The notes under the pieces are model-generated. The model had not been told where the DNA came from. It saw only the letters and a list, made by a program, of their open reading frames with translations, and searched no databases. A stretch of DNA of 64,000 nt from positions 310,001 through 374,000 of the forward strand of contig NZ_QUQO01000001.1 of the NCBI RefSeq assembly GCF_003399445.1. The letters are read 5' to 3'. The position numbers were made by a program, and so were the translations under genes. The DNA comes from Parvularcula marina (lineage in GTDB: Bacteria; Pseudomonadota; Alphaproteobacteria; Caulobacterales; Parvularculaceae). This document shows positions 1 to 64,000 of the stretch, one piece after another (within the stretch, counting starts at the first letter, position 1; each line of letters opens with the position of its first letter).

Positions 1-456
1 TATTGCTTTGAAGATAATCCGAAGACGGGCTATCCCGCGATCCTCGACGACCATCCGCTGACACCGGGCGAACCCGTTCAGATCGGCGGGCCGACTGGCA
101 ATATCGAGCTCCTCCCCATCCTTATGGAGCATGGCCCGGTGCCTTCCCTCGCGTTCCGCATGGGCGGGATGTGTGAGGAGTCGATTGTCTATTCGCCAGA
201 TATCAGCGGCGTGCCGGAGGCTTCATGGCCGATGGTCACGGGCTGCGGCGTCTGGATCTGTGATGCCCTGCGCTACAAACCGCATCCCAGCCATGTGCAT
301 CTCGAAGAGACGCTATCTTGGCTCACCCGTGCCGAGGCCGGGCGCGGAGTGCTGACTAATCTTCATATCGACATGGATTATGAGACGCTGGAACGCGAAA
401 CGCCGGCGCATGTGGCGCCGGCGTTCGATGGAATGGTGATTGAGACCGGCAGGTGA
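1..456 (+). CDS. MBL-fold metallo-hydrolase (PhnP-like), C-terminal part
   Basis: The frame is open from the first base, so only the last 151 residues of the protein are present; the N-terminal part with the metal-binding HxHxDH loop lies to the left. What is visible (VPSLAFRMG, IVYSPDISGVPE, LTNLHIDMDYETL, ending HVAPAFDGMVIE) matches the C-terminal half of PhnP-like metallo-beta-lactamase-fold phosphodiesterases, which carry the last metal ligands in the SPD and NLHID segments. The family hydrolyses phosphodiesters such as cyclic ribose phosphates; the substrate here is unknown. In many alphaproteobacteria this gene follows metG and tatD, but that neighbourhood is outside the window. The stop codon lies in the 5' arm of a terminator hairpin. 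Confidence 0.85.
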   Translation, partial: YCFEDNPKTGYPAILDDHPLTPGEPVQIGGPTGNIELLPILMEHGPVPSLAFRMGGMCEESIVYSPDISGVPEASWPMVTGCGVWICDALRYKPHPSHVHLEETLSWLTRAEAGRGVLTNLHIDMDYETLERETPAHVAPAFDGMVIETGR

Positions 457-481
457 GGGGGCTCAGCGCCCCTCACCTTTT
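452..481 (+). terminator. Intrinsic terminator of the MBL-fold gene
   Basis: A perfect 9-bp stem (452-460 with 469-477, GGTGAGGGG / CCCCTCACC) with an 8-base loop is followed by TTTT at 478-481. The stem includes the stop codon of the upstream gene. On the other side it abuts the end of the convergent gene at 491. Confidence 0.75.
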
Positions 482-490
482 CATCCGTTC

Positions 491-2437
491 TCAGACTTCG
501 TCGTCAGTGCCTGATTGTTCAACCCGAACACCGAGACCTTCAACAATAGAGTCAGGCGTCGCATCGGGTGCTGAGACGAGCGCTTCGATATCGTCCATCT
601 TGAGCGGCGCTGCCGGCGGCTGGACTGCGACCACAAGAGTGCCGCCTTCTGCGACGAAATCGGCAATCGCGTTGACGTAACCGACAGCAGGCGGGAATTC
701 GCTTGCGACCTGTGTCGCGCCTGCCCGCATCAGACCAGAGATCATCTGGCGCAGCGCCTCTGGCGATTGCGCGGCAATCATGCCGGCTTGTGGATTATCC
801 TCCGCCGGAATGAGGGCCGCGAATTTCGGCACCATGGCGAAGATGTCTTCGAGCAGGCCTATATCTTCAAGCGACAGGTAGAACCCGCCAAAGGCCAAAT
901 CCTCTTCGAAGAGACCTTCGACAGCTGACCAGTCCTGGCTGCCATCTTCCTGCATCACAGCGGTCGAAATTCTCTCATAATTCGGCAGGACGACATCAAC
1001 ATCGACGACCTTACGCATGCCTTCACGCAACGTGGCGTCAACGTCATAGGCCGTAGCCCCGTCTTCCGGGTTCCAGCTGAGCGCCAGATCCAGATCCACG
1101 ACCGGCTTGGTCAGGCCTTGCTCTTCGACGATTGCAATCACCTGATCATAGAGCGCCTGTTCTTCCTCATCGAGGCCGCCTGTGCCCATGGACATGGTCG
1201 ACAGGAGGCTATCGAGTAGGACGGGCACGTCATACATCAGGCCATCAACTTCGACACCAACTGCAGTTGGCATCAGCCAATGGAAGCTCGACAGATCAAG
1301 CGTCAGGCTGTCCATCGTGCTGATGATTTCGCCGTTCGACTTGTCGACCTGACCTTCGATATTCAGCACACCGAGGCTGAGAACATCCGTCTCCGTCATC
1401 GGCGGGAGTGCCCCATCGGCAAGATAGCCGAGGAGGGTGGCAAGTTTCATGTCACGCCAGCCATTCGCCTTCACGGTCTGAGACGAATTGGTGATGCCGT
1501 CATCGCCCAGGAACAGAATGTGCTGGGTCATCTCCATGGCAATATCGGTCGCAACGGTGTTCTCAAGATCACCGCGCATCCAGCCGGTGGCCCCAGAGAA
1601 GCCGGAGCTGAACTCGATATCCATGGCAATTTCCGGCGTCTCAAAGTCGAACTGGCCAACCATGTTCCAGACGGCGGAGCATTCATATGATGAGGCGCGG
1701 TAGATATCGGCGACCTTTGCGACGATAGCCATCGGGCTGCCATCATCTTCAGCCGAACCGCTGAGCGGATAAAGCGTCATGCCGTCGATCACGAGGCGGT
1801 CGATCGCGAATTTGTATTCGTTGATCGTGAAGGGCGCGTCCGAAGAAGGCTCATCAGCCATTTCAAGGTCGAGATCGCCGTCCGTCAGTTCTTCCATCTC
1901 TTCGATGGCTTCGGCCTGGCTTTCAGCCAGTGCATAGCTTTCCTCGGTCTCGGCCGGGCCAAGGCCCATCATCTGCATGGTGAAGAGTTCGACGACTTCG
2001 TTGAGGCCGAAAAGCTCGATGCCCTTGGCGTCGATCCGGTCAGCAATCCGCAGCTCGGTCCATTCGCCACCGTTCACCACTGATTCGATGGCGTCTGCGT
2101 CGGCGCCATAGAGGCTCAGCTCATCGATGCTGAGGCCCGCATCCGGAAAGCCCGCAATGGTGATTTTGACATCAGTGGCGGCGCCTTCGGTAAAGCCGCC
2201 AAATGAGGTTGCGAACATGCCGCTGACGGCATCAGCAACTCGCCGCAGCTCGGCTTCCCCAGCTGCTTCAGCATCGACAGCCTTGGTTGCTGCCTTCTCG
2301 ATATTGGCTGCCTGCTTAGTCAGAGAAGCTTCGCCAATCGACGGAAGCTCGAACTCACCACCATTTTTCTGCCAGAGCCCGACACCAACCATGGCGATGA
2401 TCGCAATGGCTAGAAAACCGGAAAATAGATGTCGCAT
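491..2437 (-). CDS. Secreted or membrane-anchored protein of unknown function (648 aa)
   Basis: The N-terminus has three early basic/polar residues and then a hydrophobic stretch (about residues 5-22, FSGFLAIAIIAMVGVGLW), which looks like an uncleaved signal anchor or a signal peptide. The rest is an acidic, soluble-looking sequence with repeated beta-strand-like segments and an acidic low-complexity region near residues 160-200 rich in E and D. I recognise no enzymatic motif and no named domain. Codon use and GC content match its neighbours, and the frame is open for 648 codons, so it is a real gene. It is convergent with the MBL-fold gene and separated by 117 bases from the next minus-strand gene upstream. 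A periplasmic structural or AsmA-like role is possible but is not supported by any motif. Confidence 0.8.
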   Translation of the reverse strand: MRHLFSGFLAIAIIAMVGVGLWQKNGGEFELPSIGEASLTKQAANIEKAATKAVDAEAAGEAELRRVADAVSGMFATSFGGFTEGAATDVKITIAGFPDAGLSIDELSLYGADADAIESVVNGGEWTELRIADRIDAKGIELFGLNEVVELFTMQMMGLGPAETEESYALAESQAEAIEEMEELTDGDLDLEMADEPSSDAPFTINEYKFAIDRLVIDGMTLYPLSGSAEDDGSPMAIVAKVADIYRASSYECSAVWNMVGQFDFETPEIAMDIEFSSGFSGATGWMRGDLENTVATDIAMEMTQHILFLGDDGITNSSQTVKANGWRDMKLATLLGYLADGALPPMTETDVLSLGVLNIEGQVDKSNGEIISTMDSLTLDLSSFHWLMPTAVGVEVDGLMYDVPVLLDSLLSTMSMGTGGLDEEEQALYDQVIAIVEEQGLTKPVVDLDLALSWNPEDGATAYDVDATLREGMRKVVDVDVVLPNYERISTAVMQEDGSQDWSAVEGLFEEDLAFGGFYLSLEDIGLLEDIFAMVPKFAALIPAEDNPQAGMIAAQSPEALRQMISGLMRAGATQVASEFPPAVGYVNAIADFVAEGGTLVVAVQPPAAPLKMDDIEALVSAPDATPDSIVEGLGVRVEQSGTDDEV

Positions 2438-2530
2438 GAAAACCCCACCTGCAAAGATAGATACCCTGTGGCAGAGGTTAACGTATCGCGAGGAAAATTA
2501 CATCCCCGTTATTGTGATGCTTTGAGGACA

Positions 2531-2555
2531 GCTGGCAGGCCTCGGAACTGCCAGT
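2531..2555 (-). terminator. Hairpin at the end of the serine hydrolase gene
   Basis: CTGGCAG at 2532-2538 pairs perfectly with CTGCCAG at 2548-2554, directly after the minus-strand stop codon at 2555-2557. There is no U-tract, so this is a weak terminator candidate or a 3'-end stabilising hairpin. Confidence 0.4.
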
Positions 2556-3667
2556 CATTCCCGCCGATCGGAGCTGATTGCGGGTAAAACCCATTGAGCG
2601 ACAAAGTCGTAGAAGTTCAGCTTCCCGTCCCAGTCATGCGCATTGATCATGACGACGGCATCCTCTGTGGGAAAAAGGATGAGAAGTTGACCGCCCTGAC
2701 CCATGGCGAGGCGTGAGGGGATCGTGCGCCCGTCAATCTCATAGGGCTCTGAATACCACAGATAACCGTAATCGATGCCGTAGATCTGGCCACGTGGGGT
2801 GAAAGATTGCTCGATCCAGTCCGATGAGACGATCTGCTCGCCCTGCCAAACACCCTGATCGGCGACCATCTGGCCGATGCGGATGACATCGCGAGGGCGC
2901 GCTCTGCCATTGTAACCCATGCCGAGTTGGTCCGGATCGGTCTCGTTCCAACCGAAGTTCGAAATACCGAGTGGCGAGAAGAGGGCGCTTTGCGCAAAAT
3001 CCGTGACGCTCATGCCGGTCGCGCCTTCTAGGACCGGGCGGAGGAGGTCGGTCGCCATGGTGCAATAGGCTGTGTGGGTACCGGGCTCGTGGACCATGGG
3101 CAGTGACAGGATGTCGGCCATACGATCAGCAGACCGCATCCATGCGCGAAACCGCTTCATATTGGTATCATCCGCATCGTCACAATCGAGCCCGTGACGC
3201 ATGGTCAGGACATGTTCAATGGTAATCGCCCTCTTCGCTTCGTCGAAATAGTTACTATAGGGAGTGTCCGTATAGTACGTATATATCGGCGTATCGACGC
3301 CCGATATGTGACCCTGATCGATCGCGATGCCTACCAATAAAGATGTGATGCTTTTTGTGATAGATGCCATGTCGTGGCGGCGCCCAGCAGCGTAGAAATT
3401 ATGATAGCTTTCGAAGACGAGCGTGCCGTCCTTCATGATGAGAATTGAATCGATCTTCTGCCAGCTATCCGACTGGCGTGCCGCTGCCATGGCGTTGAGC
3501 GCGTCAATCGAGAGACCGTGGTCAGCCGCATTGCCGACCGTGAGGCCGTCGCTGAGATCACGCGGCGTCTGATATGGAGTGTCTGACGCAGGAGCTGGAA
3601 GAGCTTCGGTGGCGCTGAAGAACGACAGCGCGAGCAGACAGATGCACAGAGAGATGCCGCGAGCCAT
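2555..3667 (-). CDS. Secreted serine hydrolase, class C beta-lactamase-like
   Basis: The 370-residue protein starts with a typical signal peptide (hydrophobic residues 5-20). It carries the SxxK catalytic motif of the beta-lactamase/transpeptidase fold at about residues 102-105 (SITK, inside HDMASITKSIT). The second motif appears as YCT near residue 200 in place of the usual YSN/YAN. The final segment has a QGGQLL stretch in place of the HTG box, as in 6-aminohexanoate-oligomer hydrolase and EstB-like esterases. This pattern fits a periplasmic esterase, amidase or peptidase and not a true beta-lactamase. It stands alone, divergent from the SnoaL-like lipoprotein gene across a 347-base gap. 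The substrate is unknown. Confidence 0.85.
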   Translation of the reverse strand: MARGISLCICLLALSFFSATEALPAPASDTPYQTPRDLSDGLTVGNAADHGLSIDALNAMAAARQSDSWQKIDSILIMKDGTLVFESYHNFYAAGRRHDMASITKSITSLLVGIAIDQGHISGVDTPIYTYYTDTPYSNYFDEAKRAITIEHVLTMRHGLDCDDADDTNMKRFRAWMRSADRMADILSLPMVHEPGTHTAYCTMATDLLRPVLEGATGMSVTDFAQSALFSPLGISNFGWNETDPDQLGMGYNGRARPRDVIRIGQMVADQGVWQGEQIVSSDWIEQSFTPRGQIYGIDYGYLWYSEPYEIDGRTIPSRLAMGQGGQLLILFPTEDAVVMINAHDWDGKLNFYDFVAQWVLPAISSDRRE

Positions 3668-3850
3668 GTCTTAATCCCCATCAATCCAAAGGGGAGTCTA
3701 TGCTGGAGCAGAGAGGGACACAAATGGCTGAGCTGCGTTCAGCGGCGCGCTGAGACGTAAAATCGGAGGTTCATTTTCATCAGAGAGCCGCAGGGGTTCA
3801 TGAGGATCAGGAATCCAGCATATATGCCAATCCTTGGATGCATATTTAAT

Positions 3851-3873
3851 TTGCGACAATATAAATTGTGCAA
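3851..3873. promoter_or_regulatory. Operator-like inverted repeat in the 3668-4014 divergent intergenic region
   Basis: The 347-base gap between the divergent genes starting at 3667 and 4015 holds no convincing gene. It contains an AT-rich patch around 3835-3885, unusual in this window. Within it TTGCGACAAT (3851-3860) and ATTGTGCAA (3865-3873) form an inverted repeat that is perfect except for one unpaired base. This could be a regulator site for one or both flanking genes. I see no confident -35/-10 pair. Short frames on either strand here have no recognisable protein character. Confidence 0.35.
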
Positions 3874-4014
3874 TCAATATTCCAGTGCTGTCAGGGGCTG
3901 TACCGGCCCATGGGCGCGCCGCCTTTTTCCGCCGTCCACACCGACAACAGCTCAAGATCATTGCGTGCAAACGCGGTTCTCCGCAGTGTCTGTAACGGAA
4001 CAAGGGGAACCTCC

Positions 4015-4911
4015 ATGCAACGAACACTTATCCTGACAGTGTCGGGCCTTTCGCTCATGCTCGCAGCCTGCAGCGGCGCAGACGAACCAGCGGCCACGGC
4101 ACCTGCGATCGACGAAGCTGCGCTCGAAGAAGAGCTGCTTGAGAATTACGTTAAAGCGATCAACTCGAACGATCTCGACACCATCATGGCGATGCTGGCC
4201 GAGGATGTCGCCTTCCAGGCACCGCACGGGCCAGAAGTCGTCGGCAAGGAAGCCGTTCGCGAATGGGTCGGCGGCTATTACGACGCTTTTGACACCCAAT
4301 GGAAAAAAACGTCACTGAGCTTCGATGTCAGCGGTGATATCGCCGTTGAACGCTACGCCTACGAATCGAACGACACGCTGAAAGAGACTGGCGATGTCTT
4401 CACCGATGAAGGCAAGGGCATAAATGTCTACAAAAAGGGCGAGGACGGAAAATGGCTCGTCGTCATCGATGGATGGAGCACGGATGTTCCGCTGCCGGAA
4501 ATGGCGGCCTCTGATGATTCTGCCAAAGCACCTGTCGAGATGATCTATGAAGGCTTTGCCGCGGGCGACATGGCCATGGTGCTGGGCACGATGTCACCGG
4601 ACATTGTCTGGAACGAGGCTGAAGGAAATCCCTATTCTGACAAAAACCCCTATGAAGGCCCTGAGGCTGTCCTGACCGGCCTCTTCGCCCGGCTTGGTGG
4701 TGAATGGGACGGGTTCAGCGCGACGCCTGCGGAGTTTGTCGTTGATGGTGACCGTGTCGTGGTCTTTGGCCGCTATGGCGGCATCAACCTTGCGACCGGT
4801 AAGCCGCTTGATGTGCCCTTCGTTCATTCGTGGACAGTCGAGGACGGCAAGATCATCGCCTTCCAGCAATATACGGATACGCTGACGCACACAGCGGCGA
4901 TGACGGAATAA
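4015..4911 (+). CDS. Lipoprotein with two SnoaL/NTF2-like domains
   Basis: I start at the ATG at 4015, which has an AAGGGGA Shine-Dalgarno sequence 8 bases upstream; the frame is open further 5' but that would destroy the signal peptide. The 298-residue product begins with a lipoprotein signal (LSLMLAACSGADEP, lipobox LAAC). Two tandem NTF2/SnoaL-like folds follow. The first covers about residues 38-160 (ENYVKAINSNDLDTIMAMLAE). The second covers about 170-295 (IYEGFAAGDMAMVLGTMSPDIVW). Such folds bind small hydrophobic ligands or act as isomerases or cyclases; two copies in an outer-membrane or periplasmic lipoprotein suggest ligand binding. The specific role is unknown. It is monocistronic and convergent with the sulfotransferase gene. 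Confidence 0.85.
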   Translation: MQRTLILTVSGLSLMLAACSGADEPAATAPAIDEAALEEELLENYVKAINSNDLDTIMAMLAEDVAFQAPHGPEVVGKEAVREWVGGYYDAFDTQWKKTSLSFDVSGDIAVERYAYESNDTLKETGDVFTDEGKGINVYKKGEDGKWLVVIDGWSTDVPLPEMAASDDSAKAPVEMIYEGFAAGDMAMVLGTMSPDIVWNEAEGNPYSDKNPYEGPEAVLTGLFARLGGEWDGFSATPAEFVVDGDRVVVFGRYGGINLATGKPLDVPFVHSWTVEDGKIIAFQQYTDTLTHTAAMTE

Positions 4912-4925
4912 TCCGCTTTACGATG

Positions 4926-4970
4926 ATAGGGAGCTCTACGCTGTCAGTCGCAGCTTGTAGAGCTCCTTAT
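4926..4970. terminator. Long inverted repeat between convergent genes, likely bidirectional terminator
   Basis: GGAGCTCTAC (4930-4939) pairs perfectly with GTAGAGCTCC (4957-4966), and the stem extends by four more pairs (one G-U) on the outside. It lies at the tail-to-tail junction of the genes ending at 4911 and 4936 and overlaps the last codons of the latter. There is no strong U-tract on either side. Confidence 0.5.
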
Positions 4971-5658
4971 ACGGCGTCATGGACGCCAGCGCGGCAGAGA
5001 GCGCATCACCTGTGAGAGACGGAATATCCGTCACCGGATCACCAAAGCCCGTTGAGCTGTGAACGGCATCATACCAGTGCGGTGCCCAGACACCGTCACT
5101 ATCGCGCGGACCCGCCGGCCAGTTCAGCATGCCCGGATCGAATTCAAGATCGAGATTGTCACACAAAGCCCGCAGCATGGCTTCGGGATTTCGGAGCACG
5201 TCCTGCGCATCGATAACCGCCGGGGTTGTGCCGGTTAACTTCTCGGCCATCCGAAAGAGGGCGAGTTCACGGGCCAGCCCCAGATCCTCCGCCGTCACCT
5301 TATTCATCTTCTTGGCGAACGATGCCGCCATCAGGCGCGGATCACGGATCAGGAAGAAATGCTGCATTTCACTCATGAAACCGAGATCGATCTCGTCCAT
5401 CATATGCTGGGTCATGTGTTTCTGGAACCAGACCGGCGCCGGCGCCTCGGTCGTTAACGCCTCCGCGACAACGCGCCAATCAGTCGGTTGCGCCGTTAAG
5501 ACTTCGTCCCGCATGGGATGGTCGAGCCCGGTGACAGTCAGATAATGCGCATAGAACGGCTCATCCGTGACCGCCGTATCGCTGCGGTTCTCAAAGCTGC
5601 GCATCATGGTCGTTGAGATATTCCGTGGTCCCGACCACATCGCAATCCGGCGGGTCAT
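4936..5658 (-). CDS. Sulfotransferase-family protein
   Basis: The 240-residue protein has a PAPS-binding-loop-like motif close to the N-terminus (MWSGPRNISTTMMRSFENR) and a second motif typical of these proteins (FFLIRDPRLMAASFAKK), corresponding to the 3'-phosphate-binding region. I prefer the ATG at 5658 because AAGGA sits 9 bases upstream; the ATG at 5667 leaves almost no spacing to it. The chosen start overlaps the TGA of the upstream aminotransferase gene as TGATG, so the pair is probably translationally coupled. The acceptor is unknown. Homologues are commonly annotated only as sulfotransferase family, so enzymatic activity is inferred from the fold. Confidence 0.8.
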   Translation of the reverse strand: MTRRIAMWSGPRNISTTMMRSFENRSDTAVTDEPFYAHYLTVTGLDHPMRDEVLTAQPTDWRVVAEALTTEAPAPVWFQKHMTQHMMDEIDLGFMSEMQHFFLIRDPRLMAASFAKKMNKVTAEDLGLARELALFRMAEKLTGTTPAVIDAQDVLRNPEAMLRALCDNLDLEFDPGMLNWPAGPRDSDGVWAPHWYDAVHSSTGFGDPVTDIPSLTGDALSAALASMTPYKELYKLRLTA

Positions 5659-6551
5659 CAGGCGCATTCCTTATCGATACGAGCGAGATACGCCGTAATC
5701 AGACGCTCCATGACAGGACGGGCGCCCTCTCCGATCTGGCGGTCGTCGACCGATTTCACCGGTGTCAGTCCCGCAAAGGTGCCAGTGATGAAGGCCTCAT
5801 CCGCGCCATAAACATCGGTGAGCGAAAAGCTCTTTTCACGGACGGTGATCCCCTCCTCTGCTGCCAGCTCCAGGATCACCCCGCGCGTAATCCCGCCAAG
5901 GCAGTATTCTCCGGTCGAGGTCCACAGCTCGCCCTTCCGCACGATGAAGAAATGGGTCGAGTTACAGGTCGCCACAAAGCCGTGCGGATCAAGCATCAGC
6001 GCCTCATCCGCGCCGGCCTTTGCCGCCTGGATACAGGCCATGATGCAGTTGATCTTGGAATGCGAATTGAGCTTCTGGTCCTGCACATCGGGAAAGCCGC
6101 GCCGCACATGCACCGTGAAGAGATTGACGCCTTCATGATGCGCCACGGGCGTTTTATATTCAGGGATGATCACGATGGTCGGCGGCGTGATGGTGACGCG
6201 CGGATCCTGATAGGGGGTCGAGCGCTCGCCCCGCGTGACCATCAGGCGGATATGCACCCCCTCCTCCATGCCATTGGCCTCAAGGCAGGCATGGAGCCGG
6301 GCGATGATCTCGTCCCGGGACGGCATATTGGCGAAGTCGAGCGTCTTTGCGCCTTCAAAAAGGCGATCCATATGCCGCTCAAGGAACGGGATCTTACCCT
6401 TGTGAACGCGTAAGCCCTCCCACACGCCATCGCCGAGCATGAAGCCTGAATCAAAGACCGAGACCTTAGCCTTGGCCCGAGGGAAAAGCTCACCATTGAC
6501 GTCGATCAGGATCGTTTCGTTGCGGGGATCGGCCAGATAATCATGTGTCAT
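5658..6551 (-). CDS. Class IV (branched-chain-type) aminotransferase
   Basis: The 297-residue protein matches PLP fold type IV aminotransferases. Visible features are the start region (GELFPRAKAKVSVFDSGFMLGDGVWEGLRV), the PLP-lysine segment (SHSKINCIMACIQAA), ALMLDPHGFVATCNSTHFF, and the C-terminal cofactor-phosphate loop with GGITRGVILELA and TGTFAGLTPV. The family covers branched-chain amino acid, D-amino acid and 4-amino-4-deoxychorismate enzymes. The usual Glu in the GxxxEC segment is Thr here (GFVATCN), so I would not assign IlvE without assay. It is the first gene of a two-gene unit with the sulfotransferase-like gene. Confidence 0.85.
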   Translation of the reverse strand: MTHDYLADPRNETILIDVNGELFPRAKAKVSVFDSGFMLGDGVWEGLRVHKGKIPFLERHMDRLFEGAKTLDFANMPSRDEIIARLHACLEANGMEEGVHIRLMVTRGERSTPYQDPRVTITPPTIVIIPEYKTPVAHHEGVNLFTVHVRRGFPDVQDQKLNSHSKINCIMACIQAAKAGADEALMLDPHGFVATCNSTHFFIVRKGELWTSTGEYCLGGITRGVILELAAEEGITVREKSFSLTDVYGADEAFITGTFAGLTPVKSVDDRQIGEGARPVMERLITAYLARIDKECA

Positions 6552-6600
6552 GCATGACGATCTAGCCGGTCCGCCGCATGCGGAAAAGCCGCGACGTCAC

Positions 6601-8181
6601 TTAACTTCCGGGTGCCGCCTTGCGGACATCTTCTGCGACATGGGCCTCGAATTTCTCGAAATTCCGGCGGAACATCTCGGCGAGCTTCCGAGCCTGCTGA
6701 TCATAGGCCGCAGGGTCCGCCCATGTGCTGCGCGGATTGAGAATATCCGTCTCAATGCCGGGGGCTTCCATCGGCACGAGGAAGCCGAAATTCTCATCCT
6801 CGCGATAGCGCTCCGTATTCAGAGAACCATCAAGCGCCGCATTGAGGAGCGCACGGGTCGCCGCAATCGGCATCCGCTCCCCTGCCCCATAGGCGCCGCC
6901 CGTCCAGCCTGTATTTACCAGCCAGCAGGTCGCGCCTGTCTCCTCCAGCCGTCGGCGAAGGAGTTCGCCATAGACAGACGGATGACGCGGCATGAAGGGC
7001 GCCCCGAAGCAGGTTGAGAAGGTCGCGGTCGGCTCGGTCACGCCGCGTTCTGTGCCGGCGACCTTCGCGGTATAGCCTGAAAGGAAGTGATACATGGCCT
7101 GCGGCGTTGAGAGTTTCGCAATCGGCGGCATGACGCCGAAGGCATCACAGGTCAGCATCACGACATTCCGGGCGGGCCCGCACTGGCCATCCTCCACGAT
7201 GTTCGGGATATAGTGGATGGGATAGGCGCCACGGCTATTTTCCGCCAGCGTATCATCATCAAGATCCAGTTCCCGTGTCTCGGGGTCCATCACTACATTT
7301 TCGAGCACCGTTCCCCATTTCTTCGTGGTGGCATGGATTTCGGGCTCGGCTTTCGCCGACAGGCGGATCATCTTGGCGTAACAGCCACCTTCGAAATTAA
7401 AGAGCCCATCCTTTGTCCAGCCATGCTCGTCATCGCCGACAAGCTGGCGGTTCGGATCCGCCGACAGGGTCGTCTTGCCCGTACCGGACAGGCCAAAGAA
7501 CACGGCCGCGTCACCGTCACTGCCGACATTGACGGAGCAATGCATCGGCATGATGCCGCGTTCGGGCAGGACATAATTGAGCAGGGTAAAGACCGATTTC
7601 TTGGTCTCCCCGGCATAGGCAGTCCCGCCGATCAGGATCAGCTTTTTCGTGAAATTGACCGCGATCACCGTATCACTGCGGACGCCATGTCGCGCAGGGT
7701 CCGCCTTGAAACTCGGCAGGTTGATGATCGTATATTCAGGATCAAAACGCTCGAGTTCTTCATCTGAGGGCCGCCGCAGCAGGTGCCGGATAAAGAGATT
7801 GTGCCAGGCCAGCTCATTGATGACTCGGACGGCAATCCGGTTCTGCGGATCCGCGCCGCCAAAAAGATCCTGTACGAACAGCTCACGGCCTTCGAGATGT
7901 TCCCTGAAGTCACTCCACAGGGCTTCGAAATTGCCCGGCGACATTTCGGCATTATTGTCCCACCACAGAGTGTCTTCGCTGGTGTCGTCGCGGACGGTGA
8001 ATTTGTCCTTCGCCGACCGGCCCGTGTGAAGCCCTGTCTTGACGACGAGCGGGCCGCCTTCGGCGATCTCACCCTCACCGCGCTCAATCGCCTGTTGATA
8101 GAGCGCTGCTTCCTTCAGATTGTGATGCAATAGTCCTGCGGTCTTGACGCCAAAAGGCGCAAGCATGTGTTCGGAAGTCAT
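6601..8181 (-). CDS. pckA: Phosphoenolpyruvate carboxykinase (ATP)
   Basis: This cytosolic enzyme converts oxaloacetate and ATP to PEP, ADP and CO2, the entry step of gluconeogenesis. The protein (526 residues from the chosen start) has the family's usual length. It contains the P-loop [14 protein letters not shown], the upstream MHCSVNVG segment, the substrate segment [10 protein letters not shown] and the C-terminal [10 protein letters not shown]. The ATG at 8181 has AGGGGA 9 bases upstream and fits better than the ATG at 8190, which abuts that sequence. It is monocistronic, divergent from the VWA gene. No regulator gene is adjacent. Confidence 0.96.
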
Positions 8182-8321
8182 CTTCCGCATTCCCCTATTT
8201 ATGTTTTTATCAGCCCGCCGTTTGCCGACAGTGCCCGTTCTGCCGATTATCTAAACAGAAGCGAATTGAGAGGGCAATCAGTCACTTGGGTTGAGCGCTC
8301 GAACGCTCTATTGTCCCGCTC

Positions 8322-9500
8322 ATGTTCACGCGATTTTTCCATGACCTCAAAGATGCTGGCGTACCAGTGTCACTCCGCGAATACCTTACATTGCTCGAGG
8401 CGATGAAGGCTGGCCTGCCCGGTATGGAGGTCGAGAATTTCTATTATCTCTCGCGCGCGGCCTTGGTGAAGGATGAGCGCCATCTCGATAAATTCGACCG
8501 GATTTTCGGGGAGACCTTCAAGGGGCTCGAAAGCCTCGCCGGGATTGCGCCCGACGCACGCGAATTGCCCGATGAGTGGCTGAGAGCGCTAACAGAGAAA
8601 TATCTGACGCCGGAGGAAATGGCCGAGATCGAAAAGCTCGGCGGCTGGGACGAGCTGATGAAGACGCTCGGCGAACGCCTGAAGGAACAAAAAGAGCGCC
8701 ATGAGGGCGGCAATAAATGGATCGGCACGGGCGGAACCTCGCCCTTCGGGCATTCAGGCTATCACCCCGAAGGCGTGCGCATCGGCGGTGAGTCGCGGCA
8801 CAAGCGCGCGGTCAAAGTCTGGGAAAAGCGTGAGTTCCGCAACCTGCAGGACGATATCGAAATCGGCACAAGGAACATCAAGGTCGCGCTCCGCAAGCTG
8901 AGGAAATTTGCGCGCGAGGGCGTGCCCGATGAATTCGACCTTGGCGGCACCATCAATTCGACAGCGCGGTCAGGCTATCTTGACGTCAAGATGCGTCCAG
9001 AGCGGCGCAACACGATCAAGGTGTTGCTGTTCTTTGATATTGGCGGATCGATGGACCCCTATATCCGTGTGTGTGAAGAGCTTTTCTCCGCCGCCAAGAC
9101 CGAGTTCAAGCATCTGGAATATTTCTACTTCCACAATTTCCTCTACGACTTTGTGTGGAAGGACAATTCGCGACGCTGGACGGACAAGCTCTCCACCCAT
9201 GAGGTGCTGCGGACCTATGGCGATGATTATGTCGTGATCTTTGTCGGCGATGCCTCGATGAGCCCTTACGAGATCACCATGCCAGGCGGCTCAGTCGAAT
9301 ATATGAACCAGGAGCCGGGCGCGATCTGGATGGATCGGCTGACCTCAAAATTCGGGCGCATGGCGTGGCTGAATCCGGTCGCAGAAGCGCGCTGGGGCTA
9401 TACGCCCTCCATCGCCATGACCAATGAATTGCTGGAGGGACGGATGTATCCGCTGACGCTGTCCGGCCTCGACCGGGCGATTGCGGCCCTGCGGCGATAG
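8322..9500 (+). CDS. VWA-domain protein, CoxE-like
   Basis: The 392-residue protein begins with the segment typical of CoxE-like proteins (FFHDLKDAGVPVSLREYLTLLEAM) and has a charged middle region. A von Willebrand A domain from about residue 215 contains the metal-ion site VLLFFDIGGSMDPY. The canonical MIDAS is DxSxS; here the first Ser is Gly (DIGGS), which is usual in this subfamily. Such proteins normally work with a MoxR-type AAA+ ATPase in enzyme or complex maturation. No AAA+ gene is adjacent in this window, so the partner must lie elsewhere. The cargo is unknown. Confidence 0.85.
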   Translation: MFTRFFHDLKDAGVPVSLREYLTLLEAMKAGLPGMEVENFYYLSRAALVKDERHLDKFDRIFGETFKGLESLAGIAPDARELPDEWLRALTEKYLTPEEMAEIEKLGGWDELMKTLGERLKEQKERHEGGNKWIGTGGTSPFGHSGYHPEGVRIGGESRHKRAVKVWEKREFRNLQDDIEIGTRNIKVALRKLRKFAREGVPDEFDLGGTINSTARSGYLDVKMRPERRNTIKVLLFFDIGGSMDPYIRVCEELFSAAKTEFKHLEYFYFHNFLYDFVWKDNSRRWTDKLSTHEVLRTYGDDYVVIFVGDASMSPYEITMPGGSVEYMNQEPGAIWMDRLTSKFGRMAWLNPVAEARWGYTPSIAMTNELLEGRMYPLTLSGLDRAIAALRR

Positions 9501-9605
9501 GCGCGGGGCGAAAACCCCGTCACCTTAAGGCAAGATAAGAGAAATCCTAAGAAATCACCGTTAATCAGGATCTTAATCCAGTCATTCCGGGTTGGCGGGC
9601 ATTCT

Positions 9606-11705
9606 ATGAGTAACAAACGCAAAGTGGCGCTGATCGGGGCGGGTTTTATCGCGCCGGTCCATCTGACGGCGCTTCAGTCCATCAGGAGAGTACGGGTCTC
9701 GGCGATCGTCGATCCGAACATGGCGCGCGCCGAGGGCCTCGCGAGGCAGGCGGGCGCAACCGCCTATCCCTCGATCGAAGCGATGCTGGAAGCGGACCGT
9801 CCCGATGCCGCGCATGTGGTGACGCCCCCGCCTCTTCATGAAGCGACCACCCTGCCCCTGCTGGCCGTCGGGGTGCCAGTCCTGCTCGAAAAGCCGATGG
9901 CGCAGGATGCGGAAGAATGCACAAGGCTGATCGCGGCCGCTGAGGAAGGCGGCACCAGTCTCGCGATCAATCATAATTTCATCCATCACCCTGTCTTTGT
10001 CCGGGCAAAGAAGATGCTGGAGAGTGGCCGCTATGGCCGTCTGCGCCGGGTGCAGATGCGCTATGCCGCCCCGCTGCGCCAGATGACGGCCCGGGCCTTT
10101 GGCCACTGGATGTTCAACTCTCCGCGCAATTTGCTGCTTGAGCAAGCCGTGCACCCCCTCTCCCAACTTGATGTGCTGATCGGTGAGGTCAGCGACGTAC
10201 AGGTGCTGCCCGGTCCCGTGCGGCGTCCGGCAGACGGCATCGAGCTTGTCACCGATTACGCGATCAGCCTTCAGGGCGCGCACGCCGATGCGCAGCTCCA
10301 GATCGTGCTGGGCGCGAATTTTCCGTCCTGGACGATGAGCCTTCTGTGTGATGACGGCGTGATCGATGCGGATATTTTCGAGAGCCGCGTGACAGCGCAG
10401 CGTCCCCATGCCTCAATTCCGCCGATTGATTTTGCCAAGCGCAGTTTTGGCGTGTCCCGGCGGGCGGCCAGCGCTGGCCTTGGCGGGCTTACCGGTTTTG
10501 CGCGGGAGATCCTGCGTCTTGGTCCGCTCTCTGACGGGTTCAATCGGTCGATCCGTGGTTCCATCGAGCATTTCCACGACAGGCTTTTCTTTGATGAGCC
10601 ATTCATTGACCTTGAGGGCAGCCGCCTTGTCTCCCTGTGCGAGAAAATGGCGCAAGGGATTACCGTCCGCACCCCTCAGGCGCCTGCTGTGCCGGCTGCG
10701 GATGCCCGCTATGATGTCGCGGTGCTGGGCGGCACGGGCTTTATCGGCTCACGCCTTGTCGAGGAACTGACCTCGCGTGGGCAGAAAGTGGCCGTGATGG
10801 CCCGGTCGCTGGGCAATCTACCGTCCGTCTTCCATCAGGAGAATGTCGGGCTCTTTTCCGGCTCGATCAGTGATGAGACGAGGGTGCGAGAGGTGATCCG
10901 CCGCGCGCCGAAAGTCGTGAACCTTGCCCATGGCGGGGGCGGCGCGACGCGCGACGCCATCGCCGAGGCCATGGTCGGCGGGGCACGGACGGTTGCCGCA
11001 GCGGCCAGCGCGGAAGGCGCCGAACGGCTGATCTTCATCAGCTCTTCCGCCGCGCTTTATCTCGGTGATCCTGAGACCACAGTGACCATGTCGACCCCTG
11101 TCGATCCCGAGCCGGACACACGTGCCGATTATGCACGCGCCAAGATCCTCGCCGAACATGCCATGGAAGAAAGCGACGGCGTGCCGATCGCCATTCTGCG
11201 ACCCGCTATCGTGGTCGGTCCCGGCGCCTCGCCCTTTCACTCCGCCCTCGGCGCTTATGAGAACGAAACCCATTGCCAAGGCTGGAACAAGGGTAAGAAC
11301 CCCCTGCCTTTCGTGCTTGTTGATGATGTCGTCTCGGCGATCATCGCGACGCTTGATGCGGATATCGAGACGATTGAGGGCAAAGCCTTCAACCTTGTTG
11401 GCGGGGTCCGCTGGACGGCGCGGCAGTATACAGAAGAACTCTCACGCGCGACGGGCCGCCCGCTCAAATTCCATTCCAGCCGCCTCTTCATGCTGATGGC
11501 ATCAGAATGGGCCAAATGGACGGCCAAGAAAGTCGCCGGGCGCAAAGGCCTTCTCACGCCGTCCTCGCGGGATTTCAAGTCACGCGGCATGGTCGCCCCC
11601 ATTGGCACCGCCGCCGAGCAATCAGCCCTTGGCTGGAGCCCGTGCACGGATGAAGCGCAATTCCGGACGCAGGCAATCCTGTCTCATGCGGATGACCCGG
11701 CATGA
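9606..11705 (+). CDS. Bifunctional Gfo/Idh/MocA oxidoreductase - SDR epimerase/dehydratase fusion
   Basis: One 699-residue chain holds two complete dehydrogenase folds. Residues 1-355 are a Gfo/Idh/MocA-type oxidoreductase, with the dinucleotide loop VALIGAGFIAPVHL and the LLEKPMAQ motif (EKP). After a short linker (TPQAPAVPAADA), residues 368-690 are an extended short-chain dehydrogenase with GGTGFIGSRLVEEL, the Ser-containing FISSSAALYLG, and the YxxxK catalytic pair in DYARAKIL. Such folds act separately on nucleotide sugars (keto-sugar formation and epimerisation or dehydration). Fusion suggests two successive steps with a shared, perhaps unstable, intermediate. The gene overlaps the glycosyltransferase gene by ATGA, so a dedicated sugar donor for that enzyme is the natural reading. 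The substrate is unknown. Confidence 0.85.
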   Translation: MSNKRKVALIGAGFIAPVHLTALQSIRRVRVSAIVDPNMARAEGLARQAGATAYPSIEAMLEADRPDAAHVVTPPPLHEATTLPLLAVGVPVLLEKPMAQDAEECTRLIAAAEEGGTSLAINHNFIHHPVFVRAKKMLESGRYGRLRRVQMRYAAPLRQMTARAFGHWMFNSPRNLLLEQAVHPLSQLDVLIGEVSDVQVLPGPVRRPADGIELVTDYAISLQGAHADAQLQIVLGANFPSWTMSLLCDDGVIDADIFESRVTAQRPHASIPPIDFAKRSFGVSRRAASAGLGGLTGFAREILRLGPLSDGFNRSIRGSIEHFHDRLFFDEPFIDLEGSRLVSLCEKMAQGITVRTPQAPAVPAADARYDVAVLGGTGFIGSRLVEELTSRGQKVAVMARSLGNLPSVFHQENVGLFSGSISDETRVREVIRRAPKVVNLAHGGGGATRDAIAEAMVGGARTVAAAASAEGAERLIFISSSAALYLGDPETTVTMSTPVDPEPDTRADYARAKILAEHAMEESDGVPIAILRPAIVVGPGASPFHSALGAYENETHCQGWNKGKNPLPFVLVDDVVSAIIATLDADIETIEGKAFNLVGGVRWTARQYTEELSRATGRPLKFHSSRLFMLMASEWAKWTAKKVAGRKGLLTPSSRDFKSRGMVAPIGTAAEQSALGWSPCTDEAQFRTQAILSHADDPA

Positions 11706-12808
11706 GGCTGCACTGGGTTTTCTCGACCTTTGCGATTGGCGGACCGCAGCGCCGCTTTGCCGCGCTCGCCCATGCCATGGGAGAAGAAGCCGAGCACTTC
11801 ATCACAGCGATGGATGGGTGTTATACAGCAGAAAGCCTGCTCGACGGTGTGCCGTCATGCCAGCGCCATGAGGTCGAGGTCCAGAAAACGGGCTTCATCT
11901 CGCCGGGCAATGTCAAACGGTTTCGCGCCAGCCTGAATGAGGTCGACGCAGATCTTCTTCTGACCTCGAACTGGGGCACGATCGAATGGACGCTCGCCAA
12001 TACGCGGGCAAAGCCCATGCCGCACTTACATTTCGAAGACGGGTTCGGCCCTGATGAGGCGCTGGGAAAATGGAACTGGAAACGCGATCTTGCGCGCCGG
12101 TTCCTGTTCTCACGGATTTTCTCCGGACGGGGACGATTGCATTTTGTGTGCCCCTCTCATCTCTTGCTGGACCGGTTCATGTCCGACTGGGAGGTCGGCG
12201 AGCACCGGGTCCATCTGATCCCGAACGGGGTTGAGCTTGAGGCGTTCCGCCTGCCGCCCCCACCGTCTCGGCCCTTCACCATCGGCACGGTCGGGGCCAT
12301 GCGGGCAGAGAAACGCTTTGACCGGCTGATCGAGGTCTTTGCTCGGCTGCGCGCGCAACTGGACGCAAAACTGCTAATCGTCGGAGATGGTCCCGAGCGC
12401 GCAAGCCTCGAAGAACTTGCAGCAAAGATGGGCGTGACTGACTCGATTGAGTTTCCAGGAATGCGGGAAGACATCCCGGCGCAGCTTGCGAAGATGGATG
12501 TCTTTGCCCTCACCTCCGATACCGAACAGATGCCGATCAGCCTTGTCGAGGCGATGGCTGCGTCCCTGCCGGCGGTGACCACCGATGTCGGGGACATCCG
12601 CCTGATCCTCCCTTCCGAATGCTATTGGCTTATTCACGGGACGGAAGATATCGACGCGATGACAGGTACGCTGCTTAGGCTGGCGAAAGATGAGAACCTC
12701 CGACACCAGATGGGCGCGGCCAATCGGCTCAGGGCGGAAGCGTCCTATGGCCTCGATGGCATGGTCGATGCCTACCGTAAGCTCATCACCTCACTGATAA
12801 AAAAGTAG
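11702..12808 (+). CDS. Glycosyltransferase family 4 (GT-B fold)
   Basis: This 368-residue protein has an N-terminal acceptor-side Rossmann domain (WVFSTFAIGGPQRRFAAL). Its C-terminal donor domain shows the GT4 landmarks: NGVELEAF, TIGTVGAMRAEKRFDRLIEVF, LLIVGDGPERASLEEL, and the E-x7-E segment EQMPISLVEAMA. It would transfer a sugar from a nucleotide donor with retention, in the cytoplasm or on the inner membrane face. It overlaps the upstream Gfo-SDR fusion gene by four bases and is convergent with the flippase gene. The acceptor could be the peptide product or a lipid carrier; the sequence does not tell. Confidence 0.88.
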   Translation: MRLHWVFSTFAIGGPQRRFAALAHAMGEEAEHFITAMDGCYTAESLLDGVPSCQRHEVEVQKTGFISPGNVKRFRASLNEVDADLLLTSNWGTIEWTLANTRAKPMPHLHFEDGFGPDEALGKWNWKRDLARRFLFSRIFSGRGRLHFVCPSHLLLDRFMSDWEVGEHRVHLIPNGVELEAFRLPPPPSRPFTIGTVGAMRAEKRFDRLIEVFARLRAQLDAKLLIVGDGPERASLEELAAKMGVTDSIEFPGMREDIPAQLAKMDVFALTSDTEQMPISLVEAMAASLPAVTTDVGDIRLILPSECYWLIHGTEDIDAMTGTLLRLAKDENLRHQMGAANRLRAEASYGLDGMVDAYRKLITSLIKK

Positions 12809-12814
12809 AGCTGC

Positions 12815-14299
12815 TCAGGCGAGCCTGCGCTTTTTGACGATGCCGAGAACTTGACGCTCGAACCCGTCCGGGCGCCCTTCCAGCAACCAGAGCGCCAGAA
12901 GCGTTGAGCCATAGAGCAGCGCGCCGGTCGTGCAATCCGTCAGCAGGCGGGCAATGAGTGGCAGTTTCTCGATCGCCATGACCTCCGGGCGGATGCCCCA
13001 GAACCAGATCGACATTGGGATCAACGCGCCGAGCCCCCTGCGGGCAATCCAGAACGGGCGCCACCAGTGGTCATCCACCGTCATCGCGTAAAGGCGGCTC
13101 TGCAGGCCGATATAGATGATCCCTGTGCCAACCGATCCCCAGAGTGCTCCCTCTAAGCCGTAATGCGTCGCGGTATAGATCAGCACCGGCAACTGGATGA
13201 TCAGGATATAAAGCTCCCGGAAGAAGACCGGCCGGACCTTGCCTGCCGCCATGGCGAGGCTCTGTCCGCCACTCAGCATGCCGGTCAGCCCATAGATCGG
13301 GCTCAGAACGGCAAGCACCATGGCGGCCATGTCCCAGCCCTCCCCCAGCACAAGGGTCGTTGCGTCTTTTGAAATAAAGGACAGGCCGAATGCCGCAGGC
13401 GCGACGATCGCGGCCATCGCCTCCACACCGCGCAGGAAAGCATTGCGCATCCGCAAATCTTGGCCCTGTAGGCTGGAGAGCCCCGGATAAAGTGCGCGCA
13501 CGATGGGTGCGGCGAATTCCCGGCCCACCAGATTGGAGAGCTGCACACCGATATAATAGGAGCCCGTCGGCCCTGCCCCGACGATCCGGCCAAGGACAAG
13601 CGGGCCAATCTTGTTATTCAGCGCAATGACGACGCTCGATGCACTGAGCCAGCCCATGAAGCCGATTAACTGATTGAAGGCCTTGAAGGACAATCGCGGA
13701 CGGTAAGCGCGGAAGACAAAGGAAAGGACCACCTCCATCGTTGTCCCGGCGGCAATCCCGAGGATGATCGCCCAATAGGTCCTGAAGATCAAAGCGACAA
13801 TGATCGAGACCGCAACTGAAGCGATCTTGGTCAAGATGCTGACGATGAACTCACGGGAGAAATCAAGGTCACGCTCAAATTCAAAGAAACGAGGGTTCCG
13901 GAAGGACTTGACCATCGAGACCAGCCCCAGCGCGAGGAATATGTTCGTGATACGGACATCCTCGTAGAACGCCGCCGCCGGCAGCGCGAGCGCGAACATG
14001 ATCCCCATCACGATCACCCCGCGGATCAGCGAGATGGTAAAAAGCGTGTCGAAGACTTCGCTGCTGGCATCCCGGAACTTCACGACCGCGCGGGAGATAC
14101 TCAGATCCGACATGTTCTCGAGGATCTGGATGATCACGACCCCGATGGCGATCAGGCCGAAATCCTCCGGCGTCAACAGCCGGGCAAGGAGGATCGTATT
14201 GACCAACCCGATGATGCGCAGAAAGAACCGGCCGGCAACGATGATCGCCGCTCCGCGCATTACTCGCGCCGTCAATCCACCTTGATGGGCCGCATTCAT
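12815..14299 (-). CDS. Polysaccharide/oligosaccharide flippase (Wzx/MVF family)
   Basis: The 494-residue integral membrane protein has about 12-14 hydrophobic segments and the N-terminal signature of the lipopolysaccharide-biosynthesis/Wzx group (AAIIVAGRFFLRIIGLVNTILLARLLTPEDFGLIAIG). These proteins flip undecaprenyl-linked glycans or lipidated precursors across the cytoplasmic membrane. The start overlaps the stop of the upstream hydrolase gene by ATGA, making it the last gene of a three-gene unit. With a glycosyltransferase on the other strand and assembly-line genes upstream, it may export a glycosylated or lipid-linked product. A conventional polysaccharide role remains possible. Confidence 0.88.
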   Translation of the reverse strand: MNAAHQGGLTARVMRGAAIIVAGRFFLRIIGLVNTILLARLLTPEDFGLIAIGVVIIQILENMSDLSISRAVVKFRDASSEVFDTLFTISLIRGVIVMGIMFALALPAAAFYEDVRITNIFLALGLVSMVKSFRNPRFFEFERDLDFSREFIVSILTKIASVAVSIIVALIFRTYWAIILGIAAGTTMEVVLSFVFRAYRPRLSFKAFNQLIGFMGWLSASSVVIALNNKIGPLVLGRIVGAGPTGSYYIGVQLSNLVGREFAAPIVRALYPGLSSLQGQDLRMRNAFLRGVEAMAAIVAPAAFGLSFISKDATTLVLGEGWDMAAMVLAVLSPIYGLTGMLSGGQSLAMAAGKVRPVFFRELYILIIQLPVLIYTATHYGLEGALWGSVGTGIIYIGLQSRLYAMTVDDHWWRPFWIARRGLGALIPMSIWFWGIRPEVMAIEKLPLIARLLTDCTTGALLYGSTLLALWLLEGRPDGFERQVLGIVKKRRLA

Positions 14300-15138
14300 G
14301 CACTTTTGTCCCGGGCTGTATCGGTGCTTTCGAGCCAGTCCGACAGGCGGGCGATAAGCCGCTGCTGGGCTGAAAGCGCCGTATAGGTATGATCCGTCTC
14401 CCGGTCGACATCAATCGTCAGGAATTTGCCGAACCGGCCCTCCGGGAAAGCCGCATGGAAATGTGCCGCCGAAGTCAGGGTCTCGCGGACGAAATCTGTG
14501 TAACGGATCAGGACCCGCCCGCCACGCTTTGACACCGCATCAAGCTGAGCCGCGAATTCCTCCTTGGCGATCGGCAGGCGTTCTGCTTCTTCAAGCTCGC
14601 CCTCCTCATGGCCCGGCCGCATGACGGCATCGACGCCGCCCCCGCCCATCAGACGCGAAGCCGCCCGCCACCAGCGGTCAGGATCAGCGGCCTTCTCGAT
14701 CAGCCGCGAGGCGCTGGCCCGGGCGCTGCCATAGGCATGAGGATCGAGCAGGACGAGGCGGCGGATACGACGATCCCCCTGCGCGGCGCGCATAGCATTA
14801 TCCGCTCCCGAACAAAGCCCGATGATCGTCACACTGTCGGTGCGCATGGCATCAATGGCAGCGGAGATGTCGCTGATCGCCTGTTCTTCGAACCCCATTT
14901 CGGGTGAAGGCGGCCCGCTATCCCCAAGACCGTGAAGGTCAAAGCGAAGGACGGGATAGCCTGCTTCGGCTAGCGCCCTTGCAAGCCGGACATGAAGCCG
15001 GTGCGGGCCGATCCGGTGAACGATCCCGGCATTCGGGATCAGGATCGGCTCACGGCGTTCCTTATCCGCAGAGAAACTCGCAATGCCGAAAAGGCTGCCG
15101 TCTTCGCCGAAGGAAATGATGCGTTCCCGGATCACCAT
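14296..15138 (-). CDS. Alpha/beta-hydrolase, resembling exosortase-system hydrolase 1
   Basis: The 280-residue protein has an alpha/beta-hydrolase fold: an oxyanion-side segment PNAGIVHRIGPHRL, YPVLRFDLHGLGDSG, and a nucleophile elbow GLCSGAD (Ser in the GxSxG position). The catalytic His probably lies in the DHTYTALSAQQ stretch near the C-terminus. Architecture and gene pairing resemble the two hydrolases that accompany exosortase-type exopolysaccharide clusters, but no exosortase is present here. It overlaps the previous gene by 7 bases and the flippase gene by 4. It could release or trim the assembly-line product; this is inference. Confidence 0.8.
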   Translation of the reverse strand: MVIRERIISFGEDGSLFGIASFSADKERREPILIPNAGIVHRIGPHRLHVRLARALAEAGYPVLRFDLHGLGDSGPPSPEMGFEEQAISDISAAIDAMRTDSVTIIGLCSGADNAMRAAQGDRRIRRLVLLDPHAYGSARASASRLIEKAADPDRWWRAASRLMGGGGVDAVMRPGHEEGELEEAERLPIAKEEFAAQLDAVSKRGGRVLIRYTDFVRETLTSAAHFHAAFPEGRFGKFLTIDVDRETDHTYTALSAQQRLIARLSDWLESTDTARDKSA

Positions 15139-15818
15139 GCGGCAATCTCCCGCTGGATCAGGCCCAGCGTCTCGACCGGCATGGTGAAGGAATTAAGGGC
15201 ATCGTCTGAATTCCATTCCTCCGCCCTCGGCGGGATCAGGGGCCTTTGCCCGAATAGCTCGTCACACCCGATCAGCTTGACCGGCACGCCTTCGGGGGCC
15301 GCTGGTAATCCTGCCCTCAACCCTTCCGCGAGAGCGGGCGGGATCGGAAACCCAAGCGCTTCATCGGCATGGCTAGGCATGGCTTTAAGTTCTTCAAGAT
15401 AGGCCGGGCCATCGGCCACCGCTTCCCAGAGGATCACCCCGGCTGGGCGCGCGTCTTGCGCGGCGGCCAACACCGGCCATGCGCCGAGACGCAAGCCGAC
15501 CCAGTAAATCTCACGGGCTTCACACAGATCCTGCAGCTCCTCATGCGCGGCCAAAAGGCTTTGCGTCATGCCTTCAAGGGTCAGTTCGTCATCCGCGCCG
15601 GCGGAATCGCCCGTGCCGTGATAATCGAACCGAAAGGACGGGATGCCGTCCGCCGCGAGGCTCTCGGCAAGGCGCTTGAACGGGCGGAAGGCGCGGATCG
15701 CTTCCTCTCCAAACGGGTTACACAGAAGGACAGCCCGCTTGGCGCGCATCTGCGCCGTCGAAGGATGAAAGACGCCGAACAGAGGCGCATCACTGGGGCC
15801 GAACATCAACGCTGTCAC
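15132..15818 (-). CDS. Alpha/beta-hydrolase-fold protein lacking the nucleophile serine
   Basis: The 228-residue protein has the early strands of an alpha/beta hydrolase (AVLLCNPFGEEAIRAFRPF, IPSFRFDYHGTGDSAG), but the nucleophile elbow reads VGLRLGAW, with Leu where the catalytic Ser should be. A GLRLGA elbow is, as far as I recall, seen in related proteins beside polysaccharide clusters, so it is probably not a sequencing error. The protein is also short, and may bind an acyl group and not hydrolyse it. It starts the hydrolase-hydrolase-flippase unit and is divergent from the thioesterase gene across 93 bases. Confidence 0.8.
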   Translation of the reverse strand: MTALMFGPSDAPLFGVFHPSTAQMRAKRAVLLCNPFGEEAIRAFRPFKRLAESLAADGIPSFRFDYHGTGDSAGADDELTLEGMTQSLLAAHEELQDLCEAREIYWVGLRLGAWPVLAAAQDARPAGVILWEAVADGPAYLEELKAMPSHADEALGFPIPPALAEGLRAGLPAAPEGVPVKLIGCDELFGQRPLIPPRAEEWNSDDALNSFTMPVETLGLIQREIAAW

Positions 15819-15911
15819 AACTCGTCCCTCTATGAGCTTTCGATGACATTGTTTAGGCTTTTGAGGTTACCAAGGCCTCGACAATACGGCCTTTTTTCTG
15901 CCTGGAGTGAC

Positions 15912-16577
15912 ATGAGCGACGCCTTTCGCCTTCTTTCGCCGCGACCCATGGCCGCAAAAGCGCTCGTGCTTTTCCCTTTTGCCGGGGCGGGGGCCTATCA
16001 TTTCCGGAACTGGACCGCCCACCTTCCCAAAGATGTCGAACCATGGGCCCTGCAATTGCCGGGACGCGAAGACCGCTTAAGCGAAGCGCCGCTGACCGAA
16101 TGGTCCGATGTGATGGCCGAGATTGAGGCGGGCCTTGCCGCCCTCTCCTCGGCGCGGCCGATGATTTTCTATGGGCATAGTCTCGGGGGGCTGATGGCGC
16201 TGGCCGCAGCGGAGTCGTCGGGCCTCAAGGTTGACCGCGTGGTGATCGGGGCGCCCCCGGCCCGGCGGGGAGGTGGATCAACGAGCGAGGACCTGCTTCT
16301 ACGGCTCGAGGAGAGCTATGGTCCTCTGCCCGCCTCTTTTGATGATCCAGATATCAGGGAAGTCGCGATGCCGGCGCTCGAGGCTGATCTGGCATTGCTC
16401 AATGGCGCGCCCCAGATTTCCACCCTGCCCGATCTTCTCCTTCTGGGGACAGAGGATCCGTCATCCGAAGACAGCCGCGCGACCTTTCCCGGCGTGGATG
16501 TGAAAGAGATTGTGGCCGGGCATTATTTCGCCTCAAGCCATGTTGCAGAAACCGTAAGCGCCATTTTCAGCGATTAG
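15912..16577 (+). CDS. Type II thioesterase
   Basis: Free-standing type II thioesterases remove misprimed or stalled acyl groups from carrier proteins of PKS/NRPS lines and sometimes release the product. This 221-residue protein shows the family's PFAGAGAYHFRNW start, the LPGRED motif, the nucleophile elbow GHSLGGL and a late His in VAGHYF. I start at ATG 15912, preceded by GGAG 5 bases upstream; the frame is open much further 5' but without protein character. It is on the strand opposite the NRPS genes: its TAG stop (16575-16577) overlaps the TAA of the convergent C-A-T gene. As that gene has no thioesterase domain, this enzyme may do more than editing. Confidence 0.9.
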   Translation: MSDAFRLLSPRPMAAKALVLFPFAGAGAYHFRNWTAHLPKDVEPWALQLPGREDRLSEAPLTEWSDVMAEIEAGLAALSSARPMIFYGHSLGGLMALAAAESSGLKVDRVVIGAPPARRGGGSTSEDLLLRLEESYGPLPASFDDPDIREVAMPALEADLALLNGAPQISTLPDLLLLGTEDPSSEDSRATFPGVDVKEIVAGHYFASSHVAETVSAIFSD

Positions 16578-19500
16578 TCGCCTTCTGGGACGGCCCCTGC
16601 CGCAAGCTGGGCAAGGGTCTCGAAAATCAACGCGCGCGGCTGGATACGCGCGCCCGTCCGGGCTCGGAAGATGGCGGCGACCCTTGCCGCCTGCAGCGAC
16701 TGGCCGCCCAGCTCAAAGAAATTATCCGTGGACGAGATATTTTCAGCTTTCAGGATCTCCGCCCAGATTTTAGCTAGCTCTTTTTCATAAGCGCTTTGTG
16801 GCGCCACATATTCACGAGGCTGGCTTGTCTGCCCGGCAGGGGCCGGCAGGGACAATCGGTCGATCTTGCCGTTCGGCGTCAGCGGCAGCGCATCGAGTTC
16901 GACGAAAAGCTGCGGCACCATATATTGCGGCAGGCGTTGGCGCAGCCAGCGGCGCAACTCACTGCCCGTCGGGGCAAAGGGACCAGTGGCAGTAAAATAG
17001 GCGACCAGCGCGCCTTCGCCATTGGGTTGTTCACGGATGATGACGACCGCTTCGCCGATATCTTCATGCCCGGTCAGGACAGACTCGATCTCTCCGGCCT
17101 CAATACGGAAACCGCGCAGTTTGAGCTGGGTATCCATGCGGCCCAAATGGATGATCTCGCCATCGGGGCTGAGGCGTGCGCGGTCTCCTGTCCGGTAAAC
17201 TCGATTGGCTAGCCGATCCGAGAATGGATCATCAAGAAAGCGTTCCGCTGTCAGGTCGTCGCGGCCATGATAGCCCTTTGCGACACCCTCCCCGCCGATC
17301 CACAACTCGCCGGGCAGACCGGGCGGGCAGAGCGTGCCATTCGGGTCAACGATATAGATCTGAGTATTGTCGATCGGCATGCCGACAGGGATATGATCCG
17401 GGGACGTAATCGGGCTGATGGTCGACCACACGGTCGTCTCGGTCGGCCCATACATGTTCCACAGGGCCCTGACCTTTGGTAGCAATGTCTTGACGAGAGA
17501 GGCCGGCAGCGCCTCTCCTCCGCAAAGCGCGGTAAGGCCCGCATCCCCCTTCCAACCCGCATCGAGCATCAGCCGCCAGGTCGCAGGCGTACCCTGCATG
17601 ATGCTGGCCTGATGCTCAGCTGCGAGCCGGACAAGCGCCTCACCATCTACCGCTTCTTCCGCATCGGGAAGGATCACAGTGCCGCCCAGAATAAGCGGCA
17701 GGAAGAGCTCAAGGATCGAAATGTCAAAGCCGAGTGTGGTCACGGCCAGCAGGCGGTCATCGGCGGAACAGCCGGGACGTTTTGCCATGGCAGCAAGGAA
17801 ATTGGCGACTTGCGTATGACCGTTGACGACGCCCTTCGGCTTGCCGGTCGATCCCGACGTATACATCACATAGGCAATGTCGGCAGAGACCGGCGTGAAG
17901 GATGCGTCCTCTTGCCCTTCGGCGAGCCGGTCCGGTGAAAGCTGGCCCTCGCCTTCGCCGATCACGAGTTCGCAGCCTGAATCCTCGATCATCAGCTGAC
18001 GGCGCTGTTCGGGATGTTCGGGATCAAGTGGCAGATAGGCCGCCCCCGTCATCCAGACTGCATAGACGCTAGCGACCATATCAGGCGACCGGTCGAGCGC
18101 GATACCGACGATGCGGCCCGGCCCCACACCTTCGGCGGCTAGCCCTGCAGCGAGCAATGACGCTCGCGCGGCAAGCGCTCCATAGGAAACCGTCTCTCCC
18201 CGGAAGAACAGGGCCGAACGGTCCGGCGACATGCCCGCCTGCTCCAGAAACCCCTCAAGAGCTGTCGGTACGGGGCCTGCCACATCCGTGTCGTTGAGGC
18301 GGTCATAAGCGGATTGCATGGATTTCGGGGCGATGGAAAGGCTCGACATCTTGTCTCCGGGCGCTTGCAGCGCGGCGTCAAGGAAGCTGGCAAAGGCATC
18401 TGCGAGCGCCGCGGCCTGCGCCTTTGTGAAGAGCGAGACGGCATATTGAAGCTCGGCTGTGACTTCTTCTTCCGCCTCAAGAATATTAAAGGCCAGTTCA
18501 GCCGCCGTCGTTCGCGCCGGCAGGTCAACGCGGCGCACTTTTGCCTCGCCGAGTTGCGGCGCCCAGTTCTCACTGAACTGATGGCTGATCATGATCTGCG
18601 CGCCGGTGGGACGGCTGGGTTCAGCAAGAAAACCCGTTGCGGCGACGACGTCCCCCACGGGTGCAGGATGCTGGAGGAATTCAGGAATATGAGCCGCCAC
18701 ACGGCGGACGGCATCACCGAAACTTTCGTCCTTATGCGTTGCGTCTCGCAAAAGAACCGTATTGACGAAATTCCCGATAGCATTGTCATAGGCATCGGAA
18801 CGTTCATCACTGTCGAGGCCGATGATCCGGTCTGAGGAACCGTCTATTCGGGCCAGAAACCCTGAAAAAGCTGTGAGGAAGACCGTGAAACTGGTCGTCC
18901 TTGCCGATCTAGCAAACGCCCTCACACGGGACAGCAGCGCAGGCGGAATATCGACCGGCACGATGGCCCCTTGATGATCGAACAATGCAGGGCGCGCTCG
19001 ATCCTGGCTCAGCTCAGGCGGCGCTGGCGGGGCCGCAAGCCGGGCCGTCCACCAGTCGAGGTCCTCCTGCGCGAGCGGCTGGGGCGCGCCGGCAAAGGAT
19101 GCAAAATTCGGCACGGGCGGCAGGACCGCGCCAGGCTCGGCATAGGCCAATGCCAATGCATCGAGGAAAAGCCGGAAGCTGCGCCCGTCCCATGCAAGGT
19201 GATGAAGTCCCATCAGTAGCCAGTGATGCGACAGCCCCAACCGGACCAGCCGGGCACGGACAGGCGGTTCTTTGGCAAGCTCGATCTGGCTCCAGCAGAT
19301 GTGCTGCATCTCTTCTTCAAGTACAGCATCCTGATCCGCCGCACCGGAGAGGTCACTCAGGGTGAGCCCGGACAATTCGCCATCAAAACGCTGGCAGGTC
19401 TCCTCCCCCTGATCCTCGATCCGCAAGCGGAAGACATCATAATGGGCAGCCACCCGGTCATAGGCAGCCATCAGCCGGTCGGCATCAATCGGCCCGGTAA

Positions 19501-19804
19501 CCTCAAAGGCGGCCGGGATGACATAAAGCGGCAGGCCGGGATGAAGCGCGCCATGTGACCACATCCGCTCCTGTGAAGCGGTCAGCGGCAGCGCCGTATC
19601 GGCAGGCTGAACGTCCAGCCGGGCCTTCAGGAAGTTGACGATCGCAGGTTTGTTTTCCCTGATTTCAGCGGCCAGTTCAGGCGACATGACCCCTTGAGGC
19701 GCAGACAGGGACAGGCGCTCGGCTTCCGGCACGGAAAAGCTGACGCCTGCGCGCTCAAGCCGGTGGATCAGCTCGGCAATATTCGTCTTCCCGCCATGCG
19801 ACAT
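16574..19804 (-). CDS. NRPS: TubC docking - condensation - adenylation (Gly-type) - thiolation
   Basis: Domain order over 1076 residues: a TubC-type N-terminal docking domain (about 1-60; ELIHRLERAGVSFSV, MSPELAAEIRENKPAIVNFL), condensation (65-500; active HHLAWDG at 201-207), adenylation (510-985) and thiolation (990-1070; LGGQS, Ser about 1036). No thioesterase or reductase domain follows. The adenylation core has YTSGSTGKPKG, LGFDISILELF, NMYGPTETT and YRTGD. Reading the ten specificity positions by alignment to GrsA gives D-I-L-Q-L-G-M-V-W-K, very close to the known glycine pocket. This is the last module, so the chain ends on its carrier. It starts 2 bases after the A-T gene and overlaps the thioesterase gene tail to tail. 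Confidence 0.93.
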   Translation of the reverse strand: MSHGGKTNIAELIHRLERAGVSFSVPEAERLSLSAPQGVMSPELAAEIRENKPAIVNFLKARLDVQPADTALPLTASQERMWSHGALHPGLPLYVIPAAFEVTGPIDADRLMAAYDRVAAHYDVFRLRIEDQGEETCQRFDGELSGLTLSDLSGAADQDAVLEEEMQHICWSQIELAKEPPVRARLVRLGLSHHWLLMGLHHLAWDGRSFRLFLDALALAYAEPGAVLPPVPNFASFAGAPQPLAQEDLDWWTARLAAPPAPPELSQDRARPALFDHQGAIVPVDIPPALLSRVRAFARSARTTSFTVFLTAFSGFLARIDGSSDRIIGLDSDERSDAYDNAIGNFVNTVLLRDATHKDESFGDAVRRVAAHIPEFLQHPAPVGDVVAATGFLAEPSRPTGAQIMISHQFSENWAPQLGEAKVRRVDLPARTTAAELAFNILEAEEEVTAELQYAVSLFTKAQAAALADAFASFLDAALQAPGDKMSSLSIAPKSMQSAYDRLNDTDVAGPVPTALEGFLEQAGMSPDRSALFFRGETVSYGALAARASLLAAGLAAEGVGPGRIVGIALDRSPDMVASVYAVWMTGAAYLPLDPEHPEQRRQLMIEDSGCELVIGEGEGQLSPDRLAEGQEDASFTPVSADIAYVMYTSGSTGKPKGVVNGHTQVANFLAAMAKRPGCSADDRLLAVTTLGFDISILELFLPLILGGTVILPDAEEAVDGEALVRLAAEHQASIMQGTPATWRLMLDAGWKGDAGLTALCGGEALPASLVKTLLPKVRALWNMYGPTETTVWSTISPITSPDHIPVGMPIDNTQIYIVDPNGTLCPPGLPGELWIGGEGVAKGYHGRDDLTAERFLDDPFSDRLANRVYRTGDRARLSPDGEIIHLGRMDTQLKLRGFRIEAGEIESVLTGHEDIGEAVVIIREQPNGEGALVAYFTATGPFAPTGSELRRWLRQRLPQYMVPQLFVELDALPLTPNGKIDRLSLPAPAGQTSQPREYVAPQSAYEKELAKIWAEILKAENISSTDNFFELGGQSLQAARVAAIFRARTGARIQPRALIFETLAQLAAGAVPEGD

Positions 19805-19806
19805 GC

Positions 19807-21489
19807 CTAGAACTCAAATTCCTCTGTAGGCGTCAGGCCATCGATCCGTTCTGCCAGATCGGTAATTGATTCTGCTTCGAAGATGAAGGTCAGCGGCAGC
19901 GATGTCCCCGTCTTTGCCCGCAATTGCGCCAATGCGCGTGCCGCCAGAAGGGAATGCCCGCCGAGTTCGAAGAAATGCTTGGAAGTATCCGTTACTTCCT
20001 GCTTGAGAAGGCCGGAGAAGACCTCCGCGATGATGGCTTCGGTCGGTGTCATGGGTGACGGAGACGCCGCCGCCTCCGCCGTCACGATTGAGAGCGTGTT
20101 ACGATCAATCTTGCCATTTGGCAGGCGTGGCAGAGCGTCATAACCGATCATCTGTGAGGGAACCATGATGGCAGGAAGCTGTGCTGCGGCCAGCTCCTTC
20201 ATGGCATCCAAGTCGAGCTTCGGCGCCAGATGCGCGATGAGTGCGCTCGCAGCACCCTCTTCCATCACCACCGTAACGGCCGCATCCTGAACCCCCGGCA
20301 GGGATTTAAGAACGCGCTCGATCTCTTCGGGTTCAATCCGGTGACCGCGCAGCTTGACCTGCCGGTCAAGGCGGCCGCGAAAGCGCAAGCGGCCATCATT
20401 GTCGATCAGCCCTGCATCGCCGGTCCGAAAGAAACGGCGTCCCATTTCGTCCGTGAAGAATTTTTCGGCATTCAATTCGGGGCGCTGCCAATAGCCATCA
20501 GTGACACCAGCGCCGCCAATCACGATTTCACCGACCTCACCTTGCGGCAGGTCCGAACCGTCTTCGTTCAGAATACGGAGGTCCGTTGCGGCAATAGCGC
20601 GGCCGAGCGGGATGTCCTCGCTGCGGGTGATTTTCGCGCAGGCCGACCAGACGGTCGTTTCCGTCGGGCCATACATGTTCCACAGCTCGCCGGTGTGGGC
20701 CAACAATTGATCCGCTAACGGCGCTGGCAGTTCCTCACCACCGCAAAGGGCCTTCAGGCCCGGTGCGCCCTGCCATCCGGCATCAAGCATCAACCGCCAG
20801 GTCGATGGCGTCGCCTGCATGATCGTGACGCCATGACGGGCGATCAGGGCACTGAGCCGCTCGCCATTCCGCACTTCTTCTTCGGTGGCGATGACCAGCC
20901 GGGCGCCCGCCGTCAGCGGCCCGAAGATTTCCAGAACCGAGATATCAAAGCTCGGCGTCGTGACGGCAAGGAGGGTGTCCTGTTCAGTCAGGCCGGGCTC
21001 TTCCCTCATGCTGCGGAGGAAATTCTCAACATTGGTGTGAGTGACAGCAACACCTTTAGGCCGTCCCGTCGAACCGGAAGTATAGATCAGATAGGCGAGA
21101 TCATCCGTGCCGTGCCGGCGGCGGCCCGTGGGCAGATTCTCAACGCCCCCGGCAGTCACCTCAAACATCGCGCCGCTGTCTTCGCGCATATAGTCAAGGC
21201 GGGCTTGCGGATAATTGGGATCGAGCGGCAGATAGACCCCACCCGCCATCAGCACCCCGCATAGAGCGGCAACAAGCTCTGCGCCGCGTTCCATCCGGAC
21301 CCCGACAATATCACCGGGTTCGAGCCCCTTGTCTTTCAGGGCAACGGAGATTTCCGCAATCGCCGCCTGCAATTGCGAGCGCGACCAGAGCGTCTCGCCC
21401 GAGATGACGCAATCCTCCGACATTCTCGAAATGCCCTTCGCAATCAGCGCATCGAGGCGCGGCCTGTCCATCATGTCATGCGGCATCAT
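19807..21489 (-). CDS. NRPS: adenylation (Gly-type) - thiolation
   Basis: This 560-residue didomain protein has adenylation at about 1-470 (IYTSGSTGRPKG, PSFDISVLEIF, NMYGPTETTVWS, FFRTGD, PNGKIDR). Thiolation follows at about 478-550 (FFELGGHSLLAAR, Ser about 513). Its specificity residues, read by alignment to GrsA, are again D-I-L-Q-L-G-M-V-W-K, the same glycine-like code as in the C-A-T protein. The matching condensation domain is the C-terminal one of the upstream ACP-AMT-C protein. The last residues (TPTEEFEF) are acidic and could be the short linear motif that binds the TubC docking domain of the next protein. It overlaps the upstream gene by ATGA. Confidence 0.92.
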   Translation of the reverse strand: MMPHDMMDRPRLDALIAKGISRMSEDCVISGETLWSRSQLQAAIAEISVALKDKGLEPGDIVGVRMERGAELVAALCGVLMAGGVYLPLDPNYPQARLDYMREDSGAMFEVTAGGVENLPTGRRRHGTDDLAYLIYTSGSTGRPKGVAVTHTNVENFLRSMREEPGLTEQDTLLAVTTPSFDISVLEIFGPLTAGARLVIATEEEVRNGERLSALIARHGVTIMQATPSTWRLMLDAGWQGAPGLKALCGGEELPAPLADQLLAHTGELWNMYGPTETTVWSACAKITRSEDIPLGRAIAATDLRILNEDGSDLPQGEVGEIVIGGAGVTDGYWQRPELNAEKFFTDEMGRRFFRTGDAGLIDNDGRLRFRGRLDRQVKLRGHRIEPEEIERVLKSLPGVQDAAVTVVMEEGAASALIAHLAPKLDLDAMKELAAAQLPAIMVPSQMIGYDALPRLPNGKIDRNTLSIVTAEAAASPSPMTPTEAIIAEVFSGLLKQEVTDTSKHFFELGGHSLLAARALAQLRAKTGTSLPLTFIFEAESITDLAERIDGLTPTEEFEF

Positions 21490-24400
21490 TCAGCCGGACG
21501 AGCCATGGACTCGCCCGTCCCTCCCTGCGGCAGAAACTGGCCCAGTTTTGCTTCGGGATGCGCAACCAGCTTGCCCATCATGTCCGTCATCCGGGCAAGG
21601 AGCGTCTCAACGCGCAGTTTGGTGAGCAGCGCGGTGCGGTATTCCGCATCAAACTCCGCGCCGTCGGCATGAGCCGTCAGGTTAAGGAACAGCTCCTGGA
21701 AAAGATGGCGGCGTGGATTTTCCATCGCGTCAACCGTGACACCGTCCATTTCGACGCCAGTGAAGGCCGCGCGGTAGTTAAAGACCGCCTGCACCAGCGG
21801 TGGACGGCCAAGCTCCGTTCGGGCATTCAGCTTGCGTACAAGCGCACCATGGGAGATGGCCGGGTGCTCGACCGCTTCGGCCACCTGGCTTTGCAGTCCC
21901 CGGACGAAATTGCCGAAACTCGTATCAGCTTCGATTTCCATGCGGATCGGCAGGAGGTGTACGGCGCAGCCCTTGGCCGGAATATCGTAAAGCGCCTGCC
22001 CCGCAGCGGGCACGCCGATCAGGAAATCCCGCATCCCGGTCATGTCGGCAAGTCCAAGCCCGTATGTCGCCAGCCAGATGGCCGACGGGCTGACCGACAG
22101 GCCGGAGGCAAGCGCGCGCGAGACACGCATCATCCCGGCATCGACCGAACGGTTCGCCGTCTGTGCACCCGTTGCTCCCGAAGGATCGATAATCGCGCCT
22201 GGCCATTTGATCAGCGAGGGCACGCCCTCTTTCCATTTCTCCGCCCACCAATCGAGATCGGAGGCATCCGCGACCTTCGCTGCGTAGGCACTGAAAGGCT
22301 GGCTGCGCTCGGGCACCTCGCCGCGGTAATGGGCTGCGATATCTTCGAGCAATTGCTCGGCGGACCAGCCATCAAAGATAATGTGATGCGCATAAAGAAT
22401 AAGGACAGCACGCTCGTCCGTCTCACGGATCAGGGTTGGCCGGATCAGCGGGCCGTCTTCAAGATCGAAAGGCGTATCGGCCTCCGCCGTGAAAATCAGC
22501 TCACGTTTTTCGAGGCATTCCTCCTCGGGCAGATGGCGGTGATCGAGGATCTGAAGGTCGAGATGCGCCTCTGCCGTGACATGGGCCAGTGCACCGTCAC
22601 CGTCAAAGGTTGTGCGGAAGGCTTCGGGCTCACTGATCGCGGCACGGACGGCATCAGCCAGCTGCGTGAAATCCGCGCCATGGAAGGTGAAAGTGTCGCT
22701 TTCATTGAAGGCAAGGTGTGAGGCGGGATCGAGCTGGGCGGCAACCCAGATTTCCGTCTGCGCCGGGCTCGGCTCATAAGTCAGGTCCCGGGGCATCATC
22801 TTGCCCGCGATGACCCCATCACCGATCATATCTGACAAGGCTTCGCGTGCCGCCTCGATGACGAAGTCGACATCTTCTTCCGTATGCGCTGCCGTCATGT
22901 AGCAGGGGAAGCCTTCGAGGAGATGTACGCCCCGATCCCTCAAGTGATAGAAGAAGAGCGAGGCGAGCGGACCGGCATCGCCAGTGCGCAAGAACATCTG
23001 ACTGCCAAAGCGGACCAGATGGAACGGGACTTCGAGATCCGAGAAGAGATCATTGAGACCATTCTGGAAGCGCTCTGCGTTCTGATTGATGCCATTTTGC
23101 AGGGCGGACCCAGCCGATTTGAGATAGTTGAGCGAGGCGTAGGCCGCTGCCATGGCCAGCGGGTGGCGGACGAATGTGCCGGCAAAAAAAGTTACGCCGG
23201 CACCGGGCACGCTTTCATCCCCATACTGCCAGAAACCGCCATCGAATGTGTCCATAACGCCTTTGCGGCCCGCAACGGCTCCGATCGGCATCCCGCCGCC
23301 CAGCACCTTTCCGAAGGTCGCAAGATCAGCCTCGACGCCATAATATTCCTGTGCCCCGCCCGGCCCCGTGCGGAAGCCGGTGATGACTTCATCAAAGACA
23401 AGGACAATCTCTTGCTCGCGGGTCAGGTCGCGAAGCTGGTGCAGGAATTCGAGCGGCTGGAATTCCGGCCGGCGGCTCTGGATCGGCTCGACCAGCACGG
23501 CGGCGATGTCGTCCGCTTCCTGACGGATCACCTCCAGCGTTTCATCCGTGCCGTAAGGCAGGACGATAACATTGCCGACACTTTCAAACGGAATGCCCGG
23601 CGCGAGCGGAATCGTGCGCCCCAGCCCCTTGCCGGTCCGGCGGACGAGCACTTCGTCGAAATTGCCGTGATAGGAGCCCTCAAAGACGACGATCTTGTTT
23701 TTCGCTGTCACGGTGCGCGAGATGCGGATCGCGGCCTGCACGGCCTCGGACCCTGTATTCACCCAAGAGGCGCGGTCCATGCCCGTCAGCTCACAGAGGA
23801 GTTTTGCGGCTTCGCCTGCTCGCGGCGTCTGGGGACCCAGCTCAAAGCCGTCTTCAAGCTGAGCACGCAAGGCTTCACGCACAAACGGCGCATTATGGCC
23901 GAAGAAATTGGGGCCGAACCCGTTGAGCATGTCGATATAGCGGTTGCCATCGACATCCCAGAGATAGGCGCCTTCCGACCGGTTGATCACCAGCGGATAG
24001 ACAAGATCCTTCCAGCGTCTGTCAAAACCAGCCGCCGTACGCGGATCGGCATGGTACGGACGATCAGCCTGCGTTGCGGCCTTGGAGCCTTTTGTTTTTT
24101 CATTGTAGCGCGCGATCAGGCGGGCAAGGTGGTCTTCCTGCGCCGGAGACAGCCTGTCACCTTCGACAAGGGACGGCCCGAAGCCTTTCGGCAAAGCCGG
24201 TTTCTCGTATGGTTCGTCTGCGGCTGCTTCGATCACGGGTGCGGTTGCCGTCACTTCCGGGGCGATTTCAACAAGGTCGAATGCCGCCTCCTCACCCGTC
24301 AGCAGGCGGAGCTGTTCCTGCATCAGTGCAAGCTGTTGCTGGAAAACCCCGGCCATGCCTTCGGCTGCCGGAAATGCTGTCATGACAGGCCGCGACTTTG

Positions 24401-24698
24401 CCACCGCCGTCACGGTGGCGGGTTTCGCAGGTTCCGGCGTCGGCACTGGTGCTGGCGCCGCCGGTTTCGGTTCTGGCAGGACCTTGGAAAGCTCCACCAT
24501 GGTGGGCGCCTGATCGATCAGCTGACGGAAGGTCACCTTGGTGCCGAATTCGCGGGTATAGGCCGCGGCGAGCTGCGTCAGGAACAGCGAGTCAAACCCA
24601 AGCGACAGGAAACTTGCCTCCGGCGAGAGATCGCCGGGCTCCATGCCGGACAGGTCCGCAGCGATCTGGCGGCAGCGCTCAATCGTGATCGCGCTCAT
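21486..24698 (-). CDS. Hybrid PKS/NRPS: ACP - aminotransferase - condensation
   Basis: From ATG 24698 (AGAAGGGA just upstream; an in-frame start at 24722 is less likely) the protein has 1070 residues. Domain 1 is an acyl carrier protein (LSLGFDSLF, Ser 37). After an Ala/Pro linker and a coiled segment comes a class III PLP aminotransferase (about 205-640) with VNTGSEAVQAAI, FDEVITGFRTG and the PLP lysine in TFGKVLGGGMPIG (Lys 464). This is the type embedded in the mycosubtilin and microcystin lines, which converts a beta-ketoacyl-ACP to a beta-aminoacyl-ACP. The last domain is condensation (655-1055; HHIIFDGWS). The ACP completes the module of the KS-AT protein upstream, and the condensation domain feeds the A-T protein downstream. 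Confidence 0.92.
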   Translation of the reverse strand: MSAITIERCRQIAADLSGMEPGDLSPEASFLSLGFDSLFLTQLAAAYTREFGTKVTFRQLIDQAPTMVELSKVLPEPKPAAPAPVPTPEPAKPATVTAVAKSRPVMTAFPAAEGMAGVFQQQLALMQEQLRLLTGEEAAFDLVEIAPEVTATAPVIEAAADEPYEKPALPKGFGPSLVEGDRLSPAQEDHLARLIARYNEKTKGSKAATQADRPYHADPRTAAGFDRRWKDLVYPLVINRSEGAYLWDVDGNRYIDMLNGFGPNFFGHNAPFVREALRAQLEDGFELGPQTPRAGEAAKLLCELTGMDRASWVNTGSEAVQAAIRISRTVTAKNKIVVFEGSYHGNFDEVLVRRTGKGLGRTIPLAPGIPFESVGNVIVLPYGTDETLEVIRQEADDIAAVLVEPIQSRRPEFQPLEFLHQLRDLTREQEIVLVFDEVITGFRTGPGGAQEYYGVEADLATFGKVLGGGMPIGAVAGRKGVMDTFDGGFWQYGDESVPGAGVTFFAGTFVRHPLAMAAAYASLNYLKSAGSALQNGINQNAERFQNGLNDLFSDLEVPFHLVRFGSQMFLRTGDAGPLASLFFYHLRDRGVHLLEGFPCYMTAAHTEEDVDFVIEAAREALSDMIGDGVIAGKMMPRDLTYEPSPAQTEIWVAAQLDPASHLAFNESDTFTFHGADFTQLADAVRAAISEPEAFRTTFDGDGALAHVTAEAHLDLQILDHRHLPEEECLEKRELIFTAEADTPFDLEDGPLIRPTLIRETDERAVLILYAHHIIFDGWSAEQLLEDIAAHYRGEVPERSQPFSAYAAKVADASDLDWWAEKWKEGVPSLIKWPGAIIDPSGATGAQTANRSVDAGMMRVSRALASGLSVSPSAIWLATYGLGLADMTGMRDFLIGVPAAGQALYDIPAKGCAVHLLPIRMEIEADTSFGNFVRGLQSQVAEAVEHPAISHGALVRKLNARTELGRPPLVQAVFNYRAAFTGVEMDGVTVDAMENPRRHLFQELFLNLTAHADGAEFDAEYRTALLTKLRVETLLARMTDMMGKLVAHPEAKLGQFLPQGGTGESMARPAE

Positions 24699-24744
24699 AT
24701 GCTCATCCCTTCTGACCCACATCTATGCTTAAACAATGCCATGG

Positions 24745-27492
24745 TCACTTGCCCTTCATCGCCTTGAGCTGGGCTTCGACGACCCCCAATTGCTGGCGGA
24801 TCAGGCCCGCCAGGTCGTCGCGCTCATCCGAGACCGATTCAGCACCTGCCACCGCATCTGAGGGTTCTACCCAAAACCGTTTTCTTTCAAAGGGATAGGT
24901 CGGCAAGCTCACCCGCCAAAACGCCCCCGGTTGAACCGCTTCCCAGTCGATCTCGCCGCCCTTTGTCCAATATTTGCCGAGCGCGGAAAGCATCGTCGCG
25001 CGTGCATCGCCCGGCTGTTTGGCGGGGCCGAGAGTCGTGATGGCGCTCACATCTTCTTCCGCCGACTGCATGGTCAGCGCCGCGAGCGTTGAGCCCGGTC
25101 CCACTTCGATAAAACAGTTAAAGCCATCGGCGATGGCGGCACTGACCGCGTCCAGAAACAGGACAGGTCCCAGCATCTGTTCGCGCCAATAGGCACTCTC
25201 GCCCCAGCGGGCGGCCTCCATCCGTTCGCCGGTGAAGGTCGAATAGACCTGCATGTTGTCACCAGCGGTCAGGACATCCATCGGTGCCCCGAGCATTTCG
25301 GCGGCTTCCCGCATGCTCGGCGAATGAAAGCCATGGCTGACCGCAAGGCGCGTGGCCTCGATCTCTGCTTCGCGCAGGGCAGTTTCTGTTGCGATGATCG
25401 CATCCGCCGTGCCGCTAACGACGGTGATGGCCGGGCTGTTCACCCCGGCGATCACGGCGCCGTCGCGCAGATGCCGTTCGGTCAGTGCACGCGGGGCCTT
25501 GACCCCCAGCATCCCGCCTTTGGGCATGCCGCCCATCAGGCGCCCCCGGCGCGCGGTAAAGCGCGCGGCTTCTTCGAGCGAAAGGATGCCGGCGGTGACA
25601 CTGGCCGCCAGTTCGCCTACGGAATGTCCTATGACAGCGTCCGGCGTGACACCTTTTTCAGCGAGCGCCGCCGACATGCCCGCCTCAACAGCAAGGATGC
25701 AGACTTGCGCAAACTCCGTCTGCTGTAACTGGCTGGCATCGGCGGAGGGGTTGAGCAGCCAGTCGCGGATGTCGTGGCCAAAATCGGGATCGGCTTTCAG
25801 GGTCTCAGCAACCCGGTCGATGCAGTCACGATAGGCCGGGCTTGCCTTATAAAGCGCCGCGCCCATGCCGGGATATTGCGCGCCCTGCCCAGTATAAAGA
25901 AAGCACAGTTTCGGGCTGCCCGCAGGCTCAAGCCCCATTTCAGGGCGGTCAAATCCGGCGGCAGCTTCCTCGCGCGTCGAGGCGACAACAAAGCCCCGGC
26001 GCTGGAAAGTCTTCCGCCCCCGTTGCAATGTGGCAGCGATATCACTCAGGGGCGCATCACTCTGCGCAATTGCCGGGCCTAGCCCGGCCGCCATGGCGGT
26101 CAGCGCAGTTTCTGTCCGGGCGGAGAAAGGCAGAATGAACGGTCCCTCCGTTTGCGGCAATGCCGCTGCTTCTGGCGGCTCCTCCAGCACGAGATGAGCA
26201 TTGGTGCCGCCCACCCCGAAGGACGAGACAGCAGCACGGCGAGGACCTGTGCCTTTAGGGAATGGAATAAGATCCGTATTCACATAAAAGGGCGAATTCT
26301 CGAAATCGATTTTCGGGTTCGGCGCCTCGAAATGTGCCAGAGGCGGGATCACCGCATCGCGCAAGGTCAGCGCGGTCTTGATCGTGCCGATGGCGCCGGA
26401 TGAGACATCAAGATGCCCCAGATTGCCCTTGACCGAGCCGAGCGCACAATAATGCCTGTCATCCGTATAGGCCCTGTGCGCCGCCGTCAGACCCGCGACC
26501 TCAATCGGATCGCCCAGCGGCGTGGCCGTACCATGGGCTTCCATATAGCCGATGCTGCGCGCATCGATATCGGCCATGCCCATGGCGAGCGAGATGACCT
26601 CAGCCTGCCCTTCGGGTGATGGCGCGGTGTAGCTGACCTTGCCGTCCCCGTCATTATTCGTGGCATAGCCGCGAATGACCGCATGGATGGTGTCGCCATC
26701 TGCAATGGCGTCCTCGAGACGCTTGAGGAGGACGACCGCTGCACCGTTGGAGAAGACCGTCCCCGCCGCGCGCGCATCAAAGGGGCGGCAGGTGCCATCC
26801 GGTGACAGCATGCTACCTTCTTTATACTGATATCCCTTGAATTGCGGCAGGACGATTGTCACTCCGCCCGCCAGTGCCATGTCGCAGGCATAAGATTCTA
26901 GCGACTGACACGCCGTGGCAATCGAGACGAGTGAGGTCGAGCAGGCCGTCTGCATATTGATGGCGGGGCCGCGCAGACCCAGCTTGAAGGCGACACGGGT
27001 TGCGAGATAATCTTTGTCATTGCCAAGCTCCGTCTGAAGCGTGCCGACCTGGATCGACTGGACAAGATTGCGCCGGAAGGCTTCGTCAGAGCACAGATTG
27101 TGAAGGACATAGGTGTCCATATAGCAGCCGCCGAAACAGCCAATGGCGCCTTCATAGCGGCTGGCGTCATAGCCCGCCCCCTCGATTGCCTCCCAGCAGA
27201 TTTCAAGGAACACCCGGTGCTGGGGGTCCATGACTTCCGCTTCGCGCGGCAGCATGCCCCAGAAAGCCGCATCGAACTGGTCGATGTCATCGAGCATGCC
27301 CTTGGCGCAGACATAGTCGCTGTCTCCGGCCAGCTCTTGCACGACGGGGTCAAGCTCATCCGTACCGAAATGCGAAACCGTGTCGCGGCCTTGCTTGATG
27401 TTCTCCCAGAACTCATCGACATTTTTCGCGCCGGGAAACCGGCCCGACATGCCGATAATGGCTATTCCGGGGGCTTGCGTATCGCTCGTCAT
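24745..27492 (-). CDS. Type I polyketide synthase: ketosynthase - acyltransferase
   Basis: The 915-residue protein has a ketosynthase with active Cys about 184 (QTACSTSLVS, Thr in place of the usual second Ser) and both His motifs (EAHGTATPLGDP and VKGNLGHLDVSSG). An acyltransferase follows with GHSVGELAAS (Ser about 624). Its specificity segment reads HGFHS near 718, close to the HAFH form of malonyl-CoA-specific domains and unlike YASH. There is no reductase, dehydratase or carrier domain, so the beta-keto group is kept. The carrier is the ACP at the start of the next protein. The C-terminus ends in an amphipathic stretch (LIRQQLGVVEAQLKAMKGK) that may dock. It overlaps the FkbH gene by ATGA. 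Confidence 0.93.
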   Translation of the reverse strand: MTSDTQAPGIAIIGMSGRFPGAKNVDEFWENIKQGRDTVSHFGTDELDPVVQELAGDSDYVCAKGMLDDIDQFDAAFWGMLPREAEVMDPQHRVFLEICWEAIEGAGYDASRYEGAIGCFGGCYMDTYVLHNLCSDEAFRRNLVQSIQVGTLQTELGNDKDYLATRVAFKLGLRGPAINMQTACSTSLVSIATACQSLESYACDMALAGGVTIVLPQFKGYQYKEGSMLSPDGTCRPFDARAAGTVFSNGAAVVLLKRLEDAIADGDTIHAVIRGYATNNDGDGKVSYTAPSPEGQAEVISLAMGMADIDARSIGYMEAHGTATPLGDPIEVAGLTAAHRAYTDDRHYCALGSVKGNLGHLDVSSGAIGTIKTALTLRDAVIPPLAHFEAPNPKIDFENSPFYVNTDLIPFPKGTGPRRAAVSSFGVGGTNAHLVLEEPPEAAALPQTEGPFILPFSARTETALTAMAAGLGPAIAQSDAPLSDIAATLQRGRKTFQRRGFVVASTREEAAAGFDRPEMGLEPAGSPKLCFLYTGQGAQYPGMGAALYKASPAYRDCIDRVAETLKADPDFGHDIRDWLLNPSADASQLQQTEFAQVCILAVEAGMSAALAEKGVTPDAVIGHSVGELAASVTAGILSLEEAARFTARRGRLMGGMPKGGMLGVKAPRALTERHLRDGAVIAGVNSPAITVVSGTADAIIATETALREAEIEATRLAVSHGFHSPSMREAAEMLGAPMDVLTAGDNMQVYSTFTGERMEAARWGESAYWREQMLGPVLFLDAVSAAIADGFNCFIEVGPGSTLAALTMQSAEEDVSAITTLGPAKQPGDARATMLSALGKYWTKGGEIDWEAVQPGAFWRVSLPTYPFERKRFWVEPSDAVAGAESVSDERDDLAGLIRQQLGVVEAQLKAMKGK

Positions 27493-29504
27493 GAAACTCT
27501 CCGGGGGCGGCGCATCCGGGCGGCCCGCATCGCCGCTGCCCTGTCAAAACCTAAATTGTCTTCTGCCCCGAGATGCCGAGCCAGCGCCTCAATAGTCGGG
27601 AAACGGAAGAGGTCAGCAAGCGCGATCTCGACCTCCATCTCCCGCGTCATGCGGGCGTGAATACGCACAAGATGGAGCGACTTACCTCCAAGGGCGGTAA
27701 AACTGTCTGTACGCCCGATCTGCTCAATGCCAAGGACATCCTGCCATATCTTTGACAGCGCCACCTCGGTATCGCCGCGCGGAGACTGGAAAGTCGTCTC
27801 GAGCATCGGGCGCGTCTGTTGCTCCGCTGATAGGGCAGCCACAGGGGTTCCCTCATGGGCTGCAAAAGCGAACCGCTGATAGGCCGCGCCGCGTCCTTCC
27901 ATGCCGGCTTCAGCTGCGGCGATAAGGTCATCGCCATCGCCTGTCTCTTCGGCCGGATCAAACCGCAATTGCGATATCTCTTCCGTGGAGAGATCAAGCC
28001 AGCCCTCTTCGGGCAAGTCGCTTCCTTCAAGCCGGTCAAGGAAACGCCGCATTGGCGCATTGCGTGGCCCCGTGACATGGCGGATGCGCAACGTCCGGGC
28101 GCCTGTATCCGCCATCAATTGGCGAAGCAGGTCATGCTCGACGCCGCGGCCCAGCACCCGGCAGCTCAGGCAGAAAAGATCAAGCGACAGCGTGCCCCCG
28201 TTAAGGTCACCGATCACAAGACCAACAAGACCGTAATCGCCGAAGCGGTCGGCGACATTGACTGCCCGCAGAACCGCGCCGGGCTTCTCCAGCCGTGACG
28301 CAACGTCACCCTCTGTCAGCCGCAGCAGCGAGGAATTGAACTGGTTCGTCCGCTGGCTGAGCTGTGCGATGCGCGCGACATCGCCCGTGCCGGGCGTGAA
28401 CATCTCGACCCTGAGGCCGAGCGTTGCATAAAAGCTGTCGAGATCGCCGCTTTTTGCTTTTTCGGCCTGCCGTCCGGCCTCTTCCCGCAAGCGGCGGACC
28501 CGTTTTTCATCATCCGTTGTTGCCGTGCCCTGATCAAATGGCCAGAGTCCATCAAGATAGGCATGTGAAGGACCGTCCTCGGGCACTCCGACCGTCAGGA
28601 CGCCGGGCATGGCCTCGCGCATCCGCGCAAGCTCCACAGGATTGTCGTCAAGGAACAGGATGGCTTCCTGCCCCACGCCATGCGTTGCAGCCAAGCGCGC
28701 GAGATGCGCGGATTTCTCACCCCATCCGGCATTGACCTCAAAGAAGTCCTCCTTACCAAGAGGAAAATCAGATCGCCCGAGCAGGAGCGCCCGAATATCG
28801 GTGCTTTCATTCTTGGTCAGGAGCGTCAGGATCACGCCGCGTGCAGCGGCGGACTTAAGGCGCTGCTGCAATTCAAGATGACCTTCATCGAGCCGGACAC
28901 CACCGACCCCGTCCTCACCGAGAACACCGCCCCAAATAGTATTGTCACCATCGACAGCGATCAGCTTGACCGGCGGGCGCAGTGCCCCGTCGATGATCCG
29001 CGCCATGTAGAGCGCTAGCGCAGCCATGCCGCTTTCTGTATAGGGCAGATGCCCTGTCCGGTTGGTCAGCTCATCGCCCGGATCACCGATCCCGAAACCG
29101 TCGAAAACATGGCGTGCAGGGACGATATCGATATGGGCTTCGCTGTGGAATTTCTCTTTCAGGCGGGAGGCGGTCGCATTCTCCGCTGCCGGATCATCGT
29201 GCCCGATCAGGATGCAGAGCGGGATGCCGTCTTCGGCCTGCCAGACAGCAGACACGGTGAGAGCTTCGTCGTCTTCGATATCCTGGGGCCGCAACAAGAT
29301 GAAGCGGCGGCTTGCCGGCGCCCAGAATGAGCCCTCCGCATCGCTTAGCTGGGCTGCGAACCTGCCATAAGGCACGGCGCGAATATCCACCGGCCATCCA
29401 AGTTCGCCCGCAAGGTGGCTGAGATGATCAAGAACCGGCCCAAGGGTGTAGCTGGCTGCAAGCGCAATCGGTGCGCGCGTCGAATCGCCGATGTCCGCCC
29501 CCAT
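27489..29504 (-). CDS. FkbH-like HAD-family loading protein fused to an acyl carrier protein
   Basis: About 170 N-terminal residues of a less conserved domain precede the HAD-like FkbH core: VDGDNTIWGGVLGEDG (DxDNT, near residue 185), LLTKNE, FLDDNPVELARMRE and RTNQFNSSLLRL, then an acetyltransferase-like tail. A carrier domain closes the protein (FTALGGKSLHLVR, Ser about 609). FkbH proteins take 1,3-bisphosphoglycerate, dephosphorylate it and load a glyceryl group on an ACP; related domains load D-lactyl starters. Carrier and enzyme in one chain, placed before the KS-AT, suggest a starter unit. No FkbG, FkbI or FkbK-like genes for methoxy- or hydroxymalonyl extenders are present. I prefer ATG 29504 (AAGGGGGAG well spaced) to 29513. 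Confidence 0.9.
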   Translation of the reverse strand: MGADIGDSTRAPIALAASYTLGPVLDHLSHLAGELGWPVDIRAVPYGRFAAQLSDAEGSFWAPASRRFILLRPQDIEDDEALTVSAVWQAEDGIPLCILIGHDDPAAENATASRLKEKFHSEAHIDIVPARHVFDGFGIGDPGDELTNRTGHLPYTESGMAALALYMARIIDGALRPPVKLIAVDGDNTIWGGVLGEDGVGGVRLDEGHLELQQRLKSAAARGVILTLLTKNESTDIRALLLGRSDFPLGKEDFFEVNAGWGEKSAHLARLAATHGVGQEAILFLDDNPVELARMREAMPGVLTVGVPEDGPSHAYLDGLWPFDQGTATTDDEKRVRRLREEAGRQAEKAKSGDLDSFYATLGLRVEMFTPGTGDVARIAQLSQRTNQFNSSLLRLTEGDVASRLEKPGAVLRAVNVADRFGDYGLVGLVIGDLNGGTLSLDLFCLSCRVLGRGVEHDLLRQLMADTGARTLRIRHVTGPRNAPMRRFLDRLEGSDLPEEGWLDLSTEEISQLRFDPAEETGDGDDLIAAAEAGMEGRGAAYQRFAFAAHEGTPVAALSAEQQTRPMLETTFQSPRGDTEVALSKIWQDVLGIEQIGRTDSFTALGGKSLHLVRIHARMTREMEVEIALADLFRFPTIEALARHLGAEDNLGFDRAAAMRAARMRRPRRVS

Positions 29505-29564
29505 GCTCTTCATCTCCCCCTTTGGTGAACAGATGAGCCATAACGCGTTCAGATTTCTATTCTA

Positions 29565-30242
29565 TTACGACCTAAGGTCCTGCAGTTTCAGGGAGTTTAT
29601 CGGTCTGTCGTGAGCAACGCAGCCATATTCGCCGTAATCCCCGCGGAACGCTTCGAAATGCCACTGGCGTGGGTCAGTTTCCGGACCGGCAGAAACGTGT
29701 TTCGGCGGCGTCTGGCTGAGATCCAGCGAGAAACCCGGCCAGTCGGCGGCCAGCCCTTTCCCAAGCGCCTTGCTGAACGCCTCCTTGGCAGTCCAGAGCC
29801 GCAGGAAGGCTTTCTCTTTTTCCTCACCTGAGAAACCAGACAGATACTCTTGTTCAGACTTGGAAAAATGGTCTTTAGATATCGCGTCCGCTTCCGGCAC
29901 CGCGCGCGCCATCTCAATGTCGATTCCGAGCCGGCCATCCGGGGCCAACGCCATGGCGCCCGCCCCCTCGCTGCGGGACAAGCTCCAGCTGAGTGGCACG
30001 GCATTCCCTCCATCGGTAAGGATGGGGGCCTGCCCCTCCTTCTCTTCAAAGCGCAATGAGGACGCCGGCCGATCAAGCGCCTGACCCAAAAAAAAGCGCA
30101 TCCACAAACGACCGTGGATGAAACGGGTACAGTCTTCCTCCCGCATATACGAGGCTGCCCGATCTCTCTCGTAAGTCGTTGAAAGAGAGCCGAAATCGAG
30201 GCCTTGAGGGGGCGCATCGAGATCAAACAGGAAGATTTGCAT
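29565..30242 (-). CDS. 4'-phosphopantetheinyl transferase, Sfp type
   Basis: This enzyme moves the phosphopantetheine arm from CoA to the carrier-domain serines, which the five carrier domains here require. The 225-residue protein has the Sfp-type length and motifs: RFIHGRLWMRFFLG in the N-terminal half, the metal-binding GIDIEMAR (Asp and Glu), and LWTAKEAFSKALGKG (the WxxKEA motif). The ATG at 30242 is preceded by an in-frame TTG that I do not use. It is the first minus-strand gene of the cluster, 60 bases upstream of the FkbH gene, and is divergent from the diguanylate cyclase gene. Confidence 0.93.
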   Translation of the reverse strand: MQIFLFDLDAPPQGLDFGSLSTTYERDRAASYMREEDCTRFIHGRLWMRFFLGQALDRPASSLRFEEKEGQAPILTDGGNAVPLSWSLSRSEGAGAMALAPDGRLGIDIEMARAVPEADAISKDHFSKSEQEYLSGFSGEEKEKAFLRLWTAKEAFSKALGKGLAADWPGFSLDLSQTPPKHVSAGPETDPRQWHFEAFRGDYGEYGCVAHDRPINSLKLQDLRS

Positions 30243-30305
30243 CAAATATGCGTATCCAGATTAAGAATCGATTCACGTCGTTTTCTAACCATATCGAAAT
30301 CAGAA

Positions 30306-31418
30306 ATGGCTAGGCCGGTCCCGGGAACGAGTGGGGGCAAAGACTGGGCCATGATTACATATCCGCAGCAGAAGTTTGAATCGATCAAGTCAGAAGTCGA
30401 GCAGCGATACCGGATTCTCGATGGATCCTCTGCTTATGACACAAACCATATGGCGAGGACTGTCGCCCTCGCCTTCCGCGTGCCGATGGTGATCGCGGCG
30501 CTCAACGAGCGATACCGTGCATGGTTTTCATCCTCGCACGGGGTTTCCGAAGCCCTTGACGATCAGGTCCACGACCTCTGCTCTCTTGCCAACCTCGCTG
30601 ACCGGTTCTTTCAGGTCGAGGATATGGCGGAAGACCAGTATTTTTCCGGTGAGAAACTGGTCAGTGAAGCCCCGAACATGCGCTTCTTTGCTGGCGTGCC
30701 GCTACGCGATCCCGATGGGAAGCGATTCGGCACCCTCTGTATTCTCGACAACAAGCCCCGCGTGATGAGCGAATCGGATAGCCGCCTTCTCAAAAGCTTT
30801 GCCGGGCTTCTTTCCAACGACATTTGCGTCCGCAGTGCGGGCCGTTATGCGGTTCAGGACCTGATCCATGCCGAAGAAGACAAGTGCTCGCTTTATGATC
30901 TTGCGGTCACTGATTCGCTCACGGGGGCGCTGAACCGCCGGGCCTTCTTCCATTTGACAGAACGCGAAGTCCCGCGCGCAGAGCGTCATCGCGTCCCCCT
31001 CACGGCTGTTCTTTTCGACATTGATCACTTCAAGAAGGTCAATGACGTCCATGGGCACGCCGCAGGCGACGATGTGATCGCCAGTCTGTCCCGCATCGTG
31101 TCCAAGGAAATCCGAGAAGAAGATTATCTTGGCCGTCTCGGCGGGGAGGAATTCGGCCTCATCCTGCCGGAAACGACACCTTCACAAGCCGTCTCGCTGA
31201 CCAACAGGTTACGCCAGAAGATCAAAGGCTTGACCTTCCTAGGCGAAGGCGGATCCTTCTCGATTACCGTCAGCTTTGGCGTCGCTGCCATCGATCCTGG
31301 CGAGCGGTCAGTTCATCCCGCACTCGAGCGCGCCGACCGCGCGCTCTATGTTGCAAAGCGAAATGGCCGGGACCGTGTCGAACTGGCCGTCGAGTGTCTC
31401 GGCAGGTTGTCCGCCTGA
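30306..31418 (+). CDS. Diguanylate cyclase with GAF sensor domain
   Basis: The enzyme makes cyclic di-GMP from two GTP. An N-terminal GAF domain (about residues 30-180; MRFFAGVPLRDPDGKRFGTLCILD) is followed by a GGDEF domain (about 205-365; TDSLTGALNRRAFF, LFDIDHFKKVND). The active loop is GGEEF in LGRLGGEEFGLILPE, which is catalytically competent. An RxxD inhibitory site (REED) sits five residues before it, so product inhibition is expected. No membrane segment is seen, so it is cytoplasmic. The start is uncertain: ATG 30306 or 30351; the frame opens earlier, but that would overlap the phosphopantetheinyl transferase gene. Its signal is unknown. Confidence 0.92.
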   Translation: MARPVPGTSGGKDWAMITYPQQKFESIKSEVEQRYRILDGSSAYDTNHMARTVALAFRVPMVIAALNERYRAWFSSSHGVSEALDDQVHDLCSLANLADRFFQVEDMAEDQYFSGEKLVSEAPNMRFFAGVPLRDPDGKRFGTLCILDNKPRVMSESDSRLLKSFAGLLSNDICVRSAGRYAVQDLIHAEEDKCSLYDLAVTDSLTGALNRRAFFHLTEREVPRAERHRVPLTAVLFDIDHFKKVNDVHGHAAGDDVIASLSRIVSKEIREEDYLGRLGGEEFGLILPETTPSQAVSLTNRLRQKIKGLTFLGEGGSFSITVSFGVAAIDPGERSVHPALERADRALYVAKRNGRDRVELAVECLGRLSA

Positions 31419-31529
31419 CACAGCGCCGGTTTTTCCACACTCAGGCGCCTCACGATTTCACCATAAAGGTCTCTTCGGAGGTTCCGCTCCCCTTTCGATC
31501 ATGTTAGTTCTCGTTAAGAGGGTGAGGGC

Positions 31530-32906
31530 ATGCGGAAGCGAGAAGTGTTCAAGCAGATTCTGGCGGCGGGGGCCGTGATTTTCAGCCTGGGCACCATGGC
31601 ATGGGCCCAGCAACATCCAGTACCATTGGACGACGGGGCGATGGCGCAAGGCGTTGCGTCCTGCGCCGGCACGACCTGTCACAGCCGCCAGACCGCTAGC
31701 GGCGCGATCGTGCGGCAGAACGAGATTCTCACCTGGCAGGATCCTTCCCGTTCAAGCGGCGCGCATTCACGCGCCTATCAGGTGCTGATGACCCCGCAGG
31801 GTCAGGCGATTTCACGGCTGGCCGGCTTCGGCCCGGCCGAGAAGGCACCCGAATGCCTCTCCTGCCACGCCCATGATGTCCCTGAAACTCAGTGGGGCGA
31901 TCAGTTCAATATCTCCGAAGGCGTCACCTGCGAGAGCTGTCACGGTAATGCCGAGAAATGGCTGTCGACCCATTATGCCGTCGGCGTCAGCCATGAGGAC
32001 AATCTTGCGAATGGCCTCTTCCCAACGACTGATGTCGAAAAGACGACCAGCCTTTGCCTCGACTGTCATTTCGGCAGCACACGGGAGAAACAGTTCGTCA
32101 CGCACCGAATCATGGGTGCGGGCCACCCGCGGATGAGCTTTGAGCTGGAGCTGTTCACTGCCCTGCAACAGCACCACACCGTCGACATGGATTACCTCGA
32201 GCGCAAATCCATGGTGCGGACTTCATCGATGAAGAACTGGGCCGTTGGTCAGGCGATTGCGCTGGAACGTGCGACCGAGCTTTTCACGGATGATGAGCTT
32301 GGCCGGGATGGTCTGTTCCCTGAGCTCTATTTCTTTGACTGCCATGCTTGCCACCAGCCTTTGTCCAATGACCGGCAGACCTTTGCTGGCTGGCGCCCCA
32401 ATCCGGGCCGCCCACTCGGACCGGGCGTGCCTGTCTTTACAGATTCAAACCTCATCATGCTGAAAGCCGCAGTCGCTGAAGTCATGCCGGAGCGGTCCGC
32501 CGAATTCAGTCAGGTCGGCGCAAGACTGCATGCCGCAACTCGTGTCGATCATGACGCGACCAAGCTCGCTGCCGCCGCCCTTGCCGATTACAGCCGAGAT
32601 CTGCGCGAAGCTTTCCTCGAGACTGAATTTGATAGCCGTACGACGATGAATATCCTGTCGCGCATTCTCGATGCGACGACTGCCGCAGAGTACACGAATT
32701 ATGCGGCAGGCGAGCAGGCAGTCATCGCTGTTGATGTCTTCCTCAATGCGATGGTCGATCAGGGCGCGATTGAATTCAGCATCTTGGATGAACTTGCGCC
32801 CGAGATCGATGAGGCCTTCGACGCGGTGCAGAACCCCTCGGATTACGACGCCGCCCGTCTTCGTCGCGCACTTCTCGCTATCGCGGACCGGACCCGGAGG
32901 CTCTGA
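31530..32906 (+). CDS. Secreted pentaheme cytochrome c (cytochrome c554-like)
   Basis: The 458-residue protein has a Sec signal peptide (about 1-26, ending AWA) and five c-type heme motifs. The first is a CX4CH site (CAGTTCH, residues 45-51). Four CXXCH sites follow: CLSCH (109), CESCH (134), CLDCH (176) and CHACH (271). Spacing and extra His residues (THRIMGAGHP, LQQHHTVD) suggest bis-His ligation as in cytochrome c554-like proteins. The C-terminal 180 residues have no heme motif and look helical. It is the first gene of the multiheme operon; a GAGGGTGAGGG ribosome site precedes ATG 31530. A periplasmic electron carrier is the natural role. Confidence 0.9.
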   Translation: MRKREVFKQILAAGAVIFSLGTMAWAQQHPVPLDDGAMAQGVASCAGTTCHSRQTASGAIVRQNEILTWQDPSRSSGAHSRAYQVLMTPQGQAISRLAGFGPAEKAPECLSCHAHDVPETQWGDQFNISEGVTCESCHGNAEKWLSTHYAVGVSHEDNLANGLFPTTDVEKTTSLCLDCHFGSTREKQFVTHRIMGAGHPRMSFELELFTALQQHHTVDMDYLERKSMVRTSSMKNWAVGQAIALERATELFTDDELGRDGLFPELYFFDCHACHQPLSNDRQTFAGWRPNPGRPLGPGVPVFTDSNLIMLKAAVAEVMPERSAEFSQVGARLHAATRVDHDATKLAAAALADYSRDLREAFLETEFDSRTTMNILSRILDATTAAEYTNYAAGEQAVIAVDVFLNAMVDQGAIEFSILDELAPEIDEAFDAVQNPSDYDAARLRRALLAIADRTRRL

Positions 32907-32911
32907 ATCAC

Positions 32912-34969
32912 ATGAGCAGTTGGGTCAGTAAAGCGCTCGGGGTCTCGCTCCTCGCCTTAACCATATCCTGTTCAGGCGGTGGCGGCGGCACGACTGCCGC
33001 CCCTGAACCGACGCCGAACTCTCCTCCTCCGCCGACACGTCGTTTCGAAGATCCGCTTCCGCGTTCCTTGAGCGTGGCAGATGTAGAATCTCTACTTTCG
33101 GCAGCAATTGCCGAAGCGCAGGCGCGCGGGACGCCGGGGACGATCGCTGTGGTTGATCGGGTCGGCAATGTGCTGGCCCTTTATCAAATGACAGGCGCCC
33201 CGCCGAACGCGATTGTCGATGGTGCTCCTTCTGGCCGCCATGCCGGGCTTCAGACCGTCCGGGCACCGAGCGATCTTGTCGCCATCACCAAGGCGATTAC
33301 AGGCGCTTATCTGTCGTCTGGCGGTAATGCGTTCTCGACCCGGACAGCGAGCCAGATCGTACAGGAGCATTTCCCGCCAGCCCCGGGCCTGACAAACGGT
33401 CTGGAAAGCGGTCCGCTTTTTGGTGTGCAGATCAGCCAGCTTCCCTGTTCGGACCTCAATACCCGTTACGATGAGATACAAGGGCCTTTCATCGGCCCCA
33501 ACCGCTCTCCGCTAGGGCTATCGGCTGATCCCGGCGGCTTTCCTCTTTACAAGGATGGGGTCGTTGTTGGCGGCATCGGCGTGACGGTCGATGATACCTA
33601 CACCTTCGATCCCGATATTCGTGATAACGACATGAGCGATGAGGAAATCATCGCTTTTGCGGCCAGCCGTCTTTTCCCGGCACCAGAAGAGATCATTGCA
33701 CCGAGAATCCTTGTCGATGGCACCGCGCTGCGGTTCTCGGACGCAGATGAGGACGATTTCTTGACCGATCCCATGGCTGCGCCTGCCTTTGGTACGCTGC
33801 CCGGCGGCATAGGTGCCCTGCGCCCGGTTCGCGGCTATTTCGGGCAAGGCATGGTCGCGACAATCCAGGCAGGCACGACTTATGGCACGGAGCAATCCGG
33901 CATTCGTTTGTCCACGGCCTTTAATACGCCTGACGCTTACGTGCTTACGGACGGTTTGGGCACGAACCGCTATCCTCCTTCGGCAGGCACGGATGGCGGG
34001 TCAGTATCACAGCCCCTGACAGCGCTCGAAGTCCAAACCCTGCTCGAGGAAGCCTTCAACATCCTCAGTCAGGCTCGCGCGCAGATCCGTCAGCCGCTCA
34101 ATTCACGGGCACAGGTCACGGTCTCGGTCGTTGATACTAATGGCGAAATTCTCGGCATGGTTCGCTCGCCTGACGGGCCGATCTTTGGCACCGATGTCAG
34201 CCTGCAAAAGGCGCGGACGGCAGCTTTCTTCTCCGGGCCCGATGCCGCAAATGATCTGAACGCAACACCGCGTCCGCCCGCATTAGAGCCCCCCGCTGTT
34301 CCAGCAGGATTGTCGGACCAAATGGCCGGGAACCGTCCGCCGGGCCTTGATACAGTCGTCACCCGTACACGGACATTCTTTGACGACCCGACCGCTTTGA
34401 CTGGTACGCACGCTTTTGCTGACCGCTCGGGCGGCAATATATCCCGGCCCTATTTCCCGGATGGGGAGCTCGGTAACGGGCCGGGGCCATTCTCCGTCCC
34501 GATTGATGACTTCAATCCATTCAACACAGGTCTTCAGACTGAGCTCGCTGTGGTGAATATTTCCGAGCATGTCGGCTTTGTCCTCGGGATCTCACCTACA
34601 GATACCAATCGTGGTTGCACCTTCCTGCCTTCAACAGGTGCGCCTTTGCCGATGGGCCGGGATGTCAGCAACCGGCTGATGAACGGCATCCAGATTTTCC
34701 CCGGCTCCGTGCCGATCTATCGCGGCGATCAGCTGATCGGCGGGATCGGCGTGTCTGGCGACGGAATCGACCAGGACGACATGATCTCATTCCTTGGCCT
34801 GCATAATGCCGGGCTGAAGCTGGGGACGATCAATAACGCGCCACCGGAGATTCGCGCCGACCGCATCGTCGTGCAGCTCAATGACCGTCAGGTTCGCCTG
34901 CGCTATGTCAATTGTCCGTTCACGCCATTTGTTGACTCCAGTCAGCAGAATGTCTGTCAGGGGAAATGA
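32912..34969 (+). CDS. Lipoprotein with two GlcG/HbpS-like domains
   Basis: The 685-residue protein begins with a lipoprotein-like signal (LLALTISCSGGGGG). It has two related regions of the GlcG/HbpS (pfam03928-type) fold. The first covers about 50-250 (SVADVESLLSAAIAEAQ, IAVVDRVGNVLALYQM, DGVVVGGIGVT). The second covers about 370-650 (LTALEVQTLLEEAFNI, VSVVDTNGEILGMVR, GDQLIGGIGVSGDG). HbpS-type domains bind heme or corrinoid ligands in some proteins. This copy is much longer than the single-domain family because of insertions. It starts 5 bases after the pentaheme gene and ends one base before the barrel gene, so it is part of the same operon. A heme-handling or redox-sensing accessory at the outer membrane is inferred. 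Confidence 0.8.
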   Translation: MSSWVSKALGVSLLALTISCSGGGGGTTAAPEPTPNSPPPPTRRFEDPLPRSLSVADVESLLSAAIAEAQARGTPGTIAVVDRVGNVLALYQMTGAPPNAIVDGAPSGRHAGLQTVRAPSDLVAITKAITGAYLSSGGNAFSTRTASQIVQEHFPPAPGLTNGLESGPLFGVQISQLPCSDLNTRYDEIQGPFIGPNRSPLGLSADPGGFPLYKDGVVVGGIGVTVDDTYTFDPDIRDNDMSDEEIIAFAASRLFPAPEEIIAPRILVDGTALRFSDADEDDFLTDPMAAPAFGTLPGGIGALRPVRGYFGQGMVATIQAGTTYGTEQSGIRLSTAFNTPDAYVLTDGLGTNRYPPSAGTDGGSVSQPLTALEVQTLLEEAFNILSQARAQIRQPLNSRAQVTVSVVDTNGEILGMVRSPDGPIFGTDVSLQKARTAAFFSGPDAANDLNATPRPPALEPPAVPAGLSDQMAGNRPPGLDTVVTRTRTFFDDPTALTGTHAFADRSGGNISRPYFPDGELGNGPGPFSVPIDDFNPFNTGLQTELAVVNISEHVGFVLGISPTDTNRGCTFLPSTGAPLPMGRDVSNRLMNGIQIFPGSVPIYRGDQLIGGIGVSGDGIDQDDMISFLGLHNAGLKLGTINNAPPEIRADRIVVQLNDRQVRLRYVNCPFTPFVDSSQQNVCQGK

Positions 34970-34970
34970 C

Positions 34971-36800
34971 ATGATGGACCGGTTCCGCCTTCTCACCCTT
35001 GCCGCCTTCGCCGTGATCCCCTCGGCCTGTGCGACATATGGGCATGAGCCGAACCCGAAAGTACCCGATCCCGTCAATGCGCCGCCCGTCGATCCGCGGG
35101 CACTTGAACAACAGACGGAAGTGATCGAGGCCGAGCGCCGCCGTCCGGGCCGCCCGGTCCCCGAAGACGAGATCGTCGTCCTCAACCCCGGTGCCGTCCC
35201 GCCTCCGCCCGTGGGCGCAGGCGCAATCGTTCCCGTGCCGGACCGCTGGCGCCTTGCCGAGGCGATCGGGGTCAAAGAGAAGTGGTACGATCCTTATAAT
35301 CAAAACACGCTGAAGGGCGACCGGCCGATCCTCGGCAATGATGAGCTGTTCCTTGTTGCGGCCCTGACCTCTGACACGGTGATCGAGCCGCGCACCTTCC
35401 CGACGCCAGTCAGCATCCAGACGACCGAAGAGCCTGACCAGCTTGATGTCTTTGGCGAGAGTGACAGTTTCGTCTTTGCTCAGACTTTCATTCCCTCTTT
35501 CTCTCTGATCAAGGGGATGACGGCCTATAAACCGCCAGATCTTGAATTCCGCCTGACACCGGCGATTCAAGTCAACTATGTCGACATCAAGGAGCGCCGG
35601 GCGCTTTTTGTTGAACCGTCGCGCGATACGGAGCGCACGGATTTCTACGTCGGCATTCAGGAAGCCTTTGTGGATTACCATATCCGCAACGTCTCGGACC
35701 GGTATGATTTCGATTCCGTCCGTGTCGGCGTTCAGCCTTTCAATGCTGATTTCCGGGGTTTCCTGTTCCAGGACAGCCAGCTCGGCATTCGCTTCTTCGG
35801 AAACCGCGACAATAACCGCTTCCAGTATAATCTCGCTGCCTTCATGCGGCTCGAGAAGGACACGAACTCCGGCCTCAACGCGGTCGATGAGGAAATCCGC
35901 GAGGATTATGTCCTTGCCGCAAATATCTACCGTCAGGACCTGCCCTTCCCGGGCATGACCAGCCAGGCGACCTTTATCTGGAACATCAACCGGGAGTCGG
36001 ACGACGTCGAGATCGACGAGAACGGCTTCCCCGTGCGCCCCGCCCTTCTCGGCAATCTTGAAGGCCGTGAATATGATGTAGGCTATCTGGGCTATTCGGC
36101 AGACGGACGGATTGGCCGGATCAACCTCTCGGCCTCTGTCTATCATGCCTTTGGTGAGAACCGCGACGGCGACTTCGTCAGCGAGCCAACCGATATCTCC
36201 GCCTGGTTTGCTGCTGTCGAACCCTCGATCGATGTCGACTGGCTGCGCTTCCGCCTCTCGGCGCTTTATGCCTCGGGCGACAGCGACCCCTATGATGACA
36301 AGGAAGAAGGCTTTGATGCCATCTTCGAGAACCCGCAATTTGCCGGCGCCGACACCAGTTACTGGATCCGTCAGACGATCCCTTACGCAGGTGGCGGACG
36401 GGTCATTGCGGTCAATGGCCGGAACGGCATTCTCAACTCACTGCGGTCCTCGAAAGAACAGGGCCAGTCGAATTTCACCAATCCGGGCACGCTTCTGCTC
36501 GGCGGCGGTGTTGATGCCGATGTCCTGCCTGAGTTGCGGCTGACGCTGAATGCCAATCATCTGTGGTTTGACGATACCTCGATCCTCTCCGCGACCCGCA
36601 TTCAGGGGCCGATTGCCGAAGACATCGGCTATGACCTTTCGGCTTCCGCGATCTACCGGCCGAATTTCATCCAGAACGTGGTCCTCAGGCTATCCGGCGC
36701 GGCGCTCGTCCCCGGAGACGGCTTCAAGGAACTCTTCGGCAGCGAGGAAGAACTCGACGCCTATTACTCCATCCTCTTCAACGCGGTGCTGTCCTACTGA
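34971..36800 (+). CDS. Predicted outer-membrane beta-barrel of the multiheme operon
   Basis: From ATG 34971 the product has 609 residues. It starts with a signal peptide and a possible lipobox (VIPSAC). A Pro-rich segment (about 25-85) follows. The rest alternates hydrophobic and polar residues with many aromatic-ended strands (FRLTPAIQVNYVDIKE, FRFRL-type strands, FQYNLAAFMRLEKD) and ends in a C-terminal Tyr after FNAVLSY, as outer-membrane barrels do. I recognise no named porin family, and there is no CXXC motif as in MtrB. It lies between the HbpS-like lipoprotein gene and the decaheme gene, and overlaps the latter as TGATG. An outer-membrane conduit or sheath for the cytochromes is the likely role, by context only. 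Confidence 0.8.
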   Translation: MMDRFRLLTLAAFAVIPSACATYGHEPNPKVPDPVNAPPVDPRALEQQTEVIEAERRRPGRPVPEDEIVVLNPGAVPPPPVGAGAIVPVPDRWRLAEAIGVKEKWYDPYNQNTLKGDRPILGNDELFLVAALTSDTVIEPRTFPTPVSIQTTEEPDQLDVFGESDSFVFAQTFIPSFSLIKGMTAYKPPDLEFRLTPAIQVNYVDIKERRALFVEPSRDTERTDFYVGIQEAFVDYHIRNVSDRYDFDSVRVGVQPFNADFRGFLFQDSQLGIRFFGNRDNNRFQYNLAAFMRLEKDTNSGLNAVDEEIREDYVLAANIYRQDLPFPGMTSQATFIWNINRESDDVEIDENGFPVRPALLGNLEGREYDVGYLGYSADGRIGRINLSASVYHAFGENRDGDFVSEPTDISAWFAAVEPSIDVDWLRFRLSALYASGDSDPYDDKEEGFDAIFENPQFAGADTSYWIRQTIPYAGGGRVIAVNGRNGILNSLRSSKEQGQSNFTNPGTLLLGGGVDADVLPELRLTLNANHLWFDDTSILSATRIQGPIAEDIGYDLSASAIYRPNFIQNVVLRLSGAALVPGDGFKELFGSEEELDAYYSILFNAVLSY

Positions 36801-39800
36801 TGTCATTCCGTCTGCTCATCGCAGCGCTCGGCGCACTCATCTTCCTCCTCACGGGGACGGCTTTCGCTGCGCCTGAATCGGAAAAGCCGGTCAAGCGAAC
36901 CTATGTGACCGCACCTGCTGCGCCGTTCGGGCAAACCTGGATGGAAGCGGATGCGAAGTCCGATGGCTGCGAGAGCTGCCACCTAGAGACCGACCGCAAG
37001 ACCATGCACGCAAGCCCCGGCGTGGTGCTGGGGTGCACGGACTGTCACGGCGGGAACGCAAGCGTTTTCTGGAATGGCGGCGAGGTGCCGGTTCGCAGCG
37101 TCAAAGGTCATGAGACGAGTTACGGCTCTGCCTTTGCCGAGGAAAAAGCCAGCAAAGACGGCCATGACGATTTCGATGAGAAACATCCCGAATTTGCCGA
37201 GACGCGGAACCGTGCCCACGTCCTGCCGACCTATCCTGAGACCTGGCATTTCCCGCACTCAGCGAACCCTGAGCGCAGCTATGCACTCCTGAATAAAGAA
37301 GCACCCGAATTCGTCCGCTTCGTGAACCCGTCCGACTACCGCGTTGCGCGCGAGTCTTGTGGCGCCTGCCACTTGCCGATCATTGAGGCTGCTGAGCGCT
37401 CGCTGATGGCAACCGGCGCCATGCTGTGGGGCGGGGCCGCCTATAATAACGGCATCCTGCCCTATAAGAATTACATTCTCGGCGAGGCCTATACGCGCGA
37501 GGGTGAACCCGCCGCGCTGATCGGCCCGGGCAATCCGGCAGGCACGCTGACCGAAGCGCAGGCCGCGCGCGGCATCCGTCCATGGCTGGCCCCGCTGCCG
37601 ATGTGGACCGTCATTCCGCCCGCAGACGTCTTCCGTGTCTTCGAGCGTGGCGGGCGGAACGTCATCACCCAGTTTGCAGAGGTCGGCCTGCCCAATCCGA
37701 CAGGGCAGATCCAGCGTCTCGAAGAACCCGGTCGTCCGGACCTGCGCCAGTCGAACCGCGGTCCCGGTACAGGTCTGCGCGTTGCGATCCCCGTCCTCAA
37801 CATTCACAAGACCCGCCTCAATGACCCCTTCACCTGGTTCATGGGGACGAATGATCAGCCCGGAGACTATCGCATGTCAGGCTGTTCGGCCTGCCATACG
37901 CCTTACGCCAACGACCGTGAGCCGCGGCACTCGCTGACTTACGCCAAATATGGCCGGGATGGTGAAACCCAGACAAAAGATCCGACGATCCCGCATGGCG
38001 AGAGCGGCCACCCGATCCGGCATGAATTCACCAGCGCCATTCCGACCGCTCAGTGCATGAACTGTCACATGCACCAGCCGAACATGTTCCTGAATACATA
38101 TCTCGGCTACACGATGTGGGATTATGAGAGTGATGCGCCGACCATGTGGCCGGAAAAGCAGCACTATCCTACGATTGCCGAGCAGCGTGAGGTTCTTGAC
38201 CGCAACCCCGAAGGCGCGGCGACAAAAGGCAATTGGCGCAAGCTCGACTTCCTGCGCAATGTCTATGACCTGAACCCAGAGCTCAAAGATACGCAGTTTG
38301 CGGATTATCACGGCCATGGCTGGAACTTCCGTGCCATCCTGAAACGTGACCGCGACGGCAACCTCCTTGATGCCGAGGGCAATATCGTCGATCCCGACGA
38401 TCCCGAGAAATGGCGCCGCGAGGGCGAACCGGATTTCGTTGAAGTTGGCACGAACCCGGGCAAATCCGTCCACATGATGTCGATCCATGCCGAAGTCGGC
38501 ATGCAGTGCGCGGATTGCCACTGGTCAGGCGACAGCCACGGCAATGGCTATATTCATGGCGAGGTTGCGAACGCGGTCGAGATCCGCTGTCGCGACTGTC
38601 ACGGCACGGCGGATGATTATCCGATGCTGCGCACCTCGAATGTTGCCGCGACCCCGCGCGGCCGGGACATGACGACCTTGCGTAACCCTGATGGCCGTCT
38701 GCGCTTTGAGTGGGTCACTCGCGATGGCCGCCGCACGCTGATCCAGCGCTCCATCGTGGATCCCGAGCTTGAATGGGAGATGAGCCTCGTCAAGGATAGC
38801 CTCGACAAGACGCACCCGGATTATAATGCCAAGGCCGCACGCGCAAAAACCGTCGCCATGGATTATGATAGCAATGGCCTCCTCCCTTGGGGCCCCGGCG
38901 TCGGCAAGGAAGCGCGCGCCCATGATGACGACGACATGGCCTGCTTTACCTGCCACCTCTCCTGGACGACGTCCTGCGGTGGCTGCCATTTGCCGATCGA
39001 AGCGAACTGGAAGACTAAGACCCACAAATATGAGGAACAAACCACGCGGAACTATGCGACCTATAACCCGCAAGTTGCCCGCGACCAGATGTTCCAGCTC
39101 GGCAAGCACCAGACCACAAAGGGCAATATCGTTGCCCCGGTGCGTTCGACCTCCGCGCTCGTGCTGACTTCGACCAATGTGAACCGTGAACGGATCTATA
39201 TCCAACAGCCGCCGATCTCCTCGGCCGGTTACTCCTCACAGGCTTTCGCGCCGCACTTCCCACACACGGTGCGCAAGACTGAGACAAAGACCTGCTCTGA
39301 CTGTCACGTCTCCGTTGATGAGGACAACAACGCGATCATGGCGCAGCTCATGCTGCTGGGCACGAATTTCGTCAATTTCGTCGGCCTTCATGCCTATGTC
39401 GGTGAGGAAGGCGCCCTCGAAGCGATCCGTGTCACCGAATTCGAAGAACCGCAGGCTGTCTTTGGCTCCTATCTTCAGGAATATGCCTATCCCGATTATT
39501 ACAGGGCGCATGTCGAGAAGAATGACCGTGAGCTGATCAACTGGAAGCGCGGCAAGACCTTCGATCTCGACAATAAGGGCTCTGGTGAGACCGGCGCGCT
39601 CGAGGAAATCGCCAATGTCCGTCAGGACGCGCGCGGCGCGGTCAACTGCCTGCAGCATCGCGGCGAATATCTCTTCGTTGCCGAAGGCAAGGGCGGCTTC
39701 ATGGTCTATGACATCGCCTCGGTCGGCAATAAGGGCTTCTCCGAGCGTATCGTCACCGCGCCCTTCTCACCGCTCGGCCATGACCCTCGCGTCAAATCGA

Positions 39801-40846
39801 AGAATGCGACCTGCATGGCGATGGCGACCAACCAGCCGGTCAACCCGCTGCGCAACACGCCTGAGATCCAGGAGATCAATCAGGAACAGCCGATGCACCC
39901 GATCTACAGCTATGCTGTTGTGACGGATGCGGAGGAAGGTCTCTATCTGGTTGACATCACGACTTTCGCCGATGGCGAAGCGCGCAACAACTTCCTTGAG
40001 CGTGCGGTGACGTGGAATCCGAATGGCGTGCTTGATGGCGCAAGCCATATCACCCTTGCCGGCACGATCGCCTATATCACGACACCGCGCGGCATTGCGG
40101 TCGTCGATCTTGATGATCCCCTCAGCCCGCGGCTTGCCGCCGACGTCGCCTTGCCCGGTGCGCGCGCAACGGCGGTGCAATTCCGCTATCTCTTTGCGAG
40201 CTCTGATCGCGGTTTCCATGTCTTTGACATCACCGATCTTTATAAGCCGCAGGTGGTCGAAAGCGGCTTCATTCCGATGTCGGACGCGCACCGCATATAT
40301 GTCGCGCGAACCTATGCTTATGTCGCGGGCGGACGCGAGGGCCTCTATATCGTCGATGTCGAAAAGCCCCGTACCCCGACGGTCTACCAGCAGGTGACGA
40401 GCTTTGACGGCTCGCCCGTGCGAATCGAGGATGCGCGCGATGTTATTGTGGGCACGACCAATGCGTCGCTCTTTGCCTATGTCGCGGATGGGACAGGCGG
40501 GTTCAAACTGCTGCAGTTGACCTCGCCCATGGCGGGACGCGGTGCCGACGGCAAGAATGAGCGGCCTTCCATGCAGCCCAATTTCTACGGCTTCTCGCCC
40601 GAGCCTCGGCCGGAGCTGATCGCCTGGAAGAAGACCCGCACGCCCGCTATTGCGATCTCCAAGGGCCTCGATCGTGACCGCGCCGTCGATGAGACCGGCC
40701 ACCAGATGGCGGTCTTTGGCCGCTTGGGCTCACGGCCGTTCACGCGAGCGGAGATGGAGCAATTCTTCCTTGAAGAAGATGGCAGTGTCCTGCGCGTCTC
40801 TGACGAGGTCGACGAAGCGGCATGGGTCGACGGCGAAGACGACTGA
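36800..40846 (+). CDS. Decaheme cytochrome c with C-terminal LVIVD-type beta-propeller
   Basis: This 1348-residue secreted protein has a signal peptide (about 1-23) and ten CXXCH heme motifs. Their first Cys lie at about residues 57, 79, 187, 362, 419, 570, 597, 715, 726 and 832. The hemes are widely spaced, unlike the compact decahemes of the MtrA/MtrC type. From about 950 to 1250 there are at least four repeats of the LVIVD kind (GLYLVDITTF, GIAVVDLDDPLSPRLAAD, GFHVFDITDLYKPQVV, GLYIVDVEKPRTPTVYQ), which form a beta-propeller. The gene overlaps the barrel gene by one base (TGATG) and ends the operon. A terminal reductase or surface electron-transfer protein is likely; the substrate is unknown. 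Confidence 0.9.
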   Translation: MSFRLLIAALGALIFLLTGTAFAAPESEKPVKRTYVTAPAAPFGQTWMEADAKSDGCESCHLETDRKTMHASPGVVLGCTDCHGGNASVFWNGGEVPVRSVKGHETSYGSAFAEEKASKDGHDDFDEKHPEFAETRNRAHVLPTYPETWHFPHSANPERSYALLNKEAPEFVRFVNPSDYRVARESCGACHLPIIEAAERSLMATGAMLWGGAAYNNGILPYKNYILGEAYTREGEPAALIGPGNPAGTLTEAQAARGIRPWLAPLPMWTVIPPADVFRVFERGGRNVITQFAEVGLPNPTGQIQRLEEPGRPDLRQSNRGPGTGLRVAIPVLNIHKTRLNDPFTWFMGTNDQPGDYRMSGCSACHTPYANDREPRHSLTYAKYGRDGETQTKDPTIPHGESGHPIRHEFTSAIPTAQCMNCHMHQPNMFLNTYLGYTMWDYESDAPTMWPEKQHYPTIAEQREVLDRNPEGAATKGNWRKLDFLRNVYDLNPELKDTQFADYHGHGWNFRAILKRDRDGNLLDAEGNIVDPDDPEKWRREGEPDFVEVGTNPGKSVHMMSIHAEVGMQCADCHWSGDSHGNGYIHGEVANAVEIRCRDCHGTADDYPMLRTSNVAATPRGRDMTTLRNPDGRLRFEWVTRDGRRTLIQRSIVDPELEWEMSLVKDSLDKTHPDYNAKAARAKTVAMDYDSNGLLPWGPGVGKEARAHDDDDMACFTCHLSWTTSCGGCHLPIEANWKTKTHKYEEQTTRNYATYNPQVARDQMFQLGKHQTTKGNIVAPVRSTSALVLTSTNVNRERIYIQQPPISSAGYSSQAFAPHFPHTVRKTETKTCSDCHVSVDEDNNAIMAQLMLLGTNFVNFVGLHAYVGEEGALEAIRVTEFEEPQAVFGSYLQEYAYPDYYRAHVEKNDRELINWKRGKTFDLDNKGSGETGALEEIANVRQDARGAVNCLQHRGEYLFVAEGKGGFMVYDIASVGNKGFSERIVTAPFSPLGHDPRVKSKNATCMAMATNQPVNPLRNTPEIQEINQEQPMHPIYSYAVVTDAEEGLYLVDITTFADGEARNNFLERAVTWNPNGVLDGASHITLAGTIAYITTPRGIAVVDLDDPLSPRLAADVALPGARATAVQFRYLFASSDRGFHVFDITDLYKPQVVESGFIPMSDAHRIYVARTYAYVAGGREGLYIVDVEKPRTPTVYQQVTSFDGSPVRIEDARDVIVGTTNASLFAYVADGTGGFKLLQLTSPMAGRGADGKNERPSMQPNFYGFSPEPRPELIAWKKTRTPAIAISKGLDRDRAVDETGHQMAVFGRLGSRPFTRAEMEQFFLEEDGSVLRVSDEVDEAAWVDGEDD

Positions 40847-40886
40847 GCCAGACTTTCCCGATGACGTGACAGGTAGCGGCGCCCTT

Positions 40887-40917
40887 TTCTCAGTACGCTG
40901 CGGCTGCGTACGGAGAA
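40887..40917 (+). terminator. Hairpin downstream of the decaheme cytochrome gene
   Basis: GTACGC (40893-40898) and GCGTAC (40906-40911) pair perfectly around a 7-base loop, and the stem extends outward through TCTC/GAGA with one mismatch. A weak T-rich stretch (CTTTTAG) follows about 10 bases later. It probably ends the plus-strand multiheme operon. Confidence 0.5.
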
Positions 40918-40973
40918 TGAGCTAGGCTTTTAGCTATCCTCCACCCTTACGCCTCGCTGAACACCCATTAGAC

Positions 40974-41012
40974 AAAAAAAGGCGGAGCTGTACCTTAGGT
41001 ACAAACTCCGCC
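40974..41012 (-). terminator. Intrinsic terminator of the 536-residue secreted protein gene
   Basis: On the minus strand the stem GGCGGAG/CTCCGCC (outer arms 40981-40987 and 41006-41012) encloses an inner GTACC/GGTAC stem. It is followed by seven T residues (A-tract at 40974-40980 on the plus strand). It is a clear rho-independent terminator 28 bases past the stop. Confidence 0.85.
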
Positions 41013-41040
41013 CTAAGATTTTCGTATCTCGTTATTTCAG

Positions 41041-42651
41041 CTACTGAAAACAGCGCTGACGAGTGCCGTATTTGGTCTCTTCGACATTATAGCAGCGCAT
41101 CTCTGTCTGCTTACGGTATGGCGGTTTCCAGTTCAGAAGCTCATCATACGCCGCATTGATCTCCGCACGACGCGCGGCCTCACGGCGATTGGCTTCATCC
41201 CACTCGGCCTGTTGCCGGGCCTTTTCGCGCATGACCTGATTGTACTGACGCTCCCAGGTCTTTCGAGCCAGTGGCAGCACATCCGGCGGGATCGCCGCGC
41301 ACAAGGCTCTGTCGGGGGCGCCCCAACGCTCAAAGACGCGGGCGAGGCCGACGAAGTCTAATTCGGCCTGATTAAATGAGTTCCAGTCATGGGCAATATT
41401 ACGCGAATACCAGATTGCTGCCTGACAGTTTCCACCCTGAGCATAGTTCTCTGCGAAGGTCTGGTCTCGCCACATCCAGCGTTCGACAAAAGCTTTCCAG
41501 TCATTCTCGTTCCAGACATTCGGCTTGGTATTCCGGAATTCCTCCTCGGCCCCATAGGCTTCGAAAAGTTTCGGATCCTGTTTTGCCATCCAGTCACCCA
41601 GCTCCTGCGGCATGGCGGGGCAGTCCTGCGCGGCGGCTTGGGTCTGCTCGAACTTCAGTGCCCAGCTGATTGCGCTGTCTGGAACCGGATCCACGATGAA
41701 GCTGAAGTGATCCCGGTTGATACCGCTGAAGATGTAGGAATAGGCGATCTGGCAGCCATCAAGCGTCCCGAACCGCTCATAGTCATTCCGGGCCAGAAGT
41801 CGCTTGCGTTTGGACTCACGTAGATAAGCATTCTCGCGAGCCTTGGCTTCGGCTGCGGCTTTGGCAGCTGCTTTAGCCTCAGCTTCCTGCGCAGCAATAT
41901 ATTCGGGGTCTTCCAGAAGGGCATAGCCATTGTCGTCATAGAAACTCATGAAGGACGGCATCAGCTCGACCGGCGCGACGCCGCACACCTCCGGATTATC
42001 AGGTTTGTTCTGAACCTGATTGATCAAATAGTAGGCAAGAGCACCCCATTCGCCATACTTGGTGATCTGCGCATCTGTCATCGCGGGCGCCTCGTCGCGA
42101 TAACGCTCACCGCTAAAAAACATTGTCTGCCCGGCGCGATAGCAGATATCCACGGGCAGAGACGCTTCCGTCAGCCCGACTTCATCGAGATAGATGCCTT
42201 CCCCGGCAGCGCCGAAACAGTCACCAACAGTCGCCATCGCATAACGGACGGCGCTTTTAGGCGGGGGATTTTTGAAATAGGCGGTCGATGCGCCATTTTC
42301 CGGCAGGTCGAGCTGATCCAGCTCCCAGGCAATGTCATTGTTGATGGGGAGTCCGCATTCACGTGCTCCGTTGAAACAGGTGGCGAAGCGTTCCCGGCGC
42401 GTAAAATGCACCTCATTCAGGAACTGGTCGCCGCTGATATGCCATTTGAGAATCGTTGTGGCCGCCGAGTCGTCCGGGATGTGCCAAAATGTTGAGCCAT
42501 CCCTCCGAGTCACTGGATTAAAAAAGTTCTCGGAAATCATGCATTGCTTGGTCTGCTCATATGGCGTCCAATCCCGCTGCACCGTTTGCGCCTGCGCGGT
42601 CGTGGCAAATACCGCCGCCAAAGCAGAATAAGACAGGATTTTCCGAGTCAT
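41041..42651 (-). CDS. Secreted protein of unknown function (536 aa)
   Basis: A cleavable signal peptide (about 1-21, ending AQA) precedes a mostly hydrophilic protein. Around residues 255-285 there is an Ala/Lys/Glu-rich helix (EAEAKAAAKAAAEAKAREN), probably a coiled coil that links two halves. Cysteines recur as well-spaced pairs (for example CMISENFF, CFNGARECG), consistent with disulfides in the periplasm. The C-terminal part is Trp- and Tyr-rich and ends with a QRCFQ tail. I recognise no family. It is monocistronic, with its own terminator at 40974-41012, and lies tail to tail with the multiheme operon, so a functional link is not implied by transcription. Confidence 0.8.
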   Translation of the reverse strand: MTRKILSYSALAAVFATTAQAQTVQRDWTPYEQTKQCMISENFFNPVTRRDGSTFWHIPDDSAATTILKWHISGDQFLNEVHFTRRERFATCFNGARECGLPINNDIAWELDQLDLPENGASTAYFKNPPPKSAVRYAMATVGDCFGAAGEGIYLDEVGLTEASLPVDICYRAGQTMFFSGERYRDEAPAMTDAQITKYGEWGALAYYLINQVQNKPDNPEVCGVAPVELMPSFMSFYDDNGYALLEDPEYIAAQEAEAKAAAKAAAEAKARENAYLRESKRKRLLARNDYERFGTLDGCQIAYSYIFSGINRDHFSFIVDPVPDSAISWALKFEQTQAAAQDCPAMPQELGDWMAKQDPKLFEAYGAEEEFRNTKPNVWNENDWKAFVERWMWRDQTFAENYAQGGNCQAAIWYSRNIAHDWNSFNQAELDFVGLARVFERWGAPDRALCAAIPPDVLPLARKTWERQYNQVMREKARQQAEWDEANRREAARRAEINAAYDELLNWKPPYRKQTEMRCYNVEETKYGTRQRCFQ

Positions 42652-42844
42652 ATACGCCCCTCCTCAAGTGAAAGGTCTGCTTAGACACATCCGTGAAGCG
42701 CGCCTAGCGTCAATGCTCAAGCAAGAAGATTTGAGACGTTTCGACCCATCTGCGGCCCCGCAAAATCAGATGAGCGATGGTCGAAATTCGTCGCCATGAC
42801 CGGACGAAGGTCAGTGCACAGCCTATGCAATTGAAAGAGGAAAT

Positions 42845-42920
42845 TGGTGAGCCCGACAGGATTCGAACCTGTGACCCGCTGATTAAAAGTCAGCTGCTCT
42901 ACCAACTGAGCTACGGGCCC
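42845..42920 (-). tRNA. tRNA-Lys (anticodon TTT)
   Basis: On the minus strand the sequence folds as a standard tRNA. The acceptor arm is GGGCCCG/CGGGCTC (one G-U pair), the D-arm GCTC/GAGC encloses AGTTGGTA, and the anticodon stem GCTGA/TCAGC holds loop CTTTTAA (anticodon TTT, Lys). The T-arm is ACAGG/CCTGT with TTCGAAT. The 3' CCA is encoded. The remaining bases of the 42652-42984 gap show no other gene. It lies 64 bases downstream of the squalene/phytoene-synthase-like gene on the same strand. Confidence 0.97.
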
Positions 42921-42984
42921 GACCAGAGCGGAGGCAGATAGAGTTCTGCGCGGGCAAGGTCAACCGAAATCGGGCAAAAACCGC

Positions 42985-43650
42985 CTATCTGCCCTTAAGT
43001 GTCGTGAGGAAAAGGGAGAATTGCTGCCGGTAGGCCGGGAGCGCTTTGCCGCCTGCCCGGCGATAATGGAGGCGGGCTGCCCCGGCGATGGGCGCGAGCG
43101 CCTCAGGAAGTGGCGTGAGGGCCTGCCACACGGCCTGCCAGTCATCCCGCTCATTCGCCACAAAAGCGCGGCCAAGCGCCGCCAGCGGGGCGTCCTGATC
43201 GTCTTTGGCCCCAGCCGTTCTTGCAATGAGTGGCAGGAGTGCGGCCATCAGGGCGGCAGGGTCTTTTGGCACAGCGCCTTCGGCTTCGGGCAGGCTGTCT
43301 TCGCCCGCCGTCACCAGTGCCTCAAGCTCGGCCCCAGAGGGCGCTCGATTGAACGCTGAGAGTGCCAGCAGGCCTTCCGCGACCGGATGCGCCCTCGCCC
43401 GGCCATCAGCGATCTCGGCCAGCACCTCACGCCAGAACGCATAGCGGATCGCGCCGAGTGTCGGCTCACTGACTTTTTCGGGGATACTGTCGATCTCGGC
43501 GGCGAAAGCGAGAAGCACGAGCCCTACGGCACGGGTCTCATCGCGCCACCAGGCAAGCGCGGTCACCTGCTCGGTGAACCGCTCACGCGCAATCGGGAGA
43601 AGGAGCGCCGCAAGGCGAGGCTCCAGACCCGGAAATCGGTCAGGGCGCAT
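42985..43650 (-). CDS. Squalene/phytoene synthase-family protein (NDUFAF6-like)
   Basis: The 221-residue protein matches the short isoprenoid-synthase-fold family. Landmarks are LAALLLPIARERF, LVLLAFAAEIDSIP, EPTLGAIRYAFWREVL and HPVAEGLLAL. The paired DxxxD magnesium motifs of true squalene or phytoene synthases are not evident. The shorter form resembles the NDUFAF6-like group linked to respiratory complex I assembly in eukaryotes; activity is therefore uncertain. I start at ATG 43650, which overlaps the end of secF by 11 bases; a longer frame would overlap it more. Placement behind yajC-secD-secF recurs in alphaproteobacteria, as far as I recall. Confidence 0.75.
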   Translation of the reverse strand: MRPDRFPGLEPRLAALLLPIARERFTEQVTALAWWRDETRAVGLVLLAFAAEIDSIPEKVSEPTLGAIRYAFWREVLAEIADGRARAHPVAEGLLALSAFNRAPSGAELEALVTAGEDSLPEAEGAVPKDPAALMAALLPLIARTAGAKDDQDAPLAALGRAFVANERDDWQAVWQALTPLPEALAPIAGAARLHYRRAGGKALPAYRQQFSLFLTTLKGR

Positions 43651-44653
43651 TGGTGGCGACGGCTTTGCCGCCTGCCCCGTCTTCGGACCAGTCACGCTTG
43701 ACCCCGGTCCGCAGAAGGATCGGCGAGGCGATGAACACGGACGAATATGTGCCGATGATGATGCCCCAGATCAGTGCGAAGGAGAATCCGCGAAGCACAT
43801 CCCCGCCGAACAAGAACAGCGCAATCAGCGCTAGCAACGTCGTCAAGGACGTCATGATCGTCCGTGCCAGTGTCTGGTTGATCGACAGGTCGATCAGCTG
43901 GTGCAGCGGCATTTTCTTGAACTTGCGCAAATTCTCACGGATCCGGTCATAGACAACGACAGTGTCGTTCATGGAGTACCCGATGATCGTCAGCAGTGCG
44001 GCAATGATCGACAGGGTGAAGTCGAGCTGCGTGATCGAAAAGACCCCGACCGTGATGATGACGTCGTGGACCAGCGCGAGGATCGCCCCAAGCGAGAACT
44101 GCCACTCGAACCGGAACCAGATATAGATCAGCATCAGGCCGATCGAAATCACCATGGCGGTGACACCGGCCTTGATGAGCTCGCCCGAAACGGCCGGGCC
44201 GACGACATCCGTTTTGCGGACCTGTTCCTGACCGATGCCAAGGGTCTCGAAGAGAATCTCTTTTACCTGATTGGCGATCTGCGTCTGACGGTTCTCAGCT
44301 TCTCTATCGACTTCACCGCCCTGCTCTTCGTCTTTGGGCAGAGGCACCGTCACGGATATACCGCCCGATGGTGACGTCTGGGTGCCGCCGATGGTCTTCA
44401 CCTTGACCTGACCAAGCCCCAATTCGGCAACGGCATCCCGAACTGCGCCCAGCGAGTCGGTACCAAACTCCTCGCCCTGTTGCGGCTCGACTTCGATTTC
44501 GACACCGCCGGTAAAGTCGATCCCGAAATTCAGGCCCAGCACATAGAATGCGCCGATGGAGGCAAGAATTGCTGCAGCAGATATGGCCGCCGCAATATTG
44601 CGGAAGCGTGCGAACTTAATTTGAGTATTGGAAGGGATAATCCTCAGTCCCAT
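43640..44653 (-). CDS. secF: Protein translocase subunit SecF
   Basis: SecF forms with SecD and YajC the accessory complex that uses the proton motive force to complete Sec-dependent export. The 337-residue protein has the first membrane helix (AAAISAAAILASIGAFYVLG), the FGIDFTGGVEIEVE motif of the periplasmic domain, and five further helices with the conserved GYSMNDTVVVYDRIREN segment. It lies 15 bases after secD. The N-terminal MGLRIIPSNTQIKFARFR is typical of alphaproteobacterial SecF. Confidence 0.96.
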   Translation of the reverse strand: MGLRIIPSNTQIKFARFRNIAAAISAAAILASIGAFYVLGLNFGIDFTGGVEIEVEPQQGEEFGTDSLGAVRDAVAELGLGQVKVKTIGGTQTSPSGGISVTVPLPKDEEQGGEVDREAENRQTQIANQVKEILFETLGIGQEQVRKTDVVGPAVSGELIKAGVTAMVISIGLMLIYIWFRFEWQFSLGAILALVHDVIITVGVFSITQLDFTLSIIAALLTIIGYSMNDTVVVYDRIRENLRKFKKMPLHQLIDLSINQTLARTIMTSLTTLLALIALFLFGGDVLRGFSFALIWGIIIGTYSSVFIASPILLRTGVKRDWSEDGAGGKAVATNAP

Positions 44654-44668
44654 GATGGTCTCCCTGCC

Positions 44669-46297
44669 TTAAATCTTCAGTTCTTTGGGACGCTTCGACA
44701 GGACGTAATTCCCTGTGAAGATCCGCGTGACAACGAACGCGGTGAAAACGGAAGTCAGCACCCCGATCCCAAGCGTGACAGCAAAGCCCCGCACGGGTCC
44801 GGCGCCGAGCTGGAACATGATCAACGCCGCGATCAGCGTCGTCAGGTTGGCGTCGAAAATTGCCGACCACGCGTGACGATACCCTGCCTCAACGGCCTGT
44901 ACCGGTTTCTTGCCCGCTTCGAGTTCTTCCCTGATCCGCTCAAAGATGAGGACGTTCGCATCGACAGCCATCCCGATTGTCAGAACGATGCCGGCAATCC
45001 CCGGCAGCGTCAGCGTCGCGCCCAGTAATGAGAGGGCGCCCGCAATCAGAAGGACGTTCGCAAGGAGCGCCAAGTCTGCATAGATCCCGAAACGGCCATA
45101 GGTCACGACAATAAAGATGATCACCGCAGTAAAACCGATGATCAGCGCAATTGTCCCTGCCCGGACGGAGTCAGCACCAAGGTCAGCACCGACAGTCCGC
45201 TGCTCGATTGTCGTCAGTGCTGCCGGCAGCGCGCCAGCCTTGATGAGAATCGCAAGCTGGGTGGCATCGTCAGGTGTGAAATTGCCGGTAATCCGGCCCG
45301 AGCCGCCCGTGATCGGGTTGATGATCCGCGGGGCGGAGATGATTTCATCATCGAGCACGATAGCGAACTGACGACCGACATTGTTGCGGGTCACGTCAGA
45401 GAAACGACGTGCACCGCGCGTATCGAAGGCAAAATTGACCTGAAAGCCGCCGCCATCGGAGTTCGGTGAGGCACTGGCATCGGTGACCATATCGCCTGTG
45501 ACGTCAGGCGTTGCAAAAAGGACAAGCTGCGTCCCCGGTGCCGAGGTCATATTCCCCATCGGTACTTTGATCCGACGAGGCGGGGTCGGCGCATTCGGAT
45601 CGGCCGCACTATCCACCATGTGAAAGCTGAGCTGGCCTTGCGCATTGATAACGTTCTGGAGGGCTTCGCTATCGGAATTGCCCGGCACCTGGACGACCAA
45701 CCGGTTCGGCCCTTGCCGTTGGATCTGAGGCTCTGTCGTCCCCATCGCGTCAATCCGGCGGCGGATGACCTCGATCGAACTTGAGACAGCATCGTCAGCG
45801 TAGAAAGTCTGCGCCTCGTCCGTCATGGCGATGGTGATATTCTGTCCGTCCTGCGTGATGCGGACATCGCGGCCTGCGCCTGCGAGCCCGCCAATCCCGC
45901 CGAGTGGCCTTGCCAGCGGTCGCAGGGAACGCATGGCCCGGTCGACATCATCGGCATTGGTGATCGGAACAGTAAGGCTGTAATTCTCCGTATCAACATT
46001 AATGGCGCCGAAGGTGATCCGCCCCTCATCCCCGCGCCGCAGCAGGCGACGGATGTCCGATTGCATCGAAGTGATCCGGTTGACCAGCACTTCGTCGGTG
46101 TCGACCTCGAGGAGGAGGTAGGAGCCCCCCTGAAGGTCGAGGCCAAGGGTTACGCGCGTATCGGCGAAGCCGGGAACCTGAGCGTATCCGCTATCTGACG
46201 TTGGATCTTTCGGGAAAAAATTCGGAACAGTGAAATAGGCGCCGAGCAGGATGAGAAAGATAACCGTCCCGACCTGCCATTTGTTGAACTGGAGCAT
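44669..46297 (-). CDS. secD: Protein translocase subunit SecD
   Basis: The 542-residue membrane protein has one N-terminal helix (VGTVIFLILLGAYFTVP), the LGLDLQGGSYLLLEV motif, a large periplasmic domain, and a C-terminal five-helix region with GMAVDANVLIFERIREEL, the conserved segment important for proton-driven export. The length is usual for alphaproteobacteria. It lies 12 bases downstream of yajC and 15 upstream of secF, forming one operon. Confidence 0.97.
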   Translation of the reverse strand: MLQFNKWQVGTVIFLILLGAYFTVPNFFPKDPTSDSGYAQVPGFADTRVTLGLDLQGGSYLLLEVDTDEVLVNRITSMQSDIRRLLRRGDEGRITFGAINVDTENYSLTVPITNADDVDRAMRSLRPLARPLGGIGGLAGAGRDVRITQDGQNITIAMTDEAQTFYADDAVSSSIEVIRRRIDAMGTTEPQIQRQGPNRLVVQVPGNSDSEALQNVINAQGQLSFHMVDSAADPNAPTPPRRIKVPMGNMTSAPGTQLVLFATPDVTGDMVTDASASPNSDGGGFQVNFAFDTRGARRFSDVTRNNVGRQFAIVLDDEIISAPRIINPITGGSGRITGNFTPDDATQLAILIKAGALPAALTTIEQRTVGADLGADSVRAGTIALIIGFTAVIIFIVVTYGRFGIYADLALLANVLLIAGALSLLGATLTLPGIAGIVLTIGMAVDANVLIFERIREELEAGKKPVQAVEAGYRHAWSAIFDANLTTLIAALIMFQLGAGPVRGFAVTLGIGVLTSVFTAFVVTRIFTGNYVLSKRPKELKI

Positions 46298-46309
46298 TGA
46301 GGGAGAGCC

Positions 46310-46648
46310 TTAAGATTTTTTCTCGGCAGGTTCCGTGCGCGAGCGGACATTGGTGATGGTCGCTTTAACGACGCTGGCCTGAACGCCGTCGGCGATCTCC
46401 ACCATCACTTCTTCGCCTTCAGAGGCTTTGACGACCTTGGCGACAATACCGCCAGCGGTGACCACTGTGTCGCCGCGCTTGATGTTCGAGATCATTTCCT
46501 GATGACGCTTGCGGGCCTGATTCTGCGGCCGGATCAGCAGGAAATAGAAGACCACAAACATGAGGCCCATCATGATGAAGAAATCGAGACCCATGCCCGG
46601 GGGTTGAGCGGCGGCGGTACCCGCGGCTGCGGCGGTGAGTGAGAACAT
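46310..46648 (-). CDS. yajC: Preprotein translocase subunit YajC
   Basis: The 112-residue protein has a single membrane helix (FFIMMGLMFVVFYFLLI) followed by the family's RPQNQARKRHQEMISNIKRG and a small soluble domain (GDTVVTAGGIVAKVV). YajC binds the SecDF complex in the inner membrane. It is the first gene of the yajC-secD-secF-synthase-like unit; the promoter must lie in the 121 bases between 46649 and the PaaK-like gene end at 46770. Confidence 0.96.
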   Translation of the reverse strand: MFSLTAAAAGTAAAQPPGMGLDFFIMMGLMFVVFYFLLIRPQNQARKRHQEMISNIKRGDTVVTAGGIVAKVVKASEGEEVMVEIADGVQASVVKATITNVRSRTEPAEKKS

Positions 46649-46769
46649 CTAGGCCTCCCTGTCCTGCTTGGTCAGCCATATGGTAACCGGCGGACGGATT
46701 GTTAAGTGTGCGAAACCGAGCGCGCGCTATAAAGGCAAGCCGGGGGAACTAGCAACAGGCAGGTTTCGC

Positions 46770-47945
46770 TCAGAGCTTCGAAATCGACGCGTAAAACTTC
46801 CCATTCGGCCCGCGTTCGATCTCTGTTTCAGGCGTAATGGTGATTTGAGGCGTGTAGCCGAATTCTACGGCGAATGCAGCCTCGACACGGGCCAGAAACT
46901 CCTGCTGAGGCATGACGCCCTCCTCGCGCACTGCGCGCAGCTCAAATCGCTCCATTTCGTGCTGGATGACCTGATATTGCGACATGCCGGGTATGTCCCG
47001 CAGCGCCACAGAAAGGTGGGTGAAGGGAATGCGCCGCCCGTCCCGGTGCATGAGCGCGCCTCTGATCTTGCCGATCAGCTTGGAAATCGCCGGCATTTTC
47101 ACAATACCGCAGGGGCAGGTCGCGGGCGCCGCCATATCCCCAATGTCGTAGCGGATCAGCGGGGAGCGCGTGTTGAAGTAATCGGTGATGACAAGGCGGC
47201 CGATCTCGCCCTCTTCAGCTGGTTCATCACGGTCATTGAGGATCTCGACCCCCAGCTTGCGAGCGAGGAGATGATGAAAGTCGGGCTCCTTAGGACAACG
47301 CGGCGCGATGATGCCGAACTCCATCGAGCTGTAGACCGACCAGATCCTCGCTTTCGGGAAAGCCTGCCGGATCACTTCTTCCTGCGCCGGCTCCAACAGC
47401 TCCGCATAAAGACCGACACAAGTGATGAAGCTGATGTCGCGCCCGGCCTCCAGTACAGCCTTTGCTAGCGCTTCAGCGGATGTTGGATAGGTCGTCAAGC
47501 CTTGTGCGCCAGCCTCTTTGTACCGCTGCTCGAGGATATGGATCTGCTCATCAAGAGGCGTGCGGATGTCATATTGCGCGGTCCGCGCGTTCGGCGCGGT
47601 CTTGTGAAGATGGATAAAGGCGGTCGCGTTCGGCACTGCCCCGACCCAGCGGAGCGAGGCCTGATTGGCTTCAAACTCCAGCTTCATCCTCTGGGGCGAC
47701 CAGGCGATGCGCACCGGCACGCCCGTTGAGCCCGAGGTGCGCGCTGTCTCCTTGTGCCCGTTCAGCAGCAAGTCATTGGAGGCAAGGATGTCGCCCCGCG
47801 AGAGCAGCGGCGCCTCAACAGGCTCTCCGGCCAACCGCTCCCTATAGAAAGGATGATTTTCACGGCGCACCGCTTCGATCAGGCGCGTATAGCGCTCTTT
47901 GGCATGCGGATCGCATCGCAGGGATTGCGGGATGAGGACGGTCAC
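46770..47945 (-). CDS. PaaK-like adenylate-forming ligase
   Basis: The protein has the signatures of the phenylacetate-CoA ligase/coenzyme F390 synthetase group. These are the phosphate loop RTSGSTGVPVRI, the A5-type VYSSMEFGIIAPRCP, RSPLIRYDIGD and a Cys pair in CPCGIV that may bind a metal. It would activate a carboxylate with ATP; the substrate is unknown. I use GTG 47945 as start (391 residues). The frame is open to an ATG at 48092, but that version would run over the 5' end of the divergent methyltransferase gene and its extra residues have no family character. The two divergent starts are then only 9 bases apart. Confidence 0.78.
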   Translation of the reverse strand: MTVLIPQSLRCDPHAKERYTRLIEAVRRENHPFYRERLAGEPVEAPLLSRGDILASNDLLLNGHKETARTSGSTGVPVRIAWSPQRMKLEFEANQASLRWVGAVPNATAFIHLHKTAPNARTAQYDIRTPLDEQIHILEQRYKEAGAQGLTTYPTSAEALAKAVLEAGRDISFITCVGLYAELLEPAQEEVIRQAFPKARIWSVYSSMEFGIIAPRCPKEPDFHHLLARKLGVEILNDRDEPAEEGEIGRLVITDYFNTRSPLIRYDIGDMAAPATCPCGIVKMPAISKLIGKIRGALMHRDGRRIPFTHLSVALRDIPGMSQYQVIQHEMERFELRAVREEGVMPQQEFLARVEAAFAVEFGYTPQITITPETEIERGPNGKFYASISKL

Positions 47946-47954
47946 AGCGCTATT

Positions 47955-48722
47955 ATGAACAATCTTGATTACCAGAGCATTTTTACGTTCCGGGGCCGGG
48001 CCTATAATGAGGCCATGGCGGCCTTTCCCGATGCACGGGAGAATGAGCGAAGCGCCCTCCTCGAGCTGCTCGAACTTTCCGCCACCGACCATTTCCTCGA
48101 TACGCCAGCGGGAGGCGGATATTTATCTGAAGGGCTTGCAGCCCGGTTTGGCGATGGTCTCTTCGTCACTTGCGTTGAGCCAGCAAAAGAATTTGGAGCC
48201 GTCATCGATCCTTCCTTCGAGGTCATCAACGCGCCGATGATCGATGTGCCGCTTGATGATGGGTCCGTGACCGCGATTGGCAGTCTTGCAGGCCTTCATC
48301 ATTTCAAGAGCCGTGCGCCGGTCTTTGCCGAATGGGCACGGCTCCTCGCCCCGCAAGGACAGCTTGGCGTTGCGGATGTCGCGGCGGGCACCCCGACCGC
48401 CGAATTCCTCAACGGTTTTGTCGACCGGCACACGCCGCAGGGCCATGACGGCGTCTTTATCGAGCCCGGTGAGTTCAGCCGCCTGATGGAAGAGAACGGA
48501 ATTGAGGTCTATACGGAAGAACTGGTCGATGTGCCGTGGATATTCCCGCGCCGTGAGGATGTCGGCGCCTTCTGCAAGAAGCTCTTCTTCCTCGAAACCG
48601 CGAGCGAGGAGCAGGTCACCAACGCCATCGATGAGACTTTAGGCATTCAGTATCAGGCGGAATTCGATCACTGGCTCATGAATTGGCAGCTCATCTACGC
48701 CTCTGGCCGCAAGACCATATGA
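47955..48722 (+). CDS. SAM-dependent methyltransferase, class I
   Basis: The 255-residue protein has a degenerate motif I (FLDTPAGGGYLSEGLA), an acidic end of the second strand (CVEPAKEF), and LPL/GSLAGLHHF-type motifs of Rossmann methyltransferases, plus VFAEWARLLAPQGQLGVADVA in the position of the post-IV motif. The target is unknown. It is divergent from the PaaK-like ligase with almost no intergenic space, suggesting they share regulation and perhaps a pathway. Its stop codon lies next to the terminator of the convergent TonB receptor gene. Confidence 0.8.
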   Translation: MNNLDYQSIFTFRGRAYNEAMAAFPDARENERSALLELLELSATDHFLDTPAGGGYLSEGLAARFGDGLFVTCVEPAKEFGAVIDPSFEVINAPMIDVPLDDGSVTAIGSLAGLHHFKSRAPVFAEWARLLAPQGQLGVADVAAGTPTAEFLNGFVDRHTPQGHDGVFIEPGEFSRLMEENGIEVYTEELVDVPWIFPRREDVGAFCKKLFFLETASEEQVTNAIDETLGIQYQAEFDHWLMNWQLIYASGRKTI

Positions 48723-48756
48723 AAAAGCGGCTCCCGTCGGCCGAGACGGAAGCCGC
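48722..48756 (-). terminator. Intrinsic terminator of the TonB receptor gene
   Basis: A 12-bp stem with one mismatch (48727-48738 with 48745-48756; GCGGCT..CCGTC / GACGG..AGCCGC) is followed on the minus strand by TTTTT (A-tract 48722-48726). It sits directly behind the stop codon of the convergent methyltransferase gene. Confidence 0.85.
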
Positions 48757-48804
48757 ACTCTGACTGGACCGGTAGACACAACACCGACCGATCCAGCTCT
48801 CCCC

Positions 48805-50949
48805 TTACCGCGTAAACTGCCAGCTCGCGGCGATCTTGAAGTTGGTGGCGGGTTCCGAGACACCTTCGAAGACGCGCTCATAATCTTCATCGAAGACGTT
48901 ATCGATGCCGGCATCGATACGGAGCCCCTCCGCAAAGGCAGGCTTCCAGCTCGCATAAAGGTCGACCACGGTATATCCGTCACGGCTTTCCGCAAGCGTC
49001 GTACCGCCCATGCCGTCACTGTCATAGTGATCAAAGTCTGAGGCGACTTGAATACGTGTACCGACCAGTGCGTTCCAGTCGCGCAGGTTAAACCCTGTAT
49101 CCACAGCGAACCGGTCCGGTGTCAGAATGCCCAGATCCGCGCCTGTGGCCTCGTCTTCGCCGTCAATCTGCGAATAGCTGACGCGGGCAAAGAAGAGATC
49201 TGAATCATACCGGCCTTCAAGCTCGATGCCTTCGAGGGTGGCCGCATCGACATTCGCCGAATTGGTCGTGCCTGCGGTACACGGAAAGAAAGGCGGTGAG
49301 AAACATGTCGCATCATAGGCGAAATTGACAGACAAGTTGATGAGGTCCTCGACATCGCTTTCGAAGGTCGAGATTTTCGCCTGCAGACGGTCACCATCGC
49401 TGGCGATGTCATGGAAATCGACCCCGATGCCGAATTCAGTCGTACTCGCCTTTTCCGGTTTCAAGTCTGCATTCGGGATGAAGTTGTTATTCACCATGGT
49501 GAAGCTGGGTGGCATGCCTGCCGGGTTGAAAAGAATCGGGTGCGGCACCGGGAAATGAACCCCGTCAAGAAACAGTTCGTTGACGGAGGGTGCACGGAAG
49601 CCTTCAGAATAGCTACCGAAGGCGCGGAACCAGCTCACCGGACCGTAGCTTGCCGCAAAGCGCGGGGAGACGGCATCGTCTTCATTCTTGTCAGGCGAAA
49701 TCGAAGAGTCAGACGAGAACTCGTCGTAACGGACACCAGGGATCACCAGCAATTCACCCGGCAGGCCGAAAGGTTCTTCGAAAGAGGCTTCAAGCTGAGC
49801 GAAGACACCGAGGAATTCCGTGCCGCCATCGGGCACACCGCCGCGTTCGCCATCCATGGTCTGGTCATCAGAGCCATTCTGTTCGTCCTCGAACCAATCA
49901 CCGCCGATGGTAAAGGTCAGCTCCTGCCCCGCCATCTCGAACCGAGACGCATTGCGCAAGCTGATCCCGTTGGTCTCGATCACCCGATTAACTGTCCGCG
50001 GAATGGTTTCATCGAACTCTTCGACTTCCGTTTCTGAGCGGTAGGCCGTGACGCTTGCATTGATGAGATCGCTCTGCGGATCAAATTCTAGGCCGAGCCG
50101 GTAGGTGTCAGTCGTGATGTCTTTCTCGACATCTCCGCCGGTCACTGTCCCTTGCCCGTTATTCGGTTCAATCGCCGAATTGGCAAAGCGCTGCCATGAC
50201 GCCTCGGCCCGAAAGGCCGGGCTGAACTGGTAACCCGCTTTAAGAAGCGCTGTATCGATATCATCATCGGAAGAGAGCTCAGCACCTGAGCCCAATTCGA
50301 TATCACCGGACTGGCGCAGCGAGAAGCTCGCGAGCCCGTCAAAGCCGCCCTGCCGTGTGAAGGCCGTGATCCCGGCGGATGTCTCTTCATTGACGCTCTG
50401 ATAGCCGCCTTTGAGCCGGACGCCGAAGGTTTCATCTGCGCCGAGCAGATCATCCGCATCCACCGTTTCGAATGCGAGCACGCCGCCAAGCGCGCCGGAG
50501 CCGTAAAGCGAAGAGGCTGGCCCCCGCACGACTTCGGCCTGTGCGATCAGGTCGGGATCGAGGAAGAACCGGCCATCATGCGCCGAGATGAAAGACTGGC
50601 GCGCGCCATCGAGGAGAACGAGGACATTCTCGCCTGACAGGCCGCGGATCGAGGGAACCTCCCCCGTCCGGCGCGGGCCGCCCGTGAACTCCATCCCAGG
50701 CACATCGCGCAGGACATCGGAGATCGCCGAAGCGCTGCGCTGCTCAATCGCCTCACGGTCGATGATCGTCACCTGACCCGGATATTCAAAGGCCGGTAGC
50801 GGGTTGGTCGTGCCATAGACGGTAATAACGTCCGACTCTGCTTCTTCTTCGGTTTCTTGCGCTGCGGCCTGCTGCACGGCGAGCGCCGCTGTCATGGCGA
50901 GAATGGCCGGCGTTCCCCAGCGTCGACGGTTATTCATTGCCCCGGTCAT
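48805..50949 (-). CDS. TonB-dependent receptor, heme/hemoglobin type
   Basis: This is an outer-membrane importer of 714 residues: a signal peptide, a TonB-box-like DVITVYGT, and a plug domain (about 45-160; VPSIRGLSGENVLVLLDG, EVVRGPASSLYGSGALGG). A 22-strand barrel ends in FKIAASWQFTR. The FRAPSVNELF motif and IPNADLKPEKAS correspond to the FRAP and NPxL boxes of heme receptors. AAAGGG lies 5 bases before ATG 50949. A Fur-like box at 50968-50982 just upstream supports iron-repressed expression. It is divergent from the DUF6607-like lipoprotein gene, which probably works with it. Confidence 0.9.
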   Translation of the reverse strand: MTGAMNNRRRWGTPAILAMTAALAVQQAAAQETEEEAESDVITVYGTTNPLPAFEYPGQVTIIDREAIEQRSASAISDVLRDVPGMEFTGGPRRTGEVPSIRGLSGENVLVLLDGARQSFISAHDGRFFLDPDLIAQAEVVRGPASSLYGSGALGGVLAFETVDADDLLGADETFGVRLKGGYQSVNEETSAGITAFTRQGGFDGLASFSLRQSGDIELGSGAELSSDDDIDTALLKAGYQFSPAFRAEASWQRFANSAIEPNNGQGTVTGGDVEKDITTDTYRLGLEFDPQSDLINASVTAYRSETEVEEFDETIPRTVNRVIETNGISLRNASRFEMAGQELTFTIGGDWFEDEQNGSDDQTMDGERGGVPDGGTEFLGVFAQLEASFEEPFGLPGELLVIPGVRYDEFSSDSSISPDKNEDDAVSPRFAASYGPVSWFRAFGSYSEGFRAPSVNELFLDGVHFPVPHPILFNPAGMPPSFTMVNNNFIPNADLKPEKASTTEFGIGVDFHDIASDGDRLQAKISTFESDVEDLINLSVNFAYDATCFSPPFFPCTAGTTNSANVDAATLEGIELEGRYDSDLFFARVSYSQIDGEDEATGADLGILTPDRFAVDTGFNLRDWNALVGTRIQVASDFDHYDSDGMGGTTLAESRDGYTVVDLYASWKPAFAEGLRIDAGIDNVFDEDYERVFEGVSEPATNFKIAASWQFTR

Positions 50950-50967
50950 GATGACCCTTTCTTTAAA

Positions 50968-50982
50968 TGCGAATTACTCGCA
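50968..50982. promoter_or_regulatory. Fur-like operator between the heme receptor and DUF6607-like genes
   Basis: The palindrome TGCGA-ATTAC-TCGCA has perfect 5-bp arms and strongly resembles the TGCGAAT-n-ATTCGCA form of Fur boxes in proteobacteria. It lies 19 bases upstream of the receptor start codon and 83 bases upstream of the divergent gene, so it could repress both under iron-replete conditions. Confidence 0.6.
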
Positions 50983-51065
50983 ATCTCATGACAGAAGAGA
51001 AAAGGTCTTGCAACTAAGAATCCATCGCATTAGCAGGTCACCGTTAAGAATTCAGGAGATCGCTG

Positions 51066-52106
51066 GTGTTGAAGACTCTTATGAATGGCGCTGCCGCCTT
51101 TGCTTTCCTCGGGCTGGCTGCCTGCGCTACGACGCCTGCCACTCAAAGCGAAGGCCCTGCCGCAGTAAAAGAAGAAATGTCTGCTGCCGAGGCCGAACGC
51201 TTCGCTCAGGACCGTGAGGCGATCCTCGCCATGGCCGGCGATTATGATGTCAGCTTCGACTTCATCGAGACAGTCTCACTGGGGCTCGGCTATGAACTTA
51301 AAGACCGCAAGAAGAGCGGCGCCTGGGAAGTTGTCCGCGTCATCGAGGATAGCGGCGATTTCATCAGCCTCCAGCACATTTTGCTGGTCGGCCCCAAGGA
51401 TGGCAAAATCGCTCTCAAACATTGGCGTCAGGATTGGCAATATGAGCCGTCCCGTGTTCTGACCTTTATCGGCGGCAATGCATGGCAGTCGAAAGGCGTC
51501 CCCGCCGATGTTGCGAAAGGCGCATGGTCACAGGAAGTCTATCAGGTCGACGATTCCCCGCGTTACGGGGCCGTCGGTCACTGGGTCCATGAGAATGGCG
51601 TCTCTGCTTGGCAACCGCCCGCCGAATGGCGTCCCCTGCCCCGCCGCGACATGACGACCCGTGACGATTATCATGCGGTCGATGCCGTCAACCGCCATGC
51701 TATTACTTGGTTCGGCTGGGTGCATGAGCAGGACAACACCAAGCTCGTTCTCTCCGGGGATGAGCCGTCCGCACTGGTCCGGGAACAGGGCATCAATACC
51801 TACAAGCATTTTGACGGCTATGATGCAGGGATCGCACTGCGCCAGTGGGAAGCGACCAAAGGCTATTGGGCCGCTGTCCGCGCCGAATGGGAAGCACTTG
51901 AGGAAACCGGCGAGCCTTTCGCCCTGACGATCAAGGGCGAGCCTGAAGACCTTTACAGCCCGATCCTCGAACTCGCCTCTGAAGTTGAAGAAGGGTATAC
52001 GGACGAAGCCGAAGCCATCGAGGAAGCCAAAAAGGTCATCGCGAAATTCACAACGCAGGACCTGCCGCCGCTTCACGAACGCCTACGCGAACCGAAAGCC
52101 GAGTAG
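51066..52106 (+). CDS. Lipoprotein resembling DUF6607, heme-receptor partner
   Basis: Translation probably starts at GTG 51066, with AGGAG 7 bases upstream. The 346-residue product has a lipoprotein signal (AFAFLGLAACATTP, lipobox LAAC). A conserved body follows with ILLVGPKDGKIALKHWRQDW, FIGGNAW, GAVGHWVHENGVSAWQPPAEW and a Trp/His-rich middle. This resembles DUF6607 proteins, which I recall beside TonB-dependent heme receptors; the assignment is from memory. The divergent heme receptor and the shared Fur-like box fit a role in heme acquisition at the outer membrane. The biochemical function is unknown. Confidence 0.75.
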   Translation: MLKTLMNGAAAFAFLGLAACATTPATQSEGPAAVKEEMSAAEAERFAQDREAILAMAGDYDVSFDFIETVSLGLGYELKDRKKSGAWEVVRVIEDSGDFISLQHILLVGPKDGKIALKHWRQDWQYEPSRVLTFIGGNAWQSKGVPADVAKGAWSQEVYQVDDSPRYGAVGHWVHENGVSAWQPPAEWRPLPRRDMTTRDDYHAVDAVNRHAITWFGWVHEQDNTKLVLSGDEPSALVREQGINTYKHFDGYDAGIALRQWEATKGYWAAVRAEWEALEETGEPFALTIKGEPEDLYSPILELASEVEEGYTDEAEAIEEAKKVIAKFTTQDLPPLHERLREPKAE

Positions 52107-52170
52107 AACTATCTGTTTCTCTCATTGCGAACCCGATTAGGGTTGCAATGACATATCAGACAAAATAGTG

Positions 52171-52205
52171 ACGGCGGCCCATTTCACTGAGGCCGCCGTT
52201 CTTGT
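52171..52205 (+). terminator. Intrinsic terminator of the DUF6607-like gene
   Basis: ACGGCGGCC (52171-52179) pairs perfectly with GGCCGCCGT (52191-52199) around an 11-base loop, followed by a T-rich tail (TCTTGTT). It lies 65 bases past the stop codon. Confidence 0.7.
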
Positions 52206-52249
52206 TCACTTGCGAAGAAACTGGCGGCCGTCCAAACAGCGTTGCCGCC

Positions 52250-52720
52250 ATGACATTTACCGTCCGCCCCGCCATCGATGATCAGGAAGATCGCAACTTC
52301 ATCCTTAGCCTGAATTCCAGACTGGCTGAGGTCATCGACGCGCCGACACATTCCACAAGTGAAGTGATCGCGTTTCAGGATCGCTTCACCGCAACGGCAT
52401 GGGATGAAAGCGTGACTGCAAACACCACTCTCATCGCGATCGCGGAGGATGGGGAGAGACTGGGCTACATCAATCTTCGCGAGACTGATGATGAGATGAC
52501 GCAAGGAAAATGCGGCTACATCGCCCTGCTCGCCGTGACCAGAGCGGCAGAAGGCACCGGAGTTGGGCAATTCCTCATGCAGCAAGCTGAAGTCTGGGCC
52601 AAGCAGATGGGGTTCGAGCGGCTTTGCCTTGATGTCTTTGCCAGCAATCTCCGTGGGCGTCATTTCTATGAGAAAATGGGGTACGCACCGGAAACCATGC
52701 GGATCACCAAACGCGTCTGA
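52250..52720 (+). CDS. GNAT-family N-acetyltransferase
   Basis: From ATG 52250 the protein has 156 residues and the GNAT fold: FTVRPAIDDQEDRNFI at the start, IALLAVTRAAEGTGVGQFLMQQAE (the acetyl-CoA loop, here AAEGTGVG in place of QxxGxG/A), and LDVFASNLRGRHFYEKMGY at the end. The frame is open from 52202, within the preceding terminator tail, so I prefer the later start. The acceptor is unknown. It is a single gene with no functional neighbour. Confidence 0.85.
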   Translation: MTFTVRPAIDDQEDRNFILSLNSRLAEVIDAPTHSTSEVIAFQDRFTATAWDESVTANTTLIAIAEDGERLGYINLRETDDEMTQGKCGYIALLAVTRAAEGTGVGQFLMQQAEVWAKQMGFERLCLDVFASNLRGRHFYEKMGYAPETMRITKRV

Positions 52721-52773
52721 AGGCTTCCAATTCAGACAGCACAATCCCTGGCGATACTCGGCTCAACCGGCAC

Positions 52774-52810
52774 AAAAAAGCCGCGCCATCAATGCGTGTG
52801 GCGCGGCTTT
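52774..52810 (-). terminator. Intrinsic terminator of sucC
   Basis: A perfect 12-bp stem (AAAGCCGCGCCA at 52777-52788 with TGGCGCGGCTTT at 52799-52810) with a 10-base loop is followed on the minus strand by a run of T (A-tract 52774-52779). It stands 25 bases past the sucC stop, so sucC is not co-transcribed with anything downstream. Confidence 0.9.
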
Positions 52811-52835
52811 GAATTTCAGTGACTAATCGCGTTCG

Positions 52836-54023
52836 CTACTTCACCGCGGCAACGATCTTCTGAGCAGCGTCATCAAGGTCATTGGCCGCGATCACATTGA
52901 GGCCGGACTTGTTGATGATGTCCTTGCCCAGCTCGACATTGGTGCCCTCGAGACGAACGACCAGCGGGACGGCAAGGCCGGTTTCCTTCACGGCCGCGAT
53001 CACGCCTTCGGCGATGACGTCACAGCGCATGATGCCGCCAAAGATGTTCACGAGAATGCCCTGCACGCCCGGATCTGAGGTGATGATCTTGAAGGCTTCA
53101 GTGACTTTCTCTTTCGTCGCGCCGCCACCGACATCGAGGAAGTTGGCAGGCTCGGCGCCATAGAGCTTGACGATATCCATCGTCGCCATGGCGAGCCCAG
53201 CGCCATTGACCATGCAGCCAATATTGCCGTCGAGCTTGACGTAGGAGAGATCGAACTCCGCCGCGCGAAGCTCCAGCGGGTCTTCTTCGGTTTCGTCGCG
53301 CAGCTTCTGGATGTCCGGGTGACGGAACTCCGCATTCGGATCAAAGCCAACCTTGGCGTCGAGTACGCGCACGCGGCCGTTTTCCATGACGATCAGCGGG
53401 TTGATCTCCAGCATCGCCATGTCGGTTTCGACAAATGCCTTATAGAGGATCGGCATGAGCGCCATGCCGTCGGCTCGTGCATCGCCTTCAAGTTTGAGCG
53501 CATCGCAAAGGCGGGCTGCATCCTCATCGGTCATGCCGGAAGGATCGATCGGCAGGGTGAGGATCTTCTCAGGCGTCTCTTCTGCGACTTCCTCGATATC
53601 CATACCGCCTTCGGTCGAGGCGATGAACGCCACCTTGCCGGAGCTGCGATCAACGAGAAGTGAGAGATAAAGCTCACGGTCGATATCCGCGCCGTCTTCG
53701 ATATAGACGCGATTGACGACCTTGCCTTCCGGGCCCGTCTGTTTGGTGACGAGGGTGTGGCCGAGCATCTTCCGTGCTTCCTCGGCCGCCTCGGCAGGCG
53801 ATTTGGCCAGCCGGACGCCGCCCTTCTCACCCGCATCAGCTTCCTTGAACTTGCCCTTGCCCCGGCCGCCGGCGTGGATCTGCGATTTCACCACATAAAG
53901 CGGACCCGGCAGCGTGCTGGCGGCAGCTTCCGCATTCCCGGCGTCGAGGACGATCGCCCCTTGCGCCACGGGCGCGCCATAGGATTTGAGCAGTTCTTTG
54001 GCCTGATATTCGTGGATGTTCAT
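52836..54023 (-). CDS. sucC: Succinate-CoA ligase (ADP-forming) subunit beta
   Basis: This is the ATP-grasp subunit of succinyl-CoA synthetase, the substrate-level phosphorylation step of the TCA cycle. The start [16 protein letters not shown] at 54023 is the family's standard N-terminus; the frame extends upstream only as noise. The 395-residue length is normal. Motifs include [25 protein letters not shown], and [16 protein letters not shown]. The alpha-subunit gene sucD is not next to it: a strong terminator follows and the next gene is an unrelated GNAT on the other strand. Confidence 0.97.
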
Positions 54024-54221
54024 GGAAGACGAGTCCTGACGGTTGGAAGGTCGGAAAATGAAACGAGTCGGGCGCCTTAGACCAAAGCCCGGCGCCAAGA
54101 GCAATCGGCAGATCGCCTCAATTCCAGTCTGATCGGCCAGTCACCGCGATTTTCGCTCGCAACAGCGCATAAAATGCGATATTGCAGCGCACAAGAGAGA
54201 GCAATTTCCAGCGCCCGAAGC

Positions 54222-54575
54222 ATGGCCCACAGACAGACTACGCCTTTCACGATCTATGAGGACGGCCTTGTTTTTTGGGGCAGAATCATGGAATCCGGCT
54301 GCAAGTGGTCAATGCAGGTGCTTGAAGCCGTGGAGCAACAAAAACCAGACGCTCTTGAGGATGACGAGCCCCCGGCTCTCATCACAGCTTCAATGATCCC
54401 GGCGACAAATGACGTCGAGAAAACGATGGCGACCATGGTCGCGGCCATGAACCGGTCCGCCCATGAGAAGCTTGATGCATTCAACGTGTCCGATGAACCG
54501 CTTGAGGATGTCAGAGAAGCTGTTGCCCGCGCCAAGCGGTCAATTTCTGCGGTCAAACCCAAATCTGATAGCTGA
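54222..54575 (+). CDS. Small hypothetical protein (117 aa)
   Basis: I use ATG 54222; the frame opens at 54174. The product has no signal peptide or membrane segment. Its middle is acidic (DALEDDEPPALI), followed by a Met-rich helical stretch (VEKTMATMVAAMNRSAH) and a charged C-terminus ending KSDS. No family is recognised. Codon use is similar to that of neighbours, but the evidence for a gene is moderate, and there is no strong ribosome site. It stands alone between divergent sucC and the GH3 gene. Confidence 0.5.
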   Translation: MAHRQTTPFTIYEDGLVFWGRIMESGCKWSMQVLEAVEQQKPDALEDDEPPALITASMIPATNDVEKTMATMVAAMNRSAHEKLDAFNVSDEPLEDVREAVARAKRSISAVKPKSDS

Positions 54576-54738
54576 TCAGGGCATCGACCTGCCCGCCCCT
54601 CCCTCCTGCCATTTTCACGGATAAGTCCTGCATTCCTGCTGTGGACTTTAAAAATGTTAGCGCACACATTCGTGCCCGCGAAGACATGAATGCCGGATCA
54701 AATTCTGAATTTGGCAGCAAAAAAGCAGGGAGTTTCAA

Positions 54739-57453
54739 ATGCTTGCAGGGACATCTTTTCACCGGCTCAAGCCCTGGGCCCTTCTGACGACCGCTGTGAT
54801 AGCGCTTGCTGCCTGTGGCGGCGGCGACAAGGACGCTGAGCCGCAGGACGGGGACTCACAAAACAGCGCTGCCAAGCCGATGGAACACGGCAGCGCCGCC
54901 CCCGCCGAGGACGGCAGCCCGGCTTATCTCGACACTTCCCTTTCCTTTGAGGAACGCGCCGCGGACATCGTCTCGCGCATGACGCTCGAGGAGAAGGCCT
55001 GGCAGATGTACGATAAATCGCCCGCCATCGAACGGCTGGGGATCCCTGAATATAATTGGTGGAACGAGGCGCTCCACGGTGTTGCTCGCGCCGGTGAGGC
55101 CACCGTCTTCCCGCAGGCGATCGGTCTTGCCGCGACGTGGGATGAGGATCTCATGTTCGAAGTCGCCACGACCATCTCCGATGAAGGCCGCGCCAAATAT
55201 CACTACTTACTCGCCGAGGATGATCACCCGATGTATGGCGGGCTGACCTTCTGGACACCGAACATCAATATCTTCCGCGATCCGCGCTGGGGTCGTGGAC
55301 AAGAGACCTATGGTGAGGATCCGTTCCTGACCGGCCGCATGGCTATCAATTTCGTAAGCGGCATGCAGGGTGATGATGAGAAATACTGGAAGACCGTGAC
55401 CACGGTGAAGCACTATGCTGTCCACTCCGGGCCAGAACCGTCACGTCACCGTGATGATTATCGTCCGACAACGACGGATCTGTGGGAGACCTATCTCACC
55501 GCCTTCAAGATGGCGTTCGATGAGACTGATGTCGCCTCCGTCATGTGTGCCTATAACGCCGTGAACGGACAGCCCGCCTGCGGCAGTGATCTGTTGATGG
55601 TCGAGCTATTACGCGGCGAGCTCGGCTTCGATGGCTATGTCGTCTCCGATTGCGGCGCGATTGGCGATTTCTATTATGATTACGCTCATGACTATGTGGA
55701 GACACGCGCCGAAGCTGCTGCCGATTCCGTGAAACATGGCACCGACCTCAATTGCGGTGATGGTCAGGGCAACAAGATGGATGCTCTCCCGGAAGCGGTT
55801 GAGAAAGGCCTGATCACCGAAGCGGAGATCGATACGGCAGTCACACGGCTCTACACCGCGCGCATGAAACTTGGCATGTTTGACGATCCGGCGAATGTAC
55901 CGGGCACGGACATCCCCTATTCTGAAGTCGCAAGCGCCGAGAACCTTGCGCTGTCGGCCAAGGCCGCCCGCGCTTCGCTGGTCCTCCTCAAAAATGACGG
56001 CATCCTGCCGTTAGCCGAAGGCACGAAAGTCGCCGTCATCGGCCCGAATGCTGATAATGAGATGACGATCCTCGCCAATTACCACGGGGTCCCGACGGCT
56101 CCTGTCACGTCACTTGAAGGGATCACGGCGAAGATCGGCGCGGAGAATGTGACCTATTCGCCTGGGTCGACCATTGCCGGTGATGTCTACACGAATTATT
56201 CGGCTGTCCCGGCCAGCGTCTTCTTCCATAAAGGCGCGGATGGCGAGCTCGAGCCCGGCCTCAAGGCCGCCTACTACATCGATCCGAAACGCTCGGGCAA
56301 ACCGGTGAAGGAGCAGATCGATCCCAATATCGATTTCTACTGGCACCGCGCACCGACCACGGACGGTCTCAATGACGAATTCGGCGCAAGCTGGGAAGGC
56401 GTCCTCGTGCCTGAGGCGGACGGCGCCTACCGGTTTGAAGTCTCTCGCTGGGCTGAAGCCACGATCAATGGCGAGAAGATCAATGATGCCACGCTCGACC
56501 TCAAGGCGGGCGAGCAATACGCGATTAAATTCGAGCTGACCTTCGAGAGCGGCTGGACCCGCGACGGGCTTGAGAAATTCGCGCATCTCAACTGGGTCGA
56601 CACCTCCCGCGATCTTGAGGCCGAGGCCATGGCAGCGGCAGACGCGGCTGACGTCATCCTCTTCTTCGGCGGCATTGATGCCAATCTCGAGGGTGAGGAA
56701 ATGAGCGTTGAGATCGACGGTTTCCTTGGCGGTGACCGGACGCATATGAAAATGCCGGCCCCGCAGGAGGCTCTGATCAAGAAGCTGCACGCCACCGGCA
56801 AGCCGGTCGTGCTGGTCAATTTCTCGGGCAGCGCCATGGCGCTCAATTGGGAGAATGAGAACCTGCCGGCCATCGTGCAGGCCTTCTATCCCGGCGAGAA
56901 AACGGGCGATGCGATTGCTGAGCTTCTCTGGGGTGAGTTCAGCCCCTCGGGCCGCCTGCCGGTGACATTCTACACATCGCTCGACGGCATCCCCGCCTTT
57001 GACGATTACACGATGCAGAACCGGACGTATAAATATTATACGGGCGAGCCGCTCTATCCGTTCGGCTACGGCCTTTCCTATACGAGCTTTGAATATTCGG
57101 ACCTCGTCCTGCCCGAAGCTCCGAATGGTGCTGAGCCGATGGAGGTGAGCGTCACGGTCACGAATACCGGCGACATGGCCGGCCGCGAGGTCGTCCAGCT
57201 CTATCTGCAGCATGCGGAGAAGGCGAATGTGTCTGTGCCGAATGTCGAGCTTGTCTCATTCGACGTGGTCGATCTGGCGCCGGGCGCGAGCGAGACACTG
57301 AGCTTCACCCTGACGCCCGAAAGCCTCGGCTATTACAGTGAGGATGGCGCGCTTGTCGCCCCCACCGGCACGGCGACCCTCTCTGCTGGCGGCGGCCAGC
57401 CGGGCTATTTCGACGGCGCGGTCTCGGAAACGGTGAGCTTCGCTGGGGAGTGA
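54739..57453 (+). CDS. Glycoside hydrolase family 3 lipoprotein (beta-xylosidase/glucosidase-like) with PA14
   Basis: The 904-residue protein has a lipoprotein signal (VIALAACGGGDKD). A GH3 catalytic domain follows with WWNEALHGVAR and the nucleophile Asp in GYVVSDCGAI (about residue 304), a form typical of beta-xylosidase/arabinosidase-type GH3 enzymes. A PA14-like insert (about 490-620) contains WEGVLVPEADGAYRF. The second GH3 domain has VVLVNFSGSAMALNW, and a fibronectin III-like domain closes the protein (VSVTVTNTGDMAGREVVQLYL). AGGGAG sits 6 bases before ATG 54739. It would trim xylo- or gluco-oligosaccharides in the periplasm or at the outer membrane. No transporter or regulator for a saccharide-use locus is adjacent. 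Confidence 0.9.
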   Translation: MLAGTSFHRLKPWALLTTAVIALAACGGGDKDAEPQDGDSQNSAAKPMEHGSAAPAEDGSPAYLDTSLSFEERAADIVSRMTLEEKAWQMYDKSPAIERLGIPEYNWWNEALHGVARAGEATVFPQAIGLAATWDEDLMFEVATTISDEGRAKYHYLLAEDDHPMYGGLTFWTPNINIFRDPRWGRGQETYGEDPFLTGRMAINFVSGMQGDDEKYWKTVTTVKHYAVHSGPEPSRHRDDYRPTTTDLWETYLTAFKMAFDETDVASVMCAYNAVNGQPACGSDLLMVELLRGELGFDGYVVSDCGAIGDFYYDYAHDYVETRAEAAADSVKHGTDLNCGDGQGNKMDALPEAVEKGLITEAEIDTAVTRLYTARMKLGMFDDPANVPGTDIPYSEVASAENLALSAKAARASLVLLKNDGILPLAEGTKVAVIGPNADNEMTILANYHGVPTAPVTSLEGITAKIGAENVTYSPGSTIAGDVYTNYSAVPASVFFHKGADGELEPGLKAAYYIDPKRSGKPVKEQIDPNIDFYWHRAPTTDGLNDEFGASWEGVLVPEADGAYRFEVSRWAEATINGEKINDATLDLKAGEQYAIKFELTFESGWTRDGLEKFAHLNWVDTSRDLEAEAMAAADAADVILFFGGIDANLEGEEMSVEIDGFLGGDRTHMKMPAPQEALIKKLHATGKPVVLVNFSGSAMALNWENENLPAIVQAFYPGEKTGDAIAELLWGEFSPSGRLPVTFYTSLDGIPAFDDYTMQNRTYKYYTGEPLYPFGYGLSYTSFEYSDLVLPEAPNGAEPMEVSVTVTNTGDMAGREVVQLYLQHAEKANVSVPNVELVSFDVVDLAPGASETLSFTLTPESLGYYSEDGALVAPTGTATLSAGGGQPGYFDGAVSETVSFAGE

Positions 57454-57476
57454 TCCCGGCGCCAAACCTCAAAAAC

Positions 57477-57502
57477 AAAGGGGCCCCTCAGGGGCCCTTT
57501 TT
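57477..57502. terminator. Bidirectional intrinsic terminator between GH3 gene and mnmA
   Basis: GGGCCCC (57481-57487) and GGGGCCC (57491-57497) form a strong stem with a TCA loop, extended by AAAG/TTTT. It is followed by TTTTT on the plus strand and, on the minus strand, by TTTGTTTTT. It serves both convergent genes. Confidence 0.93.
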
Positions 57503-57505
57503 CTT

Positions 57506-58669
57506 TCAGCTTACTTCGGCAAGCGGTACACGGACTGTTTGACGAATCCAGCCGCCACCGAGCACGCGATCATCCGTCTCATCGACCGCGTAGAAGACAC
57601 ATGCCTGACCGGGTGCGACGCCTTCCTGCGGCTCATCGAAAGTGACAGTCGCGCGGCGGCCCTCAATCCGCACAGTCGCAGGCTCAGGCGGCCGGGTTGA
57701 GCGGACCTTCACGCGGACGGGGATATCAGCTGCGCTGTCATCACCCAGCCAGTTCACCTCATCAAGCGTTACGCCGGCGACATCGAGCGCCGTTTTCGGC
57801 CCGACAATCACCTGCGCCTTGTCCGCATCCAGACGAACAACATAAATCGGCTCGGCAAGCCCGCCAATATCGAGGCCGCGGCGCTGTCCCACCGTATAGT
57901 GAATAACGCCCATATGCCTGCCCAGCACCGTACCGTCGATATGCACTATCTCGCCGGGACGTGACGCCCCGGGCCGCAGCCGCTCAACGACGGAGGCATA
58001 TTTGCCCTCCGGTACAAAGCAGATGTCCTGGCTGTCGGGTTTGTCCGCCACAACGAGCCCAAGCTCCGTTGCAAGCTCTCGCGTCACCGATTTCGGCAGA
58101 TCACCCAGCGGGAAGCGCAGGAACCCGAGCTGTTCCTTCGTCGTCGAGAACAGAAAATAGCTCTGGTCCTTGCCTGCATCCGCTGCGCGGCGCAGCGCTA
58201 GGCCGTCTTCATCATCCGTACGGCGAATATAATGCCCGGTCGCCATAGCGAAAGCACCAAGATCGCGCGCGGTTTCCAGGAGATCCTTGAACTTCACCCG
58301 CTCATTACAGCGCACGCAGGGGATCGGCGTCGCGCCAGCAAGATAGGTGTCGGCAAACTCCTCCATCACCTGCTCGCCAAAGCGGTCTTCGTAATCGAGG
58401 ACATAATGCGGGATGCCCAGCGCCTCGGACACGCGCCTTGCGTCATGGATATCCTGCCCGGCGCAGCAGGCCCCCTTTTTCTGGATCGCCGCGCCGTGAT
58501 CATAAAGCTGGAGCGTGATGCCAACCGCATCATAACCCGCGCGGTGGACAAGCGCCGCCGTCACCGAGCTGTCGACGCCGCCCGACATTGCCACGACCAC
58601 GCGGGCGCCTTTCGGCACGCCGAGGTCGAGTTCTGCCGCAATCCGGTCGGTAAGGGGTGTGTCACTCAT
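57506..58669 (-). CDS. mnmA: tRNA-specific 2-thiouridylase MnmA
   Basis: MnmA thiolates U34 of tRNA-Lys, -Glu and -Gln using ATP and sulfur relayed from cysteine desulfurase. The 387-residue protein (start MSDTPLTD at 58669) has the PP-loop [18 protein letters not shown]. Its two catalytic cysteines lie in [12 protein letters not shown] and [12 protein letters not shown], and KDQSYFLF and [14 protein letters not shown] are also family signatures. In-frame starts exist up to 58696, but they would run to the divergent aminotransferase start. A tRNA-Lys(TTT), one of its substrates, also lies in this window. Confidence 0.96.
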
Positions 58670-58695
58670 CGGACGCATATAAGAGATGGACTGCA

Positions 58696-59844
58696 ATGAA
58701 GAAAGGCTGTGCCTTGAGACCCGAAATCCGCCCCTTTCACGCCATGACCATCGGCGCCGCCGCCTTCCGCATGCAGGAAGCGGGCGAGCCCGTCATTCAC
58801 ATGGAATATGGCCAGCCCTCGGCCCGGCCACCCGAAGCGGTGATGGATGCCGCGCGGGCGATGCTCGATGACGGGGTGAAAGGCTATTGGGAGAGCGATG
58901 AGCTAAAATCCCTGATCGCGGGCAGCTATTCAGAGCTTCACGGCAGCACTGTTGCGCCGGAGAATGTGATCCTGACCTGCGGCGCTTCCCCCGCCCTGTC
59001 GCTCGCTTTGATGACGGCGTTCGATCCCGGCGCGCGCATCGCCATGGCGCGGCCCGGCTATGTCGCCCACCGCAATGTCGTCACCGGCCTGCACATGCAT
59101 CCCGTCGAGCTGCCTTGTGATGCGGCGACCGGTTTCCAGCTGACGGCCTCGATGCTCGCAGGGCTCGACCCAGCACCGGATGGCGTGATCCTTGCCAGCC
59201 CCGCCAACCCGACAGGCTCGATCATCCCCCGCATGGAGATGGAGAAGATCGCCGATCTCTGCCGGGAACGGAACATCCGGATCATCTCGGATGAGATCTA
59301 TATCCGCCTGACCTATGGCGAGCCGGCGGCGAGCATTTCGGAATTCACAGGCGATGCCTTCATCGTGAACAGCTTCTCGAAATATTACGTCATGCCGGGA
59401 TGGCGGCTCGGCTGGGTCGTCGTGCCCGAGGAGCATCGCGAGCGGGCTGTTGCCTATATGAGCAATTTTTTCCTGACGCCGCCGTCGCTCTCGCAGGAAG
59501 CCGGGATTGCAAGTTTCAGGTGTACGGAAGAATTAGACGCGCTGATCGGGGTCTATCGCCGGAACCGGCAGATGCTGCTGGAGAAACTGCCTGCTTTGGG
59601 CATGACGGAAATGGCGCCGCCTGATGGCGCCTTCTACATCTATGGCCGTGTCGATCAGTTCACCGATGACAGCCGCGATCTGTGTCTTGAGCTGCTGAAA
59701 GACACGGGCGTCGCCACCGCCTCAGGCGTCGATTTCGATCCCGTTGAGGGCCACCGTTTCATGCGGTTCAGCTTTGCGGTGACAGAGCAGGAAGTCGCGC
59801 AAGCGCTGGAGCGCATCACGCCCTGGTTCACATCAAAATTATAA
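58696..59844 (+). CDS. Class I/II PLP-dependent aminotransferase
   Basis: The 382-residue protein has fold type I aminotransferase motifs: [55 protein letters not shown], and the PLP-lysine segment [18 protein letters not shown]. The family transaminates amino acids with 2-oxoglutarate or pyruvate; the substrate is not predictable here. It starts 26 bases from the divergent mnmA start. A TTG at 58711 is an alternative start. It shows no clear operon partner downstream. Confidence 0.9.
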
Positions 59845-59913
59845 TTCGACTATTCTAGTTTTTTCGTATTATTATCCCGAAAGGCCATATCTTTGGTCGT
59901 ATGGGAGATATTT

Positions 59914-60288
59914 ATGGGTAATCTGCTTGGCCTTACGGCCACGATATTCGCTGCCTCAGTTTTCACGACATCGGCAGCAAGTGCTTCAGCTGACAATGCG
60001 ATCTTTGTACTGAAGCTGTCAGGTGATCGCGGATGGTCAGTAGAGTGTGAAATCGAAAGGCATGAGGACGATCCCCTCACCATTCGCAAAAAAGGGCGAG
60101 GAGATATTGAAACGATTTCGACGCGCGGTGTTAGTGGTGGCAGTTGTTCATATGCCGCCCCGGGCAATGGTGAACTGAAGATCATCTTCAGTAATGACGG
60201 TCAGCCAGATCAGTGTCCGTTCGAAGTGGAATATGACCAATGCGTCGGTCGCTTCTCGAATGGAAGCAAGGGAAGTTTCGATTTCTGA
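59914..60288 (+). CDS. Small secreted protein of unknown function (124 aa)
   Basis: GGGAG lies 6 bases before ATG 59914, which fixes the start. The product has a signal peptide (LGLTATIFAASVFTTSAASA) and a mature domain of about 100 residues with four cysteines (VECEI, GGSCSYA, DQCPFEV, DQCVGRF), probably two disulfides. No family is recognised. GC content is slightly lower than that of the neighbours. It stands alone between the aminotransferase and DUF3445 genes. Confidence 0.7.
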   Translation: MGNLLGLTATIFAASVFTTSAASASADNAIFVLKLSGDRGWSVECEIERHEDDPLTIRKKGRGDIETISTRGVSGGSCSYAAPGNGELKIIFSNDGQPDQCPFEVEYDQCVGRFSNGSKGSFDF

Positions 60289-60391
60289 GAACTTTCCGGC
60301 TTTCTCACTGCACGACAGATAGGCGTGGGGTGATTGAAGCCGATGCATGTAGATGGACCTGCGTTGCAGCCCAGCGTAGGTTCATCGTTTC

Positions 60392-61282
60392 ATGAGTGTT
60401 ACGTCAAAATACATTCCGTTTGAAAGCGGCCATCCGGGCTTCAAGATTGCCTTAATGCCGCTCGACCCGGCGCAATGGATCGAGCCTGATGAGGGGCTGG
60501 GCGACCGGCTCTCTGAGAAAGCGCGGCTGGATGAGACAGCGCCGGACGAGGTCTTTCGCGCGAGTCCAGAGGCTGATGCCGCCCAGCGCGAAACTCTCCG
60601 TTTGCTGAGCAGATATCTGCTGGAGCATCACCCCTCCTTTTACTGGAAGGATGGCTCGGTCATTCATCTGCCGACGGCGAAACGGTGCATCGATCTTTCC
60701 TCCGGTGAGCCGCCGCTGAAACTCGCAGGGCAACTTGTCGATGATGATCTCTGCCTGATGATGCGTGACGAGGACGGTCGCTGGCGTCTGATGGCGGCGA
60801 GCCTGCACTTTCCTTCACACTGGTCACTGGGCGAGAAGTTCGGAAAGAGCATGGCCGAGATCCACACGCCCGTGCCGGCCTTCGTGGAAGAAATGAATAT
60901 GCGCGTCGCTCGCATCTTCGACAATCTGAGGCCTGAACAGCCGGTCTGGCGGCTCAACTGGTCACTGCATGACGAGCCGGGCCTTCATCTGTCGGGGCCG
61001 ACCGGCGGCCCGCGTTTCGCCGGGGTCGAGGGCGCGAGCCTTCTTGCCAAGGCCTTCCTGCGGGTCGAGCGCCAGACCCTCACAAAACTGCCCGAGACGG
61101 GCGCGATCCTTTTCACCATCAAGACCTATCAGGATCCCCTGCCTGCGCTTCTCACTCATGGCGGACCGGACATGGTGCAGGACCTTCACGCGGGCCTCAG
61201 CGCAATGAATGCGGATCAGCTTTCCTATAAGGGCCTAACCGACGCACGAGACCGGGTGCTGGCAGCGATCAGCGAGACCTAG
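60392..61282 (+). CDS. DUF3445 protein, heme-dependent oxidative N-demethylase-like
   Basis: The 296-residue protein matches DUF3445 (heme-dependent oxidative N-demethylase alpha-subunit family). Signatures are LMAASLHFPSHWSLGEKFGK, EIHTPVPAF and PVWRLNWSLHDEPGLHLSG. Characterised members bind heme in a PAS-like fold and oxidatively demethylate secondary amines such as dimethylamine, with ferredoxin-type reductase subunits. No such partner genes are next to it, so a stand-alone role is likely and function is inferred from the family only. The next gene, cysK, starts 69 bases further on. Confidence 0.85.
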   Translation: MSVTSKYIPFESGHPGFKIALMPLDPAQWIEPDEGLGDRLSEKARLDETAPDEVFRASPEADAAQRETLRLLSRYLLEHHPSFYWKDGSVIHLPTAKRCIDLSSGEPPLKLAGQLVDDDLCLMMRDEDGRWRLMAASLHFPSHWSLGEKFGKSMAEIHTPVPAFVEEMNMRVARIFDNLRPEQPVWRLNWSLHDEPGLHLSGPTGGPRFAGVEGASLLAKAFLRVERQTLTKLPETGAILFTIKTYQDPLPALLTHGGPDMVQDLHAGLSAMNADQLSYKGLTDARDRVLAAISET

Positions 61283-61351
61283 AGAAACTCTATAGGTCAT
61301 CAGCTATGCGTGATTGTGAGAGCGGGCCGGACGGGGCTAGATGCCTCCATC

Positions 61352-62335
61352 ATGGAATACAGCGACACCGTTCTTGGCCTCATCGGCAATACCCCGCTCG
61401 TCAAACTCCGCCGCGCGTCGGAGGAGACGGGCTGCACCATTCTCGGCAAGGCCGAGTTCCTGAACCCCGGCCAGTCGGTGAAAGACCGCGCAGCGCTCGG
61501 CATCATCGAAGCGGCCGAGGCCGCAGGCGAGTTGCAGCCCGGCGGGACCATCGTTGAGGGCACGGCCGGCAATACCGGTATCGGGCTTTGCCTCGTCGGC
61601 AAGACCAAGGGGTACACGGTCAAAATCGTCATGCCCCGGACCCAGAGCGAGGAGAAGAAAAACGCGATCCGCCTCCTCGGCGGTGAGCTGATTGAGGTCG
61701 ATGCGGTCCCTTACGCGAACCCGAACAATTACATCCATGTCTCCGAGCGGCTCGCGAAAGAGACCGAGAATGCGATCTGGGCGAACCAGTTCGACAATGT
61801 CGAGAACCGCAACGCCCATTACAAAACGACCGGGCCCGAGATCTGGGAGCAGACCGGCGGCAAGGTCGACGGCTTTATCTGCGCGGTTGGGTCAGGGGGC
61901 ACGCTGGGCGGGATATCCCGCGCGCTCAAAGAACGCGGCAACGTGAAGATCGGTCTCGCGGATCCCTTTGGCGCCAAACTCTATAGCTGGGTGAAGACCG
62001 GTGAGCTTGAGGCCGAAGGCGGCTCCGTCATGGAAGGGATCGGTCAGGGCCGGATCACGGCCAATGTTGAGGGCACCGAGATCGATGAGGCCTACCGGAT
62101 TTCCGATGCAGAGGCGCTCGAAATCCTCTTTGCTCTGACGACTGAGGAAGGCTTGTGCCTTGGCGGCTCCGCCGGGATCAATATTGCCGGGGCGATCGCG
62201 CTCGCAAAGGATCTGGGGCCCGGCCACACCATCGTCACCATGCTGTGTGATTACGGCAACCGCTATCAGTCCAAGCTCTATAATCCGGCATGGCTGACCG
62301 AAAAGGGCCTGCCGACGCCGTCCTGGCTGAGCTGA
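61352..62335 (+). CDS. cysK: Cysteine synthase A
   Basis: The enzyme makes cysteine from O-acetylserine and sulfide. From ATG 61352 (MEYSDTVLGLIGNTPLVKL, the family N-terminus) it has 327 residues. It contains the PLP lysine in NPGQSVKDRAALG, the substrate loop VEGTAGNTGIGLCLVG, and GSGGTLGGISRALKE for cofactor phosphate binding. It starts a run of four genes, cysK-csaA-GNAT-metC, with a 4-base gap and then two ATGA overlaps, that groups sulfur amino acid functions. Confidence 0.94.
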   Translation: MEYSDTVLGLIGNTPLVKLRRASEETGCTILGKAEFLNPGQSVKDRAALGIIEAAEAAGELQPGGTIVEGTAGNTGIGLCLVGKTKGYTVKIVMPRTQSEEKKNAIRLLGGELIEVDAVPYANPNNYIHVSERLAKETENAIWANQFDNVENRNAHYKTTGPEIWEQTGGKVDGFICAVGSGGTLGGISRALKERGNVKIGLADPFGAKLYSWVKTGELEAEGGSVMEGIGQGRITANVEGTEIDEAYRISDAEALEILFALTTEEGLCLGGSAGINIAGAIALAKDLGPGHTIVTMLCDYGNRYQSKLYNPAWLTEKGLPTPSWLS

Positions 62336-62339
62336 CCTT

Positions 62340-62711
62340 ATGCATCTGATCCATGATCCTGCGGCCCCTCCTCTGCCGATCGTCGAGTTTGACGAGTTCC
62401 TCAAACTCGATATCCGCGTCGGCACGGTGATCGAGGCGGCGGACTTCCCCGAAGCGCGCAAGCCAGCGCTCAAGCTGCAAATCGATTTCGGCGACGGCGT
62501 CGGGGTGAAGAAAAGCTCCGTGCAGATCACCGAGCACTATCAGCCGGAAGAGCTGATCGGCCGTCAGGTCATGGCCGTCGTCAATTTCGCGCCGCGTCAG
62601 ATCGGCCCGGTCCGCTCCGAAGTGCTGACACTGGGTTTTGCAGATCGCGACGGACACATTATCCTCGGGGGCGCCGACAAGCCTGTCCCGAATGGAGCCC
62701 GTCTCGCATGA
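62340..62711 (+). CDS. csaA: tRNA-binding domain protein CsaA
   Basis: The 123-residue protein is a free-standing tRNA-binding (OB-fold) domain: FDEFLKLDIRVGTVIEAADF, LKLQIDFGDG, SVQITEHYQPEELIGRQVMAVVNF and the ending GFADRDGHIILGGADKPVPNGARLA are CsaA hallmarks. CsaA has chaperone-like and tRNA-binding activity; the exact role is unclear. It starts 4 bases after cysK and overlaps the GNAT gene by ATGA. Confidence 0.93.
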   Translation: MHLIHDPAAPPLPIVEFDEFLKLDIRVGTVIEAADFPEARKPALKLQIDFGDGVGVKKSSVQITEHYQPEELIGRQVMAVVNFAPRQIGPVRSEVLTLGFADRDGHIILGGADKPVPNGARLA

Positions 62712-63253
62712 GTGCCAAGCAGATCACACGGTCCGCGCCCGAACGCCACAAGGTGACCATCACCTATCTGGAGCAGACGCGCCCGCCCCAGCCCCACGCC
62801 GTGGCGCGCCCGGCGGCGAATGTCGCGATCCTGCGTTGTGAGACCCCGCCGGTTGATTTCTACCGTCATCTCTACAACGCCGTTGGCGAGCCGCATAAAT
62901 GGGTCAGCCGCCGTTATCTTGAGGATGATATCCTCAAAACCCTGATCCATGCCGAGACGGTCAGGATTTACGTTCTTTACACTGATGGATGGCCGGCTGG
63001 CTTTGCCGAGATAGATCTCGCAAAGCCGGAGACTCCTGTTATCCGCTTTTACGGCATCGTGCCGGAAGCCCAGCGCCAGGGTCTTGGCCGCTGGTTCTTC
63101 CATGAAATTCTGGGGCTGATCTGGGCGGAGGGACCGAAATCCGTCCGTATCGATACCTGTTCAATGGACAGCCCTTCCGCCCTCCGGCTCTATCAGCGGG
63201 CCGGTTTCGACGTAATTGGCCAGGAGGCTGGCCTGATTGAGTGGTATGGATGA
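62708..63253 (+). CDS. GNAT-family N-acetyltransferase
   Basis: The 181-residue protein has GNAT motifs: WVSRRYLEDDILKTLI, GWPAGFAEIDLAKPE, FYGIVPEAQRQGLGRWFFHEI (the QRQGLG acetyl-CoA loop) and ALRLYQRAGFDVIGQE. The substrate is unknown. It is linked by ATGA overlaps to csaA upstream and metC downstream, so it is expressed with them. Confidence 0.9.
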   Translation: MSAKQITRSAPERHKVTITYLEQTRPPQPHAVARPAANVAILRCETPPVDFYRHLYNAVGEPHKWVSRRYLEDDILKTLIHAETVRIYVLYTDGWPAGFAEIDLAKPETPVIRFYGIVPEAQRQGLGRWFFHEILGLIWAEGPKSVRIDTCSMDSPSALRLYQRAGFDVIGQEAGLIEWYG

Positions 63254-64000
63254 AGGGACCGACAAAAGACGCCCATAAGGGCCGCCCGGCAGAAGGCGTC
63301 AGAATGGTCAACCCGGCGGTCGAGTGCGGCTCCACCGTTCTGTTTCCGGATTATGCGAGTTTTCGGGCGCAGAACCGCCCGTGGCATTATGGCCGGATGG
63401 GCACCCCGACGCATAAGGCGCTGGAAGAAAGCCTTGGCGAACTTGAAGGGGCCGAGCATGTCTCCCTGACGGGTTCAGGGCTTGCCGCCTGTACGCTTGC
63501 GATCCTCAGTGTCGTGAAGGAAGGCGGGCATCTGCTCGTCACCGACAGCGCCTATGAGCCGACCCGCGCCTTTTGCGATATCTATCTTAAATCGCTGGGC
63601 ATCGAGACAACCTATTTCGACCCGCATGCGGATGAAGCCGCGATAAGGGAGTTGGTCCGCCCGAATACGCAAGGCATATTCTGTGAATCGCCGGGCTCGC
63701 TGACCTTTGAGGTCCAGGACATCCCCGCCATCGTGCGCGGCGCAGGCGATATCCCCGTGATCGTCGATAATACCTATGGCGCAGGGGTTCACTACAAACC
63801 GCTGGAGCTGGGCGCGGCGATCAGCCTTCAGGCGCTGACAAAATATGTCGGCGGGCATTCGGACCTCCTTATGGGGGCCGTCATTACCCGGAAGGATCTG
63901 GCAACTGCCGTGCAGCGCACCGCGCGGGTGCTCGGCATCTCCGTTTCCGGCAAGGATGCCTCCCTCGCCCATCGAGGCCTGCGCACCCTTCACCGGCGGC
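63250..64000 (+). CDS. metC: Cystathionine beta-lyase, N-terminal part
   Basis: The frame starts at ATG 63250 (ATGA overlap with the GNAT gene) and is open to the window edge, giving the first 250 codons. The translation has the trans-sulfuration-enzyme features VNPAVECGSTVLFPDY, HYGRMGTPTHKALEESLGEL, VTDSAYEPTRAFCD, IVDNTYGAG and the PLP lysine in LQALTKYVGGHSDLLMG. The GRMGTPTHKAL form matches alphaproteobacterial cystathionine beta-lyase, which splits cystathionine to homocysteine, pyruvate and ammonia. Together with cysK it forms a sulfur amino acid unit. The C-terminal part is outside the window. Confidence 0.92.
   Translation, partial: MKGPTKDAHKGRPAEGVRMVNPAVECGSTVLFPDYASFRAQNRPWHYGRMGTPTHKALEESLGELEGAEHVSLTGSGLAACTLAILSVVKEGGHLLVTDSAYEPTRAFCDIYLKSLGIETTYFDPHADEAAIRELVRPNTQGIFCESPGSLTFEVQDIPAIVRGAGDIPVIVDNTYGAGVHYKPLELGAAISLQALTKYVGGHSDLLMGAVITRKDLATAVQRTARVLGISVSGKDASLAHRGLRTLHRR

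Follow-up and report, generated by a model that had tools for sequence, protein, structure and literature searches.

PCC4 is described in the main text of He et al. 2017 (PMC5566968) as a putative conduit, conserved inner-membrane protein included, that combines a porin with multiheme cytochromes carrying 4, 5 and 10 sites. According to the same text, its inner-membrane protein contains two WX3HX13H motifs, an SGxxG motif and five transmembrane helices, a PF13247 Fe-S protein is encoded upstream of this protein in Subgroup II, and electrons were proposed to flow from a donor to quinone. PCC4 is mentioned once in a 2026 paper (PMC13264449). The Geobacter ExtHIJKL system, as portrayed in PMC6148476, joins a heme-free rhodanese lipoprotein to a barrel, along with a pentaheme cytochrome in the periplasm.

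Here we analysed a four-gene operon, P1-P4 (Table 1), within a 64,000-nucleotide stretch of Parvularcula marina DNA, referred to here as the window. The operon shares with ExtHIJKL the set of a heme-free lipoprotein, a barrel and a pentaheme cytochrome, although its lipoprotein P2 is HbpS-like and not a rhodanese. With MtrCAB and PioAB (MtoAB) it shares a barrel accompanied by multiheme cytochromes, and thereby the general idea of an outer-membrane conduit, whereas P3 is not MtrB-like in that its model is 18-stranded and AlgE-like. The alginate exporter AlgE itself has the barrel fold and the 18 strands of the P3 model, but P3 remains below the Pfam cut-off of the alginate export family and is associated with cytochromes.

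A preliminary description had set the operon apart from MtrCAB and PioAB, and our data support this distinction, since no MtrB_PioB match was found for P3 or in the genome. For P3, MtrB_PioB (PF11854) was absent from a Pfam scan listing matches with E up to 0.1; in the window's genome there was none at E<=0.001, a search that lacks a strong positive control because 0 of 14 control genomes passed the cut-off. Scores for the MtrA/DmsE-type model TIGR03508 (cut-off 192.2) were 19.1 bits for P1 and 30.2 for one F2 protein (see below), and the model was not listed for P4. P4 had local matches to Geobacter ExtM (NF040943; 65.5 bits, cut-off 800). A NapC/CymA-type donor (PF03264) was not found in the window's genome at E<=0.001, while the E. 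coli control matched. We found no description of a cluster of the window type in the open-licence literature, where some searches covered the best-listed papers only.

The four-gene operon and its products

We found the four open reading frames on the same strand, spaced 5, 1 and -1 bases apart, and the coordinates confirm the positions and spacing given in the preliminary description. The start of P3 was placed at 34971, behind an AGGGG element; a longer open reading frame from 34881 overlaps P2.

Table 1. Features of the P1-P4 operon, with positions in the window.
Feature	Positions	Strand	Remarks
P1, secreted pentaheme cytochrome, c554-like, probable periplasmic relay	31530-32906	+	458 aa
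P2, lipoprotein with HbpS/GlcG-like domains	32912-34969	+	685 aa
P3, predicted outer-membrane beta-barrel, AlgE/OprD-like fold in model	34971-36800	+	
P4, secreted decaheme cytochrome with C-terminal beta-propeller	36800-40846	+	1348 aa
P4 heme-binding part, residues 57-836, ten CxxCH	36968-39307	+	residue positions converted to coordinates
P4 LVIVD-type beta-propeller, approximately residues 945-1245	39632-40534	+	boundaries estimated from model strands

P1 contains four CxxCH motifs and one CX4CH motif, giving five candidate heme sites, all of which are kept in 90/90 aligned rows together with six further His conserved to 1.00 in the same 90 rows. Cytochrome c554 was matched both in Pfam (1e-9) and by the P1 profile among PDB sequences (1bvb, 1.1e-6). 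The window's P4 has 10 CxxCH motifs, a number found in 116 of 117 aligned rows (8 in the remaining row), and 13 further His are conserved to 1.00, all before the propeller. The row counts for P1 and P4 leave out rows shorter than 85% of the window protein, and a few rows share one genome, the window's own included. Pfam matched P4 to LVIVD (4.1e-10) and cytochrome c7 (5e-7), and Foldseek matched its C-terminal part mostly to beta-propellers, while neither the P4 sequence nor its profile found anything among PDB sequences. Over the heme part the P4 model, which spans residues 40-1239, is of low quality (mean pLDDT 54); we make no claim on the fold there, and this gap counts against a conduit. 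P2 matched the HbpS-like family PF03928 in 3 stretches (9.5e-28), contains no CxxCH and begins with a lipobox-like signal; 87% of 88 rows conserve its Cys20. These motif counts, Pfam matches and conserved residues, the lipobox Cys of P2 among them, bear out the earlier assignments of a pentaheme P1, a decaheme P4 with an LVIVD-type propeller and an HbpS-like lipoprotein P2.

Both P1 and P4 carry plain Sec-type signals in which, by eye, the lipobox is absent; for P4 this counts against a conduit. Shewanella surface cytochromes are exported by a type II secretion system (T2SS), and a T2SS in the window's genome is a possible export route for P4. In that locus GspE was identified by homology and the other Gsp names are our reading. 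An E-type T2SS gene also stands near P1 in 7 of 21 distant stretches, either next to it or within two genes, and in two of these seven one or more genes lie in between.

No Pfam family matched P3 over its cut-off; for the alginate export family PF13372 the score was 15 (cut-off 25.2). In its model (mean pLDDT 70, pTM 0.72), P3 forms a barrel of 18 strands preceded by an N-terminal extension of 86 low-confidence residues with partly conserved columns. The alignments for the models took in 69 of 84 eligible relatives for P3, 75 of 100 for P4 and 48 of 68 for P1, with near copies dropped by eye. Foldseek returned AlgE (3rbh; 1.3e-15, target TM 0.68) as the best PDB match, and the 50 best rows were AlgE and other porins, the OprD family included. 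The P3 profile found nothing among PDB sequences, and a beta-amphipathicity count did not separate the P3 barrel from controls. An apparent lipobox suggested that P3 might be a lipoprotein, which we rejected as improbable, its Cys being kept in just 3% of 94 rows. The prediction of an outer-membrane barrel is thus upheld by the model and its best structural match. The preliminary description had named a plain solute porin as the finding that would speak against its proposal, and this is partly what we see, the best fold match of P3 being a solute exporter. On the modelled fold, P3 appears to resemble substrate exporters and porins of approximately 18 strands, which weighs against a conduit. 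MtrB is a 26-strand barrel; P3, with approximately 18 strands, is narrower and may therefore not house a cytochrome.

Distribution and the inner module F6-F5-F2

We asked how widely the four genes occur and what accompanies them. When GTDB genome contigs were scanned with P4, 443 relatives were obtained and we retained the best 80; by their titles, as we read them, these 80 are alphaproteobacteria, mostly Sphingomonadales with some Caulobacterales. Among these best 80 of 443, P1, P2, P3 and P4 are all present in 62/62 loci longer than 20 kb, the synteny that the preliminary description had proposed to look for, and the order P1-P2-P3-P4 is kept up to contig ends (25 arrangements, 78/80 named loci). 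Across 289 genomes of the class, P4 matched 25 at E<=0.001, comprising 20 real and 5 weak partial matches, and the 20 real-P4 genomes, which span 13 families, are the same 20 in which P3 was found. P1 matched 48 of the 289, 26 of them above 300 bits, a threshold set post hoc where the scores drop from 314 to 56 bits, and F6 (described below) was found in 26 at E<=1e-40. P1 and F6 are both present in 20/20 P4 genomes and share 25 genomes. These co-occurrence counts take in related genomes and are not independent, and because of this relatedness we do not use hypergeometric values as proof.

Within the window's family the cluster has a patchy distribution: among 62 genomes 16 matched, 14 with a real P4 (the window's own included) and 2 with weak propeller matches, and two of the 14 P4 genes (G037, G018) are reported with one internal stop. 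At the level of the phylum, 23 of 398 genomes matched with P4 and 11 of these are full by reading, G687 alone lying outside the class. In the order of G687, 21 of 365 genomes matched and only G687 is full-length; in another genome of that order, G992, the P4 heme part has a distant relative.

Three genes, F6, F5 and F2, recurred as neighbours in 21 distant stretches that we inspected, 20 of these stretches having been selected within the class because they matched P4 or P1. In the 80 named loci, recurrent neighbours had given a first impression of mere synteny, which was dropped once F2, F5 and F6 were recognised. Among the 62 named loci longer than 20 kb (best 80 of 443), F2 is present in 46, F5 in 43 and F6 in 42, and in the named loci F2-F5-F6 are close to P4, most often downstream and on the opposite strand. 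In L141, which belongs to G687 and hence to another class, the genes run F6-F5-F2-P2-P3-P4-P1, all in one direction, while L146 has the order P1-F6-F5-F2-P2-P3-P4. P1 lies on the other strand or outside the stretch examined in many distant loci, and its varying placement there counts against a conduit.

In the window's genome, F6-F5-F2 lie 1.7 Mb from the operon, at approximately 2,087,553-2,092,760 of G000:C1 (L169, 9554-14761). The three genes are adjacent, with an overlap of 1 base and a gap of 10 bases, and end 9 bases before ccmF; a CHASE2-cyclase and a calcineurin-like phosphoesterase are encoded upstream, and ccmF and ccmH (cytochrome c maturation) downstream. Gene calls in the distant stretches, in this locus and in the T2SS locus come from a codon-score heuristic and not from annotation. 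The preliminary description had treated the four genes as an electron-transfer system; our data agree that they belong to a coherent system, but not to one that is complete, as the operon is only the outer half and F6-F5-F2 are found elsewhere. On sequence evidence, the system is one of seven linked or co-inherited genes, real and conserved, four of which are in the window.

By Pfam, F6 combines a pyridine-nucleotide (FAD/NAD(P)H) oxidoreductase with 4Fe-4S domains and a pair of cyclic-nucleotide-binding domains. Sixteen Cys of Fe-S type are conserved to 1.00 in 53 rows, and F6 probably carries four [4Fe-4S] clusters. In CRP-type domains a Gly-Glu pair and an Arg contact the phosphate of bound cAMP, and both nucleotide-binding cassettes of F6 keep these residues in 53/53 rows. 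F5 is a membrane protein of di-heme-b type, weakly cytochrome-b561-like in Pfam and under the cut-off, with two WX3HX13H motifs in 64/64 rows and SGxxG in 52/64. F2 has cytochrome c7/c3 domains, an FHA-like N-terminus and one hydrophobic segment (a predicted membrane helix). It keeps 10 CxxCH in 69/69 rows, with ten further His of the periplasmic part kept in at least 90% of rows. The FHA domain exceeds its cut-off in the F2 of L141 only; the window genome's F2 matches a related model, under its cut-off.

The two binding domains of F6, together with the neighbouring cyclase and phosphoesterase genes, suggest a cyclic-nucleotide switch. In the 62 long named loci (best 80 of 443) the phosphoesterase, which would cleave cyclic nucleotides, occurs in 46 and the cyclase in 24, and control by cyclic nucleotides in the window's lineage is plausible. 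Cyclase and phosphoesterase were found in 0 of the 21 distant stretches, and such control may therefore be lineage-specific.

Outer modules and likeness to PCC4

Six of the 289 class genomes contain F6 without P4 (G166, G121, G113, G319, G181 and G086). G166 (L201) encodes a P1 with 4 CxxCH, a 5-CxxCH protein (F15), F2-F5-F6 and a barrel candidate, which was called from a signal and a C-terminal Phe and has no Pfam match. G121 (L202) has the same set with two 4-CxxCH P1-like genes. Of the loci examined, just L156 and L159, which belong to G121 and G166, contain F15. The stretches examined in G113 and G319 hold P1 together with F2-F5-F6, but we recognised no outer module there, and G181 has F6 alone; these three genomes count against a conduit. 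G086 has P2 at a contig edge beside F2, and its P3 and P4 may therefore be unassembled. In a tree of F6 (31 rows, G086 counted as window-type, the G687 row partial and long), the two F15-type rows do not group together but stand at separate places among those of window type, and the starred branches force at least 2 changes. Either one inner module received different outer modules by exchange, or it was the inner modules that moved from one outer module to another.

Compared with the main text of PMC5566968, F5 carries the two WX3HX13H motifs and, in 52/64 rows, the SGxxG of the PCC4 inner-membrane protein, although a crude hydropathy count gives the window genome's F5 four hydrophobic segments against five helices there. 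F6 contains PF13247 and precedes F5 in the window's genome, and the G166 cluster, with its 4, 5 and 10 CxxCH, barrel candidate, F5 and F6, fits the PCC4 description. The window type differs in having 4 CxxCH (plus one CX4CH), 10 and 10, and it has neither the 5-CxxCH protein nor the barrel candidate of the clusters that fit (G166/G121). What it has in their place is a lipoprotein of the HbpS-like kind, an unrelated barrel and a decaheme cytochrome with a propeller; P3 is not significantly similar to the L159 barrel candidate, PCC4's own porin being known here by description. The words FHA, cyclic nucleotide, HbpS and LVIVD are absent from the main text of PMC5566968, a paper whose domain architectures are shown in its supplements. 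Because the features of the inner module agree with that text while the heme set and the outer module differ, the system is, by its sequence features, PCC4-like and not PCC4. The independent conduit proposed in the preliminary description is accordingly distinct from MtrCAB and PioAB and not wholly independent, as its inner module matches the PCC4 description given there.

A putative conduit and its alternatives

We slightly favour the reading that the operon and F6-F5-F2 together form a PCC4-like conduit from NAD(P)H to the cell surface with a different outer module. This reading builds on the predicted parts, their co-inheritance and linkage, and the conserved putative heme, cluster and nucleotide-binding residues; from these we infer an order and direction of electron flow, surface exposure of P4, contact between barrel and cytochromes, nucleotide control and a substrate. 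F6-F5-F2 would be the inner-membrane module, and P1-P4 a periplasmic relay with an outer-membrane module. Electrons from NAD(P)H would enter the cytoplasmic flavoprotein F6, at a step that may be switched by a cyclic nucleotide, and would travel along its [4Fe-4S] clusters, probably four in number, to the two b-hemes of F5. From there they would reach the ten hemes of F2, a protein with a one-helix anchor and a cytoplasmic FHA-like domain, and then pentaheme P1 and the decaheme-propeller P4. P4 would be held at the outer membrane by the barrel P3 and the lipoprotein P2, and an acceptor outside or at the surface would be reduced at P4.

Multiheme wires are generally reversible, and F6 could also run in reverse, so that the same parts might carry electrons from an extracellular donor, e.g., Fe(II) or Mn(II), through P4, P3, P1 and F2 to F5 and on to the quinone pool, or to NAD+ via F6. 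The flow from donor to quinone proposed for PCC4 in the main text of He et al. 2017 (PMC5566968) and the conservation in F5, in 64/64 rows, of the motifs given there argue for this inward direction. NAD(P)H as donor is nevertheless the simpler fit to an FAD/NAD(P)H oxidoreductase with cyclic-nucleotide domains, and the host genera are mostly heterotrophs; we consider the inward direction unlikely. We consider it quite unlikely that no wire crosses the outer membrane, with P3 an ordinary AlgE/OprD-like channel for the entry of a substrate or the exit of a product and with P1 and P4 a periplasmic reductase fed by F6-F5-F2. The fold matches of P3 and the plain Sec-type signals of P1 and P4 are what such a reductase would lead one to expect, but it is harder to square with P3 and P4 occurring in the same 20/289 genomes, with the conserved lipoprotein P2 and with the conserved columns in the N-terminal segment of P3. 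The conserved His are, moreover, sufficient for a second ligand at every heme (a putative pairing), which leaves no obvious open catalytic heme. That AlgE is the best structural match of P3 could also point to a polysaccharide-export or secretion cluster in which cytochromes stand beside an AlgE-like exporter by chance. This is very improbable given that the four genes are together in 62/62 long loci, that F6 is in 20/20 P4 genomes, that PF13372 falls short of its cut-off and that no recurrent glycan-synthesis neighbour was recognised around the 80 named loci, where most neighbour clusters were assessed by eye.

Beyond the PCC4-like conduit from NAD(P)H to the surface, which we slightly favour, a broader proposal is tentative and, taken as a whole, somewhat doubtful. 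The system might represent a class of conduit, widespread yet undescribed, by which alphaproteobacteria that are mainly aerobic export electrons from NAD(P)H via 25 predicted c-type hemes. Its inner module would be quinone-independent and gated directly by a cyclic nucleotide, through two domains of the dehydrogenase and a cyclase and phosphodiesterase of its own, and exchangeable outer modules would attach to this one inner module.

To our knowledge the host bacteria are not known as electroactive, a further point against a conduit. Sphingomonads, Erythrobacter-like and Caulobacter-like bacteria are common in the sea, in soil and in fresh water, and, if the proposal is true, many of them would be able to move electrons outward or inward through their outer membrane. 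In named strains the outer module can now be linked with a defined inner one, and direct gating of such a conduit by a cyclic nucleotide would, if true, be a new form of control.

Neighborhood of the P1-P4 operon in the window

The operon is adjoined by a hybrid NRPS/PKS-type gene cluster, the end of which, beside the operon, is a 4'-phosphopantetheinyl transferase. The cluster also comprises ketosynthase/acyltransferase, carrier-aminotransferase-condensation and condensation-adenylation-carrier parts, as well as a carrier protein, which by eye appears FkbH-like. A GAF-GGDEF protein gene lies 111 bases upstream of the gene for P1, the pentaheme cytochrome, and on the same strand. Downstream, genes for a TonB-dependent receptor, which by eye resembles heme receptors, and a DUF6607 protein are found side by side.

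Coordinates of neighboring genes
Feature	Location	Strand
NRPS/PKS-type cluster	window 16574-29513 and 29565-30245	-
GAF-GGDEF protein gene	window 30204-31418	+
TonB-dependent receptor	window 48805-50949	-
DUF6607 protein	window 51066-52106	+
Genes upstream of inner module	L169 (own genome) 2856-8539	

Gene context in relatives and elsewhere in the genome

We found type II secretion E-type genes close to the P1 pentaheme gene in seven stretches from seven genomes (L142, L143, L148, L149, L157, L158 and L161), five of which also contain an F-type gene and three a prepilin peptidase near the pentaheme gene. In genome G121 (stretch L156, contig C19), the F15 pentaheme, a 5-CxxCH protein, and a barrel candidate are flanked by two P1-like pentaheme copies. 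Upstream of the inner module (F6-F5-F2) in the own genome are a Crp/Fnr regulator, a FecR-domain protein, a TPR protein and a CHASE2-cyclase.
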